Virus record (IMG/VR): IMGVR_UViG_3300024348_000043
Coordinates: 1-56,757 of that record
Length of the DNA stretch: 56,757 nucleotides
Origin: a virus
Strand: one strand, 5' to 3'
Both the position numbers and the translations under genes were made by a program. Below the pieces are notes generated by a model that saw only the letters and a program-made list of their open reading frames with translations, was not told the DNA's origin and did no database searches. This document shows, in pieces, positions 1 to 56,757 of the stretch (its first letter is position 1; each line of letters starts with the position of its first letter).

Positions 1-2
1 TA

Positions 3-119
3 TATGGTGTTTCTAATGATGAATCCGGGAGTGACTTTTTAGTGAATAAATCGAAGAAGCTAGTAAATGAATATCTGGAGAATTCTATTAAAATGACACA
101 TTATCTTAAACACATATAA
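3..119 (+). CDS. 3' end of an unidentified gene (partial)
   Basis: An open frame enters from the left edge and runs 38 codons to a TAA at 117-119. That stop overlaps the ATG of the next gene by one base, a coupling typical of this genome. The visible C-terminus is polar and lysine-rich, ending in MTHYLKHI. No family can be named from so short a piece. The tight junction suggests it belongs to the same transcription unit as the glycosyltransferase and radical SAM genes that follow. Confidence 0.6.
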   Translation, partial: YGVSNDESGSDFLVNKSKKLVNEYLENSIKMTHYLKHI

Positions 120-883
120 TGAAATCCGATATAAAAATAATCAGAGCATACTGGGGGGATTCGAAAAAGCTCAGAGATGAAATCCCTCCCCTTCCGATAT
201 ATGATAATCAGATTGTATATGTATGGGGTGAGAATAACGATAAATTTTTAAGAGATAGGGGATTCGAAACCAGAATAGTAACCGAGGAAGATCCTTGTAA
301 AATAGATCACAAAAATTCATTAATTCGAAAACTTATAGCTATAAAAATGTCATTGGAGGAATTCCACGAGATAATGTTTATTGATTGGGATTGCTACATA
401 TTAAGGGAGCTAGATGACTCGTTTTATAAGTACATCTCAGATAAACCCACTCAGATACCTCTGTATGCACACCTTAGTAATCCTATTGATGGTATAGAGG
501 AGTTTTATGTTAACCGTGAACTCGAACATGTTGAATTTAAGAATGAAACGAATAAGTATATCCTAGAATACAGTTGGAAATGCGATGATATGTGCATTCT
601 ACCCAACTTTGGATTTTTTTATAGTAGGGAAATCCATATAGGAAGCGAGCTTCTCCGGATAGCTCTGGAGAATGATCTCAAAGGATGCGCTGACGAGGCC
701 GCGATGTTCCTATATGCTAATTGTGATCTCGTGGAGTATATAGAAAGATATCATCCAAATTTCGTCAACGGGGTTTCCGATATCATGACATCAACAAATT
801 TTAAAATATCAGAAATACAGAAAAGATTCAATAATAGAATTAAGGAGATTCTAAATATGGATCTATATCTGGAACACATGTAA
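119..883 (+). CDS. putative glycosyltransferase (GT-A-like)
   Basis: This 254-residue protein has the look of a small nucleotide-sugar glycosyltransferase. An N-terminal beta-strand segment (IIRAYWG) is followed by a region where a hydrophobic strand ends in FIDWDCYI near residue 85. That resembles the acidic metal-binding motif of GT-A enzymes. The start follows directly on the upstream stop. It is the first of three glycosyltransferase-type genes between 0.1 and 5.7 kb, interleaved with oxidative enzymes, so a role in glycan decoration of a virion or host component is likely. The family assignment rests on the motif and context only; the acceptor and sugar are unknown. Confidence 0.5.
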   Translation: MKSDIKIIRAYWGDSKKLRDEIPPLPIYDNQIVYVWGENNDKFLRDRGFETRIVTEEDPCKIDHKNSLIRKLIAIKMSLEEFHEIMFIDWDCYILRELDDSFYKYISDKPTQIPLYAHLSNPIDGIEEFYVNRELEHVEFKNETNKYILEYSWKCDDMCILPNFGFFYSREIHIGSELLRIALENDLKGCADEAAMFLYANCDLVEYIERYHPNFVNGVSDIMTSTNFKISEIQKRFNNRIKEILNMDLYLEHM

Positions 884-887
884 ATAT

Positions 888-1922
888 ATGAAAGCATACT
901 GCAGTTTACCATTTGATAGAATGAAAATAGATTCCGATGGATCTTACCAATCTTGCTGTCATCAAACAACTTACTATGGCAACATTTTAACCGATAATAC
1001 AACGATAGAGGAGGCTTTTAAGGGGAAAACATTGGTTTCAGTAAAGAACTCCGTGATGAGCTCTAAAATGCATCCTGGTTGCAACAACACAAAGTGTCCG
1101 TTATACTTCACATTATTAGAAAGGGATTTTGATGTTACCCTGTCTAAGTACCCTAAACAGATAGAGCTTGCTCTGCCTTCATCATGGTGTAATATAGGTG
1201 GCTTAAACCCAACACCGGATACTGCCTGTATAATGTGTCCAAGATCGAGTGAAAGATATATCTCAAATTTTGTGAATATTCCTGACAATACAGATTTGCT
1301 CCTTGATATTATAAAACCTGCTATCCCGCACCTAGAAACATTTACCCTTTTAGGAATTGCAGAGCCTTTCTATAAGGGAAGATTGTTTGATGTGCTAGAT
1401 AGAATAGAATTTAAAAAATACAAGGACTCTATATTATTCTGGACTTTTTGCAACGGATCTTTATTTGGTGAAAAATATCAGGACATGTTCGTTGATGAAT
1501 ACACCAGTAAATCGTGTATAGGATTTTCCATCGATGCGGCAACACCAGAGACCTATATAAAGATAAGAAGACTTGATTACTACACAACTATACAGAAAAA
1601 TCTGGAAAGGTATTTTAACAAGGTGAATAATCTGGGGTATAAGAGGGATTGGTCGTTTACTGCGTATAATATAAATATGCTAAACCTGCACGAGATGGAA
1701 GATATGCTCAGATTTGGAAACAACATAGGGGCAAATAAAGTACAATATACACTAACATATATTAGTGATCCCGGTATGAAGATAGATAAAAATTTGCTAT
1801 GTAACGCTAAAAATTGGAATTTATTCTGGGAAAAACAACAGAGAATAGAGCAATTAGCTGCTGAATTAAATCAGGAAGTTGAATTTTACCTTCCTTTTCA
1901 TGGGGGTTATATAAACAAATAG
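888..1922 (+). CDS. radical SAM/SPASM-like enzyme
   Basis: 344 residues. The N-terminus (C5, C23, C24, with the pattern DSDGSYQSCC) resembles the auxiliary cluster region of SPASM/twitch radical SAM proteins. C101, C114 and C117 follow as the likely radical SAM cluster. The segment IGFSIDAATPETYIKIRR near residue 205 is a typical radical SAM barrel strand and loop. Two features are odd: the SPASM-like cysteines come before the barrel, and the cluster spacing is CX12CX2C instead of the usual CX3CX2C. Family members cleave S-adenosylmethionine to a 5'-deoxyadenosyl radical and modify peptides, sugars or cofactors. Genes on both sides are a glycosyltransferase and 2-oxoglutarate oxygenases. The substrate is unknown. 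Confidence 0.72.
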   Translation: MKAYCSLPFDRMKIDSDGSYQSCCHQTTYYGNILTDNTTIEEAFKGKTLVSVKNSVMSSKMHPGCNNTKCPLYFTLLERDFDVTLSKYPKQIELALPSSWCNIGGLNPTPDTACIMCPRSSERYISNFVNIPDNTDLLLDIIKPAIPHLETFTLLGIAEPFYKGRLFDVLDRIEFKKYKDSILFWTFCNGSLFGEKYQDMFVDEYTSKSCIGFSIDAATPETYIKIRRLDYYTTIQKNLERYFNKVNNLGYKRDWSFTAYNINMLNLHEMEDMLRFGNNIGANKVQYTLTYISDPGMKIDKNLLCNAKNWNLFWEKQQRIEQLAAELNQEVEFYLPFHGGYINK

Positions 1923-1924
1923 AC

Positions 1925-2632
1925 ATGATATTTAAAAAGCCATTAATACAAACGGATGACCCGTACGTTTTTCATCTAGCACCAATCCCGTTATACCAGA
2001 GAATTTATGATGATAAGATCTCCGATATAGCTTACGACCTGGGTAAAAAAATTCTGACGGATAAACAGAAATTGATGGGTCAGGAATTACCAACAGTGTA
2101 TGATTCCGAGCGTCAATCAAATTACGAGATAAATTACGAAAGACATGATGAATGGGTGGAGGAGCACGAATTTCCTCCGATAGGAAGTCGTTTTTGGAGT
2201 CCGCCTAATGACTTTTTAGAAACGGATGACGAAACGGTAAAAACAATAAAGAGAAGAATACTTAACGGATTTTACCATTTATTAAAATCTTTGGATATTC
2301 AAAAGGAGGGTGAAGCAGCCATAACTGAAAGCTGGCTTCAATATTACGATCCATATTCAGGTAGAGGTCATAATGCACATAATCACTGTCGTTGGAACCC
2401 CATGGAAGCTAAACCCGTAATGTTTTCCGGAGGTTACTATCTCTGCGACGGAGATCCTATTGCAGATCACCCATATAGCGGGGTTTTCTCTTTCCATATA
2501 AGGGGCATGAAATATTATATCCGACCTAAAAAAGGGATGCTTTTAATATGGCCATATGATATAATCCATTCGGTCGAGCCTTTCTATGGTAGCAAGGAAA
2601 GAGCAGTTATAAATTTTAATATACAAATATAA
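1925..2632 (+). CDS. Fe(II)/2-oxoglutarate-dependent oxygenase
   Basis: 235 residues with a double-stranded beta-helix signature in the C-terminal half. A histidine cluster (H149, H152, H154) lies ahead of the strand FSGGYYL. A second metal histidine, H215, follows the strand GMLLIWP, and R226 in ERAVINFNI is suited to bind 2-oxoglutarate. The pattern resembles the putative 2OG oxygenases found in T4-like cyanophages. It starts 2 bases after the radical SAM gene stops and ends 2 bases before a second oxygenase. It probably hydroxylates a protein or sugar substrate; which one cannot be told. Confidence 0.7.
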   Translation: MIFKKPLIQTDDPYVFHLAPIPLYQRIYDDKISDIAYDLGKKILTDKQKLMGQELPTVYDSERQSNYEINYERHDEWVEEHEFPPIGSRFWSPPNDFLETDDETVKTIKRRILNGFYHLLKSLDIQKEGEAAITESWLQYYDPYSGRGHNAHNHCRWNPMEAKPVMFSGGYYLCDGDPIADHPYSGVFSFHIRGMKYYIRPKKGMLLIWPYDIIHSVEPFYGSKERAVINFNIQI

Positions 2633-2634
2633 AT

Positions 2635-3222
2635 ATGAATTTCAATCAACCATATAACGATCCGCAGAATTATTATTGGTTTCTATCGTGTTTTACCAAG
2701 GATGAACTTGATAAGGTCTATAACGACGTGGCGGAGCTTCCTTTTGACCCCGCGACAATCGATAACGGAAATTCACAAGAGGAGCATAAACAAATAAGGA
2801 GCTCCTCCATAAAATGGATACCTAAAAACGATAAATGGAATTGGTTGTATGAAAAATTAATGGCACAAGCAACCGAAGCTAATAATGCACTATGGAATTT
2901 TGATTTAATATCAGCACCTGAGCTTATCCAATATACCGAATATTATGCAACGGAGGGTGGACATTATGATTGGCATCAGGACATAGGTGCTGGTAGATCA
3001 AGCCACCGTAAGGTCTCTATAACGGTTCAGTTATCAGGTCCTGATGAATATGAAGGGGGTGATCTTGAACTTTGGCAGGGCGCATCATCTATACAAAATG
3101 CACATCGAGGAGCCGGCGTTGTTTTTGTATTCCCAAGCTACATGATGCACAGGGTCACTAAGGTTACCCGAGGTGTTAGAAGAAGCTTCGTTTTATGGGT
3201 TGGCGGGTGCACTTATAAATAG
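2635..3222 (+). CDS. PKHD-type Fe(II)/2-oxoglutarate hydroxylase
   Basis: 195 residues with a complete set of prolyl-4-hydroxylase-like residues: H114 and D116 (HYDWHQD), H172 (MMHRV) and R182 or R183 (VRRSFVLWV). The stretch EGGDLELW near 141-147 is characteristic of PKHD hydroxylases. The fold is expected to bind Fe(II) and 2-oxoglutarate and hydroxylate an amino-acid side chain. It is directly downstream of a second, different 2OG oxygenase and of a radical SAM enzyme, so the cluster carries three oxidative or radical enzymes in a row. The substrate is not known. Confidence 0.82.
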   Translation: MNFNQPYNDPQNYYWFLSCFTKDELDKVYNDVAELPFDPATIDNGNSQEEHKQIRSSSIKWIPKNDKWNWLYEKLMAQATEANNALWNFDLISAPELIQYTEYYATEGGHYDWHQDIGAGRSSHRKVSITVQLSGPDEYEGGDLELWQGASSIQNAHRGAGVVFVFPSYMMHRVTKVTRGVRRSFVLWVGGCTYK

Positions 3223-3275
3223 AGAATTTTTGAAACTATTGTGAATAAAACAACTAAAAATAGTAAATTTTAAAT

Positions 3276-3548
3276 ATGAGCGAACAAATTAAATTACCGG
3301 AAGATCTTCTATTGGAAATCCAAGCATTAAAGGATGAATTAACAGAGAATGTTATTAGAATTGGAAGATTGAATGTGCAAAAATCATTCTATGAGAAGGA
3401 CCTTAGAATGTTAAATCTGGAACTTGATTCACTTTACGGTCAAGCGGAGGTTATTTCTAAGAAGGAGGATGATCTTCAAGTAAAGGTTGTTGGTCAATAT
3501 GGTAACGGAAAGTTAGATTTCGAAAGCGGCATTTTCACAAAGGAATAA
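3276..3548 (+). CDS. small coiled-coil protein of unknown function
   Basis: 90 residues. Residues 8-70 form a probable coiled coil with heptad-spaced Leu/Ile (LLLEIQALKDEL, then LRMLNLELDSLYGQ). The C-terminal 20 residues are Gly- and acid-rich. It sits between the hydroxylase and the GT4-like gene, 9 nt before the latter. A 53-base leader without a clear promoter precedes it. No family was recognised. Confidence 0.7.
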   Translation: MSEQIKLPEDLLLEIQALKDELTENVIRIGRLNVQKSFYEKDLRMLNLELDSLYGQAEVISKKEDDLQVKVVGQYGNGKLDFESGIFTKE

Positions 3549-3557
3549 TTTCACATA

Positions 3558-4535
3558 ATGGTGTCGGAATACAATCAACGGATTCCTAGAATCTTATACA
3601 TCTCCCCACATCTTTCTACTGGTGGTCTCCCTCAATATCTTTGGAAGAAAATAGAATCTTTCAATGATGTTGCGGAGGTTTACTGTGTGGAATATAGCTA
3701 TTTGGGCGATGCTTATGTTGTCCAAAGAAATAGAATATCTAATTTACTTGGAGAGAGATTCATTCCGATATTTAACGATGCCAACAGATTACTTGAAATC
3801 ATATCTGACATAAATCCAGATATCGTGCATTTTGAAGAATTCTGTGAAAGTTTTGTTGATGATTCGGTTTTATCCAAGATTTTCTCGGACGATAGAAAAT
3901 ATCTAATCTGTGAAACCTGTCATAGTTCTGTCACATCTATTCAGAGCAAAATCTATCGTCCCGACAGATTTGTTATGGTTTCTAAATGGATCGACCAGAA
4001 ATTTAGTAGTCTCGGAGTACCTTCCGAGATATTGGAATATCCGATAGAAGATTTAATAGCGGATAAAACTGAGACTATGAGGTCGCTTGGTATGGATCCC
4101 AATTACAAGCATATCGTAAATATCGGACTTTTTACCCCTGGCAAAAATCAGGGTGAAATTTTTGAGTATGCCAGGGAAACACTAAAGAGAGAATTACCGA
4201 TTAAGTACCATTTCGTCGGAAACACCGCTGATAATTTTAAGGATTACTGGGGTCCTTTATTGGAGAACAAACCAGACAATTGTTTTATCTGGGGAGAAAG
4301 AAACGATGTTGATTCTTTTTATCAGGCTGCGGATCTTTTTCTATTCACTTCTAACTTCGAATTAAATCCACTCTCGATAAAGGAAGCATTATCGTGGAAA
4401 ATACCTTCGGTTTTTAAGAGATTAGATACTTATCTGGACACATATGATGATGTGAATAACGTGTTCTATATTACTAATAATCGGGACACCAATCTTTCTT
4501 TAATACTAAATATACTAAATCCAGAATGGAAATAA
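3558..4535 (+). CDS. GT4-like glycosyltransferase
   Basis: 325 residues with GT-B (glycosyltransferase group 1) features. The N-terminal donor loop ISPHLSTGGLPQYL lies at residues 15-28. The C-terminal domain begins with NIGLFTPGKNQGE near residue 190. It carries the E-x7-E-like segment ELNPLSIKEALSWKIPSV, which in this family binds the nucleotide sugar. The last 10 nt overlap the start of the heptosyltransferase gene, indicating translational coupling and probably a shared glycan pathway. Donor and acceptor are unknown. Confidence 0.8.
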   Translation: MVSEYNQRIPRILYISPHLSTGGLPQYLWKKIESFNDVAEVYCVEYSYLGDAYVVQRNRISNLLGERFIPIFNDANRLLEIISDINPDIVHFEEFCESFVDDSVLSKIFSDDRKYLICETCHSSVTSIQSKIYRPDRFVMVSKWIDQKFSSLGVPSEILEYPIEDLIADKTETMRSLGMDPNYKHIVNIGLFTPGKNQGEIFEYARETLKRELPIKYHFVGNTADNFKDYWGPLLENKPDNCFIWGERNDVDSFYQAADLFLFTSNFELNPLSIKEALSWKIPSVFKRLDTYLDTYDDVNNVFYITNNRDTNLSLILNILNPEWK

Positions 4536-5731
4536 GCAAAAATTCTATATCGGTTTATTCTGGAATAAACAAAGCTGGTTCAATGTATATCGAATCAAAT
4601 GTTGAACCTAAGGTTCATATGTGGTTCGATTATTATCCCAAGATATCCGTGTCCGGTAAAAATATTGACGGAAGGTCGAATAGATTTACAACTATTATAA
4701 GAGACGGATCGGATATTATCTACACGGCGGAAATTCACACTGGGATGTTTTCTAATGCTTTTAAAAGAGGAGCATTTGATTGTATAATGGAAGCCTATGA
4801 TGAGAATGGAATTTTAGTCGATCGATTCTCTATGTTGGAGTATTTTAAGTCTGGTAAGGTTTGTGTTTCTATTGACAGTGCCTCCTTGGGTGATAATATA
4901 GCTTGGGCCCCTTATATAGAGGAGTTTAGAAAAAAATACGAAATTCAAAATCTAATAGTTACCACTTTTTATAATGATCTTTTTGAAGGTCAATACGAGA
5001 ATATCACATTCAGACCCCCGGGGTACAGGGAGGATGGTATGTCTGTCATTATTGGTGTTGGATGGTATCAGGAAGACGATCGTAACATGCATAGAACCGA
5101 TCCAAGAACAATACCTCTGCAAAGAGTAAGTAGTGACATTTTGGCTGTTGATTACGCTGGTGAAATCAGACCACTGATTAATAAAAAAATAAACCAAAGA
5201 CCTACTAATAAGAAATACGTTTGTATTGCAACCGAATCCACTGCAGGTGCTAAGTATTGGCACTATCCTGGTGGGTGGCAAAGACTGGTAGACCTGTTAA
5301 AGATGGTTGGGTACGAGGTGGTTCTTATACAGAAGGAGCCAAATTCACTATCAGGAGTTATCGATAGAAGCGGAGATATTCCAATTGAGAATAGAGTGAG
5401 TGATCTACTTCAATGTGAGTTTTTCATCGGATTAAGCTCCGGATTATCCTGGCTCTCGTGGGCACTAGGAGTACCAACGGTTGTTATTTCTGGATTTACA
5501 GATCCTTTTCTTGAATTCTCTGACAGGTGTCTTCGTATTATAAATCGCGATGTTTGCAACGGATGTTTCACCAAAACAGAGTATAAATTCGATAGAGGAG
5601 ATTGGTGGTGGTGTCCGGTTCACAAGGGAACTGATAGATATTTTGAATGCACGAGGACGATAAAGCCAGAAGACGTCTTTATTTCTATATTAGATTGGAT
5701 CGAATCTGATTATACAAAGGGATCTAACTAA
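4526..5731 (+). CDS. TibC/Aah-type protein O-heptosyltransferase
   Basis: 401 residues. The C-terminal two thirds match the bacterial autotransporter heptosyltransferase family, which transfers heptose from ADP-heptose to Ser hydroxyls of proteins. Diagnostic pieces are STAGAKYWHYPGGW (238-251), FFIGLSSGLSWLSWALG (299-315), VVISGFTDPFLEF (319-331) and WCPVHKGTDRYFECT (362-376). Four cysteines (C344, C347, C363, C375) occupy the region that binds iron in TibC. The first 110 residues form a separate beta-rich domain. The family is best known from enterobacterial autotransporter loci, so a copy in a phage structural-gene region is unexpected. A heptose kinase is encoded at 31437-32414. The target may be a virion protein, but this is inference. 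Confidence 0.87.
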   Translation: MEISKNSISVYSGINKAGSMYIESNVEPKVHMWFDYYPKISVSGKNIDGRSNRFTTIIRDGSDIIYTAEIHTGMFSNAFKRGAFDCIMEAYDENGILVDRFSMLEYFKSGKVCVSIDSASLGDNIAWAPYIEEFRKKYEIQNLIVTTFYNDLFEGQYENITFRPPGYREDGMSVIIGVGWYQEDDRNMHRTDPRTIPLQRVSSDILAVDYAGEIRPLINKKINQRPTNKKYVCIATESTAGAKYWHYPGGWQRLVDLLKMVGYEVVLIQKEPNSLSGVIDRSGDIPIENRVSDLLQCEFFIGLSSGLSWLSWALGVPTVVISGFTDPFLEFSDRCLRIINRDVCNGCFTKTEYKFDRGDWWWCPVHKGTDRYFECTRTIKPEDVFISILDWIESDYTKGSN

Positions 5732-5745
5732 CCTTTTTAATAGCG

Positions 5746-5754
5746 GATATATAA
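5746..5754 (+). promoter_or_regulatory. late promoter motif GATATATAA
   Basis: GATATATAA lies 19 nt before the ATG at 5774. It is one of nine near-identical GATATATA(G/A) sites placed 15-28 nt before start codons, mainly of structural genes. By position and AT content it corresponds to the T4 late -10 element TATAAATA. Confidence 0.6.
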
Positions 5755-5773
5755 TCAAAGTATCTAGCTATAA

Positions 5774-8263
5774 ATGAATTTTTACCCAGAAGATAAATTT
5801 CCGAAAAAAGGAACACCCGTTACTGACGGTAATGGAGAACAATATGACCTATCGGAGCAGAGGTATAATTATCACGATGGTTTACAAAACACATCAAAGA
5901 TAAAAGAATCATCTGTCGACAACATATATTCTACACCAGGAGCCGCTTCTGCAAGGGCTCAGCAAATAGGGTGTGGAGGATATCATGAGGTTATTATAAA
6001 TGGAAACACATATTATAAACCTTGCGAAACCTCTTCGTATTATGATACGAGAATTGAGCAACTAGACAGTGCTCTAAACTTCACTTATATTGGAAGTTAC
6101 CGAGTACTTACCTGGGATAAACCCTTCGAATATGTTACTAAATTTAACGGGTGGATTATAGATGCTTCCAATAGTAGCAATTCAGGATCAGCTATAGATG
6201 CCAATGATATTTCCATAGATTTTAGATATAGTATTGACGGAAAAACATGGTCTCTTTGGACAAATGTAGGAACGGCACTTGGTGGACTTACCAATGAATT
6301 CTCGGATCTTTTTGAAATCACTTTAGATCCTAATAATAAATTCTACCCTGAATTTAGATTCACCTCAGTCTTGGTGAATGATGATGGTACCATAGTTTAT
6401 AATACCAATGAGCCTATAGATCCGTCGATAGTTATTGTTAGCTTTGAATTGGATCTTGATTATGCTCCTGCACCGGAAGTTGTAATCTATAAGCCCGCAG
6501 CAATATGTTCGAATGAAATATCAAATAGACCTGTTGTTTTTTCTGATTGTAAATTCACGTTCAATCCTTATGCTGTAAACAGGGCATTAAACCTATATCA
6601 GGATCTAAGTCTGATGGTTAATAATGTATTTGGATTGGAAGCTAATTATTACTCAGTGCAGCCACAAGCTAGAGGTAAGGATGTTATTTTGAGAGAGTAT
6701 ACAATATTTAATGTTGTCGATGAAAAATGTGTTAAATTATTGGTTCCTCAGAATCAATTTCCAGATAACAAGATTAACTTTGATCCGTTCGGACTTCAAT
6801 TTGAAGAACCGTTTGAGGTACAGATTGATAAAAGATATTTTGAGGGAATATTTGGGAAAGGATCGCAACCTAGAAAGAGAGACATCATATATTTTCCTAT
6901 AACTAATAGGATCTATGAAATAAACTCAATGTATTTATTTAGAGATTTTATGAATGCTCCTGTCTACTTTAAGATAGAGCTTAAGAAATACAATCCTAAG
7001 AGTAATACTTATTTCCAAGATCCAGCATACAAGGAGGAACTTGATGGAATATCATTAACCACTGAGGATCTATTTGGCGATGATGTGAGAGCTGAAGAAC
7101 TTAAGAGTGCTAAGCCACAGCAATATGCTACCACAATAACCCAGATGTCACAAGATCCTATCAGATCTTATGTTTATAAGGATCTTTCCATTATAGGATA
7201 TGATCTTAATAATAACTGGACTATAGTTTTAAATCACTATTATGATCTCTATGAAGCTTTCGCTGATGACTCCGAATTTGGATATGATCCTAATAGATAC
7301 AGAAATGCCATAAGATATAAAATATTACCTGAACTCGATTCTATCGGTGAACTTGCATATACATGTTGGTTTACTCTTAAGGATTTCTATGACAATCAGC
7401 AAATGTTAAGAAGACCTTATCCTGTATTAGGTTTAACTCTAGAATCTTCTGACTCTAATTATCTTTACTTTAACAGCTATCCTAAGAGACATAGATTATC
7501 TAGATGGGAATCCTACGCTTCTAATCCTGAGGGATATGTTGCTATACAGGGGGACAAACTTCACTCTGGCGGGTATGAGGTCGTTCAAATTATAGATGAA
7601 TATAGATTCACAGTAAAAAATAATTCCACAATATTTTCCGACGGAACTATCATATGGAAAATGCAAAAAGCACAAAGCCGAAACCTAATAAGCGGACTAT
7701 ATCTAACTGAGAATGATGATATAAAGGGAATTAGGATTGATCTGATTCACTCGGGTGTTACCGATGAAACATCAAATCCTTTCTTAGGACAGGGAAGTTT
7801 AGTGATAAGGTTAAATGACACCGTTATAAATTCACCTTTACAATTCACTCCAGAATATGGAAGCTGGTATGGTGTTGCCGTAAACGTTTCTAATGTTTAT
7901 AAGCAAATCGCTGCTAACATCTGGGAAATGTCATACGATCCAACAAATCCTGCTGAACAATCAAGTAAGCTTAATAAAGTCCACGAGGAAGTTAGAATGT
8001 TCACTACACCGATAACTTTCAAGGCTCCGTCCGATAAAGTTACCGATACCTCCAGTCCTTATTATGGAACTGATAACAATTCATATAAGGTATTTACTGG
8101 ACCAATTTATTTAAGCAATGTGAGATTATTTAAAAATATGATAGATATAGATACACAATCTACAGTACTGAACCAAAACATCGTGCGTGACGCGCAGCTC
8201 GCACACATCATTGATAACGCCAAACCTCTATTGAACATGCCTAAGTTTGCAAGAAATAGATAA
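5774..8263 (+). CDS. large virion structural protein, C-terminal lectin-like domain
   Basis: 829 residues, no signal peptide. The middle part is rich in Tyr, Asp and Asn. The last 200 residues have the rhythm of a concanavalin/LamG-like beta sandwich (WYGVAVNVSN, then GPIYLSNVRLFKNM). A late-type promoter precedes it, and the terminase genes follow within 4 nt, where T4-type genomes usually carry neck, tail or fibre genes. A tail-tip or fibre-associated protein is plausible, but I cannot match it to a specific T4 gene product. Confidence 0.6.
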   Translation: MNFYPEDKFPKKGTPVTDGNGEQYDLSEQRYNYHDGLQNTSKIKESSVDNIYSTPGAASARAQQIGCGGYHEVIINGNTYYKPCETSSYYDTRIEQLDSALNFTYIGSYRVLTWDKPFEYVTKFNGWIIDASNSSNSGSAIDANDISIDFRYSIDGKTWSLWTNVGTALGGLTNEFSDLFEITLDPNNKFYPEFRFTSVLVNDDGTIVYNTNEPIDPSIVIVSFELDLDYAPAPEVVIYKPAAICSNEISNRPVVFSDCKFTFNPYAVNRALNLYQDLSLMVNNVFGLEANYYSVQPQARGKDVILREYTIFNVVDEKCVKLLVPQNQFPDNKINFDPFGLQFEEPFEVQIDKRYFEGIFGKGSQPRKRDIIYFPITNRIYEINSMYLFRDFMNAPVYFKIELKKYNPKSNTYFQDPAYKEELDGISLTTEDLFGDDVRAEELKSAKPQQYATTITQMSQDPIRSYVYKDLSIIGYDLNNNWTIVLNHYYDLYEAFADDSEFGYDPNRYRNAIRYKILPELDSIGELAYTCWFTLKDFYDNQQMLRRPYPVLGLTLESSDSNYLYFNSYPKRHRLSRWESYASNPEGYVAIQGDKLHSGGYEVVQIIDEYRFTVKNNSTIFSDGTIIWKMQKAQSRNLISGLYLTENDDIKGIRIDLIHSGVTDETSNPFLGQGSLVIRLNDTVINSPLQFTPEYGSWYGVAVNVSNVYKQIAANIWEMSYDPTNPAEQSSKLNKVHEEVRMFTTPITFKAPSDKVTDTSSPYYGTDNNSYKVFTGPIYLSNVRLFKNMIDIDTQSTVLNQNIVRDAQLAHIIDNAKPLLNMPKFARNR

Positions 8264-8266
8264 AAT

Positions 8267-9049
8267 ATGCCAAGAAGAAAACCGAAACCTGAAAAGGTCG
8301 TGCAGGAAAAAATAAAAGAAAGTTTGGACTCCATCATAATGGAGGAGGCACTAGATAACATACTTCCTGATACTGACGAACTCCCTAGACTAAAAACCAC
8401 AGAGATGATGGATTTTGCAGGCGAGAAGTCCACTGCTTTGTCAGAGGCCAAAGCATTATTAGATTCAATCACTAAATTTTATGTGGACTTGGATCAAACA
8501 GAATCCCACGTGGAGTTTAAGAAAAAAGCGGACACTATGAATCTTTCCGCTATGATGTTTCAATTAAAATCAGCTCAACATGCAATTACTAAGATACTGG
8601 AGGAGATAGATTTAGGTAATATGCACCCTAGACTCTTTGAAGTTCTTGCGCAGTTGCAATCCCAGATAATGCAGATGCCTAAGGATTATCAGGCATACCT
8701 GGAAAAAATGGAGCAAAATTACAAGAAGACCAAATTGGAAATAGAGGAGAAAAGGCATGCCGGTGGGATGGTATTAGATCAGATCCCCGGAGCAGATGGA
8801 GTTTATCTTCCGACAGGTAACCAAAGTGACGGCGGTCTAAGATCAAGAGGAACACGAGGTATAATGGAGGGACTCAGAGATATTATAGGTTCTGAGATTG
8901 TCGATGTTAAACCGGAGGTCATAGATCCTAATGCGGTTGTTAATGCTAGAGACAAAAAGAGGATAGATGCGCAAAATCCGATGAGACAGGATTCTGATAC
9001 CTATGAGGATCCGGATGAATATGAAATCGAGGATGATATACTAGAATAA
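8267..9049 (+). CDS. 16: terminase small subunit (gp16-like)
   Basis: 260 residues, directly upstream (1 nt) of the large terminase as in T4. The core at residues 95-165 is a helical pair containing HPRLFEVLAQLQSQI and then a long basic helix. That resembles the PRAYEVL-type segment of T4-like gp16 proteins, which form a ring that recognises DNA and stimulates the motor. The N-terminus is charged and the last 60 residues are very acidic. It is longer than T4 gp16 (164 residues), so identity rests on the core motif and gene position. Confidence 0.72.
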   Translation: MPRRKPKPEKVVQEKIKESLDSIIMEEALDNILPDTDELPRLKTTEMMDFAGEKSTALSEAKALLDSITKFYVDLDQTESHVEFKKKADTMNLSAMMFQLKSAQHAITKILEEIDLGNMHPRLFEVLAQLQSQIMQMPKDYQAYLEKMEQNYKKTKLEIEEKRHAGGMVLDQIPGADGVYLPTGNQSDGGLRSRGTRGIMEGLRDIIGSEIVDVKPEVIDPNAVVNARDKKRIDAQNPMRQDSDTYEDPDEYEIEDDILE

Positions 9050-9050
9050 T

Positions 9051-10874
9051 ATGGAGGATTTATTAGAAAATGGAGTCCAGCAGGAAACATCATATTGGAC
9101 AACCGCCAGAATAGATGAGTTATTAAGGAGAGTTGACGAGGAGGGGCTAGATTATAAAAGTGTGGAAAATCCATTCCATGATAATAACCCTGAGCTCAAA
9201 AGGGCCAATGTTCTCTGGGAGTATACCAAAGACGAGATACTTGAAATGAAAAAATGCGCGGAAGACGTGACATATTTTGCCAAGTATTGTAAGGTAATGA
9301 CCGATACCGGACTGGATTATATCAGACTGAGGGATTATCAGGATTCGGTTCTTAGAGAATATCAGGGTAGCAGATTTAATATCTTTCTTGCACCGAGACA
9401 GGTTGGTAAATCTATTACTTCTTCCATAATTCTTGTTTGGTACCTACTTTTTAATCATGATAAAAATGCGATGATCTTGGCCAACGTCGGTGACACTGCG
9501 GAGGAATTGATGGACAAGATTAAATCTATTATTAAAGGTCTTCCATTCTTTTTAAAGCCCGGTATAATGGTAAACAACGTTATGTCAATGCGTTTTGATA
9601 ACGGATGTAGAGTTTTAGCAAAGACCACAACTAAAACTTCCGGTATCGGTTTTACCATTCATTTCCTATACATGGATGAGTTTGCTCATATTAATCCCAA
9701 TTTTATTGAGGCTTTCTTTAGATCAACATACCCAACGGTTTCATCGTCTAAGGTGTCTCGAATTATAATCACATCGACACCTAACGGAATGAATAAATTC
9801 TATGAAATTTATCAAGGTGCTCTCGATGGTGAAAACAGTTTTAATCCAATCAGAGTGGATTGGTGGCAGGTTCCAGGTAGAGATGAAGCTTGGAAACAGA
9901 AGGAGATAGGTAACTTAGGAAGTGAGGAGCTATTCAATCAGGAATACGGTAACCAATTCTTAAGCTCATCAAGTTTGCTTTTAGGTTCTAATGAGCTTAA
10001 AAAAATAAGGAAGAACGAGGTCGAATATTCTTGGAGAGAGATTAGCTGTCTTCACGATAACAGTATCAATTACGAGAATCTAATCTGGCATCCTAAGTTT
10101 GATCTTGATAAATGTGACAGCCCAGGTAAGAAATTCGTGCTATCAATAGATTTAAGTGCTGGCGGAAAGGGGGATTTTACGGTCATTAATATATTTAAAG
10201 TTACCCCTCTACCCAAGACGGTGATTGATAGGATAGAGGAATTTGAGGATGAGGCTGATTTCTTTGGCCTAGTGCAGGTGGGTGTATTTAGAGATAACGA
10301 GATTAAGCTTGAGGAATTTACCAAGCTTGTCCAACTTCTCTGCAGCGACCTCTTTACTGTTGACAGAGTTAAGATCGCATTGGAGATGAACTTTAAGGGT
10401 GAAATATTATATGATAAACTCACCGCCAGAGATGATTTTTACGATGAAATGTTTTTATTTACTAAACACAGCGAAAGTGCTAGAGTACTAAAACCCGGTA
10501 TAAAATACAATGAGAAGAACAAGATGAAATATTGCGAACTGCTCAGAAGTCTGGTTAAGAGTGATAAAATCTTAGTGAATGAGAAGAAGTGGACTATACC
10601 CGAACTTTTCACTTTCGGACTAAATTCAAGAGGAACCTACTCGAGCCAGAGTGGACATGATGATGTTGCCATGACGCTGGTTAATCTGCCTGGACTTTTT
10701 GACGGATATGATTTTAATCAGATAGTTGGAGATGTCTTTGACGAGCTTACAGAAAATCCATATAAGGACATCATAGTTAGAAAAATTGAGGGCGGACAAA
10801 TATTAGACGAGAATCAGAGAGGACCTAGTACCAAGGACGGAAGAAGCTACGGGGATTTCAGTAAACTCATGTAA
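9051..10874 (+). CDS. 17: terminase large subunit (gp17)
   Basis: 607 residues, about the length of T4 gp17 (610). The ATPase domain shows Walker A APRQVGKS at 114-121, Walker B FLYMDE at 205-210 with the catalytic Glu, and the coupling motif TSTPNG at 241-246. The C-terminal RNase H-like nuclease domain begins with the strand VLSIDLSAGG near residue 365 and contains further acidic positions (ALEMNF, and GHDDVAMTL near the end). It powers DNA packaging through the portal and cuts the concatemer. All key motifs are present. Confidence 0.95.
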   Translation: MEDLLENGVQQETSYWTTARIDELLRRVDEEGLDYKSVENPFHDNNPELKRANVLWEYTKDEILEMKKCAEDVTYFAKYCKVMTDTGLDYIRLRDYQDSVLREYQGSRFNIFLAPRQVGKSITSSIILVWYLLFNHDKNAMILANVGDTAEELMDKIKSIIKGLPFFLKPGIMVNNVMSMRFDNGCRVLAKTTTKTSGIGFTIHFLYMDEFAHINPNFIEAFFRSTYPTVSSSKVSRIIITSTPNGMNKFYEIYQGALDGENSFNPIRVDWWQVPGRDEAWKQKEIGNLGSEELFNQEYGNQFLSSSSLLLGSNELKKIRKNEVEYSWREISCLHDNSINYENLIWHPKFDLDKCDSPGKKFVLSIDLSAGGKGDFTVINIFKVTPLPKTVIDRIEEFEDEADFFGLVQVGVFRDNEIKLEEFTKLVQLLCSDLFTVDRVKIALEMNFKGEILYDKLTARDDFYDEMFLFTKHSESARVLKPGIKYNEKNKMKYCELLRSLVKSDKILVNEKKWTIPELFTFGLNSRGTYSSQSGHDDVAMTLVNLPGLFDGYDFNQIVGDVFDELTENPYKDIIVRKIEGGQILDENQRGPSTKDGRSYGDFSKLM

Positions 10875-10921
10875 TAATGGTTATTTAAATATCCTTTATC
10901 AATAATTCCTGTTTCTTTTTT

Positions 10922-10930
10922 GATATATAG
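10922..10930 (+). promoter_or_regulatory. late promoter motif GATATATAG
   Basis: GATATATAG lies 28 nt before the tail-sheath ATG, in an 84-base AT-rich gap after the terminase gene. It is a perfect match to the recurring late motif. Confidence 0.65.
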
Positions 10931-10958
10931 TCTAGAAGCAAAAATATCTTGAAAAATA

Positions 10959-13900
10959 ATGGCAAATAAGGTAAAAATAGACTACTCACAGTTTAGAGCA
11001 TCTGGAGTTTATACATTAGAATTTGACGCGTCTCAGAACGTCATTCTAACGTCTCAAACTATTAGATTGGTTGTAGGTTTCTCTAATAAGGGACCTTTCA
11101 ACACCCCAGTCTATATTCCAGACGTAACAACTCTTATATCTATTTTTGGTGACGTAGACAGATCACTAGAAAATAAAGGATCTTTTTTCCAAAGATCCAT
11201 CCTAACATGTTTAAATACCGGACCAGTCTTTGCATTGAATCTATTAAGATTGAATGACGATGTAGATTCTGCAGATCCGGACGAAGCGACTTACCAGGCT
11301 TATTCTGTTGACACCGAAGAATCTAACGGTGTTGTCACAAGCAGACTATACTCATCTTACTACAACAAAGAAAGATTCTGGTTTGCTGATCCTAATTATT
11401 TCCTTGCAACTCTAAGTGTTGCTGACCAAGGAAAACTTTTCAGCTTAACCAACTTGGGTAAAACCCCCATGAGTATAATCGTTAGAAAATCTACCGATTC
11501 TTCTAAGCCTCTTAAGGGTTATGACATTTTCGCAATCGATTGGTACGGAGCAAATAACGTTCCGACGTTCATGCACCCTTATGATTATATTTCAGATTAT
11601 TTCGTGGATGTTATTGCCATCTACGGTAACTGGACAGATTACCAGGCGCTTTCGATTGATCCAAAATGGAGCACGTATTTCACTAACAACGGATTCATCA
11701 AGAGCAGAATAGATGCTTTCCTTGCTGAGCCTGATATTTCAATAGTAACAACCGTAACTGGATGTATTATACCTGACTTCGTTGATCTTAACGGAATTAA
11801 TCAGTACATACAAACATTGGTTAACAACGGAACACCTTCTACAGGTTTATTCTGTGCTATTGACGAACAAGCATTCGATGCTATTTGCGACAATTCATCT
11901 AGAATAGATCTAGTAGGAAATCACCTAATCGACGAATTAAGTGGAGATAGGGATTTAGCTACACCTAGAATTAACTTCTTAAGTTATGATCAGGTATTAG
12001 TTGCTGATTACCTATACAGCCAAAATGTAATTGGAGTTACTGGGGCTACTGGTTTCAACAGTGCTACTGGTGCTACTGTTTACACAACTGGTGCTAAAGT
12101 AGGTACGCTATTTACTTTAACAGGAGCTACAGGCTCAACTGCAGGAGTGGTTTACCAATCATTTAACACATATGATTCTAATGCATACGAAGGAGGATTA
12201 CACTATCTTCAAACATCAGGAACATACGGTGTGACCGGAGGTTATATGGCAAATGCTACCGATGTAACAGAACTTAAGAGTTTCTTAAGTGTTAGCTCAT
12301 CGAATGATCAGAAATTCATTCTAGGTGTGGTAACTGGTTACACTGGAGGTTTAACCGGTGGTTTAATCAATCAATTCTCGGAAGCTAACCTAATTAAGCT
12401 TAAGGTAACTGGAACTAAGGACGTTTCGGGAGCTCTTAGAATATTCTTTACCCACCCATTAGATACATCTTTCTACAGATCTCAAGGTATAACGGTTAAG
12501 CCTACTTACAACTTAACTTCTTATAATACTGGTGCTTCGGGAAGTAACCAACCTTTCTATACGAATGCTTATCAGTTTGGTAACTCGGATTATACAGATA
12601 TTGAAAGTGTAGCAACACCTGATGGTGTTACTGGACCTGGTGCTCCTCTCGGAGTTTCTAATACTATTGTAGCTTACAATGCTTCTGATCTGTATCAAGA
12701 TAATAAATATGCTGAAGTAACAGACGGAGATTTAGCATGGACAAACTCAGCAGGAACTCAGCTTAAATACTTAGGATTTGAAGAAACTGTTGATAGAGAC
12801 CAATTCAATCTAGTATACACAAGAGCATTTAGCAACGTTGATAGAGACACTGCAACAATTACTAACGTACCTGGATTTGGTACGACATACGCTTCTGATA
12901 ACATTGGTAATCCTGTGAGTGCACAAAATTTTGACATAGTTTCTCAGGAAGGTTCAATCAACCAATTCGTAGATTGTACAAGAATAGATGTTACCACATT
13001 TAACGTAACTTTAGATGTTAGTGGTAATGTACCTTTCTCGGTTGGAGATTTGGTTGTATCAACTGACCTTGATATCTGCGATCCTGCAACAGGGAATAGA
13101 CAAAACAGATTAGCTAAGATCACTTCAGTTTCTCGTACAACTACATCAGGCGTATATAGAGTGGTAGCTGCGAGACCTGTTTATTACTATTCAGTAACTA
13201 ATGGAGTTAGGGTTCAAAAATTCTTATCTATAGCTCAATTCACTAGATCTTTCGATTTCTCTTACCTTTCAGGATTCATAATGACTGATTGGCACAGACC
13301 TAACGGAAGTGATGCTAGAATAACTGAGATTTTGGATGTTATGTATGACACCAATATAGCTAAAACATTAGCTTCTAAGGACGTCATCTCATTCAGATAC
13401 ATCGTAGATACTTTCTCTGGACAAATTCTACCTAATTCTAAATACCAACTTAGTAAGCTTGCTAAATTAAGACAACAAGCACTTGCTATTATTAATGCTC
13501 CTTCAATGGCTCAGTTTAGAGCTAGCACGGATCCTAGATTTACTGATGCTCCAACAGCAACTAATCCTTATCCTAAATTGAACACTGCTTACATCGCAGA
13601 CGGGGGTAACTTATCACTTAATCCTTCATACACATTCAGTCTACCAACTGAAGACGATGGATCTAAATTCTGCGGATTCTACTCACCTTATATTACGGTT
13701 AGAGAATCAAACAGAAACGTTGAAGTACCACCAGCAGCTTATGTTTCTAATAATTTCCTTAGAAAATTTGCTAACGGAGAACCTTACGCAATTATAGCAG
13801 GTCAAAAAAGAGGAGTAATAAGCGGATCTAGCGTGGTAGGGGTTGAATATGACTTTACTGACGAGGATAGAGGAAATCTTGAACCGTTCGGAATTAACCC

Positions 13901-14312
13901 GATCATCAAGAGAAGAGGAATTGGAGTGGTTATCTTCGGTAACCAAACAGCTTATCAACAAGTTAACTCTGCATTCAACTTGGTTCACGTAAGGGATCTT
14001 TTAATCAGTATAGAATCTGATGTACAGGAAATTTTATCTAACTACTTATTTGACTTCAATGATGATTCAATCAGACTTGAAATAAAAACATTGGTTGATA
14101 ACTATCTAGACGGCGTAAGAGCAGGCGGAGGTATTTATGCTTACCAAACTATCATGGATGCTTCTAATAACACCCCAGCAATTATCGATATGAACATGGG
14201 TATAATCGATGTTATTATCGAACCTGCTAGAGGAATTCAGAAATTCATTAATAGAATTACTGTTACTAGAACTGGTGGAATCGCAGCAGGTGGATTTATA
14301 CAATTCGTATAA
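10959..14312 (+). CDS. 18: contractile tail sheath protein (gp18)
   Basis: 1117 residues, far longer than T4 gp18 (659). The N-terminus (residues 10-70, RASGVYTLEFDASQNV and SNKGPFNTPVYIPD) and the C-terminal 200 residues (WFVNRITVTRT-type ending, INRITVTRTGGIAAGGFIQFV region) show the conserved sheath core. The core follows the terminase and precedes the tail tubes. Residues roughly 345-560 are a Thr/Gly/Ala/Ser-rich insert with repeated GATG/TGAT units, probably surface-exposed. A GATATATAG motif precedes the gene. Codon use is even and well adapted, as expected of an abundant protein. The sheath contracts to drive the tube into the host. Confidence 0.88.
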   Translation: MANKVKIDYSQFRASGVYTLEFDASQNVILTSQTIRLVVGFSNKGPFNTPVYIPDVTTLISIFGDVDRSLENKGSFFQRSILTCLNTGPVFALNLLRLNDDVDSADPDEATYQAYSVDTEESNGVVTSRLYSSYYNKERFWFADPNYFLATLSVADQGKLFSLTNLGKTPMSIIVRKSTDSSKPLKGYDIFAIDWYGANNVPTFMHPYDYISDYFVDVIAIYGNWTDYQALSIDPKWSTYFTNNGFIKSRIDAFLAEPDISIVTTVTGCIIPDFVDLNGINQYIQTLVNNGTPSTGLFCAIDEQAFDAICDNSSRIDLVGNHLIDELSGDRDLATPRINFLSYDQVLVADYLYSQNVIGVTGATGFNSATGATVYTTGAKVGTLFTLTGATGSTAGVVYQSFNTYDSNAYEGGLHYLQTSGTYGVTGGYMANATDVTELKSFLSVSSSNDQKFILGVVTGYTGGLTGGLINQFSEANLIKLKVTGTKDVSGALRIFFTHPLDTSFYRSQGITVKPTYNLTSYNTGASGSNQPFYTNAYQFGNSDYTDIESVATPDGVTGPGAPLGVSNTIVAYNASDLYQDNKYAEVTDGDLAWTNSAGTQLKYLGFEETVDRDQFNLVYTRAFSNVDRDTATITNVPGFGTTYASDNIGNPVSAQNFDIVSQEGSINQFVDCTRIDVTTFNVTLDVSGNVPFSVGDLVVSTDLDICDPATGNRQNRLAKITSVSRTTTSGVYRVVAARPVYYYSVTNGVRVQKFLSIAQFTRSFDFSYLSGFIMTDWHRPNGSDARITEILDVMYDTNIAKTLASKDVISFRYIVDTFSGQILPNSKYQLSKLAKLRQQALAIINAPSMAQFRASTDPRFTDAPTATNPYPKLNTAYIADGGNLSLNPSYTFSLPTEDDGSKFCGFYSPYITVRESNRNVEVPPAAYVSNNFLRKFANGEPYAIIAGQKRGVISGSSVVGVEYDFTDEDRGNLEPFGINPIIKRRGIGVVIFGNQTAYQQVNSAFNLVHVRDLLISIESDVQEILSNYLFDFNDDSIRLEIKTLVDNYLDGVRAGGGIYAYQTIMDASNNTPAIIDMNMGIIDVIIEPARGIQKFINRITVTRTGGIAAGGFIQFV

Positions 14313-14356
14313 TGATATTTGGTGATTTTAGAGGCAAAAGATAAATATAACTAACT

Positions 14357-14911
14357 ATGGCAGGATTATCACATTTTCAAAATTCACTTTCGGGGGTAAA
14401 CAAATTCGAACCTGTTTATCTGAACCAGTTTGAGGTAGTAATTATACCTCCTGGTGCTGTAGCTGGCGGTGAAATAATGCTTCAACACGTAAGTAAAGTT
14501 AGTGGGCTTTCCCTTGATAAAAATCCGGGTATAACTAGTCAAAAGTATAAATTTGCTAAAAGAAACTATGCGGGAGCTAAACCGGAAAACACCTATATGG
14601 ATGTTAGCTTAAGTTTTAGTATAAATTTAAATGACGCTAATTCGATGTATGTTTTTAAAACATTAAGACAGTGGTCGGATCTTATCTATAATCCATTAAC
14701 AGGTGCAATGGGACTTAAAAACGATTATACCGGTACAATTGTTATCTCGATATTCAATAAACAAGGGGACGTTTTCAGAAGAATAACCTGCAAAGATTGC
14801 TTTCCTACTAAGCCTATCTCGCCAATGAATCTTAATTATACTTCGACGGATCTATATAAGATAGATGATATGACTTGGGCGGTTGATTACTGGGAAGATT
14901 TATTCTTATAA
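14357..14911 (+). CDS. 19: tail tube protein (gp19), copy A
   Basis: 184 residues with the T4 gp19-like tube fold signature: an N-terminal FEPVYLNQFEVVI strand, a variable middle, and the conserved LRQWSDLIYNPLTGAMGLK near 105-124. The protein ends in WAVDYWEDLFL. It follows the sheath gene, as in T4. A second copy lies 15 nt downstream. The leader contains ATAAATATAA at 14341-14350, possibly a variant late promoter. Confidence 0.87.
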   Translation: MAGLSHFQNSLSGVNKFEPVYLNQFEVVIIPPGAVAGGEIMLQHVSKVSGLSLDKNPGITSQKYKFAKRNYAGAKPENTYMDVSLSFSINLNDANSMYVFKTLRQWSDLIYNPLTGAMGLKNDYTGTIVISIFNKQGDVFRRITCKDCFPTKPISPMNLNYTSTDLYKIDDMTWAVDYWEDLFL

Positions 14912-14925
14912 AATAAAAAATAGAA

Positions 14926-15501
14926 ATGGCAGGATTACCACATTTTACAAATTCTAAAGCGGCGATAAACAACTTCGAACCCGTTTATTTAAACCAGTTT
15001 GAGGTTTTAATAAATCCCCCTGCTGGGATAGTTGCTGCATCAACAACTTTTAGGGGTGAGAGCATATTGGCACAACAGGTTAAATCTATAAGTGGATTAA
15101 CAGTTGATATCGCTCCAGCACAAACTATTAACCAACAGTATAAGTTTGCTACAAGAAGATATGCTGGTGGAGAGCCTTCTCAGAGTGATATGACTTTATC
15201 CATGGAATTTGAGGTTAACTTAAATGATGCCAATTCCATGTCAGTTTACAAGATTCTTAGACAGTGGTCGGATTTAATTTATAATCCATTAACTGGAGCA
15301 ATGGGTATAAAATCTGATTATGTCGGGTCTATGTCCATCTCGATATTCAACAAAAGAGGGGACGTTTTCAGAAGAATAAGAATACCTTCTTGCTTCCTGA
15401 GCGAGGCTATAAATGCGATGGATCTTGATTATGAGCAGGCAACAATTTACAGTGTAACAACTAGCTGGGTGTGTGATTACTGGGAAGATCTATTCCTTTA
15501 A
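14926..15501 (+). CDS. 19: tail tube protein (gp19), copy B
   Basis: 191 residues, clearly paralogous to the preceding gene. It shares the opening (MAGLPHF, FEPVYLNQFEVLI), the block LRQWSDLIYNPLTGAMGIK, ISIFNKRGDVFRRI and the ending CDYWEDLFL. The main difference is a short insertion near residue 35 (VAASTTFRG). One copy may build the tube and the other a terminator, initiator or hub-proximal ring. A strong terminator follows at 15531. Confidence 0.86.
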   Translation: MAGLPHFTNSKAAINNFEPVYLNQFEVLINPPAGIVAASTTFRGESILAQQVKSISGLTVDIAPAQTINQQYKFATRRYAGGEPSQSDMTLSMEFEVNLNDANSMSVYKILRQWSDLIYNPLTGAMGIKSDYVGSMSISIFNKRGDVFRRIRIPSCFLSEAINAMDLDYEQATIYSVTTSWVCDYWEDLFL

Positions 15502-15530
15502 TAACCAATAATAAAAAATATTTGAAATTT

Positions 15531-15555
15531 GAGGCCTATTTTGGCCTCTTTTTTT
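15531..15555 (+). terminator. rho-independent terminator after tail tube genes
   Basis: The GAGGCC/GGCCTC stem (15531-15536 with 15543-15548), loop TATTTT, is followed by seven T. It separates the sheath-tube unit from the gp26-like gene. Confidence 0.85.
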
Positions 15556-15562
15556 GTTTTGT

Positions 15563-15574
15563 GTTATATAATAG
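15563..15574 (+). promoter_or_regulatory. possible variant late promoter GTTATATAATAG
   Basis: TTATATAATAG lies directly after the terminator and 17 nt before the ATG at 15592. It deviates from GATATATA(G/A), so confidence is low, but a promoter is needed downstream of the terminator. Confidence 0.35.
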
Positions 15575-15591
15575 ATAAAATCAAAATTATT

Positions 15592-16677
15592 ATGGATAAC
15601 ATATCACCAGAAGAAATTCTAAGGAGAAAGGAACTCTCCGGAGGGGTAGTTTACGACGACCCGATTCAGGAGGAATCAAATCCTCAGGATGCTGCAGTTT
15701 TATCTACACCTTCAGGCTCTGTGAAGAGTACTGAAGCTGAGAAAGAACCTGCAGCAATTTTAACAGAGACGCCGAAGAACGTGTACGAGAGCGAGCAACC
15801 AGCAAATAGCTTCGGAAAAGCCCAATCAGTCTCACCCGCATTCGATACTGGATGGAAGAACCTTCCTGTCCAGATATTACCATCTAAAGGTATGTTCTAT
15901 CCTGACGGAACAAAACTGGCAATAAGAGCTGCGGAAGTAAGAGAGATTAGACATTTCTCCACTATTGACGATGACGATAGATTGGATATAGAGGATAAAC
16001 TAAGTTATATCCTGGATAGATGTTTAAGAATAGATTTCCCGGGAGAAGGTGTGGTTTCGTATCTTGATTTGAAACAAGAGGATCGATTCTTTATAATAAT
16101 GGCTGTTCGGGATTTAACTTTCGTAAGAGGTGAGAATTCAATACTACTACAGTTGACTAAGACCTGTAAGGAAACACCCGACTGTCCATATAAGGACGGG
16201 ATTGAGCTAAGGACTGGTGTTTTAAGCTCGTACGAGCTCGATGATAGAATCGTTAAGTATTATGATGTAGAAACACGAACGTTTGTCTTTGACGTTAAAA
16301 AGATAGGAAAAAGGATAGAGATGAGTATACCTAGTATAGGTGTTACTAAAGCAATTTCTAAATTTGTTTCGGACGTTTCGAAAAGAGGATCGGATGTTGA
16401 TGAGGGATTCCTTAAAATTGCACCATTCCTATTTAATGAGTGGAGAGATTTAACAACAGATAAGATCTCATTAAGAATGAGAGAAACAGATTATTGGACG
16501 AAGGAGGAATATAGCTTATACTTCGAACTCTCTGAAAAGATAAAACTTGGGACTGAACTAAAAGTTAAACAAAAATGCCCAGCTTGCGGTGATGAGGAGG
16601 TCACCGCTGATATCAACTTTCCCAGCGGGATCAGATCTCTTTTCGTTATTTCAGATATCTTTGGAGAACTTCTTTGA
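15592..16677 (+). CDS. 26: gp26-like tail/baseplate assembly protein
   Basis: 361 residues starting at ATG 15592. An in-frame upstream start at 15529 would overlap the terminator stem, so it is rejected. The first 100 residues are low-complexity. The core begins with ILPSKGMFYPDGTKLAIRAAEVREI, a motif of the T4 gp26 baseplate family. It includes a zinc-ribbon-like set of cysteines (CKETPDC near 205 and CPACGDEE near the end). The gene lies between tail tube and tape-measure genes, where other phages place tail assembly chaperones. It ends in CTT TGA, identical to the core of the prfB +1 frameshift site. Confidence 0.68.
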   Translation: MDNISPEEILRRKELSGGVVYDDPIQEESNPQDAAVLSTPSGSVKSTEAEKEPAAILTETPKNVYESEQPANSFGKAQSVSPAFDTGWKNLPVQILPSKGMFYPDGTKLAIRAAEVREIRHFSTIDDDDRLDIEDKLSYILDRCLRIDFPGEGVVSYLDLKQEDRFFIIMAVRDLTFVRGENSILLQLTKTCKETPDCPYKDGIELRTGVLSSYELDDRIVKYYDVETRTFVFDVKKIGKRIEMSIPSIGVTKAISKFVSDVSKRGSDVDEGFLKIAPFLFNEWRDLTTDKISLRMRETDYWTKEEYSLYFELSEKIKLGTELKVKQKCPACGDEEVTADINFPSGIRSLFVISDIFGELL

Positions 16678-16849
16678 TATCAAATTTAGACTATGGCATG
16701 AACATAAGATAGATCCAAATTGGTTGGAATCTTTGCCTTTCTATGAGTACCAGATCTGGCTCGACAAACTCAATGCTGCAATTGAGCAAGAAAATGCAGA
16801 CAAACAAACAGAAGAGGGGGTTAAACAATTATTTAATCTAACTAGATAA
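16589..16849 (+). CDS. probable +1 frameshift extension of the gp26-like gene
   Basis: An open frame in +1 register overlaps the end of the gp26-like gene. The only in-frame ATGs are at 16589 and 16592, deep inside the upstream gene, and the residues before 16676 look like a shadow. The 57 residues from 16676 onward look like real protein (DIKFRLWHEHKIDPNWLESL). I favour synthesis as a C-terminal extension after a +1 shift at CTT TGA (16672-16677), giving a product of about 418 residues. Independent initiation at 16589 is the alternative, giving 86 residues. The tape-measure-like gene follows 17 nt later, as after other frameshifted tail chaperones. Confidence 0.6.
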   Translation: MMRRSPLISTFPAGSDLFSLFQISLENFFDIKFRLWHEHKIDPNWLESLPFYEYQIWLDKLNAAIEQENADKQTEEGVKQLFNLTR

Positions 16850-16866
16850 AAAGAAATATATACAGC

Positions 16867-18396
16867 ATGGCTACAGATCCTAAACTTATTTCCTCTTTAT
16901 TAGACTTATCTAGAAACGTAGATAAGCTTTCCGGTGACATTAAAAAGAACACCGCCACAACATCTGATTTGGTTGAGGTACAGGAAAAAAGCGCGGAGGG
17001 GACTAAGGATCTCGGTAAAGTTGCTGACAGTATAAAAGGTTTGGACCTTAAGAGTCTAAAAGGTGAATTCTCTCAGCTCACTAAGAGTATAGGTGGATTG
17101 GATTTTAAAAGTCTCTCTGGCGATCTTAAAGCACTCGATTTCAAGAGTTTATCCAAGGATCTTAAATCATTAGATTTTAAGGGACTAACTCAGGGACTGA
17201 AAGGACTAGACTTTAAGGGTATTGGTGATATGGCCAAAGGACTGGATATAAAGAGTCTTGCTGGTGGATTAAAAGAAGGCGGGGGTATAAAGGACGTTGT
17301 CTCTGGATCTCTTGGAGGTTTATTAAAGGGTGGTAAGGGGCTTTTAGGAGCATTCGAGAAAGGTGGACCTGTTAACCAAACCGGACAGTACCTTGTCGGT
17401 GAAAAGGGACCGGAGATTGTTAAGTTACAACAGGGATCTGCTGTTATATCTAATGATATATTAAAAGCAAGACAAGATATTCTAAAAAAGCTAGGACCTG
17501 ATGCTCCGAGCGAAAAGGAAATAGCCAATAAAAGAAGGGAACTTATTTTATCTGATCCTTTGTACTATGACGGAGAATCTGGATGGTTAGAGGAGGATAT
17601 TAATTCATATCTGGAAGGACTACAGGGGAAAGTAACATCAGAATTTACTCAAGATGATCTAAAGAAACTAAGTAAACCGGTAAATAATAAAGCTGAAGAG
17701 GTTGTAAACCCACCCGCTCTTACAAATAAGAAGGAAAAAAAATCGGAAGAAAAGGAAGCTAAGCTAAAAGAAAAGAAAGAGGGTCTATTCTCAAGAATAT
17801 TTGGGAAGAAGAAAGATAAGGAAAATGAGGGCAAAGCTGAGGGAGATGAAAACAAATCCAAGCTGGGAGCTGATATCTTTGCTAAGGGAAAAGATCTTCT
17901 TAAGGATGTTGACAAAACAAAACTACTATCATCAGGATCCGATCTTCTGAAAGGAGCTGGTGGGATGCTTGGTGATAAGCTTGGCGGAAAACTAGGTGCT
18001 GCTGGCGATATACTTGGTAAGGGATCTGATCTAAGCAAACAGGTAAAGCTTCCATCATTAGCTAAAAAGACACCGGAACTTAAGACCCCTGAACTCAAAA
18101 CAGATATTAAGAAGTTATCTACACCTCCAGCACCTAAAGCCCAACCGAAGCCTGCTGCAGCAAAAGAGGAAGTTAGTGAGGGAAAAAAATCTCCAACCGA
18201 AGCGGTAAGCACGGAAAGCAAGACTGAATCTAAAGCAACCGAAACTAAATCGGAAAAAAATGGAGATGCTGGGATCACTTCTAATGATATACAGGAGATG
18301 AAAGCTGCTCTTGTTAGGATAGCATCTCTACTCGAAGGTCCATTGAACGTTTCCCCTATGTCGAGTCCATATAGACCCGATTCAAGAAGAGTTTAA
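16867..18396 (+). CDS. tape-measure-like protein with 12-residue repeats
   Basis: 509 residues. Residues 58-136 contain one degenerate and five tight 12-residue repeats of the form GLDFKSLSGDLK, likely amphipathic. Residues 164-197 carry the motif KGGPVNQTGQYLVGEKGPEIV, a segment common near the end of phage tape-measure proteins. The rest is Lys/Glu/Ala-rich and low-complexity, with a second Gly-rich block near 360-390. The position after tube and chaperone-like genes fits a tape measure or the T4 gp29 hub. If so, the length predicts a fairly short tail. No transmembrane helix is obvious. Confidence 0.55.
   Translation: MATDPKLISSLLDLSRNVDKLSGDIKKNTATTSDLVEVQEKSAEGTKDLGKVADSIKGLDLKSLKGEFSQLTKSIGGLDFKSLSGDLKALDFKSLSKDLKSLDFKGLTQGLKGLDFKGIGDMAKGLDIKSLAGGLKEGGGIKDVVSGSLGGLLKGGKGLLGAFEKGGPVNQTGQYLVGEKGPEIVKLQQGSAVISNDILKARQDILKKLGPDAPSEKEIANKRRELILSDPLYYDGESGWLEEDINSYLEGLQGKVTSEFTQDDLKKLSKPVNNKAEEVVNPPALTNKKEKKSEEKEAKLKEKKEGLFSRIFGKKKDKENEGKAEGDENKSKLGADIFAKGKDLLKDVDKTKLLSSGSDLLKGAGGMLGDKLGGKLGAAGDILGKGSDLSKQVKLPSLAKKTPELKTPELKTDIKKLSTPPAPKAQPKPAAAKEEVSEGKKSPTEAVSTESKTESKATETKSEKNGDAGITSNDIQEMKAALVRIASLLEGPLNVSPMSSPYRPDSRRV
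17038..17274 (+). repeat. in-frame 36-bp repeats coding LDFKSL units
   Basis: Six consecutive copies code for LDFKSL-type dodecapeptides inside the tape-measure-like gene. The first is 57 bp and the others 36 bp each. The DNA copies have diverged at third positions, so the array is not a recent expansion. Confidence 0.75.
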
Positions 18397-18436
18397 AAAA
18401 TACCGTTAAATATTTTTTTATTCCGAGATTTTATGT

Positions 18437-18444
18437 TACATTTG
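18437..18444 (+). promoter_or_regulatory. Bacteroidetes-type promoter, -7 box TACATTTG
   Basis: The -7 element TAnnTTTG is matched exactly, with a T-run and an ATTCCGAGAT segment upstream that recurs before three other DNA-metabolism genes. It lies 28 nt before the dCMP deaminase ATG. Confidence 0.6.
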
Positions 18445-18472
18445 TGAAAATCAAATTGGAATAGACTCTCAG

Positions 18473-19039
18473 ATGCAATTACTATACAAAATCAAAGATA
18501 AAACATACGACGATACATCTTTTATAACATGGGATTTTTTAAACCTACCCATGTGGAGAATTAAAAAAAATAACGATGACAAGTATGATGTATCCTCTAT
18601 GGAATTTCATCCTGAAGGCATCAAGGCTGATCCAAGAGACCTGATCTATTTAGAAATGGCATCAGTGTGGGCAAAGAACTCATACTGTAAAAGAATGCAG
18701 GTTGGGTGTTTGATCGTAAAGGATAAGTCAATTATATCTGACGGATATAATGGATCACCCACAGGATTTCCTAATATATGTGAAAAAGATGATGTCACTC
18801 TTCCCCAAGTGTTACATGCCGAGGCTAATGCAATTACAAAATTAGCCAAAAGTACTCAGGGATCTGACGGATCAACATTATACGTAACTCTTTCTCCTTG
18901 TTTTGAATGCTCCAAACTTATTATACAATCTGGAATAAAGAAGGTGGTTTTTTCTGACGTATATAGAAAACCCGAATCATTATCCTTCCTAGCCGAAGCT
19001 GGAATTGAAATTATAAAAATAGACAAACTAGTAAACTAA
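18473..19039 (+). CDS. cd: deoxycytidylate deaminase
   Basis: 188 residues, close to T4 Cd (193). Zinc site: H115 and catalytic E117 in HAEAN, C143 and C146 in SPCFEC. The substrate loop GYNGSPTGFPN is at 91-101. The enzyme converts dCMP to dUMP for thymidylate synthesis. About 50 extra N-terminal residues precede the deaminase core (start near residue 53). It has its own host-type promoter, suggesting early expression, and sits 15 nt before a sigma-factor gene. Confidence 0.92.
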   Translation: MQLLYKIKDKTYDDTSFITWDFLNLPMWRIKKNNDDKYDVSSMEFHPEGIKADPRDLIYLEMASVWAKNSYCKRMQVGCLIVKDKSIISDGYNGSPTGFPNICEKDDVTLPQVLHAEANAITKLAKSTQGSDGSTLYVTLSPCFECSKLIIQSGIKKVVFSDVYRKPESLSFLAEAGIEIIKIDKLVN

Positions 19040-19054
19040 ATCCAAATTTAACAT

Positions 19055-19663
19055 ATGCAACAAAAAGAGAAGAATATCCAGAAGCTAGCAGAAGATTTCA
19101 TTACAGCAAAGAACGATAAAAATTTTAAGGTATTATTTGAGAGACTCCGTCCCGGAATACTCAATCACTGCTATTTAATTTTGAAGGATCAAGAACTTGC
19201 CGAGGATGCTTTTCTTAACACGATGTCCAAGATCTGGTTAAAGATAGATCAATATAATAGCGAGAGAGGTAACTTTTCAACCTGGTGCTACAATATAGCA
19301 AGAAATGAATCATTATTATTAATGAAGTCAAGAAAAAGATATTATAGCCACACCGATTCCGAATTGGAATTTCTTTCGTCTAAGAATACGATTGGTGATA
19401 TCGGGGGTCAATACAATTTAGAGGATGATCCTACTTATGCTTTTTATAACGAGGGATCCAATCTTGACGAGGTCTATGAATCTGTTTTGGATGAGATTAG
19501 AGATCTTCCCGAATTATACCGTGATATTATGATAGATCGTGAGATTAATCATATGAAATACAAGGACATAGCGGAGAAGTATGGAATTAAGAAAAGATCG
19601 ATTGCTACTAGGATTAGAAGAGCAAGAGGTAAGATCAGAAAAAAAATAGACGGGAAACAATAG
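19055..19663 (+). CDS. ECF/sigma-70-like RNA polymerase sigma factor
   Basis: 202 residues. Region 2 spans about 20-95 (AEDAFLNTMSKIWLKIDQY and FSTWCYNIARNESLLLMKSRKR). Region 4 spans about 145-198 (LPELYRDIMIDREINHMKYKDIAEKYGIKKRSIATRIRRARGKIRKK) with a clear helix-turn-helix. This is the two-domain layout of ECF sigma factors. The linker is acidic. It is distinct from the gp55 homologue at 26688, so this phage carries two sigma-like proteins. It is co-transcribed with dCMP deaminase from a host-type promoter, consistent with an early-made factor for a later gene class. Confidence 0.85.
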   Translation: MQQKEKNIQKLAEDFITAKNDKNFKVLFERLRPGILNHCYLILKDQELAEDAFLNTMSKIWLKIDQYNSERGNFSTWCYNIARNESLLLMKSRKRYYSHTDSELEFLSSKNTIGDIGGQYNLEDDPTYAFYNEGSNLDEVYESVLDEIRDLPELYRDIMIDREINHMKYKDIAEKYGIKKRSIATRIRRARGKIRKKIDGKQ

Positions 19664-19695
19664 CCCGGAATTGGAGTATAAAAAAGTAAAGTCCT

Positions 19696-20139
19696 ATGTT
19701 TAGACTATTAAAAGTAATAAAAGAAATATCACTTTACCGTGAATATGTGGGAATTATAAAGAAAGAGGAAAAAGATTCACCTCTCTGGGCGAGAAGAAGA
19801 CTCAGAAGAGATTATCTAAACAGAATCTATACTGTGGTAAACCTGCCACCACAGGTTTTACTTTCTGCAGATTTACCTAGAGACGCTAGACCATCCTTTG
19901 TTATCAGTGATCTTAAACCAACAAACGAATATCTAAAATCCCTTAATCTTGAGGAGTTATTGACCATGTGGATAGAACCCGTTAAAAACACTGACGATGA
20001 AGCATATCTTGTGGTTTATCAATTTCTTTTTAGACACATTACTTGGTTATGGGTGCTTAGATTTATTGCAGAGATAACCGCAATTATCCTATTGATAGCT
20101 AAATGGGATTGGATATTAAAAGCTCTACATCTAGCATAA
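19696..20139 (+). CDS. C-terminally membrane-anchored protein, unknown function
   Basis: 147 residues. The first 110 are charged and soluble. The last 35 contain a hydrophobic helix (WVLRFIAEITAIILLIA) followed by a short tail, so it is probably a tail-anchored membrane protein. The stop TAA overlaps the start of the nuclease gene (TAATG at 20137-20141), indicating coupling. No family was recognised. Confidence 0.7.
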   Translation: MFRLLKVIKEISLYREYVGIIKKEEKDSPLWARRRLRRDYLNRIYTVVNLPPQVLLSADLPRDARPSFVISDLKPTNEYLKSLNLEELLTMWIEPVKNTDDEAYLVVYQFLFRHITWLWVLRFIAEITAIILLIAKWDWILKALHLA

Positions 20140-20957
20140 TGAGGGAAGAGGTACAAGTACTGAAGAATGAAATAGAGAGAAAGCTTGAATTTTTCACCAA
20201 CGATAATAAATTTAGCTTTCACGAGGAATCCCATGTTTATAGATACGACGGGATTAAATATGATTCAGTAACCACTTATCTTAAAAATTTCAAGGTTCCG
20301 TTTGATCGTGAATATTGGTCAAAAAGAAAGGCACAGGAAAGAGGAGTTGATGTTTCTCTTGTGTTAAATGAGTGGCAGCACAAAGCGGATGTCGCTAACG
20401 ATCTTGGAACTAGAGTACATAAATTCATTGAAGATTTCTGGAGCGGACTCAATCCTGATGTTCCCGAGCATAATCCGGAGGACGAGTATTCTAGGAGGGT
20501 TCATAAATTCTTGGACCTTTATGAGAGAAAGCTAAAAGTCTTTATCCCACTGAAATCCGAACTACGTATATTTTCAAGAAAATGGAGACTAGCAGGGACT
20601 ATAGATCAGCCTCTTCTTTTCTGGGACGAGAAAAGACAGAAGGTTTTTCTTATTATCGGAGACTGGAAAACAAATGGGGATTTTAAACATGACGACCATC
20701 CCAAGGGTAGATATAAAAAATTGCTTAGACCATTCCCGCATTTATGGGAAAATCAGCATAATGAGTATTCGATACAAATAAGTCTATATAGACTTATACT
20801 TGAAGATGAGGTTGGTATAGACACAGAAAGCGGATTTCTATGTCACATTGGACCAGACTCGGACCCTAAGATATATCCTGCAAAGGATCTCAGAGAACCT
20901 TTAAGAGCATATCTCGATCAAAATAGGAATAGTCTGGATATTTTTGAGCTTGAATAG
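20139..20957 (+). CDS. PD-(D/E)XK (RecB/Cas4-like) nuclease
   Basis: 272 residues from the ATG at 20139, chosen over an in-frame ATG at 20103 because it forms a TAATG overlap with the upstream stop. Catalytic pattern: an E/H-containing helix (VHKFIEDFW), then AGTIDQPLLF with the metal Asp, then the strand IIGDWKTNG with the D-x-K pair. A C-terminal helix QISLYRLILEDE is typical of RecB-like nucleases. It probably acts as a DNA exonuclease in recombination or host DNA breakdown. Confidence 0.8.
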   Translation: MREEVQVLKNEIERKLEFFTNDNKFSFHEESHVYRYDGIKYDSVTTYLKNFKVPFDREYWSKRKAQERGVDVSLVLNEWQHKADVANDLGTRVHKFIEDFWSGLNPDVPEHNPEDEYSRRVHKFLDLYERKLKVFIPLKSELRIFSRKWRLAGTIDQPLLFWDEKRQKVFLIIGDWKTNGDFKHDDHPKGRYKKLLRPFPHLWENQHNEYSIQISLYRLILEDEVGIDTESGFLCHIGPDSDPKIYPAKDLREPLRAYLDQNRNSLDIFELE

Positions 20958-21000
20958 AAACAAAAATCAACCACAATAGTAAAAATATAAAACAAAAAAT

Positions 21001-21540
21001 ATGGCATCAAGTAAAAAGCAAGCAGAACAAATTTCTATGGAAGTTGAATTACCAGGAGGATCCAATGAGATCGACTTTGGCACTTTGAATACTCAGGGTG
21101 ATTTAGGGATTGGATATGATCAGGAGAAAGTGGACGAGATTCAAGCGACCATCGACGCTAAAAAGGACGAAATCAGATCTAAGGTATACGCAGTATCTTG
21201 TAATGATGTACTTTTCACTCAATATGAAACATTTATGCAGGAAAAAGCTGAATGGAATTCTACTGAAGCTCTCGGTATCGTTGAAGTAAACAGACACATC
21301 AAGAAGATCAGAAAAGATGGAATAAAGGACAACGTTATTTATCTAGGGGCTTTACCTTTAGAGGCTACCCACTATTTCTTATCTAAATCTAAAGGGACCG
21401 GACTTAAAAGTGCGGAAGATTTCATTAAACTATTTAAAGCTTTCGATCAGGCTTTATCCGATGCTAAAGAGGATGCTGCCACAGTAAAGGAGCTAGAAAA
21501 ACAATTAGCTGCGGCTATGCAGGGGATTTCATTGGGATAA
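21001..21540 (+). CDS. unknown protein, possibly DNA-metabolism associated
   Basis: 179 residues, soluble. The N-terminus is acidic, residues 40-60 are helical, and the Ala/Glu-rich C-terminal helix ends in LEKQLAAAMQGISLG. The leader is very A-rich with no Shine-Dalgarno. It follows the nuclease gene and is closed by a strong terminator at 21555-21589. Codon use is even, suggesting good expression. I recognise no domain. Confidence 0.7.
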   Translation: MASSKKQAEQISMEVELPGGSNEIDFGTLNTQGDLGIGYDQEKVDEIQATIDAKKDEIRSKVYAVSCNDVLFTQYETFMQEKAEWNSTEALGIVEVNRHIKKIRKDGIKDNVIYLGALPLEATHYFLSKSKGTGLKSAEDFIKLFKAFDQALSDAKEDAATVKELEKQLAAAMQGISLG

Positions 21541-21554
21541 TCCCTATAAAACAC

Positions 21555-21589
21555 AAAAAAAGCCAGTTTTAATAAGCTGGCTTTTTTTG
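21555..21589 (+). terminator. rho-independent terminator
   Basis: AAAAAAAGCCAG pairs with CTGGCTTTTTTT (21555-21566 with 21577-21588) around a 10-nt loop. It ends the 18.4-21.5 kb unit. Confidence 0.9.
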
Positions 21590-21604
21590 TGCAAACCTTT
21601 TGGA

Positions 21605-21613
21605 GATATATAA
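21605..21613 (+). promoter_or_regulatory. late promoter motif GATATATAA
   Basis: It lies immediately downstream of the terminator and 20 nt before the ATG at 21634. It is a perfect match to the recurring late motif. Confidence 0.6.
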
Positions 21614-21633
21614 AAAAAATAAAAAAATTAGTT

Positions 21634-21936
21634 ATGAAAGTACTAGACAAAATTAAAGCTAACTTCCAAGTTATTGCACTTTGCTTATTATTGCTTATTT
21701 TCCTTAGACAATGTGGAGCAAATAGTGATATTAATAGATTATCAAAACAATCTAAGACACAGAGTGCCATTTTAGATTCTATTTGCACCAGGGAGGAACT
21801 TGGAATTCTCCTTGAAATTGAAGGGCTAAAGGCTGAAAAAAGAATGATCCAGTCAACTGACAGAAAGATCATGGACGTGAATCGCCAGAGTGAAATTGAT
21901 CTAGAGATCAAAAAATTGGAAAAAAATAAAAAATAA
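21634..21936 (+). CDS. small membrane-anchored coiled-coil protein
   Basis: 100 residues from ATG 21634. An upstream in-frame start at 21589 would lie in the terminator and promoter and is rejected. An N-terminal transmembrane helix (VIALCLLLLIFL) is followed by a polar coiled-coil region. The cysteine after the helix (LRQCG) does not fit a lipobox well. A single-pass protein of this size beside a multi-pass one could act in lysis (spanin-like), but nothing specific proves it. Confidence 0.6.
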   Translation: MKVLDKIKANFQVIALCLLLLIFLRQCGANSDINRLSKQSKTQSAILDSICTREELGILLEIEGLKAEKRMIQSTDRKIMDVNRQSEIDLEIKKLEKNKK

Positions 21937-21938
21937 AG

Positions 21939-22616
21939 ATGAGTAAAAAATCAGTTAGTTACTTTATTATAGGCACATTCGTGAGCCTGTACTTAATGGT
22001 TTCTGTGATTTCCACTATTCACGTTATAGACTTTTTCAAATTATCCAATCCCACTTGGTTGGCTGTTAGCTTAGCCATTGCATTTGAGGTTGGTGCTGCT
22101 GCTTCGTTAGCATCACTAATCTCGCTTGATAAAATGAACAAGGGGATGGTGTGGGGTCTTTTTATAATATTAACTCTTATGCAAGCAATGGGTAATACCT
22201 ATTATGCATATACGCACTTGCAGAACTTTCAGGGATGGATTGAACTGTTCGGATTGGTTGAAGAGGAGCTAATATACCAGAAGAGAATATTGTCGATTAT
22301 AAGCGGTGCAGTTTTACCTGTGGTTGCGCTAGGATTTATCAAATCCCTGGTTGACTATATAAAGCCTGAGGATGATAAGAATGTGACCATGGAGGAAATT
22401 CTAGTCACCGAATCACAAGTTTCCGAAGTGGTTCATGAGGAGATAGCTCAGGAATTGGTGGTTGAAGATGCCACATCTTCTGAACCAGATGAGATTGTTT
22501 TGGATTTGGCAACTTCCGAAAATTCAGATTCTTTCGATGATGGTTATAACGAGAGTACTATTACAACAGCTAATACGAATAGAATTCCTATTATGGTTGA
22601 TCCAACTAAATTATAA
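21939..22616 (+). CDS. multi-pass membrane protein, unknown function
   Basis: 225 residues with about four hydrophobic helices in the first 140 residues (YFIIGTFVSLYLMVSVI, WLAVSLAIAFEVGAAASLA, GMVWGLFIILTLMQAMG, ILSIISGAVLPVVALGF). A very acidic cytoplasmic-type tail of about 75 residues follows. It starts 2 nt after the small membrane protein, so the two are probably coexpressed late. Lysis or membrane remodelling is possible; no family was recognised. Confidence 0.7.
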   Translation: MSKKSVSYFIIGTFVSLYLMVSVISTIHVIDFFKLSNPTWLAVSLAIAFEVGAAASLASLISLDKMNKGMVWGLFIILTLMQAMGNTYYAYTHLQNFQGWIELFGLVEEELIYQKRILSIISGAVLPVVALGFIKSLVDYIKPEDDKNVTMEEILVTESQVSEVVHEEIAQELVVEDATSSEPDEIVLDLATSENSDSFDDGYNESTITTANTNRIPIMVDPTKL

Positions 22617-22631
22617 AAATAAAACACATAA

Positions 22632-23306
22632 GTGGCAGATTCTGAAATATTAAACACCGATAATTTTGACGGAGGCAGCTCGCTACAAACTGGCGAAACC
22701 CTTGTAGTTGGTGGTAGCGCTGGGTTTGCTATAACACCATCGGGATCCACTGCTGGATTCAAAATAGAATACCTCAATATAGCAAGACAACTGGATGAGC
22801 TGGAGATAATAGAAGCTACATTCCAAAGATTCAACGATCCCAATGAAATTGAATTTATAAAGGAATCTTTTGATGTTGTACACCAATCTAAGACACTTGA
22901 TACGTTAAATGTGGTGGACTTTTTCCACCCTCTTCAAAGTTTTTCAAATTACCAAAAACAGACCTTTGTTATATTACCAAGAACATCTGCTAATTTAGAC
23001 CCATCCTCATTTACTAGCACTAATGGGGAGGTTTCGATGCTGATAGCTAGAGCCAATTATTTGCCAGGAACCCCTAGGGAAGAAAAGGTTATCTTCTGGG
23101 ATTATAAAGGATCACAAAGAAATATAATGGGCGAGGTCATGATATTGACTGGAGCTATAAAGGAAGATATCCCCTGGAAAGGATGGGACGTTGATCCGTT
23201 TTCAACATATGGGCACACGGGTCCAGCCAATAGCGCTAATGGTGGATTTATTTTTACCAACCCAACCGACTCTGAGGTCCAATTAACAGTAATAACAGCA
23301 AATTAA
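22632..23306 (+). CDS. beta-rich virion-type protein, paralogue A
   Basis: 224 residues beginning at GTG 22632. The C-terminal half matches the next gene in order and spacing: a VSMLIARANY strand, FWDYKGSQRNIMGEVMILTGAI, a Trp-rich turn (WKGWD), then NGGFIFTNPTDSEVQLTVI. The all-beta pattern suggests a jelly-roll-like decoration or fibre module. The first 75 residues are unique. It begins 15 nt after the membrane protein gene. Confidence 0.65.
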   Translation: MADSEILNTDNFDGGSSLQTGETLVVGGSAGFAITPSGSTAGFKIEYLNIARQLDELEIIEATFQRFNDPNEIEFIKESFDVVHQSKTLDTLNVVDFFHPLQSFSNYQKQTFVILPRTSANLDPSSFTSTNGEVSMLIARANYLPGTPREEKVIFWDYKGSQRNIMGEVMILTGAIKEDIPWKGWDVDPFSTYGHTGPANSANGGFIFTNPTDSEVQLTVITAN

Positions 23307-23307
23307 G

Positions 23308-23805
23308 ATGGCAACTCAACCAATAACATGTCCGTATGATGTACTGGAAGGATTTAGATTCTATCGAGGTAATTTAGTGCTCGATAACGGTAACACATCA
23401 AATCCTCCGAAATATCTTTCGATGAAGGACCTTAATATAGAGGTGGATAAGTTTTCAAGAAGCAGAGTTACGTTGAAGCCCGGTGCATACTCACTTTTGA
23501 GTCAGACTGACATTGGAGATCAATATGGCTACGTTTCTTTCATAGCGGTTAAAGCCATTTATCCAAGTTCCACTTTGGAGTCTAGAAAGTATATAAACTG
23601 GACATACCAGGGAAATACCAATTATATGGGTGAACTTATGGTTCTTTCTGGACAGAGAATATCCTCATCCGATTCGGAATTTGAAGGATGGAATTTATCA
23701 AAACCTGGAACATTAGCAAGTGATAGCGTGGGCAATGGCGGTATAGTTTTTCATAACCCCAGCACGGAAATCACGGTTAAGTTGGAAATATTAGTGTGTG
23801 AATGA
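23308..23805 (+). CDS. beta-rich virion-type protein, paralogue B
   Basis: 165 residues, starting 1 nt after paralogue A stops. Shared blocks are VSFIAVKAIYP, NWTYQGNTNYMGELMVLSG, FEGWNL and NGGIVFHNPSTEITVKLEIL. It lacks the unique N-terminus of A. The two may form a hetero-oligomeric surface or fibre structure. The fold and role are inferred only from the alternating hydrophobic pattern. Confidence 0.65.
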   Translation: MATQPITCPYDVLEGFRFYRGNLVLDNGNTSNPPKYLSMKDLNIEVDKFSRSRVTLKPGAYSLLSQTDIGDQYGYVSFIAVKAIYPSSTLESRKYINWTYQGNTNYMGELMVLSGQRISSSDSEFEGWNLSKPGTLASDSVGNGGIVFHNPSTEITVKLEILVCE

Positions 23806-23858
23806 TAAAATGCTGTAATTACATTAAATATATAGTAAAAGTTTCTCGTCCTTAGTTG

Positions 23859-23867
23859 GATATATAA
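23859..23867 (+). promoter_or_regulatory. late promoter motif GATATATAA
   Basis: It lies 21 nt before the ATG at 23889. A second, weaker copy (AAATATATAG) is at 23827-23836. Confidence 0.6.
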
Positions 23868-23888
23868 TCAGTAAAAAAAAAGTAAACC

Positions 23889-26432
23889 ATGGACTTTATA
23901 AACCAAGTTAAAAAACTAAAAGAACTAACAAAATCACCAGAAGTAAAATCTTTGTGTGAGAGCTTCCTTAACGGTGAATCCGTTTCTAAGGATGAATTGA
24001 TAGCTTCTATCAACGAACATAATAATTCGGGGACAACCCAGAACGACATTCCAAATGTCATTAACCACATAGAAGCAATAAGAAAAGAGGAGAACGAAGT
24101 CTCTAAAAGATCTGCCGCTGCCTTAATGGAATCATGGGGTGGACTAGGATCAAGAACTTCTTCTAATTCTGGATCTTATGCTGATAGAAAAGAGCAAGAA
24201 GAGAAAAAATCGGAGGATCTTTTCGAAAGCATTTCTAAATTGGACACAGCTGATCCGGTAACTGTTTCTTTCATAGAGGCACAAGGGGTTAAGAATCTTG
24301 GTATTATGGAGGCAATCTCTAAAATAAAAGAATCTTCTATCTACTCATATCCTAAAGCTAAAATCGTATGTGAGCAATACCAGAATCTTTTGTCTGTTAA
24401 AAAATTACCTGAATTCACAGTTATCCATAATTTTATTGCAGAACTAGAGTCTTTCAGCTGGGATAATTCAGTTACACCTATAGCTGATGATCTTAAAGCT
24501 AAAGCTAAAAAATATTCAAGAGAAATTGAAGTTGCTAGAGTTTTAGAGGCAATTAAAACTAGTGGTAGTTCTTCTTTCTACTCTGAACTTTCTGAAACAT
24601 TAAATACTTGGTTAGTTTCCGAAAGTAAGTCAAACGGTCTTTTGGTTAAAAATATTTCTAAATATGGTTTCAACCCAGTAGTTAGAAATCTAATTAACTT
24701 CTTAAATGTTAACGAAAATAAAGACACTAGAAAACTAGAAATTCCAGTAAATGCACAAGGCGAATCTAGCGTATCTAAAGTATACTCTCCTGTTTTATTC
24801 GAAAATGGAAGAACATTCTTCTATATCGGAGGATCAATATTCGAAGCAACGGAGAAAGAATTGGTTAAATTATCGGAAAAACAGATTTTAAATCTTCCTT
24901 CTGATTACAGCAAATTAATCGAATCTTCTAAAAAATCTCACGTTTCTATTAACGAGAACGGAATCTCAATCAGATTCGGTAAGAAAATGGTTAAATTGGT
25001 AGAAGAAAATGAAAACGTAGAGGTTTATTTAGGTAAAGATAAACTTAAATTTGGTGACGTTGCAGGTTTAGCTAAAATCTTGGGTCTAGAATCTGGATCT
25101 TATTTCGGAGTTAATGAATCAGAGGCTGTTCATGATACGATGGTATTATACACAAACTACTCTAATATCGTTGAATTAGATTTTGCTAAGAGCATAACTT
25201 CTAATATTTACGAAGGTGTTTCTGCTAATCTTTTCAAATGGAATGATCAGATCTATGTTCAGAAGATTAATCAAGCTATGAACGAGAATTCTATTTATAA
25301 AGTAAATGGAACTCAGGCAGTTTCTATGGTTAAGTCATATTTAAGATACGATATCTCTGAGGGTTTAACTGACTTCTTAGAGGGTGAGAATAAGATTAAA
25401 TCTGTTATGATAAATGACAGAACTAAGGTTCTTGAGAATATTTCAAGAGTAGAAGGAGAGATTTCTAAGATCAATGCTTTAACAGAATCTAATAATCTTT
25501 ATAGAGAATCTAAACAAATTTTAACTGCTAAATCAATTCTTGAAAAAGAATTAAGTGTATTAAAAGAAAAATGGAATCAGATCAACTCAGAACTTTCTAG
25601 AATAGAGGAAGAAATTAAAATTTCAGATGAGCTTAACGTTTCAGAAGATGAAAAATTTAACATTGGTGATTTCATCAAAGTTAAAGAATCAGGAGAAACG
25701 GGAAAGATAATTTCAGTTGATGGTACATCGGGAAGATATACAATTCTTTTGGACAACGGAAAAACTTCTGATTTCTTAGTAAATGAGATTTCTGATCTTG
25801 AGGAAGCTTTAAGTCAAGCAGCTGAGAAAAACTCTGAAGAAGCTGAAGAAGAGGGAGAAGAGGAAGTTAAAGAATCCAACAATCTAAACAAATCTACTTT
25901 AAGCTTAGAGGAACAAAAGAACTTATTGAAAACTTTTGCTGACAATCACGGATTTTCTAAAGCCCCAAGAGGTGAAGGAGATAAGGACATAGCAATGGAA
26001 TTTGACTCTCTTCATGGGTATAACATCACAATGAATGAAGCTAAAGCTAAGGAAGAAAAAGCTAATTTAGCTAAAGCTCCAGGTGATAACAAGAAAGAAA
26101 AGGGTAAAGTTGAAGGTGAGGATCTTTTAGGAGATGCACCAGAAACTAAAGATAAAACTGATTTTGAGGGTGAAGATGTTGATGGCGAAAAATATGAAAT
26201 CGGATACAACCTTAGAGAAGGTAAAGCAGAAAACGAAGGTGAATTAGCTGAAGCACCAGATGCTGAAGCAAAAAGCAACGCCGATACTAAACTATCTGGA
26301 GACATCGAAAAGAAGATGAATCTAGCAGAGGCACCTGGTAAAGAGGGAGACATTGATTTCGAAGGTGATTCTGATGATACTGGTTATAATTTGGACGAAG
26401 CAGAGGAATCCGAGGAAGTAAAAAAAAACTAA
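23889..26432 (+). CDS. large probable virion protein with C-terminal LAEAP repeats
   Basis: 847 residues, Ser/Lys/Glu-rich and largely helical. A coiled-coil segment lies near 515-570. An SH3/KOW-like beta module at about 590-635 contains GDFIKVKESGETGKI and YTILLDNGKTSDF. The C-terminal 150 residues are acidic and carry repeated L(A/S)(K/E)AP units (ANLAKAPGD, GELAEAPDA, MNLAEAPGK). The zero frame stops at 26430-26432 directly after nine A. The same repeat type continues in the -1 frame to 26593. A late promoter precedes the gene. A structural or core role is inferred; no homologue was recognised. Confidence 0.65.
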   Translation: MDFINQVKKLKELTKSPEVKSLCESFLNGESVSKDELIASINEHNNSGTTQNDIPNVINHIEAIRKEENEVSKRSAAALMESWGGLGSRTSSNSGSYADRKEQEEKKSEDLFESISKLDTADPVTVSFIEAQGVKNLGIMEAISKIKESSIYSYPKAKIVCEQYQNLLSVKKLPEFTVIHNFIAELESFSWDNSVTPIADDLKAKAKKYSREIEVARVLEAIKTSGSSSFYSELSETLNTWLVSESKSNGLLVKNISKYGFNPVVRNLINFLNVNENKDTRKLEIPVNAQGESSVSKVYSPVLFENGRTFFYIGGSIFEATEKELVKLSEKQILNLPSDYSKLIESSKKSHVSINENGISIRFGKKMVKLVEENENVEVYLGKDKLKFGDVAGLAKILGLESGSYFGVNESEAVHDTMVLYTNYSNIVELDFAKSITSNIYEGVSANLFKWNDQIYVQKINQAMNENSIYKVNGTQAVSMVKSYLRYDISEGLTDFLEGENKIKSVMINDRTKVLENISRVEGEISKINALTESNNLYRESKQILTAKSILEKELSVLKEKWNQINSELSRIEEEIKISDELNVSEDEKFNIGDFIKVKESGETGKIISVDGTSGRYTILLDNGKTSDFLVNEISDLEEALSQAAEKNSEEAEEEGEEEVKESNNLNKSTLSLEEQKNLLKTFADNHGFSKAPRGEGDKDIAMEFDSLHGYNITMNEAKAKEEKANLAKAPGDNKKEKGKVEGEDLLGDAPETKDKTDFEGEDVDGEKYEIGYNLREGKAENEGELAEAPDAEAKSNADTKLSGDIEKKMNLAEAPGKEGDIDFEGDSDDTGYNLDEAEESEEVKKN

Positions 26433-26593
26433 GTCGCAACTTTTATTTCGCTCCTAAAGCTGAAAATCAGAACAAACCGGGCGAAAAATTCATACAATCA
26501 TCAGAAGGGAAGCTAAGTAAAGCACCGGACGGTAAAAAGATAACGGATAACGAGGAGGAAGACTCTGATGATCCGGAAGATACTAAAGAATAA
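26429..26593 (+). CDS. probable -1 frameshift extension of the 847-residue protein
   Basis: At 26423-26429 the sequence A AAA AAC is a canonical -1 slippery heptamer at the end of an A9 run, immediately before the zero-frame TAA. In the -1 frame 54 codons stay open to a TAA at 26591-26593. They encode acidic sequence with another copy of the upstream repeat (GKLSKAPDGKK). A terminator hairpin starts 7 nt after this stop, whereas the zero-frame stop leaves about 170 unexplained bases. The A run could equally mean transcriptional slippage, a real frameshift mutation or a sequencing error. Confidence 0.65.
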   Translation, partial: LSRNFYFAPKAENQNKPGEKFIQSSEGKLSKAPDGKKITDNEEEDSDDPEDTKE

Positions 26594-26600
26594 ATCTAAA

Positions 26601-26630
26601 GAATGTAGCCAAAAGCTACATTCTTTTTTT
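26601..26630 (+). terminator. rho-independent terminator
   Basis: Perfect 9-bp stem GAATGTAGC/GCTACATTC (26601-26609 with 26615-26623), 5-nt loop, then seven T. It lies directly after the -1 frame stop at 26593. Confidence 0.9.
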
Positions 26631-26687
26631 ATGAAATCTTTCCCAGTTTTTTGACTAAAACTATAAACCCAAATTAACCAATTACTA

Positions 26688-27047
26688 ATGGCAAAAGAAT
26701 ATGTTAAGAACAGTGAATTATTAGCCGCTGTCGTAGAATCAAAAAATGCGGGTAAGCTCACTCCTGAAACCATAGCAATGTTTACACTGATGATATCAGG
26801 AATTGCCAAAAAGATGTCTTATAAGGATCCTGAGGATAGAGAAGATTGCATGGCCTTTGCTATGGAAGATCTTTGTAAATATTGGAATCGCTTCAATCCT
26901 GAAAAATCTAATAACCCATTTGCATACTTTACTCAGATAGCAAAGAATGGATTTGCTAAAGGGTGGAAAAAGCTACACCCGCCCAAAAATCCGAAGACTA
27001 TACCTTTTAGTTATATCACGGGTGATGATAACTCATATAATGTTTAA
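26688..27047 (+). CDS. 55: late-transcription sigma factor (gp55-like)
   Basis: 119 residues that line up with the N-terminal two thirds of T4 gp55. YVKNSELLAAVVESK matches YVNNKELLQAIIDWK. The sigma region 2-like stretch RFNPEKSNNPFAYFTQIAKNGF matches [22 protein letters not shown]. T4 gp55 binds core RNA polymerase and recognises the late -10 box TATAAATA. The likely target here is GATATATA(G/A). T4 gp55 has 185 residues and a C-terminal sliding-clamp motif (SLDFLYE). This protein ends in ITGDDNSYNV without such a motif, so coupling to the clamp may differ. Confidence 0.8.
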   Translation: MAKEYVKNSELLAAVVESKNAGKLTPETIAMFTLMISGIAKKMSYKDPEDREDCMAFAMEDLCKYWNRFNPEKSNNPFAYFTQIAKNGFAKGWKKLHPPKNPKTIPFSYITGDDNSYNV

Positions 27048-27055
27048 TAGGCATT

Positions 27056-27541
27056 ATGGCTGATATAAAGAAGGTAAAACCGAACGGGGAATATAGATCA
27101 GGTAAGTACGAACCAAAGAATCATGAAAAGTACATAGGAGATATTCATAATATAATCTACAGATCTTCATGGGAATATAGGTTCTGTACATATTGTGACA
27201 CGAACGACTCCATTATCAAATGGAGTTCCGAACCGGTTTCGATAGACTATTACAATCCACTCGATAAGAAATCCCATAAATATCATGTGGATTTCTATAT
27301 GAAGGTGCTGAAGGACTCTGGAGAGTCCCAGGATTGGATAATAGAGATAAAGCCAGAAAGCCAGACTAGAAAGCCTATATACGAAGGAACAATGACAGTT
27401 GCTAAGCTTAAATCGTATAATAGAAACATGCAGATCTGGATAACAAATCAAGCTAAATTTAAAGCAGCTAAGGAATGGGCAGAGAAAAGAGGGTATAGGT
27501 TTGGGGTAATCGATGAGAATTTTTTATTTAAAAGTAAATAA
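27056..27541 (+). CDS. 4: head completion nuclease (gp4/gp50)
   Basis: 161 residues, co-linear with T4 gp4 (150). Shared blocks are YRSSWEYRFCTYCD, IIKWSSEPVSIDYYNP, the DFYMK strand, WIIEIKPESQT and AEKRGYRFGVIDENFL. The D...EIK arrangement is a TnsA/PD-(D/E)XK-like site. Gp4 acts after packaging to prepare filled heads for tail joining. The last base overlaps the ATG of the next gene. Confidence 0.9.
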   Translation: MADIKKVKPNGEYRSGKYEPKNHEKYIGDIHNIIYRSSWEYRFCTYCDTNDSIIKWSSEPVSIDYYNPLDKKSHKYHVDFYMKVLKDSGESQDWIIEIKPESQTRKPIYEGTMTVAKLKSYNRNMQIWITNQAKFKAAKEWAEKRGYRFGVIDENFLFKSK

Positions 27542-28143
27542 TGTATAGAGATCTCGTACTTGAATATAAGGATGATCCCGAAAATAAAGGAGATCTTTTT
27601 TCTATCACGGATGAATTATTTTTAAGTAAATACTTCAAAAATAACAGCCCGGATAAGATTTTTTATCCACCTTTCGTTCCTGGCGAGATATACACATTTA
27701 ATTATCAAACAGATGCTAAGATCTCTGAGGATAGACCGTTCATAGACAGAATGCCACTCGTACTCTGCACTAACGTGTTTGATACGAAGGAATCTGGTAC
27801 CATTATAAAGGGAATAGATCTTATAACAGTTCCTCATAGAATTAGAATTGACATTATTGGTAAAATATATGATACTTTTACCAATCAAATAAAGGATAAC
27901 GACGAATCTTATGACAAGGGCGGGGTAAAAAGTCCAGTGAGTCTGAAAGATTCTAATTTAGCTATCCTATTAAATAATACCGGGTATAGAAACGCTCTTT
28001 TTGGATTCAAGTATAAGTTCATAAGAGAACCCAAGGTTATTTCCATTAGTGACTGGCCTAAAATACCATATTTAAGGGTAAATTCTATAGAGGGGTTACC
28101 CGTACAAGGGATATATAAAGAATATCAATCGAAATTAAATTAA
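27541..28143 (+). CDS. putative virion protein downstream of gp4
   Basis: 200 residues. In T4, gp4 is followed by the baseplate wedge gene 53, but I see no convincing gp53 signature. Recognisable pieces are FNYQTDAK, FIDRMPLVLCTNVFD, LITVPHRIRIDIIG and the basic ending FKYKFIREPKVISISDWPKIPYL. This pattern resembles unnamed structural proteins of T4-like cyanophages. Coupling to gp4 and position just before the portals support a head or baseplate function. Confidence 0.5.
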   Translation: MYRDLVLEYKDDPENKGDLFSITDELFLSKYFKNNSPDKIFYPPFVPGEIYTFNYQTDAKISEDRPFIDRMPLVLCTNVFDTKESGTIIKGIDLITVPHRIRIDIIGKIYDTFTNQIKDNDESYDKGGVKSPVSLKDSNLAILLNNTGYRNALFGFKYKFIREPKVISISDWPKIPYLRVNSIEGLPVQGIYKEYQSKLN

Positions 28144-28177
28144 AAATCTCGATAGAATGAATAAACTATTTGAATAA

Positions 28178-29788
28178 ATGGCTGGTTTTGTAGACAATAA
28201 TAATCCATCTCAGACCCCTGTCGTACAGAGGATAAGGGATTCTGTGAGAAAGCTTAGTACTTTCGGAATGAAGTATGATGACATGGTTATTAGAAATTCC
28301 CAGGCAGTGGGAGTAACCGAGGCAGCTTTTTTAAATAAGAATAAATCTAATGTCGAGGACGAGAGTATGCTATGGACTCTTGCCAAACAGGATATCTCAT
28401 CCAGACAGTTTATTGGATACTTTGATAAGGATTATAAAGGTAAGCGTGATTTCTTAAGAAAGTTTTCACTTAATCCGGAAATAGAATGGGTACTTGATAC
28501 AGTGTGCGATGAGGCGATTTCTTACGATCCATCCAATTTTTTTGCATATCCAGATTTTATAGACCTTAGCGATATAAATGAGAAACTCAAGGATGATCTA
28601 TACGAGACTTATAAAAGACTGTATGATACGTGGGGATTCTCTGATGACATAACTGCTTGGCAGTATTTCAGACAGTTTATTATCGATGGATTTTTGGCAT
28701 TTGAAATCATATACGATGACAAGGGTCAAAATATTATAGGATTTAAAGAACTTGATGCTGTTACCCTTGTACCTAGTGTCGAAAAACAAATAGACGGATC
28801 TTTTGTTAGTACGTGGACACAATACCCCCAAGATCCTAAGAGAAAAAGAGTTCTTTATGATCCACAGATTATATACATTTCTTATGCCAAGGGTAATGCT
28901 ATTTCTAGGATAAGTTACATTGAGAGATTAATCAGACCTTATAACATTCTTAGAATAATGGAGTACACCAGAGTTATCTGGTCGGTAATGAATGCTTCAT
29001 TTAAACTAAAGATGACGGTTCCTATTGGTTCAAAATCTCCTCAAAAAGGTATGCAGACTCTAGGTGAGTTAATGAGCATCTATAAAGAGGACATTGAGCT
29101 TAATGATGAAAGTGGTGAATTAACTATCGACGGTAGACCAAAAATCCAGTTCTATAAGAATTACCTAATGCCTTCTGGCGTAAATGGTACACCAACCATA
29201 GAACCTTTAAACACTGAGGGACCAAATTTAAATGATCCGCAGCCTCTAGCATATTTCTTTGATAAATTTATACTGGAATCTAAGGTACCTCCTTCCAGAT
29301 TTCATAATCCTGACGGTGGTAGTACCTCACCATATTCTAATGGTGCTGAGGGATTGGATAAGGAAGAGATTAGATTTGCTAAGTTCGTATCGAGACTTAG
29401 ATCAACATTCCAGGAGATTATGGTTAAACCACTTTGGATACAAATGGTTAAAAAATACCCTAAACTCGAGGAAGATTTCCTATTCAAGAGTCAATTGGGT
29501 CTTGATTATTTTTCTGATAATCCATTCAAGCTGAATCAGGAAATGGATATGATGAACAAGAAAAAGGAAGCCATCGCAGCAATGGGTGGATTGGTAGGAG
29601 ATGAAGATAAACCATATTTCTCCAATGCTTTCCTTATCGAAACATTCCTGGGTATGTCCAAACAGGATATAGATGCAAACAAGGAAGCAATGGAGAGAAA
29701 AGAGAAGGAGAAGAAAAAAGCCGAAGAAAAAGGCGGTGAGGGAGAGAAAAAAGAGGGTGAAGAGGAAGCACCAGCAGTAACACTATAA
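28178..29788 (+). CDS. 20: portal protein (gp20), copy A
   Basis: 536 residues (T4 gp20: 524). Portal features: the N-terminal LNPEIEWVLDTVCDEAI, the central AWQYFRQFIIDGFLAFEIIYD, the conserved IIYISYAKGNAISRISYIERL, and the clip region SKVPPSRF near residue 370. The C-terminal 40 residues are Lys/Glu-rich and end in EEEAPAVTL. The protein forms the dodecameric DNA channel at one capsid vertex and docks the terminase. A second full-length portal gene follows after 4 nt. Confidence 0.92.
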   Translation: MAGFVDNNNPSQTPVVQRIRDSVRKLSTFGMKYDDMVIRNSQAVGVTEAAFLNKNKSNVEDESMLWTLAKQDISSRQFIGYFDKDYKGKRDFLRKFSLNPEIEWVLDTVCDEAISYDPSNFFAYPDFIDLSDINEKLKDDLYETYKRLYDTWGFSDDITAWQYFRQFIIDGFLAFEIIYDDKGQNIIGFKELDAVTLVPSVEKQIDGSFVSTWTQYPQDPKRKRVLYDPQIIYISYAKGNAISRISYIERLIRPYNILRIMEYTRVIWSVMNASFKLKMTVPIGSKSPQKGMQTLGELMSIYKEDIELNDESGELTIDGRPKIQFYKNYLMPSGVNGTPTIEPLNTEGPNLNDPQPLAYFFDKFILESKVPPSRFHNPDGGSTSPYSNGAEGLDKEEIRFAKFVSRLRSTFQEIMVKPLWIQMVKKYPKLEEDFLFKSQLGLDYFSDNPFKLNQEMDMMNKKKEAIAAMGGLVGDEDKPYFSNAFLIETFLGMSKQDIDANKEAMERKEKEKKKAEEKGGEGEKKEGEEEAPAVTL

Positions 29789-29792
29789 TAAA

Positions 29793-31415
29793 ATGGCAGG
29801 ATTTTTAGATTATTTAAAACCCAATCAATCTGCCCTAGGTAACATTCTAAAAAACCTGGGTAACATAGCAAAATTTGGTATGCAGTATGATGATATGGTT
29901 GTGAGAAATTCTCAAGCCATTGGTAAGACTGAGGGGTATTTTTTCAACCAAGACGGTAATGGCTTCACACAAAATGATGCCTTCTATTGGACTGCTTCTT
30001 ACCAGGACACTAAGGTAAGAAAATATATCGCATACTTTGATAGGGATTATATTGAGAAAAGGAACTATCTTAGAAAATTTTCGCTTAATGGTGAGATTGA
30101 ATTTATTATTGATACAGTTACTGACGAGTCAATAACTTATGATGATAGAAACTACTTTGCTCAACCATCCTTTATAAATCTGGATCTCAAGGACAAGATT
30201 AAAGAGGAGATGTCAACCAACTATAATAGGCTCTATAACGTATTCGGATTTCAAAATAGTGTACTAGCTTGGCAGTACTTTAAGCAATTCTTAATTGATG
30301 GATTCTTAGCTTTTGAGATTATTTACGATAACAAGGGTAGGGAAGTTATAGGATTTAAGGAATTAGATCCAGCATCACTTCAGCCCATCGTGGAAAAGGT
30401 TGGTGAAAATGAATATAAACAATTCTGGATTCAGTACCCAAAGAATCCCCAGATGACCAGAAAGCTTACGAATGAGCAGGTTATTTATATTTCATATGCT
30501 AAAGGTAATAGTATTTCAAGAGTTAGTTATATTGAAAGACTTGTTAGATCTTATAATATTTTAAGAATCATGGAGAATTCCAGAGTTATCTGGAACGTGA
30601 TGAACGCTTCATATAGACTTAAATTCATTATTCCGATTGGTAGTCAGTCCCCTCAGAAAGCAATGCAAACTCTTGGACAGTTAATGTCAAACTATAAGGA
30701 AGATATCTCAATCAATGATGCTTCTGGAGAACTAACAATTAACGGTAAACCTAAGGTTCAATTTTATAAAAATTATTTATTTCCTGAAAAGGATGGCCAA
30801 TCACCAACAATCGAGTCTCTAAACCCAAGCGGTCCAGATTTTAACGTCATGGAGAATGTTTTATACTTCTTTAATAAACTTAAAATGGATTCAAAGATTC
30901 CTTATGCTAGATTTGCTTCCAAAAATGGAACCCCCGCAAACTACCAAATTTCTATAGATCAATTGGAGAGAGACGAAATCAGATTTGAGAAGTTCCTTAG
31001 AAGACTAAGATCGATATTTCAGGAAATACTTGTTAAACCACTCTACTTGCAAATGTGTCTGGATCATCCGGAGCTAGCCAAAGATAAAAGCTTTAAAGCA
31101 AACATCGGTCTCAATTATTATCGTGATAGCGAATTTGAGGAAATGGTTGAAATGTCCGGATTTTCAAAAAGAAGTGAATTCATAAAAGGATTGGGTGAGC
31201 TTAAAGTGAAAATCGGAGAGGAAGAAAAAGCATATTTCGATAATGACTTCCTAATACAAAGATTCCTAGGTATGAATCCTGACCAGATCAAGATGAATCA
31301 GAAATACAAGGAAAAGGAAGCTAAAGCAGCAGAGAAACCTAAAGAAGGAGCAGAAGGAGAAGCCGGAGGAGAGGAAGCAGCAGGAGAAGAAGAAGCACCA
31401 GCAGTAACATTATAA
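29793..31415 (+). CDS. 20: portal protein (gp20), copy B
   Basis: 540 residues, roughly half or more identical to copy A by eye in the core (AWQYFKQFLIDGFLAFEIIYD, VIYISYAKGNSISRVSYIERL, SPQKAMQTLGQLMS). The acidic tail also ends in EEEAPAVTL. No portal motif is missing and both genes look intact. Differences cluster in the N-terminal 60 residues, the clip region (SKIPYARFASKNG) and the C-terminal crown. Two intact tandem portals are unusual for a T4-type phage. Confidence 0.92.
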   Translation: MAGFLDYLKPNQSALGNILKNLGNIAKFGMQYDDMVVRNSQAIGKTEGYFFNQDGNGFTQNDAFYWTASYQDTKVRKYIAYFDRDYIEKRNYLRKFSLNGEIEFIIDTVTDESITYDDRNYFAQPSFINLDLKDKIKEEMSTNYNRLYNVFGFQNSVLAWQYFKQFLIDGFLAFEIIYDNKGREVIGFKELDPASLQPIVEKVGENEYKQFWIQYPKNPQMTRKLTNEQVIYISYAKGNSISRVSYIERLVRSYNILRIMENSRVIWNVMNASYRLKFIIPIGSQSPQKAMQTLGQLMSNYKEDISINDASGELTINGKPKVQFYKNYLFPEKDGQSPTIESLNPSGPDFNVMENVLYFFNKLKMDSKIPYARFASKNGTPANYQISIDQLERDEIRFEKFLRRLRSIFQEILVKPLYLQMCLDHPELAKDKSFKANIGLNYYRDSEFEEMVEMSGFSKRSEFIKGLGELKVKIGEEEKAYFDNDFLIQRFLGMNPDQIKMNQKYKEKEAKAAEKPKEGAEGEAGGEEAAGEEEAPAVTL

Positions 31416-31436
31416 ACACTTTTAAATTCCTGGTAA

Positions 31437-32414
31437 ATGGAATTAGATCTACTTAAAAAATTTTCTCGCACAAAAATATTAATCATCGGGGATGTTATGC
31501 TAGACCATTATGTAATGGGTTCAGTAACAAGAATTTCACCAGAAGCACCGGTTCCCGTTCTTTTGAAAGAATCTGAACACTATTATCTGGGAGGTGCAGG
31601 AAATGTTTTTTCGAATATACATTCACTGGGTGGTAATGGAGACATCCTAACTGTTACTGGGAATGATCTAAATGGGGAGCTGGTAAAAAATATGGTAAAG
31701 GAGAAATCATCTCTAAGCATGTTAATTAAAACAGACAAGCGAAGAACCACCATTAAGTCCAGATACCTTGGTAATTCTCATCAGCTCCTTAGAGTCGATG
31801 ATGAAGACTGCGATGATATTGACAATGAAACTGAGAATTATTTTATAGATCTACTGGAATCTGCTGTTGAGTTTTATGAGTGCGTTATTATCGAGGATTA
31901 TAATAAAGGGTTATTGACCCCCAGAATTATAAGAAGAATAATAGAACTTTGTAATTCTAAAAGCAAGCCTGTTATTGTCGATCCCAAAGTAAAGAATATA
32001 GATTTTTATAAGGGATGCACCGTACTTAAACCAAACTTCTCTGAATTTTGCACTATTGCTGGTAAGAAGATTAGTGTATCTGATCACGATCAAATAACGG
32101 TGGAAGCTAGAAAAATTCTAGATCAAATGGAAATAAAGGGTATCCTAGTAACCCTTTCCGATAAAGGTATGCTATATGTTACCAAATATGAATCATATTA
32201 CAGTCCGGGGTATCTAATAAACGTTTCTGATGTGTCGGGTGCTGGTGATACTGTAACCGCAATGTTCTCCCTTTGCATATCATCCGGTGTCGATATTAAA
32301 AAAACTCTGAAACTGTGTAATATAGCCGGATCTATTGCCTGTTCTTTAGTCGGAGCTGTTTCAGTCAATCTTACGGAGATCTTGGAGAGCAGATATTTCA
32401 AATCTAACCCCTAG
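31437..32414 (+). CDS. hldA: D-glycero-D-manno-heptose-7-phosphate kinase (HldE/RfaE N-domain)
   Basis: 325 residues, the size of the kinase half of HldE without the adenylyltransferase domain. The N-terminus IIGDVMLDHYVMGSVTRISPEAPVPVL is the RfaE1 signature. GGAGNV (PfkB motif 1) and DVSGAGDTVTA (motif 2, catalytic Asp) are intact. The family phosphorylates heptose 7-phosphate at C1, an early step toward ADP-heptose. A protein O-heptosyltransferase using ADP-heptose is encoded at 4526-5731. The gene lies between portal and DNA ligase genes, preceding a T-rich promoter at 32444. Confidence 0.88.
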   Translation: MELDLLKKFSRTKILIIGDVMLDHYVMGSVTRISPEAPVPVLLKESEHYYLGGAGNVFSNIHSLGGNGDILTVTGNDLNGELVKNMVKEKSSLSMLIKTDKRRTTIKSRYLGNSHQLLRVDDEDCDDIDNETENYFIDLLESAVEFYECVIIEDYNKGLLTPRIIRRIIELCNSKSKPVIVDPKVKNIDFYKGCTVLKPNFSEFCTIAGKKISVSDHDQITVEARKILDQMEIKGILVTLSDKGMLYVTKYESYYSPGYLINVSDVSGAGDTVTAMFSLCISSGVDIKKTLKLCNIAGSIACSLVGAVSVNLTEILESRYFKSNP

Positions 32415-32443
32415 AATATTTTTTTTAACCGAAATCCTTATCT

Positions 32444-32451
32444 ATATTTGT
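32444..32451 (+). promoter_or_regulatory. Bacteroidetes-type promoter, -7 box TATATTTG
   Basis: An exact TAnnTTTG match preceded by a T8 run and ACCGAAATCC, the same arrangement as before dCMP deaminase. It lies 17 nt before the ligase ATG. Confidence 0.6.
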
Positions 32452-32468
32452 GAAAATTAAAAACAAAT

Positions 32469-33800
32469 ATGATACAGGAATTAAGACTATTCAAGACACT
32501 AGAAAATCTAACTGGAGACGGATCACAGAAAGCCAAACAGAGTATTATAAGCGATAATCTGAGCGATCGGTTCTCTTATATGTTGGATATTTGTTACAAC
32601 CCATTCGTCACAACAAAGCTGCATAAGATATCATTTAACGAGGTTTTATCCGACGTTAATCATAATCATTGGGAAGATTTTAGAAAGCTAATAGAGGAGC
32701 TTAAAACGGCTCCTGCAGCAAACGATTTACTCAGAGGGAGAGCACAGGATTTGGTTTCCCAGAGGATATCAGAAGATCCACAGGAAGACATTGAACTTCG
32801 AACAGTTCTTATGAAAATTCTCACTAAAAGGATGAATATCGGAATCGGAGCCAAGCTGATCAACAAGGCGGTTAAAAAAGAGCTCATCCCTGATCCATCT
32901 CTCATGTTAGCAACGGACGATCACGAAACCCTCGAGAAGTGGGAAAGAATCTACTGTGAGGAGAAATACGACGGAGTTCGAGTTATTGCGCTTTACAAGA
33001 ATGGTGAATTCTCATACTTTACTAGAGCATTCAATGAATTAGACTCAAGCTGCTTTCCTAAGATCACATTTGATCTTAAAACATGCCTTATTAATAGCGG
33101 ATTGAAAGGTGACTGGTTCTTCGATGGTGAATTAACGGATCTTAATAGAAAATCAGTAAGTGGTAAAGTTACCCAGATATTAAGGGGAAAGGTTGATTCC
33201 TCGATAGAGTCAGGTTTATTATTCAACGTGTTTGATTTTGAAGAGGCATCATCATTAGAAAAAGGTTCAGGTGTCATCGATTATAAAACACGCAGGGACA
33301 CTCTGGAAAAGATCATGCGCTACATTGGTTCAGATTCCCCAGTAAAATTAGCACAAATGTGGGAGCTTAACGACCCTGGAGAGGTAACAGCTATCTATAA
33401 AAAAATAGTTGATTTGGGAGGTGAAGGTGTTATCTGTAAGGATAATGGAGTATACGAATGCAAAAGATCCAAGTCTTGGGTTAAGTTTAAAGAAGTTAGT
33501 GATTGTGATCTTGAAATAACCGGGTGGTACCCTGGAGAGGGAAAGAGAGAAGGGTTTATCGGTGGATTTATGCTGACTGATAGTTCAAGAACACTGAACG
33601 TTAAGGTTGGAGCAGGGTTTACTGATAATGATTTGAAAACATTAAGTCAAGACCCAGACTCTCATATCGGGAAGATTGCTGCTATTCAATATAATGTGAC
33701 CATCACGGATAAGCATGGTAATAGATCTTTATTCCTTCCACGCTTCATAGAGGTCAGAAGTGATAAAAATTCACCTGACGATTTTTCGGGAAAATTTTAG
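32469..33800 (+). CDS. 30: ATP-dependent DNA ligase (gp30-like)
   Basis: 443 residues. The adenylated lysine is K166 in EEKYDGVR (motif I). Further nucleotidyltransferase motifs are FFDGELT near 218 (motif III), EGVICKD near 318 (motif IV) and KSWVKFKEV near 335 (motif V). An OB-fold domain follows (DCDLEITGWYPGEGKREGFIGGFML). The N-terminal domain is helical, as in T4 ligase. It seals nicks in lagging-strand synthesis and repair. Own host-type promoter; first gene of a replication run to 36.9 kb. Confidence 0.93.
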   Translation: MIQELRLFKTLENLTGDGSQKAKQSIISDNLSDRFSYMLDICYNPFVTTKLHKISFNEVLSDVNHNHWEDFRKLIEELKTAPAANDLLRGRAQDLVSQRISEDPQEDIELRTVLMKILTKRMNIGIGAKLINKAVKKELIPDPSLMLATDDHETLEKWERIYCEEKYDGVRVIALYKNGEFSYFTRAFNELDSSCFPKITFDLKTCLINSGLKGDWFFDGELTDLNRKSVSGKVTQILRGKVDSSIESGLLFNVFDFEEASSLEKGSGVIDYKTRRDTLEKIMRYIGSDSPVKLAQMWELNDPGEVTAIYKKIVDLGGEGVICKDNGVYECKRSKSWVKFKEVSDCDLEITGWYPGEGKREGFIGGFMLTDSSRTLNVKVGAGFTDNDLKTLSQDPDSHIGKIAAIQYNVTITDKHGNRSLFLPRFIEVRSDKNSPDDFSGKF

Positions 33801-33833
33801 GAAACAAGCTTCCAATTAACAACTAAAAAGAAT

Positions 33834-34778
33834 ATGATACAAGAATTATTAACAGAGAAACTTAGACCAAAAGAGCTAAGACATATGATTCTTCCTCAGA
33901 GAATCTCTAAGATATTTGAGAATGGATTAAATCAGAATGTTCTTTTAAGTGGTCCTCCTGGATGTGGTAAAACAACGTTGGCAAAAATCTTAGCTGCACC
34001 ATATCCCCATATTTTTATAAACGGATCTGACGAAAGCTCGGTTGAAACCATCAGGGTCAAAATAAACGACTTTTGTTCAACTATATCTGTCCTTGACGGG
34101 AAATCTTCCAAGAAGGTTGTTATACTGGACGAGTTTGACGGTGTATCCGATCAGTTTCATAAAGCTCTTCGTGGAACTATAGAGAAGTTTGCTAGTAATA
34201 CCAGATTCGTTGCAACGTGCAACTATATCAATAAAATTCCAGATGCGATCCAGAGTAGATTCGAGGTTATTGATTTTAATCCAGTTAACAATGACGAGGA
34301 GGAATCATTAAAGTCAGAATGGAACAAAAGAGTAAGTCTTATATTATCAAAGCTGAATATCTCGATCGATTCAGATTCCCTCCTAGAATTCCAAAAGAAC
34401 TATTATCCTGATTTTAGATCAGCATTAAATAAGATCCAAAGCTGGAACATAGAGAAGGTGACAGTGGTTGATTCTAAAAAAATGCAGGAACTTGGTTGGT
34501 CTTACGAATCTTTATACGATCTAATCGTTACGTCTAAGGATCCGGTTAAGAATTACCAAACAATAGTAGGTGAATATCAAGGTAAGGTTGATGATGTGAT
34601 GTCTGCCCTTGGTGAGGAGTTCATTAAATGGATAATTGATAACAAACCAGAATTGAGAAAGATAATCCCTGGTGTTATTATACTTGTTGCGGATCACCAG
34701 TCCCAAAGAAATCAAGTAATTGATCCGATGGTTTCCCTTTTATCCCTTGTCTATCAAATACAGAAATTAGTAGAGTAG
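33834..34778 (+). CDS. 44: sliding-clamp loader large subunit (gp44)
   Basis: 314 residues (T4 gp44: 319). AAA+ motifs: Walker A GPPGCGKT at 40-47, Walker B VVILDEFD at 95-102, sensor 1 VATCNY near 125, arginine-finger segment QSRFEV near 140. It loads the DNA polymerase clamp using ATP. Its partner small subunit is probably the gene at 36468. It is followed immediately (no gap) by the guanylate kinase-like gene. Confidence 0.93.
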   Translation: MIQELLTEKLRPKELRHMILPQRISKIFENGLNQNVLLSGPPGCGKTTLAKILAAPYPHIFINGSDESSVETIRVKINDFCSTISVLDGKSSKKVVILDEFDGVSDQFHKALRGTIEKFASNTRFVATCNYINKIPDAIQSRFEVIDFNPVNNDEEESLKSEWNKRVSLILSKLNISIDSDSLLEFQKNYYPDFRSALNKIQSWNIEKVTVVDSKKMQELGWSYESLYDLIVTSKDPVKNYQTIVGEYQGKVDDVMSALGEEFIKWIIDNKPELRKIIPGVIILVADHQSQRNQVIDPMVSLLSLVYQIQKLVE

Positions 34779-35309
34779 ATGAGGAGAATAATATTAGTCG
34801 GTAAAGGTGGATCAGGAAAGGATCATGCAAGGAAAATTTTGGAGGACAGCGGATTTAGATACTGTGTGTCCCATACTACCAGACCCCCACGAGACGGTGA
34901 GGTACAGGGAAAGGATTATCATTTCATAAGCAAAGATGCTGCTGCTCATCATTTTGCAGCGAACAGTCTTTTCTATGAATATGTGATATTTAATGGATGG
35001 GTATACGGAACTACTAAGGAGGAATTTCTAAAATCTAATCTATTTATAATGACGCCATCGGGAATAGCTAAACTCCTTCCCGAAGATAGAAAAGAATCAC
35101 TAATAGTTTACCTTGACATAGACGAAGAAACTAGAAGATCCAGACTTTTAGGTCGGAGAGATGCAGATAGTGTGGAGAGAAGATTAAAAGCTGACGACGA
35201 AGATTTCGAAAACTTTAATGATTTTGACCATAGAATAGTAGACCCCGAATTCTCAATTGATGAGGAATGGGCTTCGGTTGAGAATTATAAAACGGAACAA
35301 TTAAAATAA
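34779..35309 (+). CDS. guanylate kinase-like nucleotide kinase
   Basis: 176 residues. P-loop GKGGSGKD at 8-15 and the GMP-binding segment VSHTTRPPRDGEVQGKDYHF at about 29-48 are hallmarks of guanylate kinases. The LID-like region RRSRLLGRRDADSVERRLK follows near 118-136. It would phosphorylate (d)GMP in the phage dNTP supply. T4 instead uses the unrelated gp1 kinase for this step, so the gene is an alternative solution in a T4-type genome. Confidence 0.88.
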   Translation: MRRIILVGKGGSGKDHARKILEDSGFRYCVSHTTRPPRDGEVQGKDYHFISKDAAAHHFAANSLFYEYVIFNGWVYGTTKEEFLKSNLFIMTPSGIAKLLPEDRKESLIVYLDIDEETRRSRLLGRRDADSVERRLKADDEDFENFNDFDHRIVDPEFSIDEEWASVENYKTEQLK

Positions 35310-35312
35310 AAT

Positions 35313-36461
35313 ATGGTTAATATACTGATAGACGGAAATTACATCTTTCATAAAACATTCGGAATATTCGGCGGTTACGGAAATGTCGATCCAGGTAAGA
35401 TACTTAAGGATAAATCTGAACAAGCAGCTTTTATTAGAAAAGTATCAACCGACCTTTGTTCTTCACTAAAGATGATACCTCAGGGTGGAAGATTAGTTTT
35501 CACCGCAGATAGCAGAAGTTGGAGAAAGGATATTGAAATAGAGGACGGCGGTTATAAATCGGGAAGAGTTAAGGACGAAGCCGTTGACTGGACTATCTTT
35601 TTTGAACTTATGCAATCATTTGGTTCTCATCTCGAAAAGATGGGATTTATTTTTTCTAAGGTCGAAGGAGCTGAAGGTGATGATCTCCTAATGTTTTGGT
35701 CGGATCACTTTAATAGCAAAAAAGAAAATTGTATAATCATAACGGGTGATAAAGATCTACATCAGTTAGCAAAAATATCCGGAGGTTCATGGACTGCCAT
35801 ATGGAATAATAATTCGAAGAAGAATACCATATCTGTTCCGAGAGGATGGAAAGAATCATGGCTTGATAAGAACGAGTCAGTTAACATTTTTAATATGGCT
35901 TCAACAATCTCTCCTGAGAAGGAAAGATTTAAAGACTTCCTAAAGAAGGTTCAAATCGAAGAAATTGAGAGCAGACCTTTTATATTCAATAAGATACTCA
36001 TTGGCGATAAAGGTGATTCTGTTCCCGGTGTATTCACTTACATGCAAAACAATAAACCAGTCAATTTTACGCAGAAGAAATCTGATACCGTATACGAAGC
36101 ATTTTTAGAATCTGAATGGTGTGACGAATCTTTCGGTACATTAGTCAACTCATCGGAAAGTGAAGAATTTCTAAACTGGTTAAGTGGATTAGTAATTAGA
36201 ACATCTAAGGGTGTTGATAGCTCCGAGAATAGAATTAAGGTGAAATCTAATATAATTAGAAACTTTAAGCTCATGTGGTTAAATTCATCAATGATACCCG
36301 ATTTTGTTGCTAATGGATGTACTGATGAAATATCAAGAGGTATTTCGCTAGAAAAAAGATCTGTAACTCTAGATAGAATTAAAATATTGGAAGGAACCGA
36401 ATGGGTTACCTCTGGATATCAGCCTAAGGGATTCGATCCTTTTGAACATCTTATAAAATAA
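35313..36461 (+). CDS. rnh: RNase H / 5'-3' FEN-family nuclease (T4 Rnh-like)
   Basis: 382 residues (T4 RNase H: 305). Metal-binding acidic motifs of the FEN family: D7 (ILIDGNY), D66 (TADSR), EGAEGDDLL near 118-126 and TGDKDLHQ near 144-151. The helix-hairpin region is IGDKGDSVPGV near 230. It removes RNA primers and flaps on the lagging strand. The C-terminal 100 residues extend beyond T4. It lies among ligase and clamp-loader genes. Confidence 0.92.
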   Translation: MVNILIDGNYIFHKTFGIFGGYGNVDPGKILKDKSEQAAFIRKVSTDLCSSLKMIPQGGRLVFTADSRSWRKDIEIEDGGYKSGRVKDEAVDWTIFFELMQSFGSHLEKMGFIFSKVEGAEGDDLLMFWSDHFNSKKENCIIITGDKDLHQLAKISGGSWTAIWNNNSKKNTISVPRGWKESWLDKNESVNIFNMASTISPEKERFKDFLKKVQIEEIESRPFIFNKILIGDKGDSVPGVFTYMQNNKPVNFTQKKSDTVYEAFLESEWCDESFGTLVNSSESEEFLNWLSGLVIRTSKGVDSSENRIKVKSNIIRNFKLMWLNSSMIPDFVANGCTDEISRGISLEKRSVTLDRIKILEGTEWVTSGYQPKGFDPFEHLIK

Positions 36462-36467
36462 AAGATA

Positions 36468-36887
36468 ATGCAGCTTTTTGATATAGTTAAAAATATATTT
36501 TCGACAAACGACAAGAACTGGAAATCTGTAGGGAGGATCGATAAATCAAGGAATTTTTTCATGGTTAATCGAATAATGTCTATACAGTTTCCCATTCAGG
36601 CGAACCAATTCAATAAATTAAAAGTTACCCCTGCACCCGTTGTTGATTGGTGGAGAGACACATTATCGCATAGATTTAGCAAACCACCGGTCTGGATATA
36701 CACCAAAACAAAAAAGGTGGAAAAGCAGGAGGAAACTCAAATCAAGGAATCTCCTGAGGTTGAGGCCTTTATAAGGGATAAATACAAGATAACGAGAAGG
36801 GATCTTCTTCAGATAAAAGAATTCTATCCGGATAGATACCAAGCATGGCTATCCGATATAGCTGAACAAACCGGACTTCAAAAATAG
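36468..36887 (+). CDS. 62: putative clamp loader small subunit (gp62-like)
   Basis: 139 residues. The block FFMVNRIMSIQFPIQANQFNKL followed by FSKPPVWIYTKTKK resembles the PFLVNRSLSQ...AN.MN...RFSKW pattern of gp62 in T4-like cyanophages. The C-terminal part KYKITRRDLLQIKEFYP fits its helical end. Gp62 completes the gp44/gp62 clamp loader without binding ATP. Position, two genes after gp44, supports this. T4 gp62 itself (187 residues) is not obviously similar. Confidence 0.6.
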   Translation: MQLFDIVKNIFSTNDKNWKSVGRIDKSRNFFMVNRIMSIQFPIQANQFNKLKVTPAPVVDWWRDTLSHRFSKPPVWIYTKTKKVEKQEETQIKESPEVEAFIRDKYKITRRDLLQIKEFYPDRYQAWLSDIAEQTGLQK

Positions 36888-36901
36888 GAATATATAGAGG
36901 A

Positions 36902-37456
36902 ATGAGAAAAGGGAATAACAAATTAATCGACAAAGTTATCTCAAGTTTAGATTGGGATGCTATTTACGAGGTGAACAAGTGCTTTAAGCATGGGGTAGGA
37001 GACGGAACTTCAGCTATACCTGGTGTTAAAAGAAAACCCTTTGCTGACGGGATAACTAAGAATGACATAAAGAACGAACTAAAAAGCCTCCTTAAATATG
37101 TCATAGAGAATGATTTAGCTGAGGTTATTTATGGATACTGGATGATATTCTGGAATAATGCAGAATGGTCGGAAGAATCAATCAACCAGCTAAGGGATCA
37201 GTATGACGAGGATGACGAGGATGATGAAGATTTTGATGCCATCATATTGGATTCTACTCTGGAGGTCATATACTCTCCTCAGAGAATTTGTGCTATCGAA
37301 AATACCCAATTAAAGGATATAAAAAGAGAAGATTCAGATATGAGTAATCTCGAATCTATGCTTAAAAAAGCTCTGTCTAGAGAACAATATGAACTGGCAT
37401 CTAAAATAAGAGACGTGATTAAGCTACAAAATAGCTCTGAGCAATCGGATACATAG
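36902..37456 (+). CDS. unknown protein with C-terminal UVR-like motif
   Basis: 184 residues. The first 90 are mixed helical, then comes a very acidic stretch (DEDDEDDEDFD, about 101-112). The C-terminal helix pair LESMLKKALSREQYELASKIRDVI (about 148-171) resembles the UVR motif by which UvrB and UvrC interact. This suggests an adaptor in DNA repair or a protease-adaptor-type protein. The rest matches nothing I know. It follows gp62 by 14 nt. Confidence 0.6.
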   Translation: MRKGNNKLIDKVISSLDWDAIYEVNKCFKHGVGDGTSAIPGVKRKPFADGITKNDIKNELKSLLKYVIENDLAEVIYGYWMIFWNNAEWSEESINQLRDQYDEDDEDDEDFDAIILDSTLEVIYSPQRICAIENTQLKDIKREDSDMSNLESMLKKALSREQYELASKIRDVIKLQNSSEQSDT

Positions 37457-37460
37457 TCTA

Positions 37461-37940
37461 ATGAAACACATAATCCCAATAAACGAATTTGATAGTAATG
37501 CATTTGGTGACACCTATGGATATGGTGGAGCTAATGGTATCTTTAAGATAAATTACAAACCTTTCAGCGATCTTTCAGTTTCTGTTGGTCCGGATCCAAA
37601 CGTGGAGCGTACAGTAAAAGGATCTGAATTCCAATTAGGCGACGTGATCATAGCACAACCACTACAATCAAAGAAGGATGTTATTGGCGTAATAGTTAGA
37701 GCATTTAGAAATCCTGATAACCAACAATATAGGTATTTTATCCAAGTCTATAATAAGGGTAAGAAAACTGAAAGAGTCATCGAGGTAAAAAGTGATACCG
37801 TTAAATTTGCTGAAGGAGGAGACCACGGAAATATGGAAACCATTTCTAAATACAAAAATAACGAAATCCCAAGCGCTGCATTCAATTCTAAAACAGTATA
37901 CAGTTCCAGTGAATTGGGACTTGAGACTACTGGGGGATAA
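37461..37940 (+). CDS. unknown protein with CTS-like N-terminus
   Basis: 159 residues. It begins MKHIIPINEF, resembling the short leaders of the head-block proteins at 47011, 48165 and 56335. A beta-rich middle includes FQLGDVIIAQPL and YFIQVYNKGKKTERVIEV, an SH3/KOW-like rhythm. The leader could target it to the prohead, but it sits among replication genes, so this is uncertain. It starts 4 nt after the UVR-motif gene. Confidence 0.6.
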   Translation: MKHIIPINEFDSNAFGDTYGYGGANGIFKINYKPFSDLSVSVGPDPNVERTVKGSEFQLGDVIIAQPLQSKKDVIGVIVRAFRNPDNQQYRYFIQVYNKGKKTERVIEVKSDTVKFAEGGDHGNMETISKYKNNEIPSAAFNSKTVYSSSELGLETTGG

Positions 37941-37991
37941 AATAAAGGAAACTAATTCCAATCCCACGGGTACAAAGAATAAAGACATTCG

Positions 37992-38894
37992 ATGGTATCC
38001 GGTAACAACCAACCAAATATTTCTTATATCGGGCTTCCCAAAAGAAGCATAAATGGAGAATTTTCAATATCTTCATATGACGATATGCTTGCTCTCATTC
38101 TGGATATATGCCGCATAAATTCAGGTATAATGGCAAAGTCTGTTTGTCTCGATGTCAATGAGTTAGACATCAGCCAATCCTTCTTCGATGACACCATAGA
38201 AGAGGAAGATCCAGTGATATCCTCCAAGATCAATGAAATAAATTCCATCATCAATAAGAATTCAATTAGAATTTGTTTTTTTGCTGGCAAGGAATATTTT
38301 TTGGGTAGTCAATTAGAACAGGTTAGAGACAATACAGTAAGACTATTTAACATACTCGGATCAATATTGGATTTGCTTGGTGTGGACTATCCATCGATAG
38401 TTGTTCGTGTTGGTTCTGCTTATGGAAACAGAAAAGCTACAATGAAATCTTTTTGCGAGCGTGTCTCTCTGCTCGACAAATCAACAGCAGAAAAGCTTTG
38501 TGTTACGAATGACGAAAAGCCTAGTCTTTTTTCAATAACGGATCTGCTGTCTGGAGTTTATTATGAATCTGGAATACCTTTATGTTTTCGATCGCTACCT
38601 CATCAATTTAATGATGGCGGACTTAGTATTAGAGAGGCACTATTCTTAGCTTCCTCGACGTGGAAAGCTGGTCAAAGACCTTTTTTTATACATGGCGAAT
38701 CCGAGGACGTAAATGAATATGGGGTTTCCCTTTCTCCTGTCCCGGCAAGATCATTAAGCAGAAGAATACCAACATTTGGTTTGGAATGCGATATCGTAAT
38801 AGATTCACCATCAGGGGAATCAGCTTATATCGAATATCTAAAGAATTATAAATCACTACCTCCCGTAGTGATAAACAAAGTTGCTAAGAAATAA
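37992..38894 (+). CDS. UvdE/UvsE-like TIM-barrel protein with altered site
   Basis: 300 residues, the size of UV damage endonucleases. The order of segments fits that family: VVRVGSAYGNRKATMKSFCERVSLL (about 135-160), LCVTNDEKPSLFSITDLL, GIPLCFRSLPHQFN, and a final FFIHGESE. Family members have END near the TND position and a D-x2-H pair where this protein has R-S-L-P-H. Several metal ligands therefore appear changed. It may be a diverged or inactive repair protein, or another xylose-isomerase-like enzyme. Its location beside replication genes fits DNA repair. Confidence 0.5.
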   Translation: MVSGNNQPNISYIGLPKRSINGEFSISSYDDMLALILDICRINSGIMAKSVCLDVNELDISQSFFDDTIEEEDPVISSKINEINSIINKNSIRICFFAGKEYFLGSQLEQVRDNTVRLFNILGSILDLLGVDYPSIVVRVGSAYGNRKATMKSFCERVSLLDKSTAEKLCVTNDEKPSLFSITDLLSGVYYESGIPLCFRSLPHQFNDGGLSIREALFLASSTWKAGQRPFFIHGESEDVNEYGVSLSPVPARSLSRRIPTFGLECDIVIDSPSGESAYIEYLKNYKSLPPVVINKVAKK

Positions 38895-38918
38895 TTTTTT
38901 TATTTCGAGTTTATTGTT

Positions 38919-38926
38919 TATATTTA
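38919..38926 (+). promoter_or_regulatory. Bacteroidetes-type promoter, -7 box TATATTTA
   Basis: A near-match to TAnnTTTG (last base A) preceded by T7 and ATTTCGAGTTT, aligned with the other three early-type promoters. It lies 18 nt before the exonuclease ATG. Confidence 0.5.
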
Positions 38927-38944
38927 CAGAAATTTTAGAGACCC

Positions 38945-39646
38945 ATGTTTAAAAAAGAAGCAATACAGAATTTTTTATATTTTGACGTCGAGACCGCATG
39001 TGCGTACGAAGGATATGACTCGATGAGCGAGCTTAATCCTAGATTAGCTACACTTTGGTCTAAAAGAGCTAATTATTATAGAGGAGCAAATACGGAATTG
39101 ACAGGAGCTACCGACGGTGAGATATTTTTACAGAAAGGTTCACTAGAACCTGAATTTTCAAGAGTTGTTTGTGTTACCTTTGGTACATTCACAGAGGATG
39201 GTGAGAAAAAATTCATTTCTTTTGCAGGTCAGGATGAGATTGCTATTCTTAATAAAACAAACAAGGTTTTAAATAATGCCATGGCTAAGAACTGGAAGCT
39301 ATGTGGACATAATATTAAAGGATTCGATGTGCCATGCCTAGGTAAAAGAATGGTCTTTAATGGAATAAACCCCTCGGGTAATATTCAGATTTGGGACAAG
39401 AAGCCATGGGAAATACCCTATGTCGACACCTCAGATATTTTTGCTTTTGGAAGCTGGGTACAACAAAAATATCTAAGTCTTGATCTATTGGCTTGTTCGC
39501 TTAATATACCATCACCAAAAGGTGATCTTGACGGATCTAAAGTTAATCACACCTATTGGATAGAGAAGGATTATGATAAGATCTCCACCTACTGTGAAGC
39601 TGATGTGAAAACAGTAATGGACGTCATGGAGAAGGTCTGCTTCTAG
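38945..39646 (+). CDS. DnaQ-like 3'-5' exonuclease
   Basis: 233 residues, a stand-alone DEDD exonuclease related to the proofreading domain of B-family polymerases. ExoI: D14 and E16 in YFDVETA. ExoII: GHNIKGFDVPCL near 120. ExoIII: YCEADVKTV near 222, of the DEDDy type by its Y-x3-D spacing. It could act like T4 DexA in degrading DNA or in repair. Own host-type promoter, and a terminator follows at 39672. Confidence 0.88.
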   Translation: MFKKEAIQNFLYFDVETACAYEGYDSMSELNPRLATLWSKRANYYRGANTELTGATDGEIFLQKGSLEPEFSRVVCVTFGTFTEDGEKKFISFAGQDEIAILNKTNKVLNNAMAKNWKLCGHNIKGFDVPCLGKRMVFNGINPSGNIQIWDKKPWEIPYVDTSDIFAFGSWVQQKYLSLDLLACSLNIPSPKGDLDGSKVNHTYWIEKDYDKISTYCEADVKTVMDVMEKVCF

Positions 39647-39671
39647 CAAATACAAAACCACACAATACCTT

Positions 39672-39707
39672 AAAAGCTTTTCTTGATATATAGAGAAAAG
39701 CTTTTTT
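39672..39707 (+). terminator. terminator whose loop contains a late promoter
   Basis: Perfect 12-bp inverted repeat AAAAGCTTTTCT/AGAAAAGCTTTT (39672-39683 with 39694-39705). The 10-nt loop is TGATATATAG and the T-run ends at 39707. The next gene starts at 39709. Confidence 0.75.
39685..39693 (+). promoter_or_regulatory. late promoter motif GATATATAG inside a terminator loop
   Basis: A perfect match to the late motif, 15 nt before the GTG start at 39709. It occupies the loop of the preceding terminator hairpin. Confidence 0.6.
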
Positions 39708-39708
39708 A

Positions 39709-40524
39709 GTGGACGGAGTATTACATTTTATCGAATTCTTAAAAACCAAAGGGGTTTCTCTTAATGAAAGGGAGATAAACCCATTCTATCATGATGAATT
39801 AAACCCTGTCTTTTGGACTAAGAAAAAAGACAAGGAGAGGAATGAAAAATGGGTATTTGATCAAAGGGTAAGAAGAAAGCTTCTCCGAATAGCCAAAGAA
39901 TTCTTCCTTGATTTCGAGGATATCCTAAAGGAGAAGGATATAGTTGACATCCAACTTACCGGATCTCTCTCAAATTACAATTACACCGATTTTTCAGATC
40001 TTGATGTTCATATCATAGTAAATCTTAAGGGTATAGACGACGAGAACCCGCAAATTCTTAAAAGAGCCATAGATGGCATAAGGTTCGCTTGGAACCTTAG
40101 ACATGATATTAGCATCAGAGGATATGATGTTGAACTATACGTGCAAGACGAGGACGAACCTCACACTGCTTCAGCCTTATTTTCCTTATTGAATAACGAG
40201 TGGATAAAGAAGCCCGTATACGATCCTCCTTCAATTGATGAGAGGGATGTTGAGAAGAAATATAATGGCATAGTTTCTGACATCGAGCAAATACATTCCA
40301 GATTAATGATTGACTCTGTACTCCCTACAAATGCAAGACAGCTATATAGGAGATGTATAAAGCTGAAAGTAAAGATCTTCAAAATGAGAAAAGAAGGGCT
40401 TGCAAAAGGAGGGGAAATGTCAATTGGTAATTTAGCTTTTAAAAAGCTCAGAAATGAAGGATATATAGAAAAACTGATAAATATCATTTCTAAATCGTAC
40501 GATAAAATTTACACAGAAAAATAA
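39709..40524 (+). CDS. Pol-beta-type nucleotidyltransferase with CTS-like leader
   Basis: 271 residues starting with GTG 39709. The signature TGSLSNYNYTDFSDLDVHI (G85, S86, D97, D99) is the nucleotidyltransferase GS-x10-DxD motif. A third acidic position is likely in DVELYVQ. The N-terminal 20 residues (HFIEFLKTKGVSLNE) look like a capsid-targeting leader with a cleavage site after E20. The start at the border of the head block and behind a late promoter agrees with that. The nucleotide acceptor is unknown. If packaged, it may be an injected enzyme. Confidence 0.7.
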   Translation: MDGVLHFIEFLKTKGVSLNEREINPFYHDELNPVFWTKKKDKERNEKWVFDQRVRRKLLRIAKEFFLDFEDILKEKDIVDIQLTGSLSNYNYTDFSDLDVHIIVNLKGIDDENPQILKRAIDGIRFAWNLRHDISIRGYDVELYVQDEDEPHTASALFSLLNNEWIKKPVYDPPSIDERDVEKKYNGIVSDIEQIHSRLMIDSVLPTNARQLYRRCIKLKVKIFKMRKEGLAKGGEMSIGNLAFKKLRNEGYIEKLINIISKSYDKIYTEK

Positions 40525-40532
40525 TACAAAAG

Positions 40533-43145
40533 ATGGTTATATTATTACCCAAGAAAGCAGAATATAAGATAGGAGATGATTTTCCTTTTCTAACTATTCC
40601 TTTGGACATGGAAGGTGCAGAAAGTGCATCATTTGAGGATTTTCAATGGTGGTCTACCTCGGAGAATTTCCAAAAGTGGCTTAAGAACAACCCTAGAGAA
40701 TGGGTAGCTGATTCAGAAGACATGAGCAGATATAGCGGTAATATAACCGAATATTTGAAAGAGAATTATGGATATGATCTCGATGACATTGACATCTCAA
40801 TCGACGAATCCACTGGTGTTGCTTCGTTCACTCAATTTTCTAAACTGAATGAAGAGGAAGCGGAGAAATCTCAGGATGATCCAACATACAGAGAATCCAT
40901 TAAATTTCACTTTGCATATAATCAATTAAGATCCACTGGTAAGATAGACGAGACAATGAGTCCCGACGAAGTTACAATGGGATCGGATAAAGCAATTTTC
41001 ATTTCTGGTGAGGATCCCAATACTGGTGATAATATACTGGAGACACTAAAGGCAATTAGGGCAACCGGTTTTGTAAAAACCTCAGACTCCTCTAAAATAA
41101 TGCTTTTAGATGTTACTGAGATGGTCCCAGGAGGACCAATCGCGGAGGATGAGACTGCTGAAGGATTAACTCAAAAAATAGTGCAGGATGCTACAATTCT
41201 TGCTTCTATGGGTGGAGCAGGAGTAGTTTTATATGGTGCTCTTAAAGTAGCAGGTAGTGCTTGGGCAGGTAATAAATTGCTAAAAACTATATCGGGATTT
41301 AGTCCTGCTGCTAAAGCTGCTGCTACCGGAACTAAAACCGCAGGACTATTTAGTAAATTTAAAAGCTACTCAAGTGCGGGTATCAAAAGCCTTTGGGGCG
41401 GGGCTAAAAGAATGGGCACTCTAAAAGATATTAAAACAATCGGAACCGCTGTAACAAGGGGGGTTAGATACGCGAAAAATGCATACACTATAGGTAAACA
41501 GGGAGTAGGTGGTGCGATTAAAGCATTCGGTAAGGGATTTGCTAGAGCATCTAAGCAAGGAGGACTTAGAGTATTGCCTGCTGTTGGTCAGATATTAATG
41601 GTTATTGATGTTGTTGGATCTACCTGGAATTGGTTTAGTGATAAACAAGCACCTAAATATAACGAGGTAAAGGATTTTGCTTATAATGAGATGGATCCTA
41701 AGAAATTACCAATCGGTGTTCCTATCACTGTTTGTTGGGCTCAACCTGCTGGTGGTGGATGGGGAACTGCTGTAAGCTTCCTTTATAATAATGAAACAAG
41801 AACAACTGCGGAAATCATAAAGATTGGTGAAAAGAATAACTATTCAGTCTTTATTCTAACCCAGGTTAATTCAAAAGAAGTACAGAAACAATTGGCAGAT
41901 CATGAACTGGTAATGATTGCTCTTGATAATAATGATCTTGTAAACGACCAGAGTGGATTTTTCAATACTGTTGCAAGAATTGTTGATAATGAGGATCTAG
42001 ATTTTAAAATATCATATGTTGATGGTATTTCTAAACTTACATCAATTTTTAATTTTCAGGGAATGTGCGATTGGACTGTTTTCGAAGAGGCATTACAGAA
42101 TTCTTCAGACCAGCTTATAGTATCTGATACTAGTGCACCTGAAACTTATGAATTCTATTATGAAGACTCTGAGGAAAATGTTATCAACGTGGCAGGAAGA
42201 TTAATGACTGACGATGAACTAAGATCAACAACAGATTCTGATCTGCAGAAGATATTCTTACCTAAGGAGGATAAATCCGATTATGGAACTAGACCCGGAG
42301 AGAAAGCACCAGGGGCTAAAGAAAATGAGGAATATGCGGGATATGGATCTTTTATAAATGAATCGGAAGTGATAACTAGCTTCTCCGCATTCAATAACAG
42401 AATGGATGGCATTAACGAGGACGATAAGGCTGCGGATGCTAAAGCTTCTGGAGGAAATCTAGAACTTTCACAGGAACAACTTGCTGGACCTGCAAAAATC
42501 GCGATCTATTGGGTAACCGACAGAGAATATGCGGATCCCGATCTTAGAAAATATAAAGCTGGTCTATTCACCAACTTCACAATAAATCCCGATGATTATA
42601 CAGCTAAGCCGGGTCAATCTATTGATGTCGAGCTCAATACCGTTAACGAGGACGTAGAGAATCCTAAGAGAGGCGTTTATGTCTTTAAGAAGAAGAAAGA
42701 GGAAGAGGATAAGAAAGATGATGATAAAATCGTAGTAGTAACAAATCCTAAGGTTGAGGATGACGATAAAAATGATGATGCAAAACCGGAGGATAATAAA
42801 ACATCTGATGACTACTACATCAAGGTTGATCCTAAGGATGTTCAGATCAAGGATAGAAGAAGCTCAACAGTTATCAAAGATAACTCGGTAACTGGAGGGA
42901 TAAATCTAATAGATAAATTCCTTACTGATAAGGATAAGGAAGTGTTAGGAATCCAAAACTGGAAGGCAATTACGTTTGCAAAAGCACTACAGGATAACAG
43001 AGGGGACGTTGTAGAAGTCAAGCTTAAGAACAGATTTGCTGCATTTGGAGACAAAACTAGAAGGTATAGAGTTACTGACGGTGAGTCTTTCCAAATAGCT
43101 AAAACGTTTTCATCGGAGGTTGAGGATAGAATAAAATACGAATAA
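40533..43145 (+). CDS. large head-block protein with Gly/Ala-rich hydrophobic centre
   Basis: 870 residues. Residues about 215-365 are Ala/Gly-rich with two or three hydrophobic stretches (ASMGGAGVVLYGALKVAG and VLPAVGQILMVIDVVG), separated by basic segments (SKFKSYSSAGIKSLWGGAKRM). Such an amphipathic, basic region would suit a protein that enters a membrane. Several prohead-protease-like sites are visible (KLNEEEAE near 108 and GINEDDKA near 630). The C-terminal third has an acidic linker (KKDDDKIVVV and following). It is a candidate internal or ejection protein; no homologue was recognised. Confidence 0.55.
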   Translation: MVILLPKKAEYKIGDDFPFLTIPLDMEGAESASFEDFQWWSTSENFQKWLKNNPREWVADSEDMSRYSGNITEYLKENYGYDLDDIDISIDESTGVASFTQFSKLNEEEAEKSQDDPTYRESIKFHFAYNQLRSTGKIDETMSPDEVTMGSDKAIFISGEDPNTGDNILETLKAIRATGFVKTSDSSKIMLLDVTEMVPGGPIAEDETAEGLTQKIVQDATILASMGGAGVVLYGALKVAGSAWAGNKLLKTISGFSPAAKAAATGTKTAGLFSKFKSYSSAGIKSLWGGAKRMGTLKDIKTIGTAVTRGVRYAKNAYTIGKQGVGGAIKAFGKGFARASKQGGLRVLPAVGQILMVIDVVGSTWNWFSDKQAPKYNEVKDFAYNEMDPKKLPIGVPITVCWAQPAGGGWGTAVSFLYNNETRTTAEIIKIGEKNNYSVFILTQVNSKEVQKQLADHELVMIALDNNDLVNDQSGFFNTVARIVDNEDLDFKISYVDGISKLTSIFNFQGMCDWTVFEEALQNSSDQLIVSDTSAPETYEFYYEDSEENVINVAGRLMTDDELRSTTDSDLQKIFLPKEDKSDYGTRPGEKAPGAKENEEYAGYGSFINESEVITSFSAFNNRMDGINEDDKAADAKASGGNLELSQEQLAGPAKIAIYWVTDREYADPDLRKYKAGLFTNFTINPDDYTAKPGQSIDVELNTVNEDVENPKRGVYVFKKKKEEEDKKDDDKIVVVTNPKVEDDDKNDDAKPEDNKTSDDYYIKVDPKDVQIKDRRSSTVIKDNSVTGGINLIDKFLTDKDKEVLGIQNWKAITFAKALQDNRGDVVEVKLKNRFAAFGDKTRRYRVTDGESFQIAKTFSSEVEDRIKYE

Positions 43146-43181
43146 TCTCAAAAAATAGTAAAAAATACTGAAACCAGTATC

Positions 43182-43190
43182 GATATATAA
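43182..43190 (+). promoter_or_regulatory. late promoter motif GATATATAA
   Basis: It lies 24 nt before the ATG of the protease-scaffold gene, in a 69-base non-coding gap. Confidence 0.65.
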
Positions 43191-43214
43191 GAAATACAAA
43201 AAGAAGATAGAAAA

Positions 43215-45164
43215 ATGCCAACAACTCAAAAATTGAACGAAGATTTGGTCTTTATTCTCGAAAGACAAAGTACAGTCCTTGAATCTAAAAAAACAGATTC
43301 GGATGATTATGTCTTAGAAGGTACTGCTGCTGTGTTTGGAAAAGAGAACAACAACAACAGAATATATGAAGAGGCCGAATATCTTCCACACCTAAACTAC
43401 CTTAAGGACAAAATAGCTCAAAAGAGGTTGGTTGGTGAATTGGATCACCCTGAGAAATTCGACGTTTCTTTGAAGAACATTTCACACATCATCACTGATC
43501 TTAATCACGATAAAGCTAACAGAGAGATTAAGATTAAGGTAAGACTTTTAGATACCCCAGCAGGACAAATTGCTAAAAAACTAGTAGATGCTGGAGTACC
43601 ACTTTCAATATCATCAAGAGCAGCTGGTGCAGTTGGTAACGATAAGAAAGTACAAATCAAGAAAATATTCACTTATGATCTAGTTGCAGATCCTGGATTT
43701 CAGGACGCACAATTAGAAAGAGTATACGAAAGCGCAGGTTATTCATTTCAAGAATTCTTTGAAATGAGAAATAACAGTGTTTTATCTGATCTAATTTGCA
43801 TGAATGAATCATTAGGTCTAGAAAATGAATCTACAGTGAAGATATATAAAGTTGAAAATAACGAAGAATTCAACAAACTCGTATCAAAATCAGACAAAAA
43901 TAAAACAATCCTCATGGAGAATAATGAATTTGTTACTGCGGAAGAACTCAATCAATATTCAATTTTCTTGAAAAAGGAAATGGATTCGATGAAGTCTACA
44001 TTGGCAGAAATTAAAGAACAAAAAGAAAAATTAAGCGAATCCGCTGAAGAGTCTAACACTTCAGACTTGGAAGAAAGAGTAGCAAAACTTGAAAAGTACT
44101 CTGAGTATTTAGCTGAGAATTTGGACAGTGCTATTAAATACGGTGAGTATTTAGCAGAGAATTTGGATTCAAGCATCAGCTACACTAAATACTTGGCTGA
44201 GAATTTGGACAAGAACATCTCTTACTCTAAGTATTTAGCAGAAAACGTAGACAAATCAATTTCTTACTCTGAGTATGTTGCAGAGAGCGTTGATAAATCT
44301 ATCGAGTACTCTAAGTATCTTGCTGAGAAGGTAGATCAAAATATCCAATATTCTGAGTACTTAGCAGAAAACGTAGACAAAGGTATTGCTTATAGCGAAT
44401 ATCTAGGTGAGAACCTTGACAAAGGTATTGCTTACACTGAATACGTTGCTGAGAAACTAAATAATGGTATCGAATACTCTGAGTACCTAGGTGAGAACCT
44501 AAACAAATCAATCGAGTATTCTGATTATTTAGCAGAAAACGTTAACAGGGGCTTAGATTATTCTGAGTACTTAGCAGAAAAAGTTAAAAGATCAATCTCT
44601 TACAGTGAATATATTGCTGAAAACGTTAACAACGGAACAATGAACAAAACAGAATCACTAAGAGAAAGCGTAGATCTTTCAGCTCAAGCAGGTTTAAATG
44701 AATCTGGATTTGCTGGAGATTACACTAATCTTTCATCACAAATTGATAATTTGATAGAATCAGTTAAAACACAAAAAACTGAGTCAAATATAAACGAAGC
44801 TTCTAAAAGCGTAGAAGCACCAGCCGACACACAAAAGGCAGAAACTCTTAACGAAGAAGAGAACGCTAACAAAACAGGTCTTAAGTTTATTGACGAGATG
44901 CCTGAAGAATACACTCAGGTTTGGGAATCACTTAATGAAGGTCACCAGCAATCAATCATTGCTCAAAGTAACTTCTATAGATTAGATACACCTTACCAGA
45001 TTAAAAACTTCTGGTCAACACGTCAACTTGGAACTAAAACAGTTGGAGTTCAAAAATTAGACGAGAGTGAAAACGTAGCTCAAACAAATGCAAATCAGGC
45101 TTATTCAAGTGATTACATGAATTACATAGCTTCTGCATTAGAGCAAAAATTCGCAAGAAGATAA
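43215..45164 (+). CDS. 21: prohead protease-scaffold fusion (gp21-gp22-like)
   Basis: 649 residues. The first 175 are a gp21-type prohead protease: H78 in GELDHPE, S133/S134 in SISSRAAG, and Asp in YDLVADPGF. Residues 255-300 are coiled coil. Residues 295-476 are 13 tandem 14-residue repeats of YSEYLAENVDKSIS type, followed by a Gln/Glu/Asn-rich tail. The repeat part is what a scaffold core such as T4 gp22 would need, fused to the protease. Most repeats contain LAE or a similar triplet. LNE/INE triplets recur in the tail (AGLNES, SNINEA, TLNEEE, SLNEGH), so the protein is probably cut many times by its own protease. It lies upstream of the capsid gene, as in T4. Confidence 0.82.
   Translation: MPTTQKLNEDLVFILERQSTVLESKKTDSDDYVLEGTAAVFGKENNNNRIYEEAEYLPHLNYLKDKIAQKRLVGELDHPEKFDVSLKNISHIITDLNHDKANREIKIKVRLLDTPAGQIAKKLVDAGVPLSISSRAAGAVGNDKKVQIKKIFTYDLVADPGFQDAQLERVYESAGYSFQEFFEMRNNSVLSDLICMNESLGLENESTVKIYKVENNEEFNKLVSKSDKNKTILMENNEFVTAEELNQYSIFLKKEMDSMKSTLAEIKEQKEKLSESAEESNTSDLEERVAKLEKYSEYLAENLDSAIKYGEYLAENLDSSISYTKYLAENLDKNISYSKYLAENVDKSISYSEYVAESVDKSIEYSKYLAEKVDQNIQYSEYLAENVDKGIAYSEYLGENLDKGIAYTEYVAEKLNNGIEYSEYLGENLNKSIEYSDYLAENVNRGLDYSEYLAEKVKRSISYSEYIAENVNNGTMNKTESLRESVDLSAQAGLNESGFAGDYTNLSSQIDNLIESVKTQKTESNINEASKSVEAPADTQKAETLNEEENANKTGLKFIDEMPEEYTQVWESLNEGHQQSIIAQSNFYRLDTPYQIKNFWSTRQLGTKTVGVQKLDESENVAQTNANQAYSSDYMNYIASALEQKFARR
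44097..44642 (+). repeat. 13 tandem 42-bp in-frame repeats in the scaffold
   Basis: Thirteen exact-length units of 42 bp encode 14-residue peptides starting with Tyr (YSEYLAEN and variants). Copies differ at both synonymous and amino-acid positions, so the array is old or selected. Two heptads per unit fit a coiled coil. No spacer exists between units. Confidence 0.95.
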
Positions 45165-45193
45165 ATTAAAAAATAAAAAAAACAACTAAAATC

Positions 45194-46915
45194 ATGAAAT
45201 TGATTAACGAACAAGAAATCTATGATACCTGGTCTCCGATTATCGAGAGCAAAGCAGGGATCACTGATTCAAGCAAAAAAGAGTGGTTGACTAAATACTG
45301 TCACTACCATTCATTAAACGAAAGTGCCGGAGCGTATAACTCATTAGGAGTTGTAAACGGTATGGGTGCAGTAGCTCCGCCATTATACCCTGGAATGAGT
45401 GCATTCACAGGTACAGCTAACGCTGGTTTCTACAACAGCACAAACCAAGGTTCAGGAGATAAATTCCCTTCATTGTTACCATTAGCTATTCAGGTAGCTG
45501 CTAAAACAATCGGGTTTGATATCGTTCCTGTTATTCCTATGTCAGGTCCAACTGGTATCTTGTCTTACTTAGACTACGTATACTCAGGTGGTAAATTAAC
45601 CGGTACAACTGGTGCTGATGCTTCAGCTGCTGATGCTTTAGCTAAAGCTCCTGCATTGATTAAATTCCCTGTTTACCAAGGTTCATCTTCAGGTGCAACT
45701 GGTGCTACAGCTGGAACTTTCGCAGTAGGTACTGGTTATACAGTTACTTCTGCTGCTGGTGGTGTATTAACATTAAAATTCGTGGGTCTATCAAGAATTG
45801 ATGGTTTCCCAATCTTCGAAGTTGAAGGTGTTACTGCAAACTACACTGTTGCATCTATCATCAACGGTACTTCTGTACAAGTTGCTACTGCTACTGGTAT
45901 GTACACTGGTACTTCTTCATCATCTAACGGTTATGTTGCCCAATTAGTTAAAGCTTTAGAAGATCACATCCAAGGATTCTCTGGTGCTGGTTTCAACAAC
46001 ACCGACGCTTGGCAAGGTCCTTACGTTGATGGTACTAAAACTTACAACCCAATGTTAAGAGGTGTTGCTGAGTCTACTTACTACAACTCAATGGGTCTTT
46101 CTACTTTCACTAAGTTCGTAGAAGCTGAGACTTTCCAAGTTGCTGCTTCAGTTACAACTGAGCAAATCCAAGACCTTAACAAACAATTCGGTATCGACGT
46201 TATCTCAATGATCGAGAACGCATTGGTTAATGAGGTTTCTCAAGCAATTAACAAGCACATCCTTTCAAGAGCATTCGCTTTAGGTTGGTCTAACCACATT
46301 CAGTTCAACAATGTTGAAAACCAAAACTTGAACTTGAACCTAATCCTTAGCGGTGCTGCTGGTACTACATCAAACTACGTTAACAAATCTGATGTTAATG
46401 TAACTATGGCATTGCCTGCAGGTCCTGCATCAACTTCTTACGAGAACTTGTCAACTTTACAAAGAAGACTATTCTCTAGAATTCTTGCAGCTGCAAACGT
46501 AGTAGCTAACAGAGGTAGAAGAGGTCCTGCTAACTTCATCGTAACAAACGCTGCAGTTGCAAGTGCACTTCAAGACATCTCTCAGTTCACTTTCGCTCCA
46601 TTCTCTAACACGTTGACTCAAAACAACGGTACTTTATACCCTGTAGGTTCGCTTGCTGGTATGACAGTTTACGTTGATCAAAACATGAGCTACAGCGATA
46701 CAAGAGTATTGGTTGGTAGAAAAGGTGGTGATGACGAACCAGGACTTAAATTCATGCCTTACATGATGGCTGAGTCTATTCAGACAATCTCTGAAGGTAC
46801 AATGTCACCTAAGATCGCAGTTAAATCTAGATACGCTCTAGTTGAAGCTGGTATGTTACCAGAAACAATGTACTTAACATTCTATGTTAACGTGCCTTCA
46901 GGTGGTTTAGCATAA
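45194..46915 (+). CDS. 23: major capsid protein (gp23)
   Basis: 573 residues (T4 gp23: 521). The N-terminus IYDTWSPIIESKAGI parallels T4 LLNKWKPLLEGEGL. LNE at 41-43 followed by SAGAYNS corresponds to the processing site after E65 in T4, giving a mature protein of about 530 residues. HK97-fold core segments include FTKFVEAETFQVAASVTTEQIQDL and the C-terminal KIAVKSRYALVEAG. An insert at about 130-265 is Thr/Gly/Ala/Ser-rich (SSSGATGATAG). Codon use is strongly biased, as for the most abundant protein. A strong terminator follows. Confidence 0.93.
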   Translation: MKLINEQEIYDTWSPIIESKAGITDSSKKEWLTKYCHYHSLNESAGAYNSLGVVNGMGAVAPPLYPGMSAFTGTANAGFYNSTNQGSGDKFPSLLPLAIQVAAKTIGFDIVPVIPMSGPTGILSYLDYVYSGGKLTGTTGADASAADALAKAPALIKFPVYQGSSSGATGATAGTFAVGTGYTVTSAAGGVLTLKFVGLSRIDGFPIFEVEGVTANYTVASIINGTSVQVATATGMYTGTSSSSNGYVAQLVKALEDHIQGFSGAGFNNTDAWQGPYVDGTKTYNPMLRGVAESTYYNSMGLSTFTKFVEAETFQVAASVTTEQIQDLNKQFGIDVISMIENALVNEVSQAINKHILSRAFALGWSNHIQFNNVENQNLNLNLILSGAAGTTSNYVNKSDVNVTMALPAGPASTSYENLSTLQRRLFSRILAAANVVANRGRRGPANFIVTNAAVASALQDISQFTFAPFSNTLTQNNGTLYPVGSLAGMTVYVDQNMSYSDTRVLVGRKGGDDEPGLKFMPYMMAESIQTISEGTMSPKIAVKSRYALVEAGMLPETMYLTFYVNVPSGGLA

Positions 46916-46935
46916 ACTTAAACACTTATAATTTA

Positions 46936-46968
46936 GAAACCCTAGGATTTATCCTAGGGTTTCTTTTT
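46936..46968 (+). terminator. strong terminator after the capsid gene
   Basis: Perfect 12-bp stem GAAACCCTAGGA/TCCTAGGGTTTC (46936-46947 with 46952-46963), 4-nt loop, then a T-run. It ends the capsid transcript. Confidence 0.93.
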
Positions 46969-46976
46969 GTGTGTGG

Positions 46977-46985
46977 GATATATAG
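46977..46985 (+). promoter_or_regulatory. late promoter motif GATATATAG
   Basis: It lies 9 nt after the capsid terminator and 25 nt before the ATG at 47011. Confidence 0.65.
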
Positions 46986-47010
46986 AAGGTAAAAAACTAA
47001 TTGTTTAACT

Positions 47011-48162
47011 ATGAAAAATATACCGTCATTTAACGAGTTTAAAAAATACGAAGATTTAATTGAGAAAGTGGACCCTAGATTGGTACAGGAGCTTAAATCT
47101 CTTGAGACTGCCGAACCTTACCACACAGTTAACGAAGGCCAGCTGATGAACGTTGTTAAAAACAGTCTCTCCAAATTCTTTTTGGGTTCAATGTCAAGAG
47201 TTGGTATGATAGATCAGGCTAGAAAAATTATACTGGATCTCGAGCTTGATATAGTTGAAAAGAAAGATGAGTTCGAAAGATCCATAGAAAAACTTGACTC
47301 CCAAATAGATAGCCTAACAAAAATGGGTGACAAGGATAAGATTTTATCTGTCGAGAAGGAGAGAGAAACTAAAGCCAGAGAAATCGAGGCATATCTTAAA
47401 GCACAAAAACTTAAGATCAAAAAATCTAAAGATGTTGCTCTTAAATTAGTTGATGGAAACTCTAGAAGAAAGGAATATCTTGACGCCGGTTATTCTGAGG
47501 ATGAGATTGCTATAGCTGAACTTGAATATAAACTTGCTCAGGAAAGAGCGGAAGATCAGAGCAAATTGAATGACTATAAGGAGAAGGTCGATGCAGCAAG
47601 AAAAGAAGCTGAGGAGAAAGCAAGGGATATTAATAACAAGACGGAGAAGGATAATGAGAAAAATGAGGCTCCACAAGAGGATCTTTCTGTTGACCCGGAA
47701 AAAGAAAAAAGAAAGATAGCAAGCAGAAAAGGAAAGGATCTTATTCAGAGAAAGAATGAGTTGGAGAAGGAAATAGCTGATCTAAGATCTTCGATTGAAA
47801 GAAAATTGAATCAACTAGAATCAAAAATCAGAAGAAACCCAAAGAGTTTAACAGGGAAATATATGGAATCTGTAAAGATCGAGTTACTCGAGATTAGCTC
47901 AGCATTGGATTCTAAAGAGAATCTGCTTAGATTATTCAGAGGTTTAGGTAAAACCGAAACTGAAATTTCTCAAGTACTAAGCAAAGAATCAGATTTCACT
48001 AAAATTGCCAATAAAATAAACCAAGGTATTGTTGATGGCGAGGACGCTAATTCTGGAACTAAAAAGATTATTTCTGATCTTTTCTCCCAAGTTAGTTCCG
48101 GAAATGAGCAGACTATAAATCCTTCAGAAATTAAGAATGCTAAATCTAAATTAAATAATTAA
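47011..48162 (+). CDS. putative internal/core protein with CTS, coiled coil (paralogue A)
   Basis: 383 residues. The start MKNIPSFNEFKKYEDLIE resembles the T4 capsid-targeting leader, with a candidate cut after VNE (40-42). Residues 70-215 and 245-290 are long charged coiled coils (DIVEKKDEFERSIEKLDSQI). The segment after the leader (MNVVKNSLSKFFLGSMSR) parallels the next gene product, so the two are paralogues. It is probably packaged within the prohead core. No enzymatic motif is present. Confidence 0.68.
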   Translation: MKNIPSFNEFKKYEDLIEKVDPRLVQELKSLETAEPYHTVNEGQLMNVVKNSLSKFFLGSMSRVGMIDQARKIILDLELDIVEKKDEFERSIEKLDSQIDSLTKMGDKDKILSVEKERETKAREIEAYLKAQKLKIKKSKDVALKLVDGNSRRKEYLDAGYSEDEIAIAELEYKLAQERAEDQSKLNDYKEKVDAARKEAEEKARDINNKTEKDNEKNEAPQEDLSVDPEKEKRKIASRKGKDLIQRKNELEKEIADLRSSIERKLNQLESKIRRNPKSLTGKYMESVKIELLEISSALDSKENLLRLFRGLGKTETEISQVLSKESDFTKIANKINQGIVDGEDANSGTKKIISDLFSQVSSGNEQTINPSEIKNAKSKLNN

Positions 48163-48164
48163 TA

Positions 48165-49058
48165 ATGACTCTTAAATTTAAAGAATGGGAAGAGCTAAAT
48201 GAAGCAAATCTTTTTGGTAAGATAAAGGATTGGTTCAGTAGTAATTTCGGAGGATCTCTTAGTAAAATTGAGGGTCTTCTATACGATTATAAAAAACTGG
48301 AATTGGAATTTGTCGACGAATGGCAGGAAATAGCTGTTGAAATAGACAAACTCGAATTGGAGAAAGGCCAAGCAAAGAATGATCCTGCTGCACTAAAAAA
48401 ATCGGAGAGATATATTCAGAGAAACAATGAGGTTTTAGTTAATTCTAAAAAAGCTCACGCTAAGAAGATAGATCACCTGATGAAGGTGGTCATGGATGTT
48501 ATTGGTGATAGCAGAAAGCTTCAGAATTTTTGGGAGACCAATAAATCTAAGATTGATGCTGATGTTGCTGAGGAGATGTATAAGAGATCGAAAGATCTAG
48601 CTGATACAACGGAATCAAGAGATCTTTATGACAAGTACAAAAAAGCGGTATTAGCAGCTAAGGAGAGGGACCTAGCATTCAGAAACAAATACGGGGATCT
48701 TATTAGCAGAGAGGATAAAAAAGAAGAGGCATCGAAATCTAAGGGTTCTGCGCCATCTACGGAAGCATCTGCTGATCTCTATATTACAATGTCTCTTGCT
48801 GATTTTACAAAAGCGGTATCAGATCTAACCCCAGCTCAAGCTAAAAGTCTGGTATCTTTGTTAATAAAGCAAAGAAACGAGTTATATGTTCAGATGGACA
48901 TGGAAAGAGAAGCTCTTAATGATCAGATTTCTAATAAAACAGGATCTGGCGCAACTCGTGATGATGCAGCTAAGAAGATTAAAGAGATTAGAGAAAAATA
49001 CATGGAAACCATCAGGGATCTTAGATCTAAAATAACGATAGCTAGAAAAAATGCTTAG
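48165..49058 (+). CDS. putative internal/core protein with CTS (paralogue B)
   Basis: 297 residues. The leader MTLKFKEWEELNE ends in LNE (11-13) followed by ANLFGKIKDWFSS, a good match to the T4 CTS plus gp21 site. Coiled coils occur at 45-80, 180-200 and 235-295. It begins 2 nt after the preceding paralogue stops, and its own last 8 nt overlap the next gene. It is likely a core protein cleaved at maturation. Confidence 0.68.
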   Translation: MTLKFKEWEELNEANLFGKIKDWFSSNFGGSLSKIEGLLYDYKKLELEFVDEWQEIAVEIDKLELEKGQAKNDPAALKKSERYIQRNNEVLVNSKKAHAKKIDHLMKVVMDVIGDSRKLQNFWETNKSKIDADVAEEMYKRSKDLADTTESRDLYDKYKKAVLAAKERDLAFRNKYGDLISREDKKEEASKSKGSAPSTEASADLYITMSLADFTKAVSDLTPAQAKSLVSLLIKQRNELYVQMDMEREALNDQISNKTGSGATRDDAAKKIKEIREKYMETIRDLRSKITIARKNA

Positions 49059-49308
49059 TTTTGGTGAATTCAGATTAACTGAGGCTTCTAATAACACGAA
49101 AGCTCAAGAAATTAAACTTCAGATTTCCAAAAAATTCGACGAGATTTCTGATGCTAAGAAGGCTAAAAAATCTGGTGATCCAAATTCAGAAGCTGAGAGT
49201 ATCGATAAACAGGCAGCTGCTTATTCTGAAATATCAACACTTATGAAATCACTTTCCACTGAGATAAAATCAAATGCAGGCAAAGGCGATTCAACTAATA
49301 TATACTAA
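49051..49308 (+). CDS. small putative internal protein with CTS
   Basis: 85 residues. The leader MLSFGEFRLTE ends in LTE (9-11) followed by Ala, the same triplet used at the T4 gp23 cleavage site. The mature remainder is Lys/Ser/Ala-rich and helical. The size and composition recall T4 internal proteins IPI-IPIII. The start overlaps the preceding gene by 8 nt. Confidence 0.68.
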   Translation: MLSFGEFRLTEASNNTKAQEIKLQISKKFDEISDAKKAKKSGDPNSEAESIDKQAAAYSEISTLMKSLSTEIKSNAGKGDSTNIY

Positions 49309-49309
49309 A

Positions 49310-51814
49310 ATGATGAACAAGAATCCATATTTAAATAATCTAGTAGCAAGATCCTTATTTGAGGGACACTACGATAAAATTTTCGAAAACGAGAAGGTAG
49401 ATGCTTTGTTGAATAAGATTTCCGACAATGCATTGGATGCTTTCAAGATCTTAACATTCGATCTTGCTCCAGCGAGAGATAGAAATCCTGATATCATGAG
49501 AGTTAAACTTTCCGATATCAGCAACTCTAAAAATGTTAAAGAGCTAACTGCAAAATTGCTAGATTATGCGGACGATAACGATCTATTAAATTCAAAGTAC
49601 GCTGAAACTAAGAGACTTTATTTGGAAGCTTTAAAAAAGCTATCTGATGCACTTAATAGGGCAGCAGAAATAGGTAAGGATAAAGATGAGGTGATAATGA
49701 AATCATTTAGAAAATCACCACTGAAACTTCAGAATTCCTTAGATAATATAGCTAAACAAGCTGAGGAGGAATTAAAGGCAAAGAAAGTTGATGAGTCAGC
49801 TGAATTTTTAGCCGACGGTGTAAATGAGTCAATCTTCACTGGATACAGAGGAAGAGTAGAGAATCTAAAAAAACTTCTTGCTAACTTAATTACTTCTTCT
49901 GAGGGTAAAGATCAGAGAAGTGGATATGGAAGAGATTGGAAAAGAACTTTTATCGATCTTGACGAGAAAAGAAAAGTTCTGGACAACACTAGAGGAGGAT
50001 TTGGGGAGAAGGATAAGAAAGCACTTGATGAATTAGAAAAACAAGTTGAAAAATTCCAGGAGGAATTTAACAAGGCAATCATTCAAGCTGCAAACAGATC
50101 TCTACAAAATTTAGAGGATGACGAGGAAGTTTACACTTCGTATTCTGATGTTACTGATCTTGCTAGTACTGCTTTGGATCTTTTAACTAGAGCTAAAGCA
50201 CAATATGCTATAACAGCTAAGGAAATCAAAGAAGATCAGATCGCTGAAGAAAACACGGTTATTAAATCAGTTTTCCCGCTTAAAAGAGGTGATACAGATT
50301 CTGATAAAAAGATTAAAGGAAGCGGATTAATATACGCACTTCAGAGTGCTTTGGTTAATGGCATTCCAGCCGCGAGTAAGCTTATAAAATCAAAAGGTGG
50401 ACCTAACGGAAAATATGGACCAGCTACCACCGCAGTTGTATCCACCCTTCAGAAGATGGTTGGTAATAAAAATACCAGCGGTGAACTTGATAAGTCATTA
50501 TTGGATGATATCGTTGCATCTGACTGGGTTTCTGAAAAGGATAAAAAAGCAATACAGAAATCTTTGGAAATCGTTAGAAACAAAATGAATGAGAGCTCAA
50601 GTCCAATTATTAGTTTGTCAGATTTCAAAAAACTTTATGAGGGTAAGATTGTTATTAACAACTCCGATTTCGAAAAAGAGCTAACCACACAATATAAAAA
50701 TATAGGTGGAACAGTAGGGACTCGTTCGGCTAAGGGAGAGACTCACGAATCCCCAGGAAGAGGCGGTTCATCATCTGGTGTTAAATCACTGGCTAAAAAT
50801 CTAAGATCAGCATATAACTTAAAGGTGGAGGATGACGATTTCGTTAAACAAGATGGATCATTAAGATCTTCTTACAGTCCACAGTTTATCAAAGCTTGGA
50901 ATACTAGTTTGGAAAAAGTTATGACTGGTAAGAAAGCTGAGGAGTATTCATACTTCTTTTTCTCCGGCGGAGTTTATAATATAAACTTAGCATCAAGTTC
51001 ATTAAAAACCCCATGTAACTGGAACAAATGGGCGGATGCCAGAGGAATTAAAACATTGGGTAACGATGACGCAACAGATTTTGTTGAGAATTATATCAAA
51101 GGCTGGACAACATTCGGTATGGTTAGACCAGGGTATAGATATGACGGTATTAAGTCACTATTAAGGGCTAATGCTCAGAATGACGATCTTGATCTAAGCA
51201 CAGCTTATGAGATGATGGAAACTTCTGTTAAAAACAAGAGTGTACCTTTTATTGATTATGATAATCTTAAGGGAGATATTGCTAAAGCATTTGGATTAGC
51301 ACTACAAAGAGGAGAAAAAAGTCCAGATCTAGGAAAAGAGGAATTTGTTGCAATTAACAATTTCCTAATTATGATCGCTAATGCAGTTTCTTTTGATGGA
51401 AGCAAATTTATCAGCTGTCTAAAATGGATACATGATAATATACTGGGTGAAGCAACTGCAAAAAGAGTAAAGAGAGATAACATATATGGACTTTCTAGAA
51501 ATGCTGATGATGATGACTCAGGTAAATTACTAGGATTTCAGGGATCACAGATCATAATAGCAGGATCTCAAAAACTTGCAGATAAAAAATTAAATAAAAA
51601 AGGAGAGATTAGTGAGGATTTGCCGGGTATAAAGGTTTTATCTGAAGATGATCGCGGGGGTACTGATATACAAAAAGTGCTAGCTAAAAATTGCTATTAC
51701 ATAGGAGCGGATGTTTATCCTAGCATTAAGCTACATGTGAAAAGAATGAATGCTACGAACTTTGAACAGGTTCCTCAGTCTGCACCATTTAAATGCCAAG
51801 AATTTAAAGCTTAA
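49310..51814 (+). CDS. large head-block protein with peptidoglycan-binding-like domain
   Basis: 834 residues from ATG 49310, chosen because it follows the upstream stop. An in-frame ATG at 49274 would overlap that gene by 35 nt. The N-terminus NNLVARSLFEGHYDKIF is leader-like. A PG-binding_1-like module lies at about 335-415 (SGLIYALQSALVNG, GPNGKYGPATTAVVSTLQKM, SGELDKSLLDDI). LNE/VNE-type sites occur (DGVNESIF near 175). A second leader-like stretch (IISLSDFKKLYEG) near 437 suggests a polyprotein. The C-terminal 350 residues are unrecognised. It may be an internal protein ejected with DNA to aid wall passage. Confidence 0.6.
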   Translation: MMNKNPYLNNLVARSLFEGHYDKIFENEKVDALLNKISDNALDAFKILTFDLAPARDRNPDIMRVKLSDISNSKNVKELTAKLLDYADDNDLLNSKYAETKRLYLEALKKLSDALNRAAEIGKDKDEVIMKSFRKSPLKLQNSLDNIAKQAEEELKAKKVDESAEFLADGVNESIFTGYRGRVENLKKLLANLITSSEGKDQRSGYGRDWKRTFIDLDEKRKVLDNTRGGFGEKDKKALDELEKQVEKFQEEFNKAIIQAANRSLQNLEDDEEVYTSYSDVTDLASTALDLLTRAKAQYAITAKEIKEDQIAEENTVIKSVFPLKRGDTDSDKKIKGSGLIYALQSALVNGIPAASKLIKSKGGPNGKYGPATTAVVSTLQKMVGNKNTSGELDKSLLDDIVASDWVSEKDKKAIQKSLEIVRNKMNESSSPIISLSDFKKLYEGKIVINNSDFEKELTTQYKNIGGTVGTRSAKGETHESPGRGGSSSGVKSLAKNLRSAYNLKVEDDDFVKQDGSLRSSYSPQFIKAWNTSLEKVMTGKKAEEYSYFFFSGGVYNINLASSSLKTPCNWNKWADARGIKTLGNDDATDFVENYIKGWTTFGMVRPGYRYDGIKSLLRANAQNDDLDLSTAYEMMETSVKNKSVPFIDYDNLKGDIAKAFGLALQRGEKSPDLGKEEFVAINNFLIMIANAVSFDGSKFISCLKWIHDNILGEATAKRVKRDNIYGLSRNADDDDSGKLLGFQGSQIIIAGSQKLADKKLNKKGEISEDLPGIKVLSEDDRGGTDIQKVLAKNCYYIGADVYPSIKLHVKRMNATNFEQVPQSAPFKCQEFKA

Positions 51815-51836
51815 TATCATATTTTTTAATAACACT

Positions 51837-51866
51837 AAGGAGGGATCAAAAATCCCTCCTTTTTTA
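51837..51866 (+). terminator. rho-independent terminator
   Basis: 10-bp stem AAGGAGGGAT/ATCCCTCCTT (51837-51846 with 51852-51861), 5-nt loop, T-run. It closes the head-block transcript. Confidence 0.92.
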
Positions 51867-51890
51867 TTTTTATTGTTCGTGATTTTGTGT

Positions 51891-51898
51891 TACTTTTG
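51891..51898 (+). promoter_or_regulatory. Bacteroidetes-type promoter, -7 box TACTTTTG
   Basis: An exact TAnnTTTG match with an upstream TTG at 51873-51875 and the shared T-rich/TTCGTGATT context. It lies 41 nt before the kinase ATG. Confidence 0.6.
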
Positions 51899-51939
51899 CA
51901 TGATATGAAAACAAAATCCGAAAGGACAATATAATCTAC

Positions 51940-52521
51940 ATGGTATACGTATTTGAAGGACCCAGAAATTCGGGTAAGACATTCCTCTCTAAATTTATAG
52001 CTGAGAAATTTGACATGCCAAGGTATCAGTTTGCCTTTGCTGATTATTTTTCTAAACTTAATCTGGAAAGTAGAAATAGTAGGGAAGCCCATGCTTTTGC
52101 TATGGGTAAGGAACTTATGCTTATGCAACTTTTTAAAGATCTCGATCCTTGCAATTATTTAACAGATCCATTCTCTTTCGTACACGATCGCGGGATTCTT
52201 ACTGTTCTTGCGTGGGGAATAATGGAAGGTAGAATAACTGAAAGTGAAATGGAGGATCAAGTCAAGATGATTAATCAGATGGGTTTAATGGACGAAATTT
52301 CCATTATTTTCGTAACGGGGGACAATCCAGATAAGATGGAGAGAAATAAGGATCAGTGGGATCACATAGATGGTGACAACAGGGAACTTGAATCATACAA
52401 TAAGGTTATTTCAAAATTCGAAGAGCATGGTATAGCAAAAATTTGGAAATTCACAAATCGCTTTGGTGACGAGTCACTTACGGATATTACATTAATGTTT
52501 GAAAATATATTATTTGATTAA
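51940..52521 (+). CDS. thymidylate kinase-like deoxynucleotide kinase
   Basis: 193 residues. P-loop GPRNSGKT at 7-14. The segment FVHDRGILTVLAWG near 79-92 corresponds to the DR-containing motif of thymidylate and deoxynucleoside kinases. The LID-like part DNPDKMERNKDQWD lies near 127-140. It probably phosphorylates dTMP or a deoxynucleoside for phage DNA synthesis. It has its own host-type promoter after a terminator and is followed by the asparagine synthetase homologue with a 2-nt gap. Confidence 0.72.
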   Translation: MVYVFEGPRNSGKTFLSKFIAEKFDMPRYQFAFADYFSKLNLESRNSREAHAFAMGKELMLMQLFKDLDPCNYLTDPFSFVHDRGILTVLAWGIMEGRITESEMEDQVKMINQMGLMDEISIIFVTGDNPDKMERNKDQWDHIDGDNRELESYNKVISKFEEHGIAKIWKFTNRFGDESLTDITLMFENILFD

Positions 52522-52523
52522 AT

Positions 52524-53939
52524 ATGTGCGGAATACTATTAACAACCAGAGGTAAATCTAAGCCTGAAATATTAGATTCGATTAAGCATAGGGGAATAGA
52601 AAGCTCCAAGGAAACATTTCCTGGACCTACCGAAGTCACATTGTGCCACCACAGGCTACCCATACAGACACTCGATGGTGATGACTGGAATCAGCCGATC
52701 GAGTTATCCGAAGGGGTTTATCTGATGTTTAATGGTGAGATCTTTAATTATGACACCAATCTATTTGAATCTGATACCGAATATCTCTGTAATTTATTTT
52801 CGAAATATCAGGGAGGAAATATAGAATTCTTTGCTGCAATGTATGTTCCCCATATTGTAAAATGGGATGGATTTTGGGCGATTGTAATCTATAACTCAAA
52901 AACTGGTGATGTTATCTCTTTCACGGATCCACTTGGAAAGAAATGCCTTTATCGAAATGAGCTTGGTGAGATCTGTTCTGAGATAAAGGGTCTTTATACT
53001 CAGCACTCCGATATAGATCAAAAGTTTATCAGCTCTGTTCGGAAATGGGGATATAACAAGGATAACAGAACAGCTTACACCAATATAAAAAGATTACTAC
53101 CTAATAACATCTACTCTCATAATATAAATTCTCCGATGTTCGAGAGCATTTATCCTGAGTATTACCGAGCATGGGATCTTCCAATCCCTGAATTGAAAGA
53201 TGCTGATTATGAAGCACACATTAATTGGCTTTGGGATAAGATGTTCGAGAGTGTTGGAAATAGATTGGTTTCTAGAAACTATCCCATCTCCATATTAGTA
53301 TCTGGCGGACTTGATTCGTCTATTATAGCTGCCGTATTAAAAGAGATGGAAGCTAAAGTAAAATGGTTTAGTATAGAGAATGGAGAAACCCCCTTTATTA
53401 ATGATTTAAGCGCTCATTTAGACACTCCTGTGACTTTCCTAGACTATGATATGGATTCGGAGAAAAACGGTCTTATATACGCTCTATGGAACGAAAGTCC
53501 GATAGATTTAGGTTCTGTTATACCCCAGTATCATCTTTTTGAAGCAATACGCAAAAATACTGACTATAGGATAGTTATAAGTGGGGATGGATCGGATGAG
53601 CTTTTTGGTGGATATTCAAGGATCCATGAATATGATTCACAAAAATCTGATACATTTGAGGAGCTTCCATTCTATCATTTACCTAGATTGGACAAGATGT
53701 CAATGGCACACACTTTGGAGTTAAGGAGTCCTTTCCTAAATCTGGATATCGTTAGATTTGCTATGCACCTGCCTCTTGAATGGAGAAAAGATAAGAAAAT
53801 ACTAAAAGACACATTTGGACCAATGCTTCCTGAGTCCATAGTTAATCGAAAAAAAGAGGCTCTTAAGAATCCTGAAATTAAGGAGGATAAACTGGCATAT
53901 CGCCAGAAAGCGGTGGATCTTTTCTTGTCTATTGCTTGA
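52524..53939 (+). CDS. asnB: asparagine synthetase B-like amidotransferase
   Basis: 471 residues, slightly shorter than cellular AsnB (about 554). Cys2 directly after Met is the Ntn glutaminase nucleophile. HHRLPIQ and FNGEIFNYD are glutamine-site motifs. The synthetase domain has the PP-loop SGGLDSS near 261 and ISGDGSDELFGGYSR near 350. Both active sites look intact. It would use glutamine and ATP to amidate aspartate or another carboxylate, for example on a sugar or peptide. Its role in a phage is unknown; it is coexpressed with a nucleotide kinase. Confidence 0.88.
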   Translation: MCGILLTTRGKSKPEILDSIKHRGIESSKETFPGPTEVTLCHHRLPIQTLDGDDWNQPIELSEGVYLMFNGEIFNYDTNLFESDTEYLCNLFSKYQGGNIEFFAAMYVPHIVKWDGFWAIVIYNSKTGDVISFTDPLGKKCLYRNELGEICSEIKGLYTQHSDIDQKFISSVRKWGYNKDNRTAYTNIKRLLPNNIYSHNINSPMFESIYPEYYRAWDLPIPELKDADYEAHINWLWDKMFESVGNRLVSRNYPISILVSGGLDSSIIAAVLKEMEAKVKWFSIENGETPFINDLSAHLDTPVTFLDYDMDSEKNGLIYALWNESPIDLGSVIPQYHLFEAIRKNTDYRIVISGDGSDELFGGYSRIHEYDSQKSDTFEELPFYHLPRLDKMSMAHTLELRSPFLNLDIVRFAMHLPLEWRKDKKILKDTFGPMLPESIVNRKKEALKNPEIKEDKLAYRQKAVDLFLSIA

Positions 53940-53964
53940 TATTAGAATATTAAGATCTTCCTTG

Positions 53965-53973
53965 GATATATAG
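53965..53973 (+). promoter_or_regulatory. late promoter motif GATATATAG
   Basis: It lies 19 nt before the ATG at 53993 and begins 26 nt after the AsnB-like stop. Confidence 0.65.
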
Positions 53974-53992
53974 TTTAAATAATTTCATAGGA

Positions 53993-54661
53993 ATGTCAAA
54001 AATAAAAAAATTCGAAGATTTTTCATATGAGCCTGAACCTATCCAGGAGGGCTTCATGGATGATGTCACTGGTGTAATTGGAAAAATGATCCCATTCCTA
54101 GGTACGGGGTTTATTAAGACTGTTAAACAAAAATTAGCAGCTACCCTGCTTGAAAAACTAGGTATCCTTGAAAATTCAGCAGCTTCTGTGATTGTGCAGG
54201 AATTAGTTGAATCGATAGAACTGAAAGAAATGCCAGGTCTATTAACAGGAGAAAATGCAAATGCCGAATTTTTGGCACCAAGATTAGCACAGGCTGTACA
54301 GGAATATATCCAAAGAAAAGGTTTCGATTCTCTATATGTTCCGTTTGGTATAGATCCTAATGGATGGTTAGCTTCAACCATAAGAGAAAGCTTCCAAGAA
54401 GAGATTGGTAAGGAGAGATTAACTGCTTTCTTCCTAAGAGCACTTGGAGGTGAATCGGTAGGAAAGGAAGTTTTAAATAAACTAGATCCTAAAAGCAAAG
54501 AGCAATTCAAAGACGCACTAACACAGCAATTAGCTAAAGAATATCCAATTAAGGGCAAAGAAGGTTCAGGATCTTCTCAATCGGGAGGATTTATGGATAC
54601 ACTCGGATCAATCTGGGATGGATTTGTCGGAGGAGCAAAAGAAGTAAAAGCAGGAGCTTAA
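53993..54661 (+). CDS. putative internal head protein with CTS
   Basis: 222 residues. The leader SKIKKFEDFSYEPEPIQE ends in IQE (17-19) before GFMDDVTG, matching the (L/I)xE rule. The mature part is helical with a hydrophobic patch (VIGKMIPFLGTGFIK) and a Gly/Ser-rich linker near 185-200 ahead of FMDTLGSIWDGFVGGAKE. No family was recognised. The late promoter and leader suggest an internal or ejected protein. Confidence 0.65.
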   Translation: MSKIKKFEDFSYEPEPIQEGFMDDVTGVIGKMIPFLGTGFIKTVKQKLAATLLEKLGILENSAASVIVQELVESIELKEMPGLLTGENANAEFLAPRLAQAVQEYIQRKGFDSLYVPFGIDPNGWLASTIRESFQEEIGKERLTAFFLRALGGESVGKEVLNKLDPKSKEQFKDALTQQLAKEYPIKGKEGSGSSQSGGFMDTLGSIWDGFVGGAKEVKAGA

Positions 54662-54676
54662 TAAAATTTTTTCAAT

Positions 54677-55015
54677 ATGAATCAACAAAACGTAGCAAAA
54701 AGAGAAATCTTAGATTATAAACAATTCTTAGGTAAGGTTCATGATGATACCTATAAACCATTTTCTCCCGAGAATCAAACACCTCAGCCAGAGAAAACTG
54801 GTCTTTCTAAGATAACGAGAGAGCCTGCATATGACTATGCTGGTTATGCAGATTCAGTATTTGGGCAACAATCTAAAATGGATGTACCCGGATATAGAAT
54901 ATCGGTGGGTAATCAATCTGGAATGGCTGATGCCTCTGGTGCTAGTGGTATTTTTAATATGGGAGCTGCTAACGAATCTGAGGAATTCGAAATTAAGAAA
55001 TTGAGTGATTTCTAA
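54677..55015 (+). CDS. small unknown late protein
   Basis: 112 residues, Gly/Ser/Tyr-rich and probably disordered (YDYAGYADSVFGQQ and SGMADASGASGIFNMG). The ending is FEIKKLSDF. It has no obvious CTS cleavage site. It follows the preceding putative internal protein by 15 nt and is closed by a terminator, so it is likely coexpressed with it. Confidence 0.6.
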   Translation: MNQQNVAKREILDYKQFLGKVHDDTYKPFSPENQTPQPEKTGLSKITREPAYDYAGYADSVFGQQSKMDVPGYRISVGNQSGMADASGASGIFNMGAANESEEFEIKKLSDF

Positions 55016-55033
55016 ATCGGTATACTATTAAAT

Positions 55034-55064
55034 ATAAAAAGGGAGCATTTGCTCTCTTTTTTTT
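55034..55064. terminator. bidirectional terminator between convergent genes
   Basis: AGGGAGCA pairs with TGCTCTCT (one G-U pair), with an eight-T run on the plus side and AAAAA upstream of the stem on the minus side. It lies between the end of the plus gene (55015) and the end of the minus gene (55069). Confidence 0.75.
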
Positions 55065-55068
55065 GTTT

Positions 55069-55794
55069 TTATGTTATGGTCTCTATGAATTTCTCTTTTG
55101 CTAATTTATAGATTTCCGAGTTTTCGTCGAAATTCTCATATATCTCGATAACGTGAAGCTCCGGTGATATTCTTTTCTCGATCGAGAATTCCTCTAATAT
55201 CTCGTGGTAGATGTATTCGTAGTTTAATGAGAAAGTTTGGTTCTTCAGATAAATCTTTTTAAGTACACAAATTTCTTTATCACCCTCTGACGTTTTAAGT
55301 GTAACCGATCCTTGCCAATAGTATGATATGATCTTATCAGTGATCATATTTCTGATTATCAAAATCCCTGAATTGGGTCTTTCGTCGGATCCTGCGTTTA
55401 ATTTTGATTTAACCTTGAATATGCGGATCTTGGATTCTTCCTCTTTCAGTATTTCTAGGCAAACCTCTGAATACTCATATAAAGTCTCCAGTGAGGATTC
55501 TATTATACCGTTTAAAGTGGATCTGTCATCCTCCTCAAGATCTTCGAATTTGAATTTTTTTACATATTCCTTTTCTTCTGACTTGAGTTGTCTTATGATG
55601 GACGGATTAATGATCTTGGTGTCCTTAAATTCGTTTAGTGATTTTATAATCTGCGAAACGGCTCTTAATGTGGAATAGCAATTCTCTGAATCTAGGTCTT
55701 TACTTATTGATTTTAGGTAATCTAATAAAATGTACTCTTTGTGCTCTGGGTCTATTGGATCTTTTATGAACCAAATCGGGCTTATATTCTTCAT
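55069..55794 (-). CDS. only reverse-strand gene, unknown function
   Basis: 241 residues, encoded on the minus strand with start at 55794. It is acidic and helical in the first half (LESLYEYSEV-type segments), and beta-rich after residue 130 (ILIIRNMITDKIISYYWQGSVTLKT). No domain was recognised. It is divergent from the gene at 55883. The 88-base intergenic region contains a late motif on the plus strand and AAATATATAATAG on the minus strand at about 55823-55835, so both may be late. Its isolated orientation suggests independent acquisition or regulation. Confidence 0.7.
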   Translation of the reverse strand: MKNISPIWFIKDPIDPEHKEYILLDYLKSISKDLDSENCYSTLRAVSQIIKSLNEFKDTKIINPSIIRQLKSEEKEYVKKFKFEDLEEDDRSTLNGIIESSLETLYEYSEVCLEILKEEESKIRIFKVKSKLNAGSDERPNSGILIIRNMITDKIISYYWQGSVTLKTSEGDKEICVLKKIYLKNQTFSLNYEYIYHEILEEFSIEKRISPELHVIEIYENFDENSEIYKLAKEKFIETIT

Positions 55795-55858
55795 ATTCCA
55801 ACTTTTTTAAAAAAACATGCTTCTATTATATATTTGAAACATAAAAATGTTACAAAAG

Positions 55859-55867
55859 GATATATAG
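55859..55867 (+). promoter_or_regulatory. late promoter motif GATATATAG
   Basis: It lies 15 nt before the ATG at 55883, in the divergent intergenic region. Confidence 0.6.
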
Positions 55868-55882
55868 AATAAAAGAAAATAA

Positions 55883-56332
55883 ATGTCAAGAATATACGAC
55901 TATACTGCATTCTCAGGTAACTCAAGAAAAGGGGGTAACTCAAATGACTATTCATTTGGTATTGATATGAAATATGTCGATATTGATATTTTCGGTAAAC
56001 CTGAGGAATATGAGGAACTCTCCGATTGTAAAGCCTTTATAGAATACTCCGTTGATCTAATTATAAAAAGAGGAGGCATAGACAGCCTAATATTCAACGT
56101 TAATTCGATAGAATTTGAGTTTACTGTTGATGATTATCCTAATGGATCTAAAGAGTTTGATATTGATTTGATCCCCGGTAAAACCGTAGATTATGGTCAG
56201 ATAAAGACCGAAGTTCATGATAGCGCTATTCCAACATACCCTGACAAATTAGAGATCAATATGAACAAATCGACTGATCCTAAAAACTTCGACATTACCG
56301 TTTATTTTGGTAACGACGTGAAATATAGATAA
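55883..56332 (+). CDS. unknown late protein
   Basis: 149 residues, acidic, beta-strand pattern throughout (VDIDIFGK, SLIFNVNSIEFEFTVDDY, KLEINMNKS). The N-terminus MSRIYDYTAFSGNSRKGGNS is polar and lacks an (L/I)xE leader. The next gene starts 2 nt after its stop, so the pair is cotranscribed from the GATATATAG site. No family was recognised. Confidence 0.65.
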   Translation: MSRIYDYTAFSGNSRKGGNSNDYSFGIDMKYVDIDIFGKPEEYEELSDCKAFIEYSVDLIIKRGGIDSLIFNVNSIEFEFTVDDYPNGSKEFDIDLIPGKTVDYGQIKTEVHDSAIPTYPDKLEINMNKSTDPKNFDITVYFGNDVKYR

Positions 56333-56334
56333 CT

Positions 56335-56757
56335 ATGAGAATTTTAAAATTTAATGAATTTTCCATAAATGAAAGCGAAAGCGAAGTAGTTGCATATGAA
56401 GTTCCTGATGTGAAGAACATCATGGATGATGGATATGAGATATCAGCGGAGTCTTTTATGGATACCGAATCTACCCCGCCCACCGGTAAAATATTGGTGA
56501 CAAAGGATGGAGATAACTCGATAACTATATCATTCTGTGACAGGTTCGGAAAGATGGATAACGAGCTAAATATATCAAAGGATTCTGTGAAGGTTACTAA
56601 AAATGCGGATGATGAATATACCATAAAGATAGATCCAAATCTTAGGTGGCTGAACACAGGAAACAATCGTGATAACCTGGAGGATTTTATTGAAGAGTTT
56701 GTTAATTGTAAAATGGACACCGAGACATACGGTACTAGGCTCAAAGACGGTATTAAG
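56335..56757 (+). CDS. putative internal protein with CTS (partial, runs off the window)
   Basis: ATG at 56335 opens 141 codons with no stop before the window ends. The leader MRILKFNEFSINE ends in INE (11-13) before SESE, one of the clearest capsid-targeting-like sequences here. The body is acidic with beta-strand character (GKILVTKDGDNSITISF). The gene is translationally adjacent to the preceding one. The function beyond likely head targeting is unknown. Confidence 0.65.
   Translation, partial: MRILKFNEFSINESESEVVAYEVPDVKNIMDDGYEISAESFMDTESTPPTGKILVTKDGDNSITISFCDRFGKMDNELNISKDSVKVTKNADDEYTIKIDPNLRWLNTGNNRDNLEDFIEEFVNCKMDTETYGTRLKDGIK

Follow-up and report, generated by a model that had tools for sequence, protein, structure and literature searches.

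A phage lineage of thumbless Aah/TibC-family protein O-heptosyltransferases and its genomic association with collagen-like fibers

Analysis of a 56,757-base stretch of viral DNA, an IMG/VR virus record referred to here as the window, showed that the gene at 4526..5731 on the plus strand (401 aa; ATG start, no internal stop) encodes a member of the Aah/TibC family; its identification as a protein O-heptosyltransferase, here called HepT, is well supported, and transfer of heptose to Ser/Thr is the predicted activity. Family, fold, active-site residues, pathway genes, the missing thumb, and a genomic association with repeat fibers were directly established, and from them we infer the activity, donor, oligomeric state, acceptor, and virion benefit of the HepT system. 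With moderate confidence, we propose that HepT is a thumbless, phage-specific O-heptosyltransferase that, with a partial donor supply of its own, decorates collagen-like virion fibers. In this model, the Aah/TibC-family HepT of a large T4-like phage would transfer heptose from ADP-heptose to Ser/Thr hydroxyls of a protein, and the group 1 glycosyltransferase encoded next to it might lengthen the attached sugar; GmhA, found in relatives, and an HldA-type kinase would carry sedoheptulose-7-phosphate to heptose-1,7-bisphosphate, leaving the remaining steps to ADP-heptose to the host. The acceptor would be the phage's own collagen-like fiber, a Ser/Thr-rich Gly-X-Y protein encoded just upstream in relatives, and the thumbless HepT may act as a dimer on this extended, repetitive substrate.

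The window is a fragment of a T4-like phage that carries terminase, sheath, neck, and portal-type genes and two tube genes. The features described here lie on the plus strand. The left contig end (1..118) leaves the fiber gene itself outside the window. Between fiber and HepT is a modification region with genes for a radical SAM/SPASM-like protein (888..1922), a 2OG-Fe(II) oxygenase with a possible hydroxylase role (1925..2632), and a second 2OG-Fe(II) oxygenase (2635..3222); these three (888-3222), upstream of the HepT cassette, might serve fiber hydroxylation or another modification. The cassette consists of the group 1 glycosyltransferase gene (3558..4535), which overlaps the start of HepT by 10 bases, and HepT, and its site is bordered on the left by the gene for a 90-aa protein (p90; 3276..3548) and on the right by the gene for a T4-type neck/head-closure protein (5774..8263). 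Two portal-type genes stand in tandem (28178-29788 and 29793-31415); both match phrog_213, and the pair is kept in the relatives examined. Between the second of them and DNA ligase lies the gene for a 325-aa heptose-7-phosphate kinase of the HldA/RfaE-domain-I type (31437..32414). No PHROG match was obtained for the 847-aa protein at 23889-26432, and the T4 late-promoter motif, taken as a mark of late expression, did not occur above chance.

In the group to which the window belongs, the usual order is p90, group 1 glycosyltransferase, HepT, neck, a 260-aa protein, terminase, sheath, and two tube proteins. Both cassette genes are missing from G082, G083, G084, G086, G088, G089, and G052, and the p90 gene there directly adjoins the neck gene; G082 carries a HepT fusion elsewhere in its record while the usual site is empty. 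The group 1 glycosyltransferase is a conserved partner of HepT and is fused to it in LR756501 and in phage Mel-JY01, and in several phages HepT forms part of a fusion with other glycosyltransferase or methyltransferase domains; the glycosyltransferase in the window possibly extends the heptose. An inverted six-gene glycosyltransferase cassette that includes a HepT fusion was seen between the p90 and neck genes of G087 (L414).

The sequence-only reading had named the protein at 4526 a TibC/Aah-type O-heptosyltransferase, and family score, PDB match, structure prediction, and phylogeny agree with that assignment. HepT scored 240 bits (E = 3.8e-71) against the NCBIfam model TIGR04414 (hepto_Aah_TibC; curated cutoff, 200), and TibC was its only match in PDB by sequence (E = 1.9e-48). 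An AlphaFold model built from an 82-sequence alignment (mean pLDDT, 93.3) retrieved TibC (4rap) first in Foldseek, in a full-length match (E = 6e-32; TM, 0.80/0.84; about 380 columns) with about 30% identity in the structural alignment. The Pfam model TibC_1st did not match HepT, although the fold, including the N-terminal barrel region, matches TibC. With characterized TibC mutants as the reference for catalytic base, donor-binding, and iron-finger residues (PMC4358343), the catalytic base D110 of TibC is kept as D123 in HepT, and the donor-site residues T226, K230, R286, and W305 are kept as T239, K243, R290, and W309. The four-cysteine iron site, to which the sequence-only reading had pointed, is complete: TibC C339/342/358/370 correspond to C344, C347, C363, and C375, and iron binding is predicted. 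The D, K, and W residues and all four cysteines occur in every one of 49 viral homologs. In its above-cutoff score, fold, catalytic base, donor residues, and iron finger, HepT thus resembles TibC and AAH (BAHT, TIGR04414; 4rap, 4rb4).

Family scores, tree, and structure ruled out the alternative that HepT is a lipopolysaccharide (LPS) heptosyltransferase. Against TIGR02193 (LPS heptosyltransferase I; cutoff, 185.3), HepT reached 17.5 bits. WaaC and WaaF (GT9) share the GT-B superfamily and ADP-heptose chemistry with HepT, but in Foldseek they followed far behind TibC (WaaF TM, 0.49/0.58), and TM values by query length were about 0.36-0.50 to GT9 structures versus 0.80 to TibC; WaaC and WaaF are not known to have an iron finger. 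The tree placed the HepT of the window within a group of 31 sequences, all of them viral (SH-aLRT, 99), and TibC in a separate group of 31 bacterial sequences (SH-aLRT, 99), with WaaC and WaaF as a distant outgroup; this was a quick tree whose two samples were both selected for resemblance to the phage alignment, and its deep branching should not be over-read.

HepT also differs from TibC and AAH, in belonging to this separate viral clade, in lacking the thumb, and in having no autotransporter or target-repeat partner; it is found instead near collagen-like fiber genes and is often fused to other glycosyltransferases. The stretch where the thumb hairpin would lie (residues 262-292) has 31 aa in HepT, as in the rest of its clade, versus 39-40 in autotransporter-type bacterial enzymes. 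In TibC, the beta-hairpin thumb is needed for the dodecamer and bears Phe-265 and Val-266, whose substitution yields dimers unable to modify TibA (PMC4358343). Since the thumb is absent, HepT probably does not form a TibC-like dodecamer, the twelve-subunit ring. Autotransporter strand-loop-strand target repeats (TIGR04415) were not found above the cutoff in 33 phage records; there were weak partial matches, of which two fell within tail proteins encoded by relatives. The description of HepT as an autotransporter-type enzyme thus holds for family, fold, and residues but not for the thumb and the target-repeat partner. Several of the bacterial loci whose enzyme retains the full thumb have autotransporter-like repeat proteins (by a rough count of Gly-Gly spacing), and no Gly-X-Y tracts were found near loci of this kind. 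Two contigs placed in bacterial or archaeal bins (L110 and L145), which may be viral, have shortened thumbs and adjoin Gly-X-Y tracts.

These features bear on the alternative that HepT and the kinase change the surface of the host, acting on LPS/O-chain or on host autotransporters and serving, for example, to exclude superinfecting phages; we regard this explanation as unlikely. The kinase and GmhA do belong to ADP-heptose synthesis, which is shared with LPS, and host-surface modification is how phage rfaE and glycosyltransferase genes are usually read, as published for pelagimyophages (PMC7029224); against this, HepT is separated from LPS heptosyltransferases by score, structure, and tree and lacks the thumb that TibC needs for autotransporter modification, and a role at the host surface would leave both the link to repeat fibers and the position within a structural cluster unexplained. 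The rfaE/gmhA genes of cyanophages and pelagimyophages are alike in being ADP-heptose pathway genes carried by phages and have been read in the literature as LPS genes, but the cyanophage kinases are distant matches to that of the window (about 26-31% identity, <90 bits), and those cyanophage records yielded no HepT.

The proposal that HepT modifies a collagen-like fiber draws on the surroundings of HepT in other phages. A co-directional open reading frame (ORF) with at least 8 Gly-X-Y triplets, and up to 611, was present at 28 of 43 viral HepT loci, counted on the HepT strand only and with one listed tract downstream at two loci; the tracts are mostly Ser/Thr-rich, of the form (Gly-Ser/Thr-Ser)n, and usually lie 4-9 kb upstream of HepT. 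The Peptidase_S74-type family occurred in 20/44 loci, Pfam Collagen and Peptidase_S74 domains were detected in several, and several tracts lie within S74-type fiber genes. In G002 (locus L003), the closest long relative of the window, with a 94% identical HepT, the DNA beyond the left end of the window holds the final part of a collagen-like fiber gene, with Gly-X-Y repeats at L003:3-65 and Peptidase_S74 at L003:255-614, and the contig starts and ends inside Ser/Thr-rich Gly-X-Y repeats. Within the phage group of the window, Ser/Thr-bearing tracts were found near the site in 21/23 HepT-positive but 2/6 HepT-site-empty members (P = 0.008; counts compiled by hand, relatedness uncorrected). G083 and G088, small relatives with an empty HepT site, still have the repeats; their close relative G082 is the one that has HepT elsewhere. 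The collagen-like fiber of the window phage itself is predicted from synteny with these relatives, and a fiber as acceptor, a well-supported association, would follow from the genomic link.

In many contigs of the group, the start or the end falls within Gly-Ser/Thr repeats (L003, L021-L059, L894), which suggests that assemblies break there and that fiber genes were probably missed or truncated. In the 735-kb phage LR756501, there are several very long Gly-Ser/Thr fibers, and a shorter tract lies <7 kb from HepT on the opposite strand. The relative G003 encodes large tail proteins (L211:6169-8343 and 9473-12205), one with a collagen-like N-terminal part; a Hint/intein-like C-terminal domain was recognized in them by eye, and Pfam gave no match for the second. 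A Gly-X-Y protein bearing glycans has a parallel in BclA of bacterial spores (PMC8968730), which differs in coming from another type of organism; here, the protein is a phage fiber and its glycosylation is a prediction.

The association was also approached from the repeats. IMG/VR was scanned for DNA matching twelve Gly-Ser/Thr-Ser/Thr-like triplets in a row, HepT playing no part in the choice, and contigs matching two arbitrary 14-base patterns served as controls. Among the matches listed, HepT scored above the cutoff in 16/30 repeat-bearing and 0/20 control contigs (Fisher P = 3e-5), leaving 14/30 repeat-bearing contigs, possibly fragments, without HepT. The repeat contigs were longer than the controls. 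When the comparison was limited to contigs of 40-115 kb, the counts among the matches listed were 11/23 and 0/19 (P = 3e-4); a test that took account purely of total length gave P = 0.008 among the matches listed. For fetched loci, again among the matches listed, HepT was present in 8 of 120 repeat loci and absent from all 240 control loci, which were similar in size (P = 1e-4). These statistics describe samples in which relatedness among contigs is uncorrected, and part of the link between repeats and HepT may be an effect of genome size or lineage, large phages being gene-rich.

Thr/Ser-rich inserts in the sheath and capsid proteins had earlier been considered as possible acceptors. The sheath does contain a Thr/Gly-rich stretch (residues about 361-427), but sheath length and the position and composition of the stretch are the same in relatives that lack the cassette at its site; with nothing linking the insert to HepT, it was rejected as a poor acceptor candidate. 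That HepT glycosylates some other virion protein (sheath, neck, tube, or capsid) appears to us rather improbable. HepT does lie within a structural cluster, with neck, terminase, sheath, and tube genes as its neighbors, and virion glycosylation is an established phenomenon, with mycobacteriophage glycosyltransferases reported to act on capsid and tail proteins (Freeman 2023, as cited in PMC12619734). Nevertheless, sheath, neck, and tube proteins are equal in length and similar in Ser/Thr content whether or not the cassette is present, and phages outside the cluster have HepT next to repeat fibers but lack these structural neighbors.

For the fiber model, a source of ADP-heptose, the likely donor of HepT, has to be considered. 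The kinase at 31437-32414, earlier read as an RfaE1-type heptose kinase, keeps that identity: TIGR02198 (rfaE_dom_I) is its best family match, at 319.7 bits just below the 345-bit cutoff, its best PDB match is the D-beta-D-heptose 7-phosphate kinase 4e84 (E = 2.6e-43), and it has the RISPEAPVPV and GAGDT motifs of HldA/RfaE domain I; it differs in standing alone, with no adjacent adenylyltransferase. The kinase is present in 6/6 close relatives >10 kb (the window counted) and missing at the portal-ligase site in several relatives. A kinase match (E <= 0.001) was found in 22/50 HepT records, 18 of them strong and four weak, the latter to short divergent kinases; conversely, HepT was above the cutoff in 11/33 contigs chosen by kinase homology, near-duplicates among them. 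Strict co-inheritance was rejected, as the association is partial: HepT occurs without the kinase in a sublineage (G008, G010, G011, G013, G014, and G016) and in G087, and the reverse is seen in G052, where the kinase is present and the HepT site is empty. Co-occurrence counts were 17 with both, 7 with HepT only, 1 with the kinase only, and 5 with neither (Fisher P = 0.026; compiled by hand, with shared ancestry and the kinase-based picking of some contigs uncorrected). Short (about 250-265 aa), divergent, cyanophage-like kinase homologs were noted in G030, G031, G039, G047, G091, and G092, in the last at the same portal-ligase site.

GmhA (TIGR00441; cutoff, 209.45) was detected at 184-188 bits in G002, G003, and G007, the three close relatives with the most complete records, the window ending before its expected position, and at 251.5 bits in the HepT-bearing 636-kb phage LR756504; LR756501 has the kinase. 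In the phage records searched, GmhB (HAD-type, proxy model TIGR01656) was not found and no HldD was above the cutoff, while adenylyltransferase candidates scored far below the cutoff and about equally as TagD-like. Among these, the small nucleotidyltransferases of L199 (G003, about 181018) and L196 (G043, about 39673) had similar scores as heptose-1-P adenylyltransferase and glycerol-3-P cytidylyltransferase. A full phage ADP-heptose pathway was therefore rejected, and the host would have to complete ADP-heptose; the suggestion that the phage boosts its donor is supported as far as the kinase, GmhA in relatives, and the recurrence of enzyme and kinase elsewhere, but not as a complete pathway. 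At the position governing stereoselectivity, HepT has Ser-304, like AAH (Ser-294), where TibC has Pro-300. AAH accepts both ADP-heptose epimers, and Ser-304 predicts that HepT could use either epimer, so that HldD would not be needed. The absence of kinase and GmhA from some HepT phages and the occurrence of Gly in place of Ser or Pro at this position in most viral homologs might indicate another nucleotide sugar, with the heptose genes serving a different purpose, but this is very improbable given that the ADP-heptose-contacting residues of TibC are conserved in HepT and that separate phage groups repeatedly combine HepT with heptose-pathway genes.

At least 558 uncultured viral contigs contain relatives of HepT, and no PHROG family matched HepT. 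A broader version of the fiber model, in which a widespread and hitherto unrecognized phage class heptosylates long collagen-like fibers through a thumbless TibC lineage and partly phage-supplied ADP-heptose precursors, is put forward more tentatively. If true, it would give a function to the protein family of these contigs and a reason other than LPS for phage heptose genes, and protein O-heptosylation would extend from bacterial adhesins to virion fibers by way of a simpler, thumbless enzyme; sugar-coated fibers could alter adsorption, stability, or recognition. In agreement with the earlier remark that no description of phage virion heptosylation was known, our literature search found no paper on phage O-heptosylation or on a phage-borne Aah/TibC enzyme, only general remarks on glycosyltransferases or LPS. 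An Aah/TibC domain in a phage is already present in databases, as a single phage protein in UniProt (A0A6J5SVC1) is automatically named "Glycosyltransferase Aah/TibC." The moraphages, a described lineage of jumbo phages that have a core set of four glycosyltransferases and are predicted to infect Bacteroidota (PMC12619734), may be related to the phage group of the window.

The Microcystis phage Mel-JY01 is the sole named isolate among the phage matches, and its GT1-methyltransferase-HepT fusion lies downstream of a plus-strand collagen-like ORF. Since this cultured phage carries both the enzyme and a repeat fiber, fiber heptosylation is directly testable. Two annotated minus-strand coding sequences in its record (PP395634.1; L016:1-3049) cover the uninterrupted plus-strand collagen-like ORF, and the annotated strand is probably wrong there.
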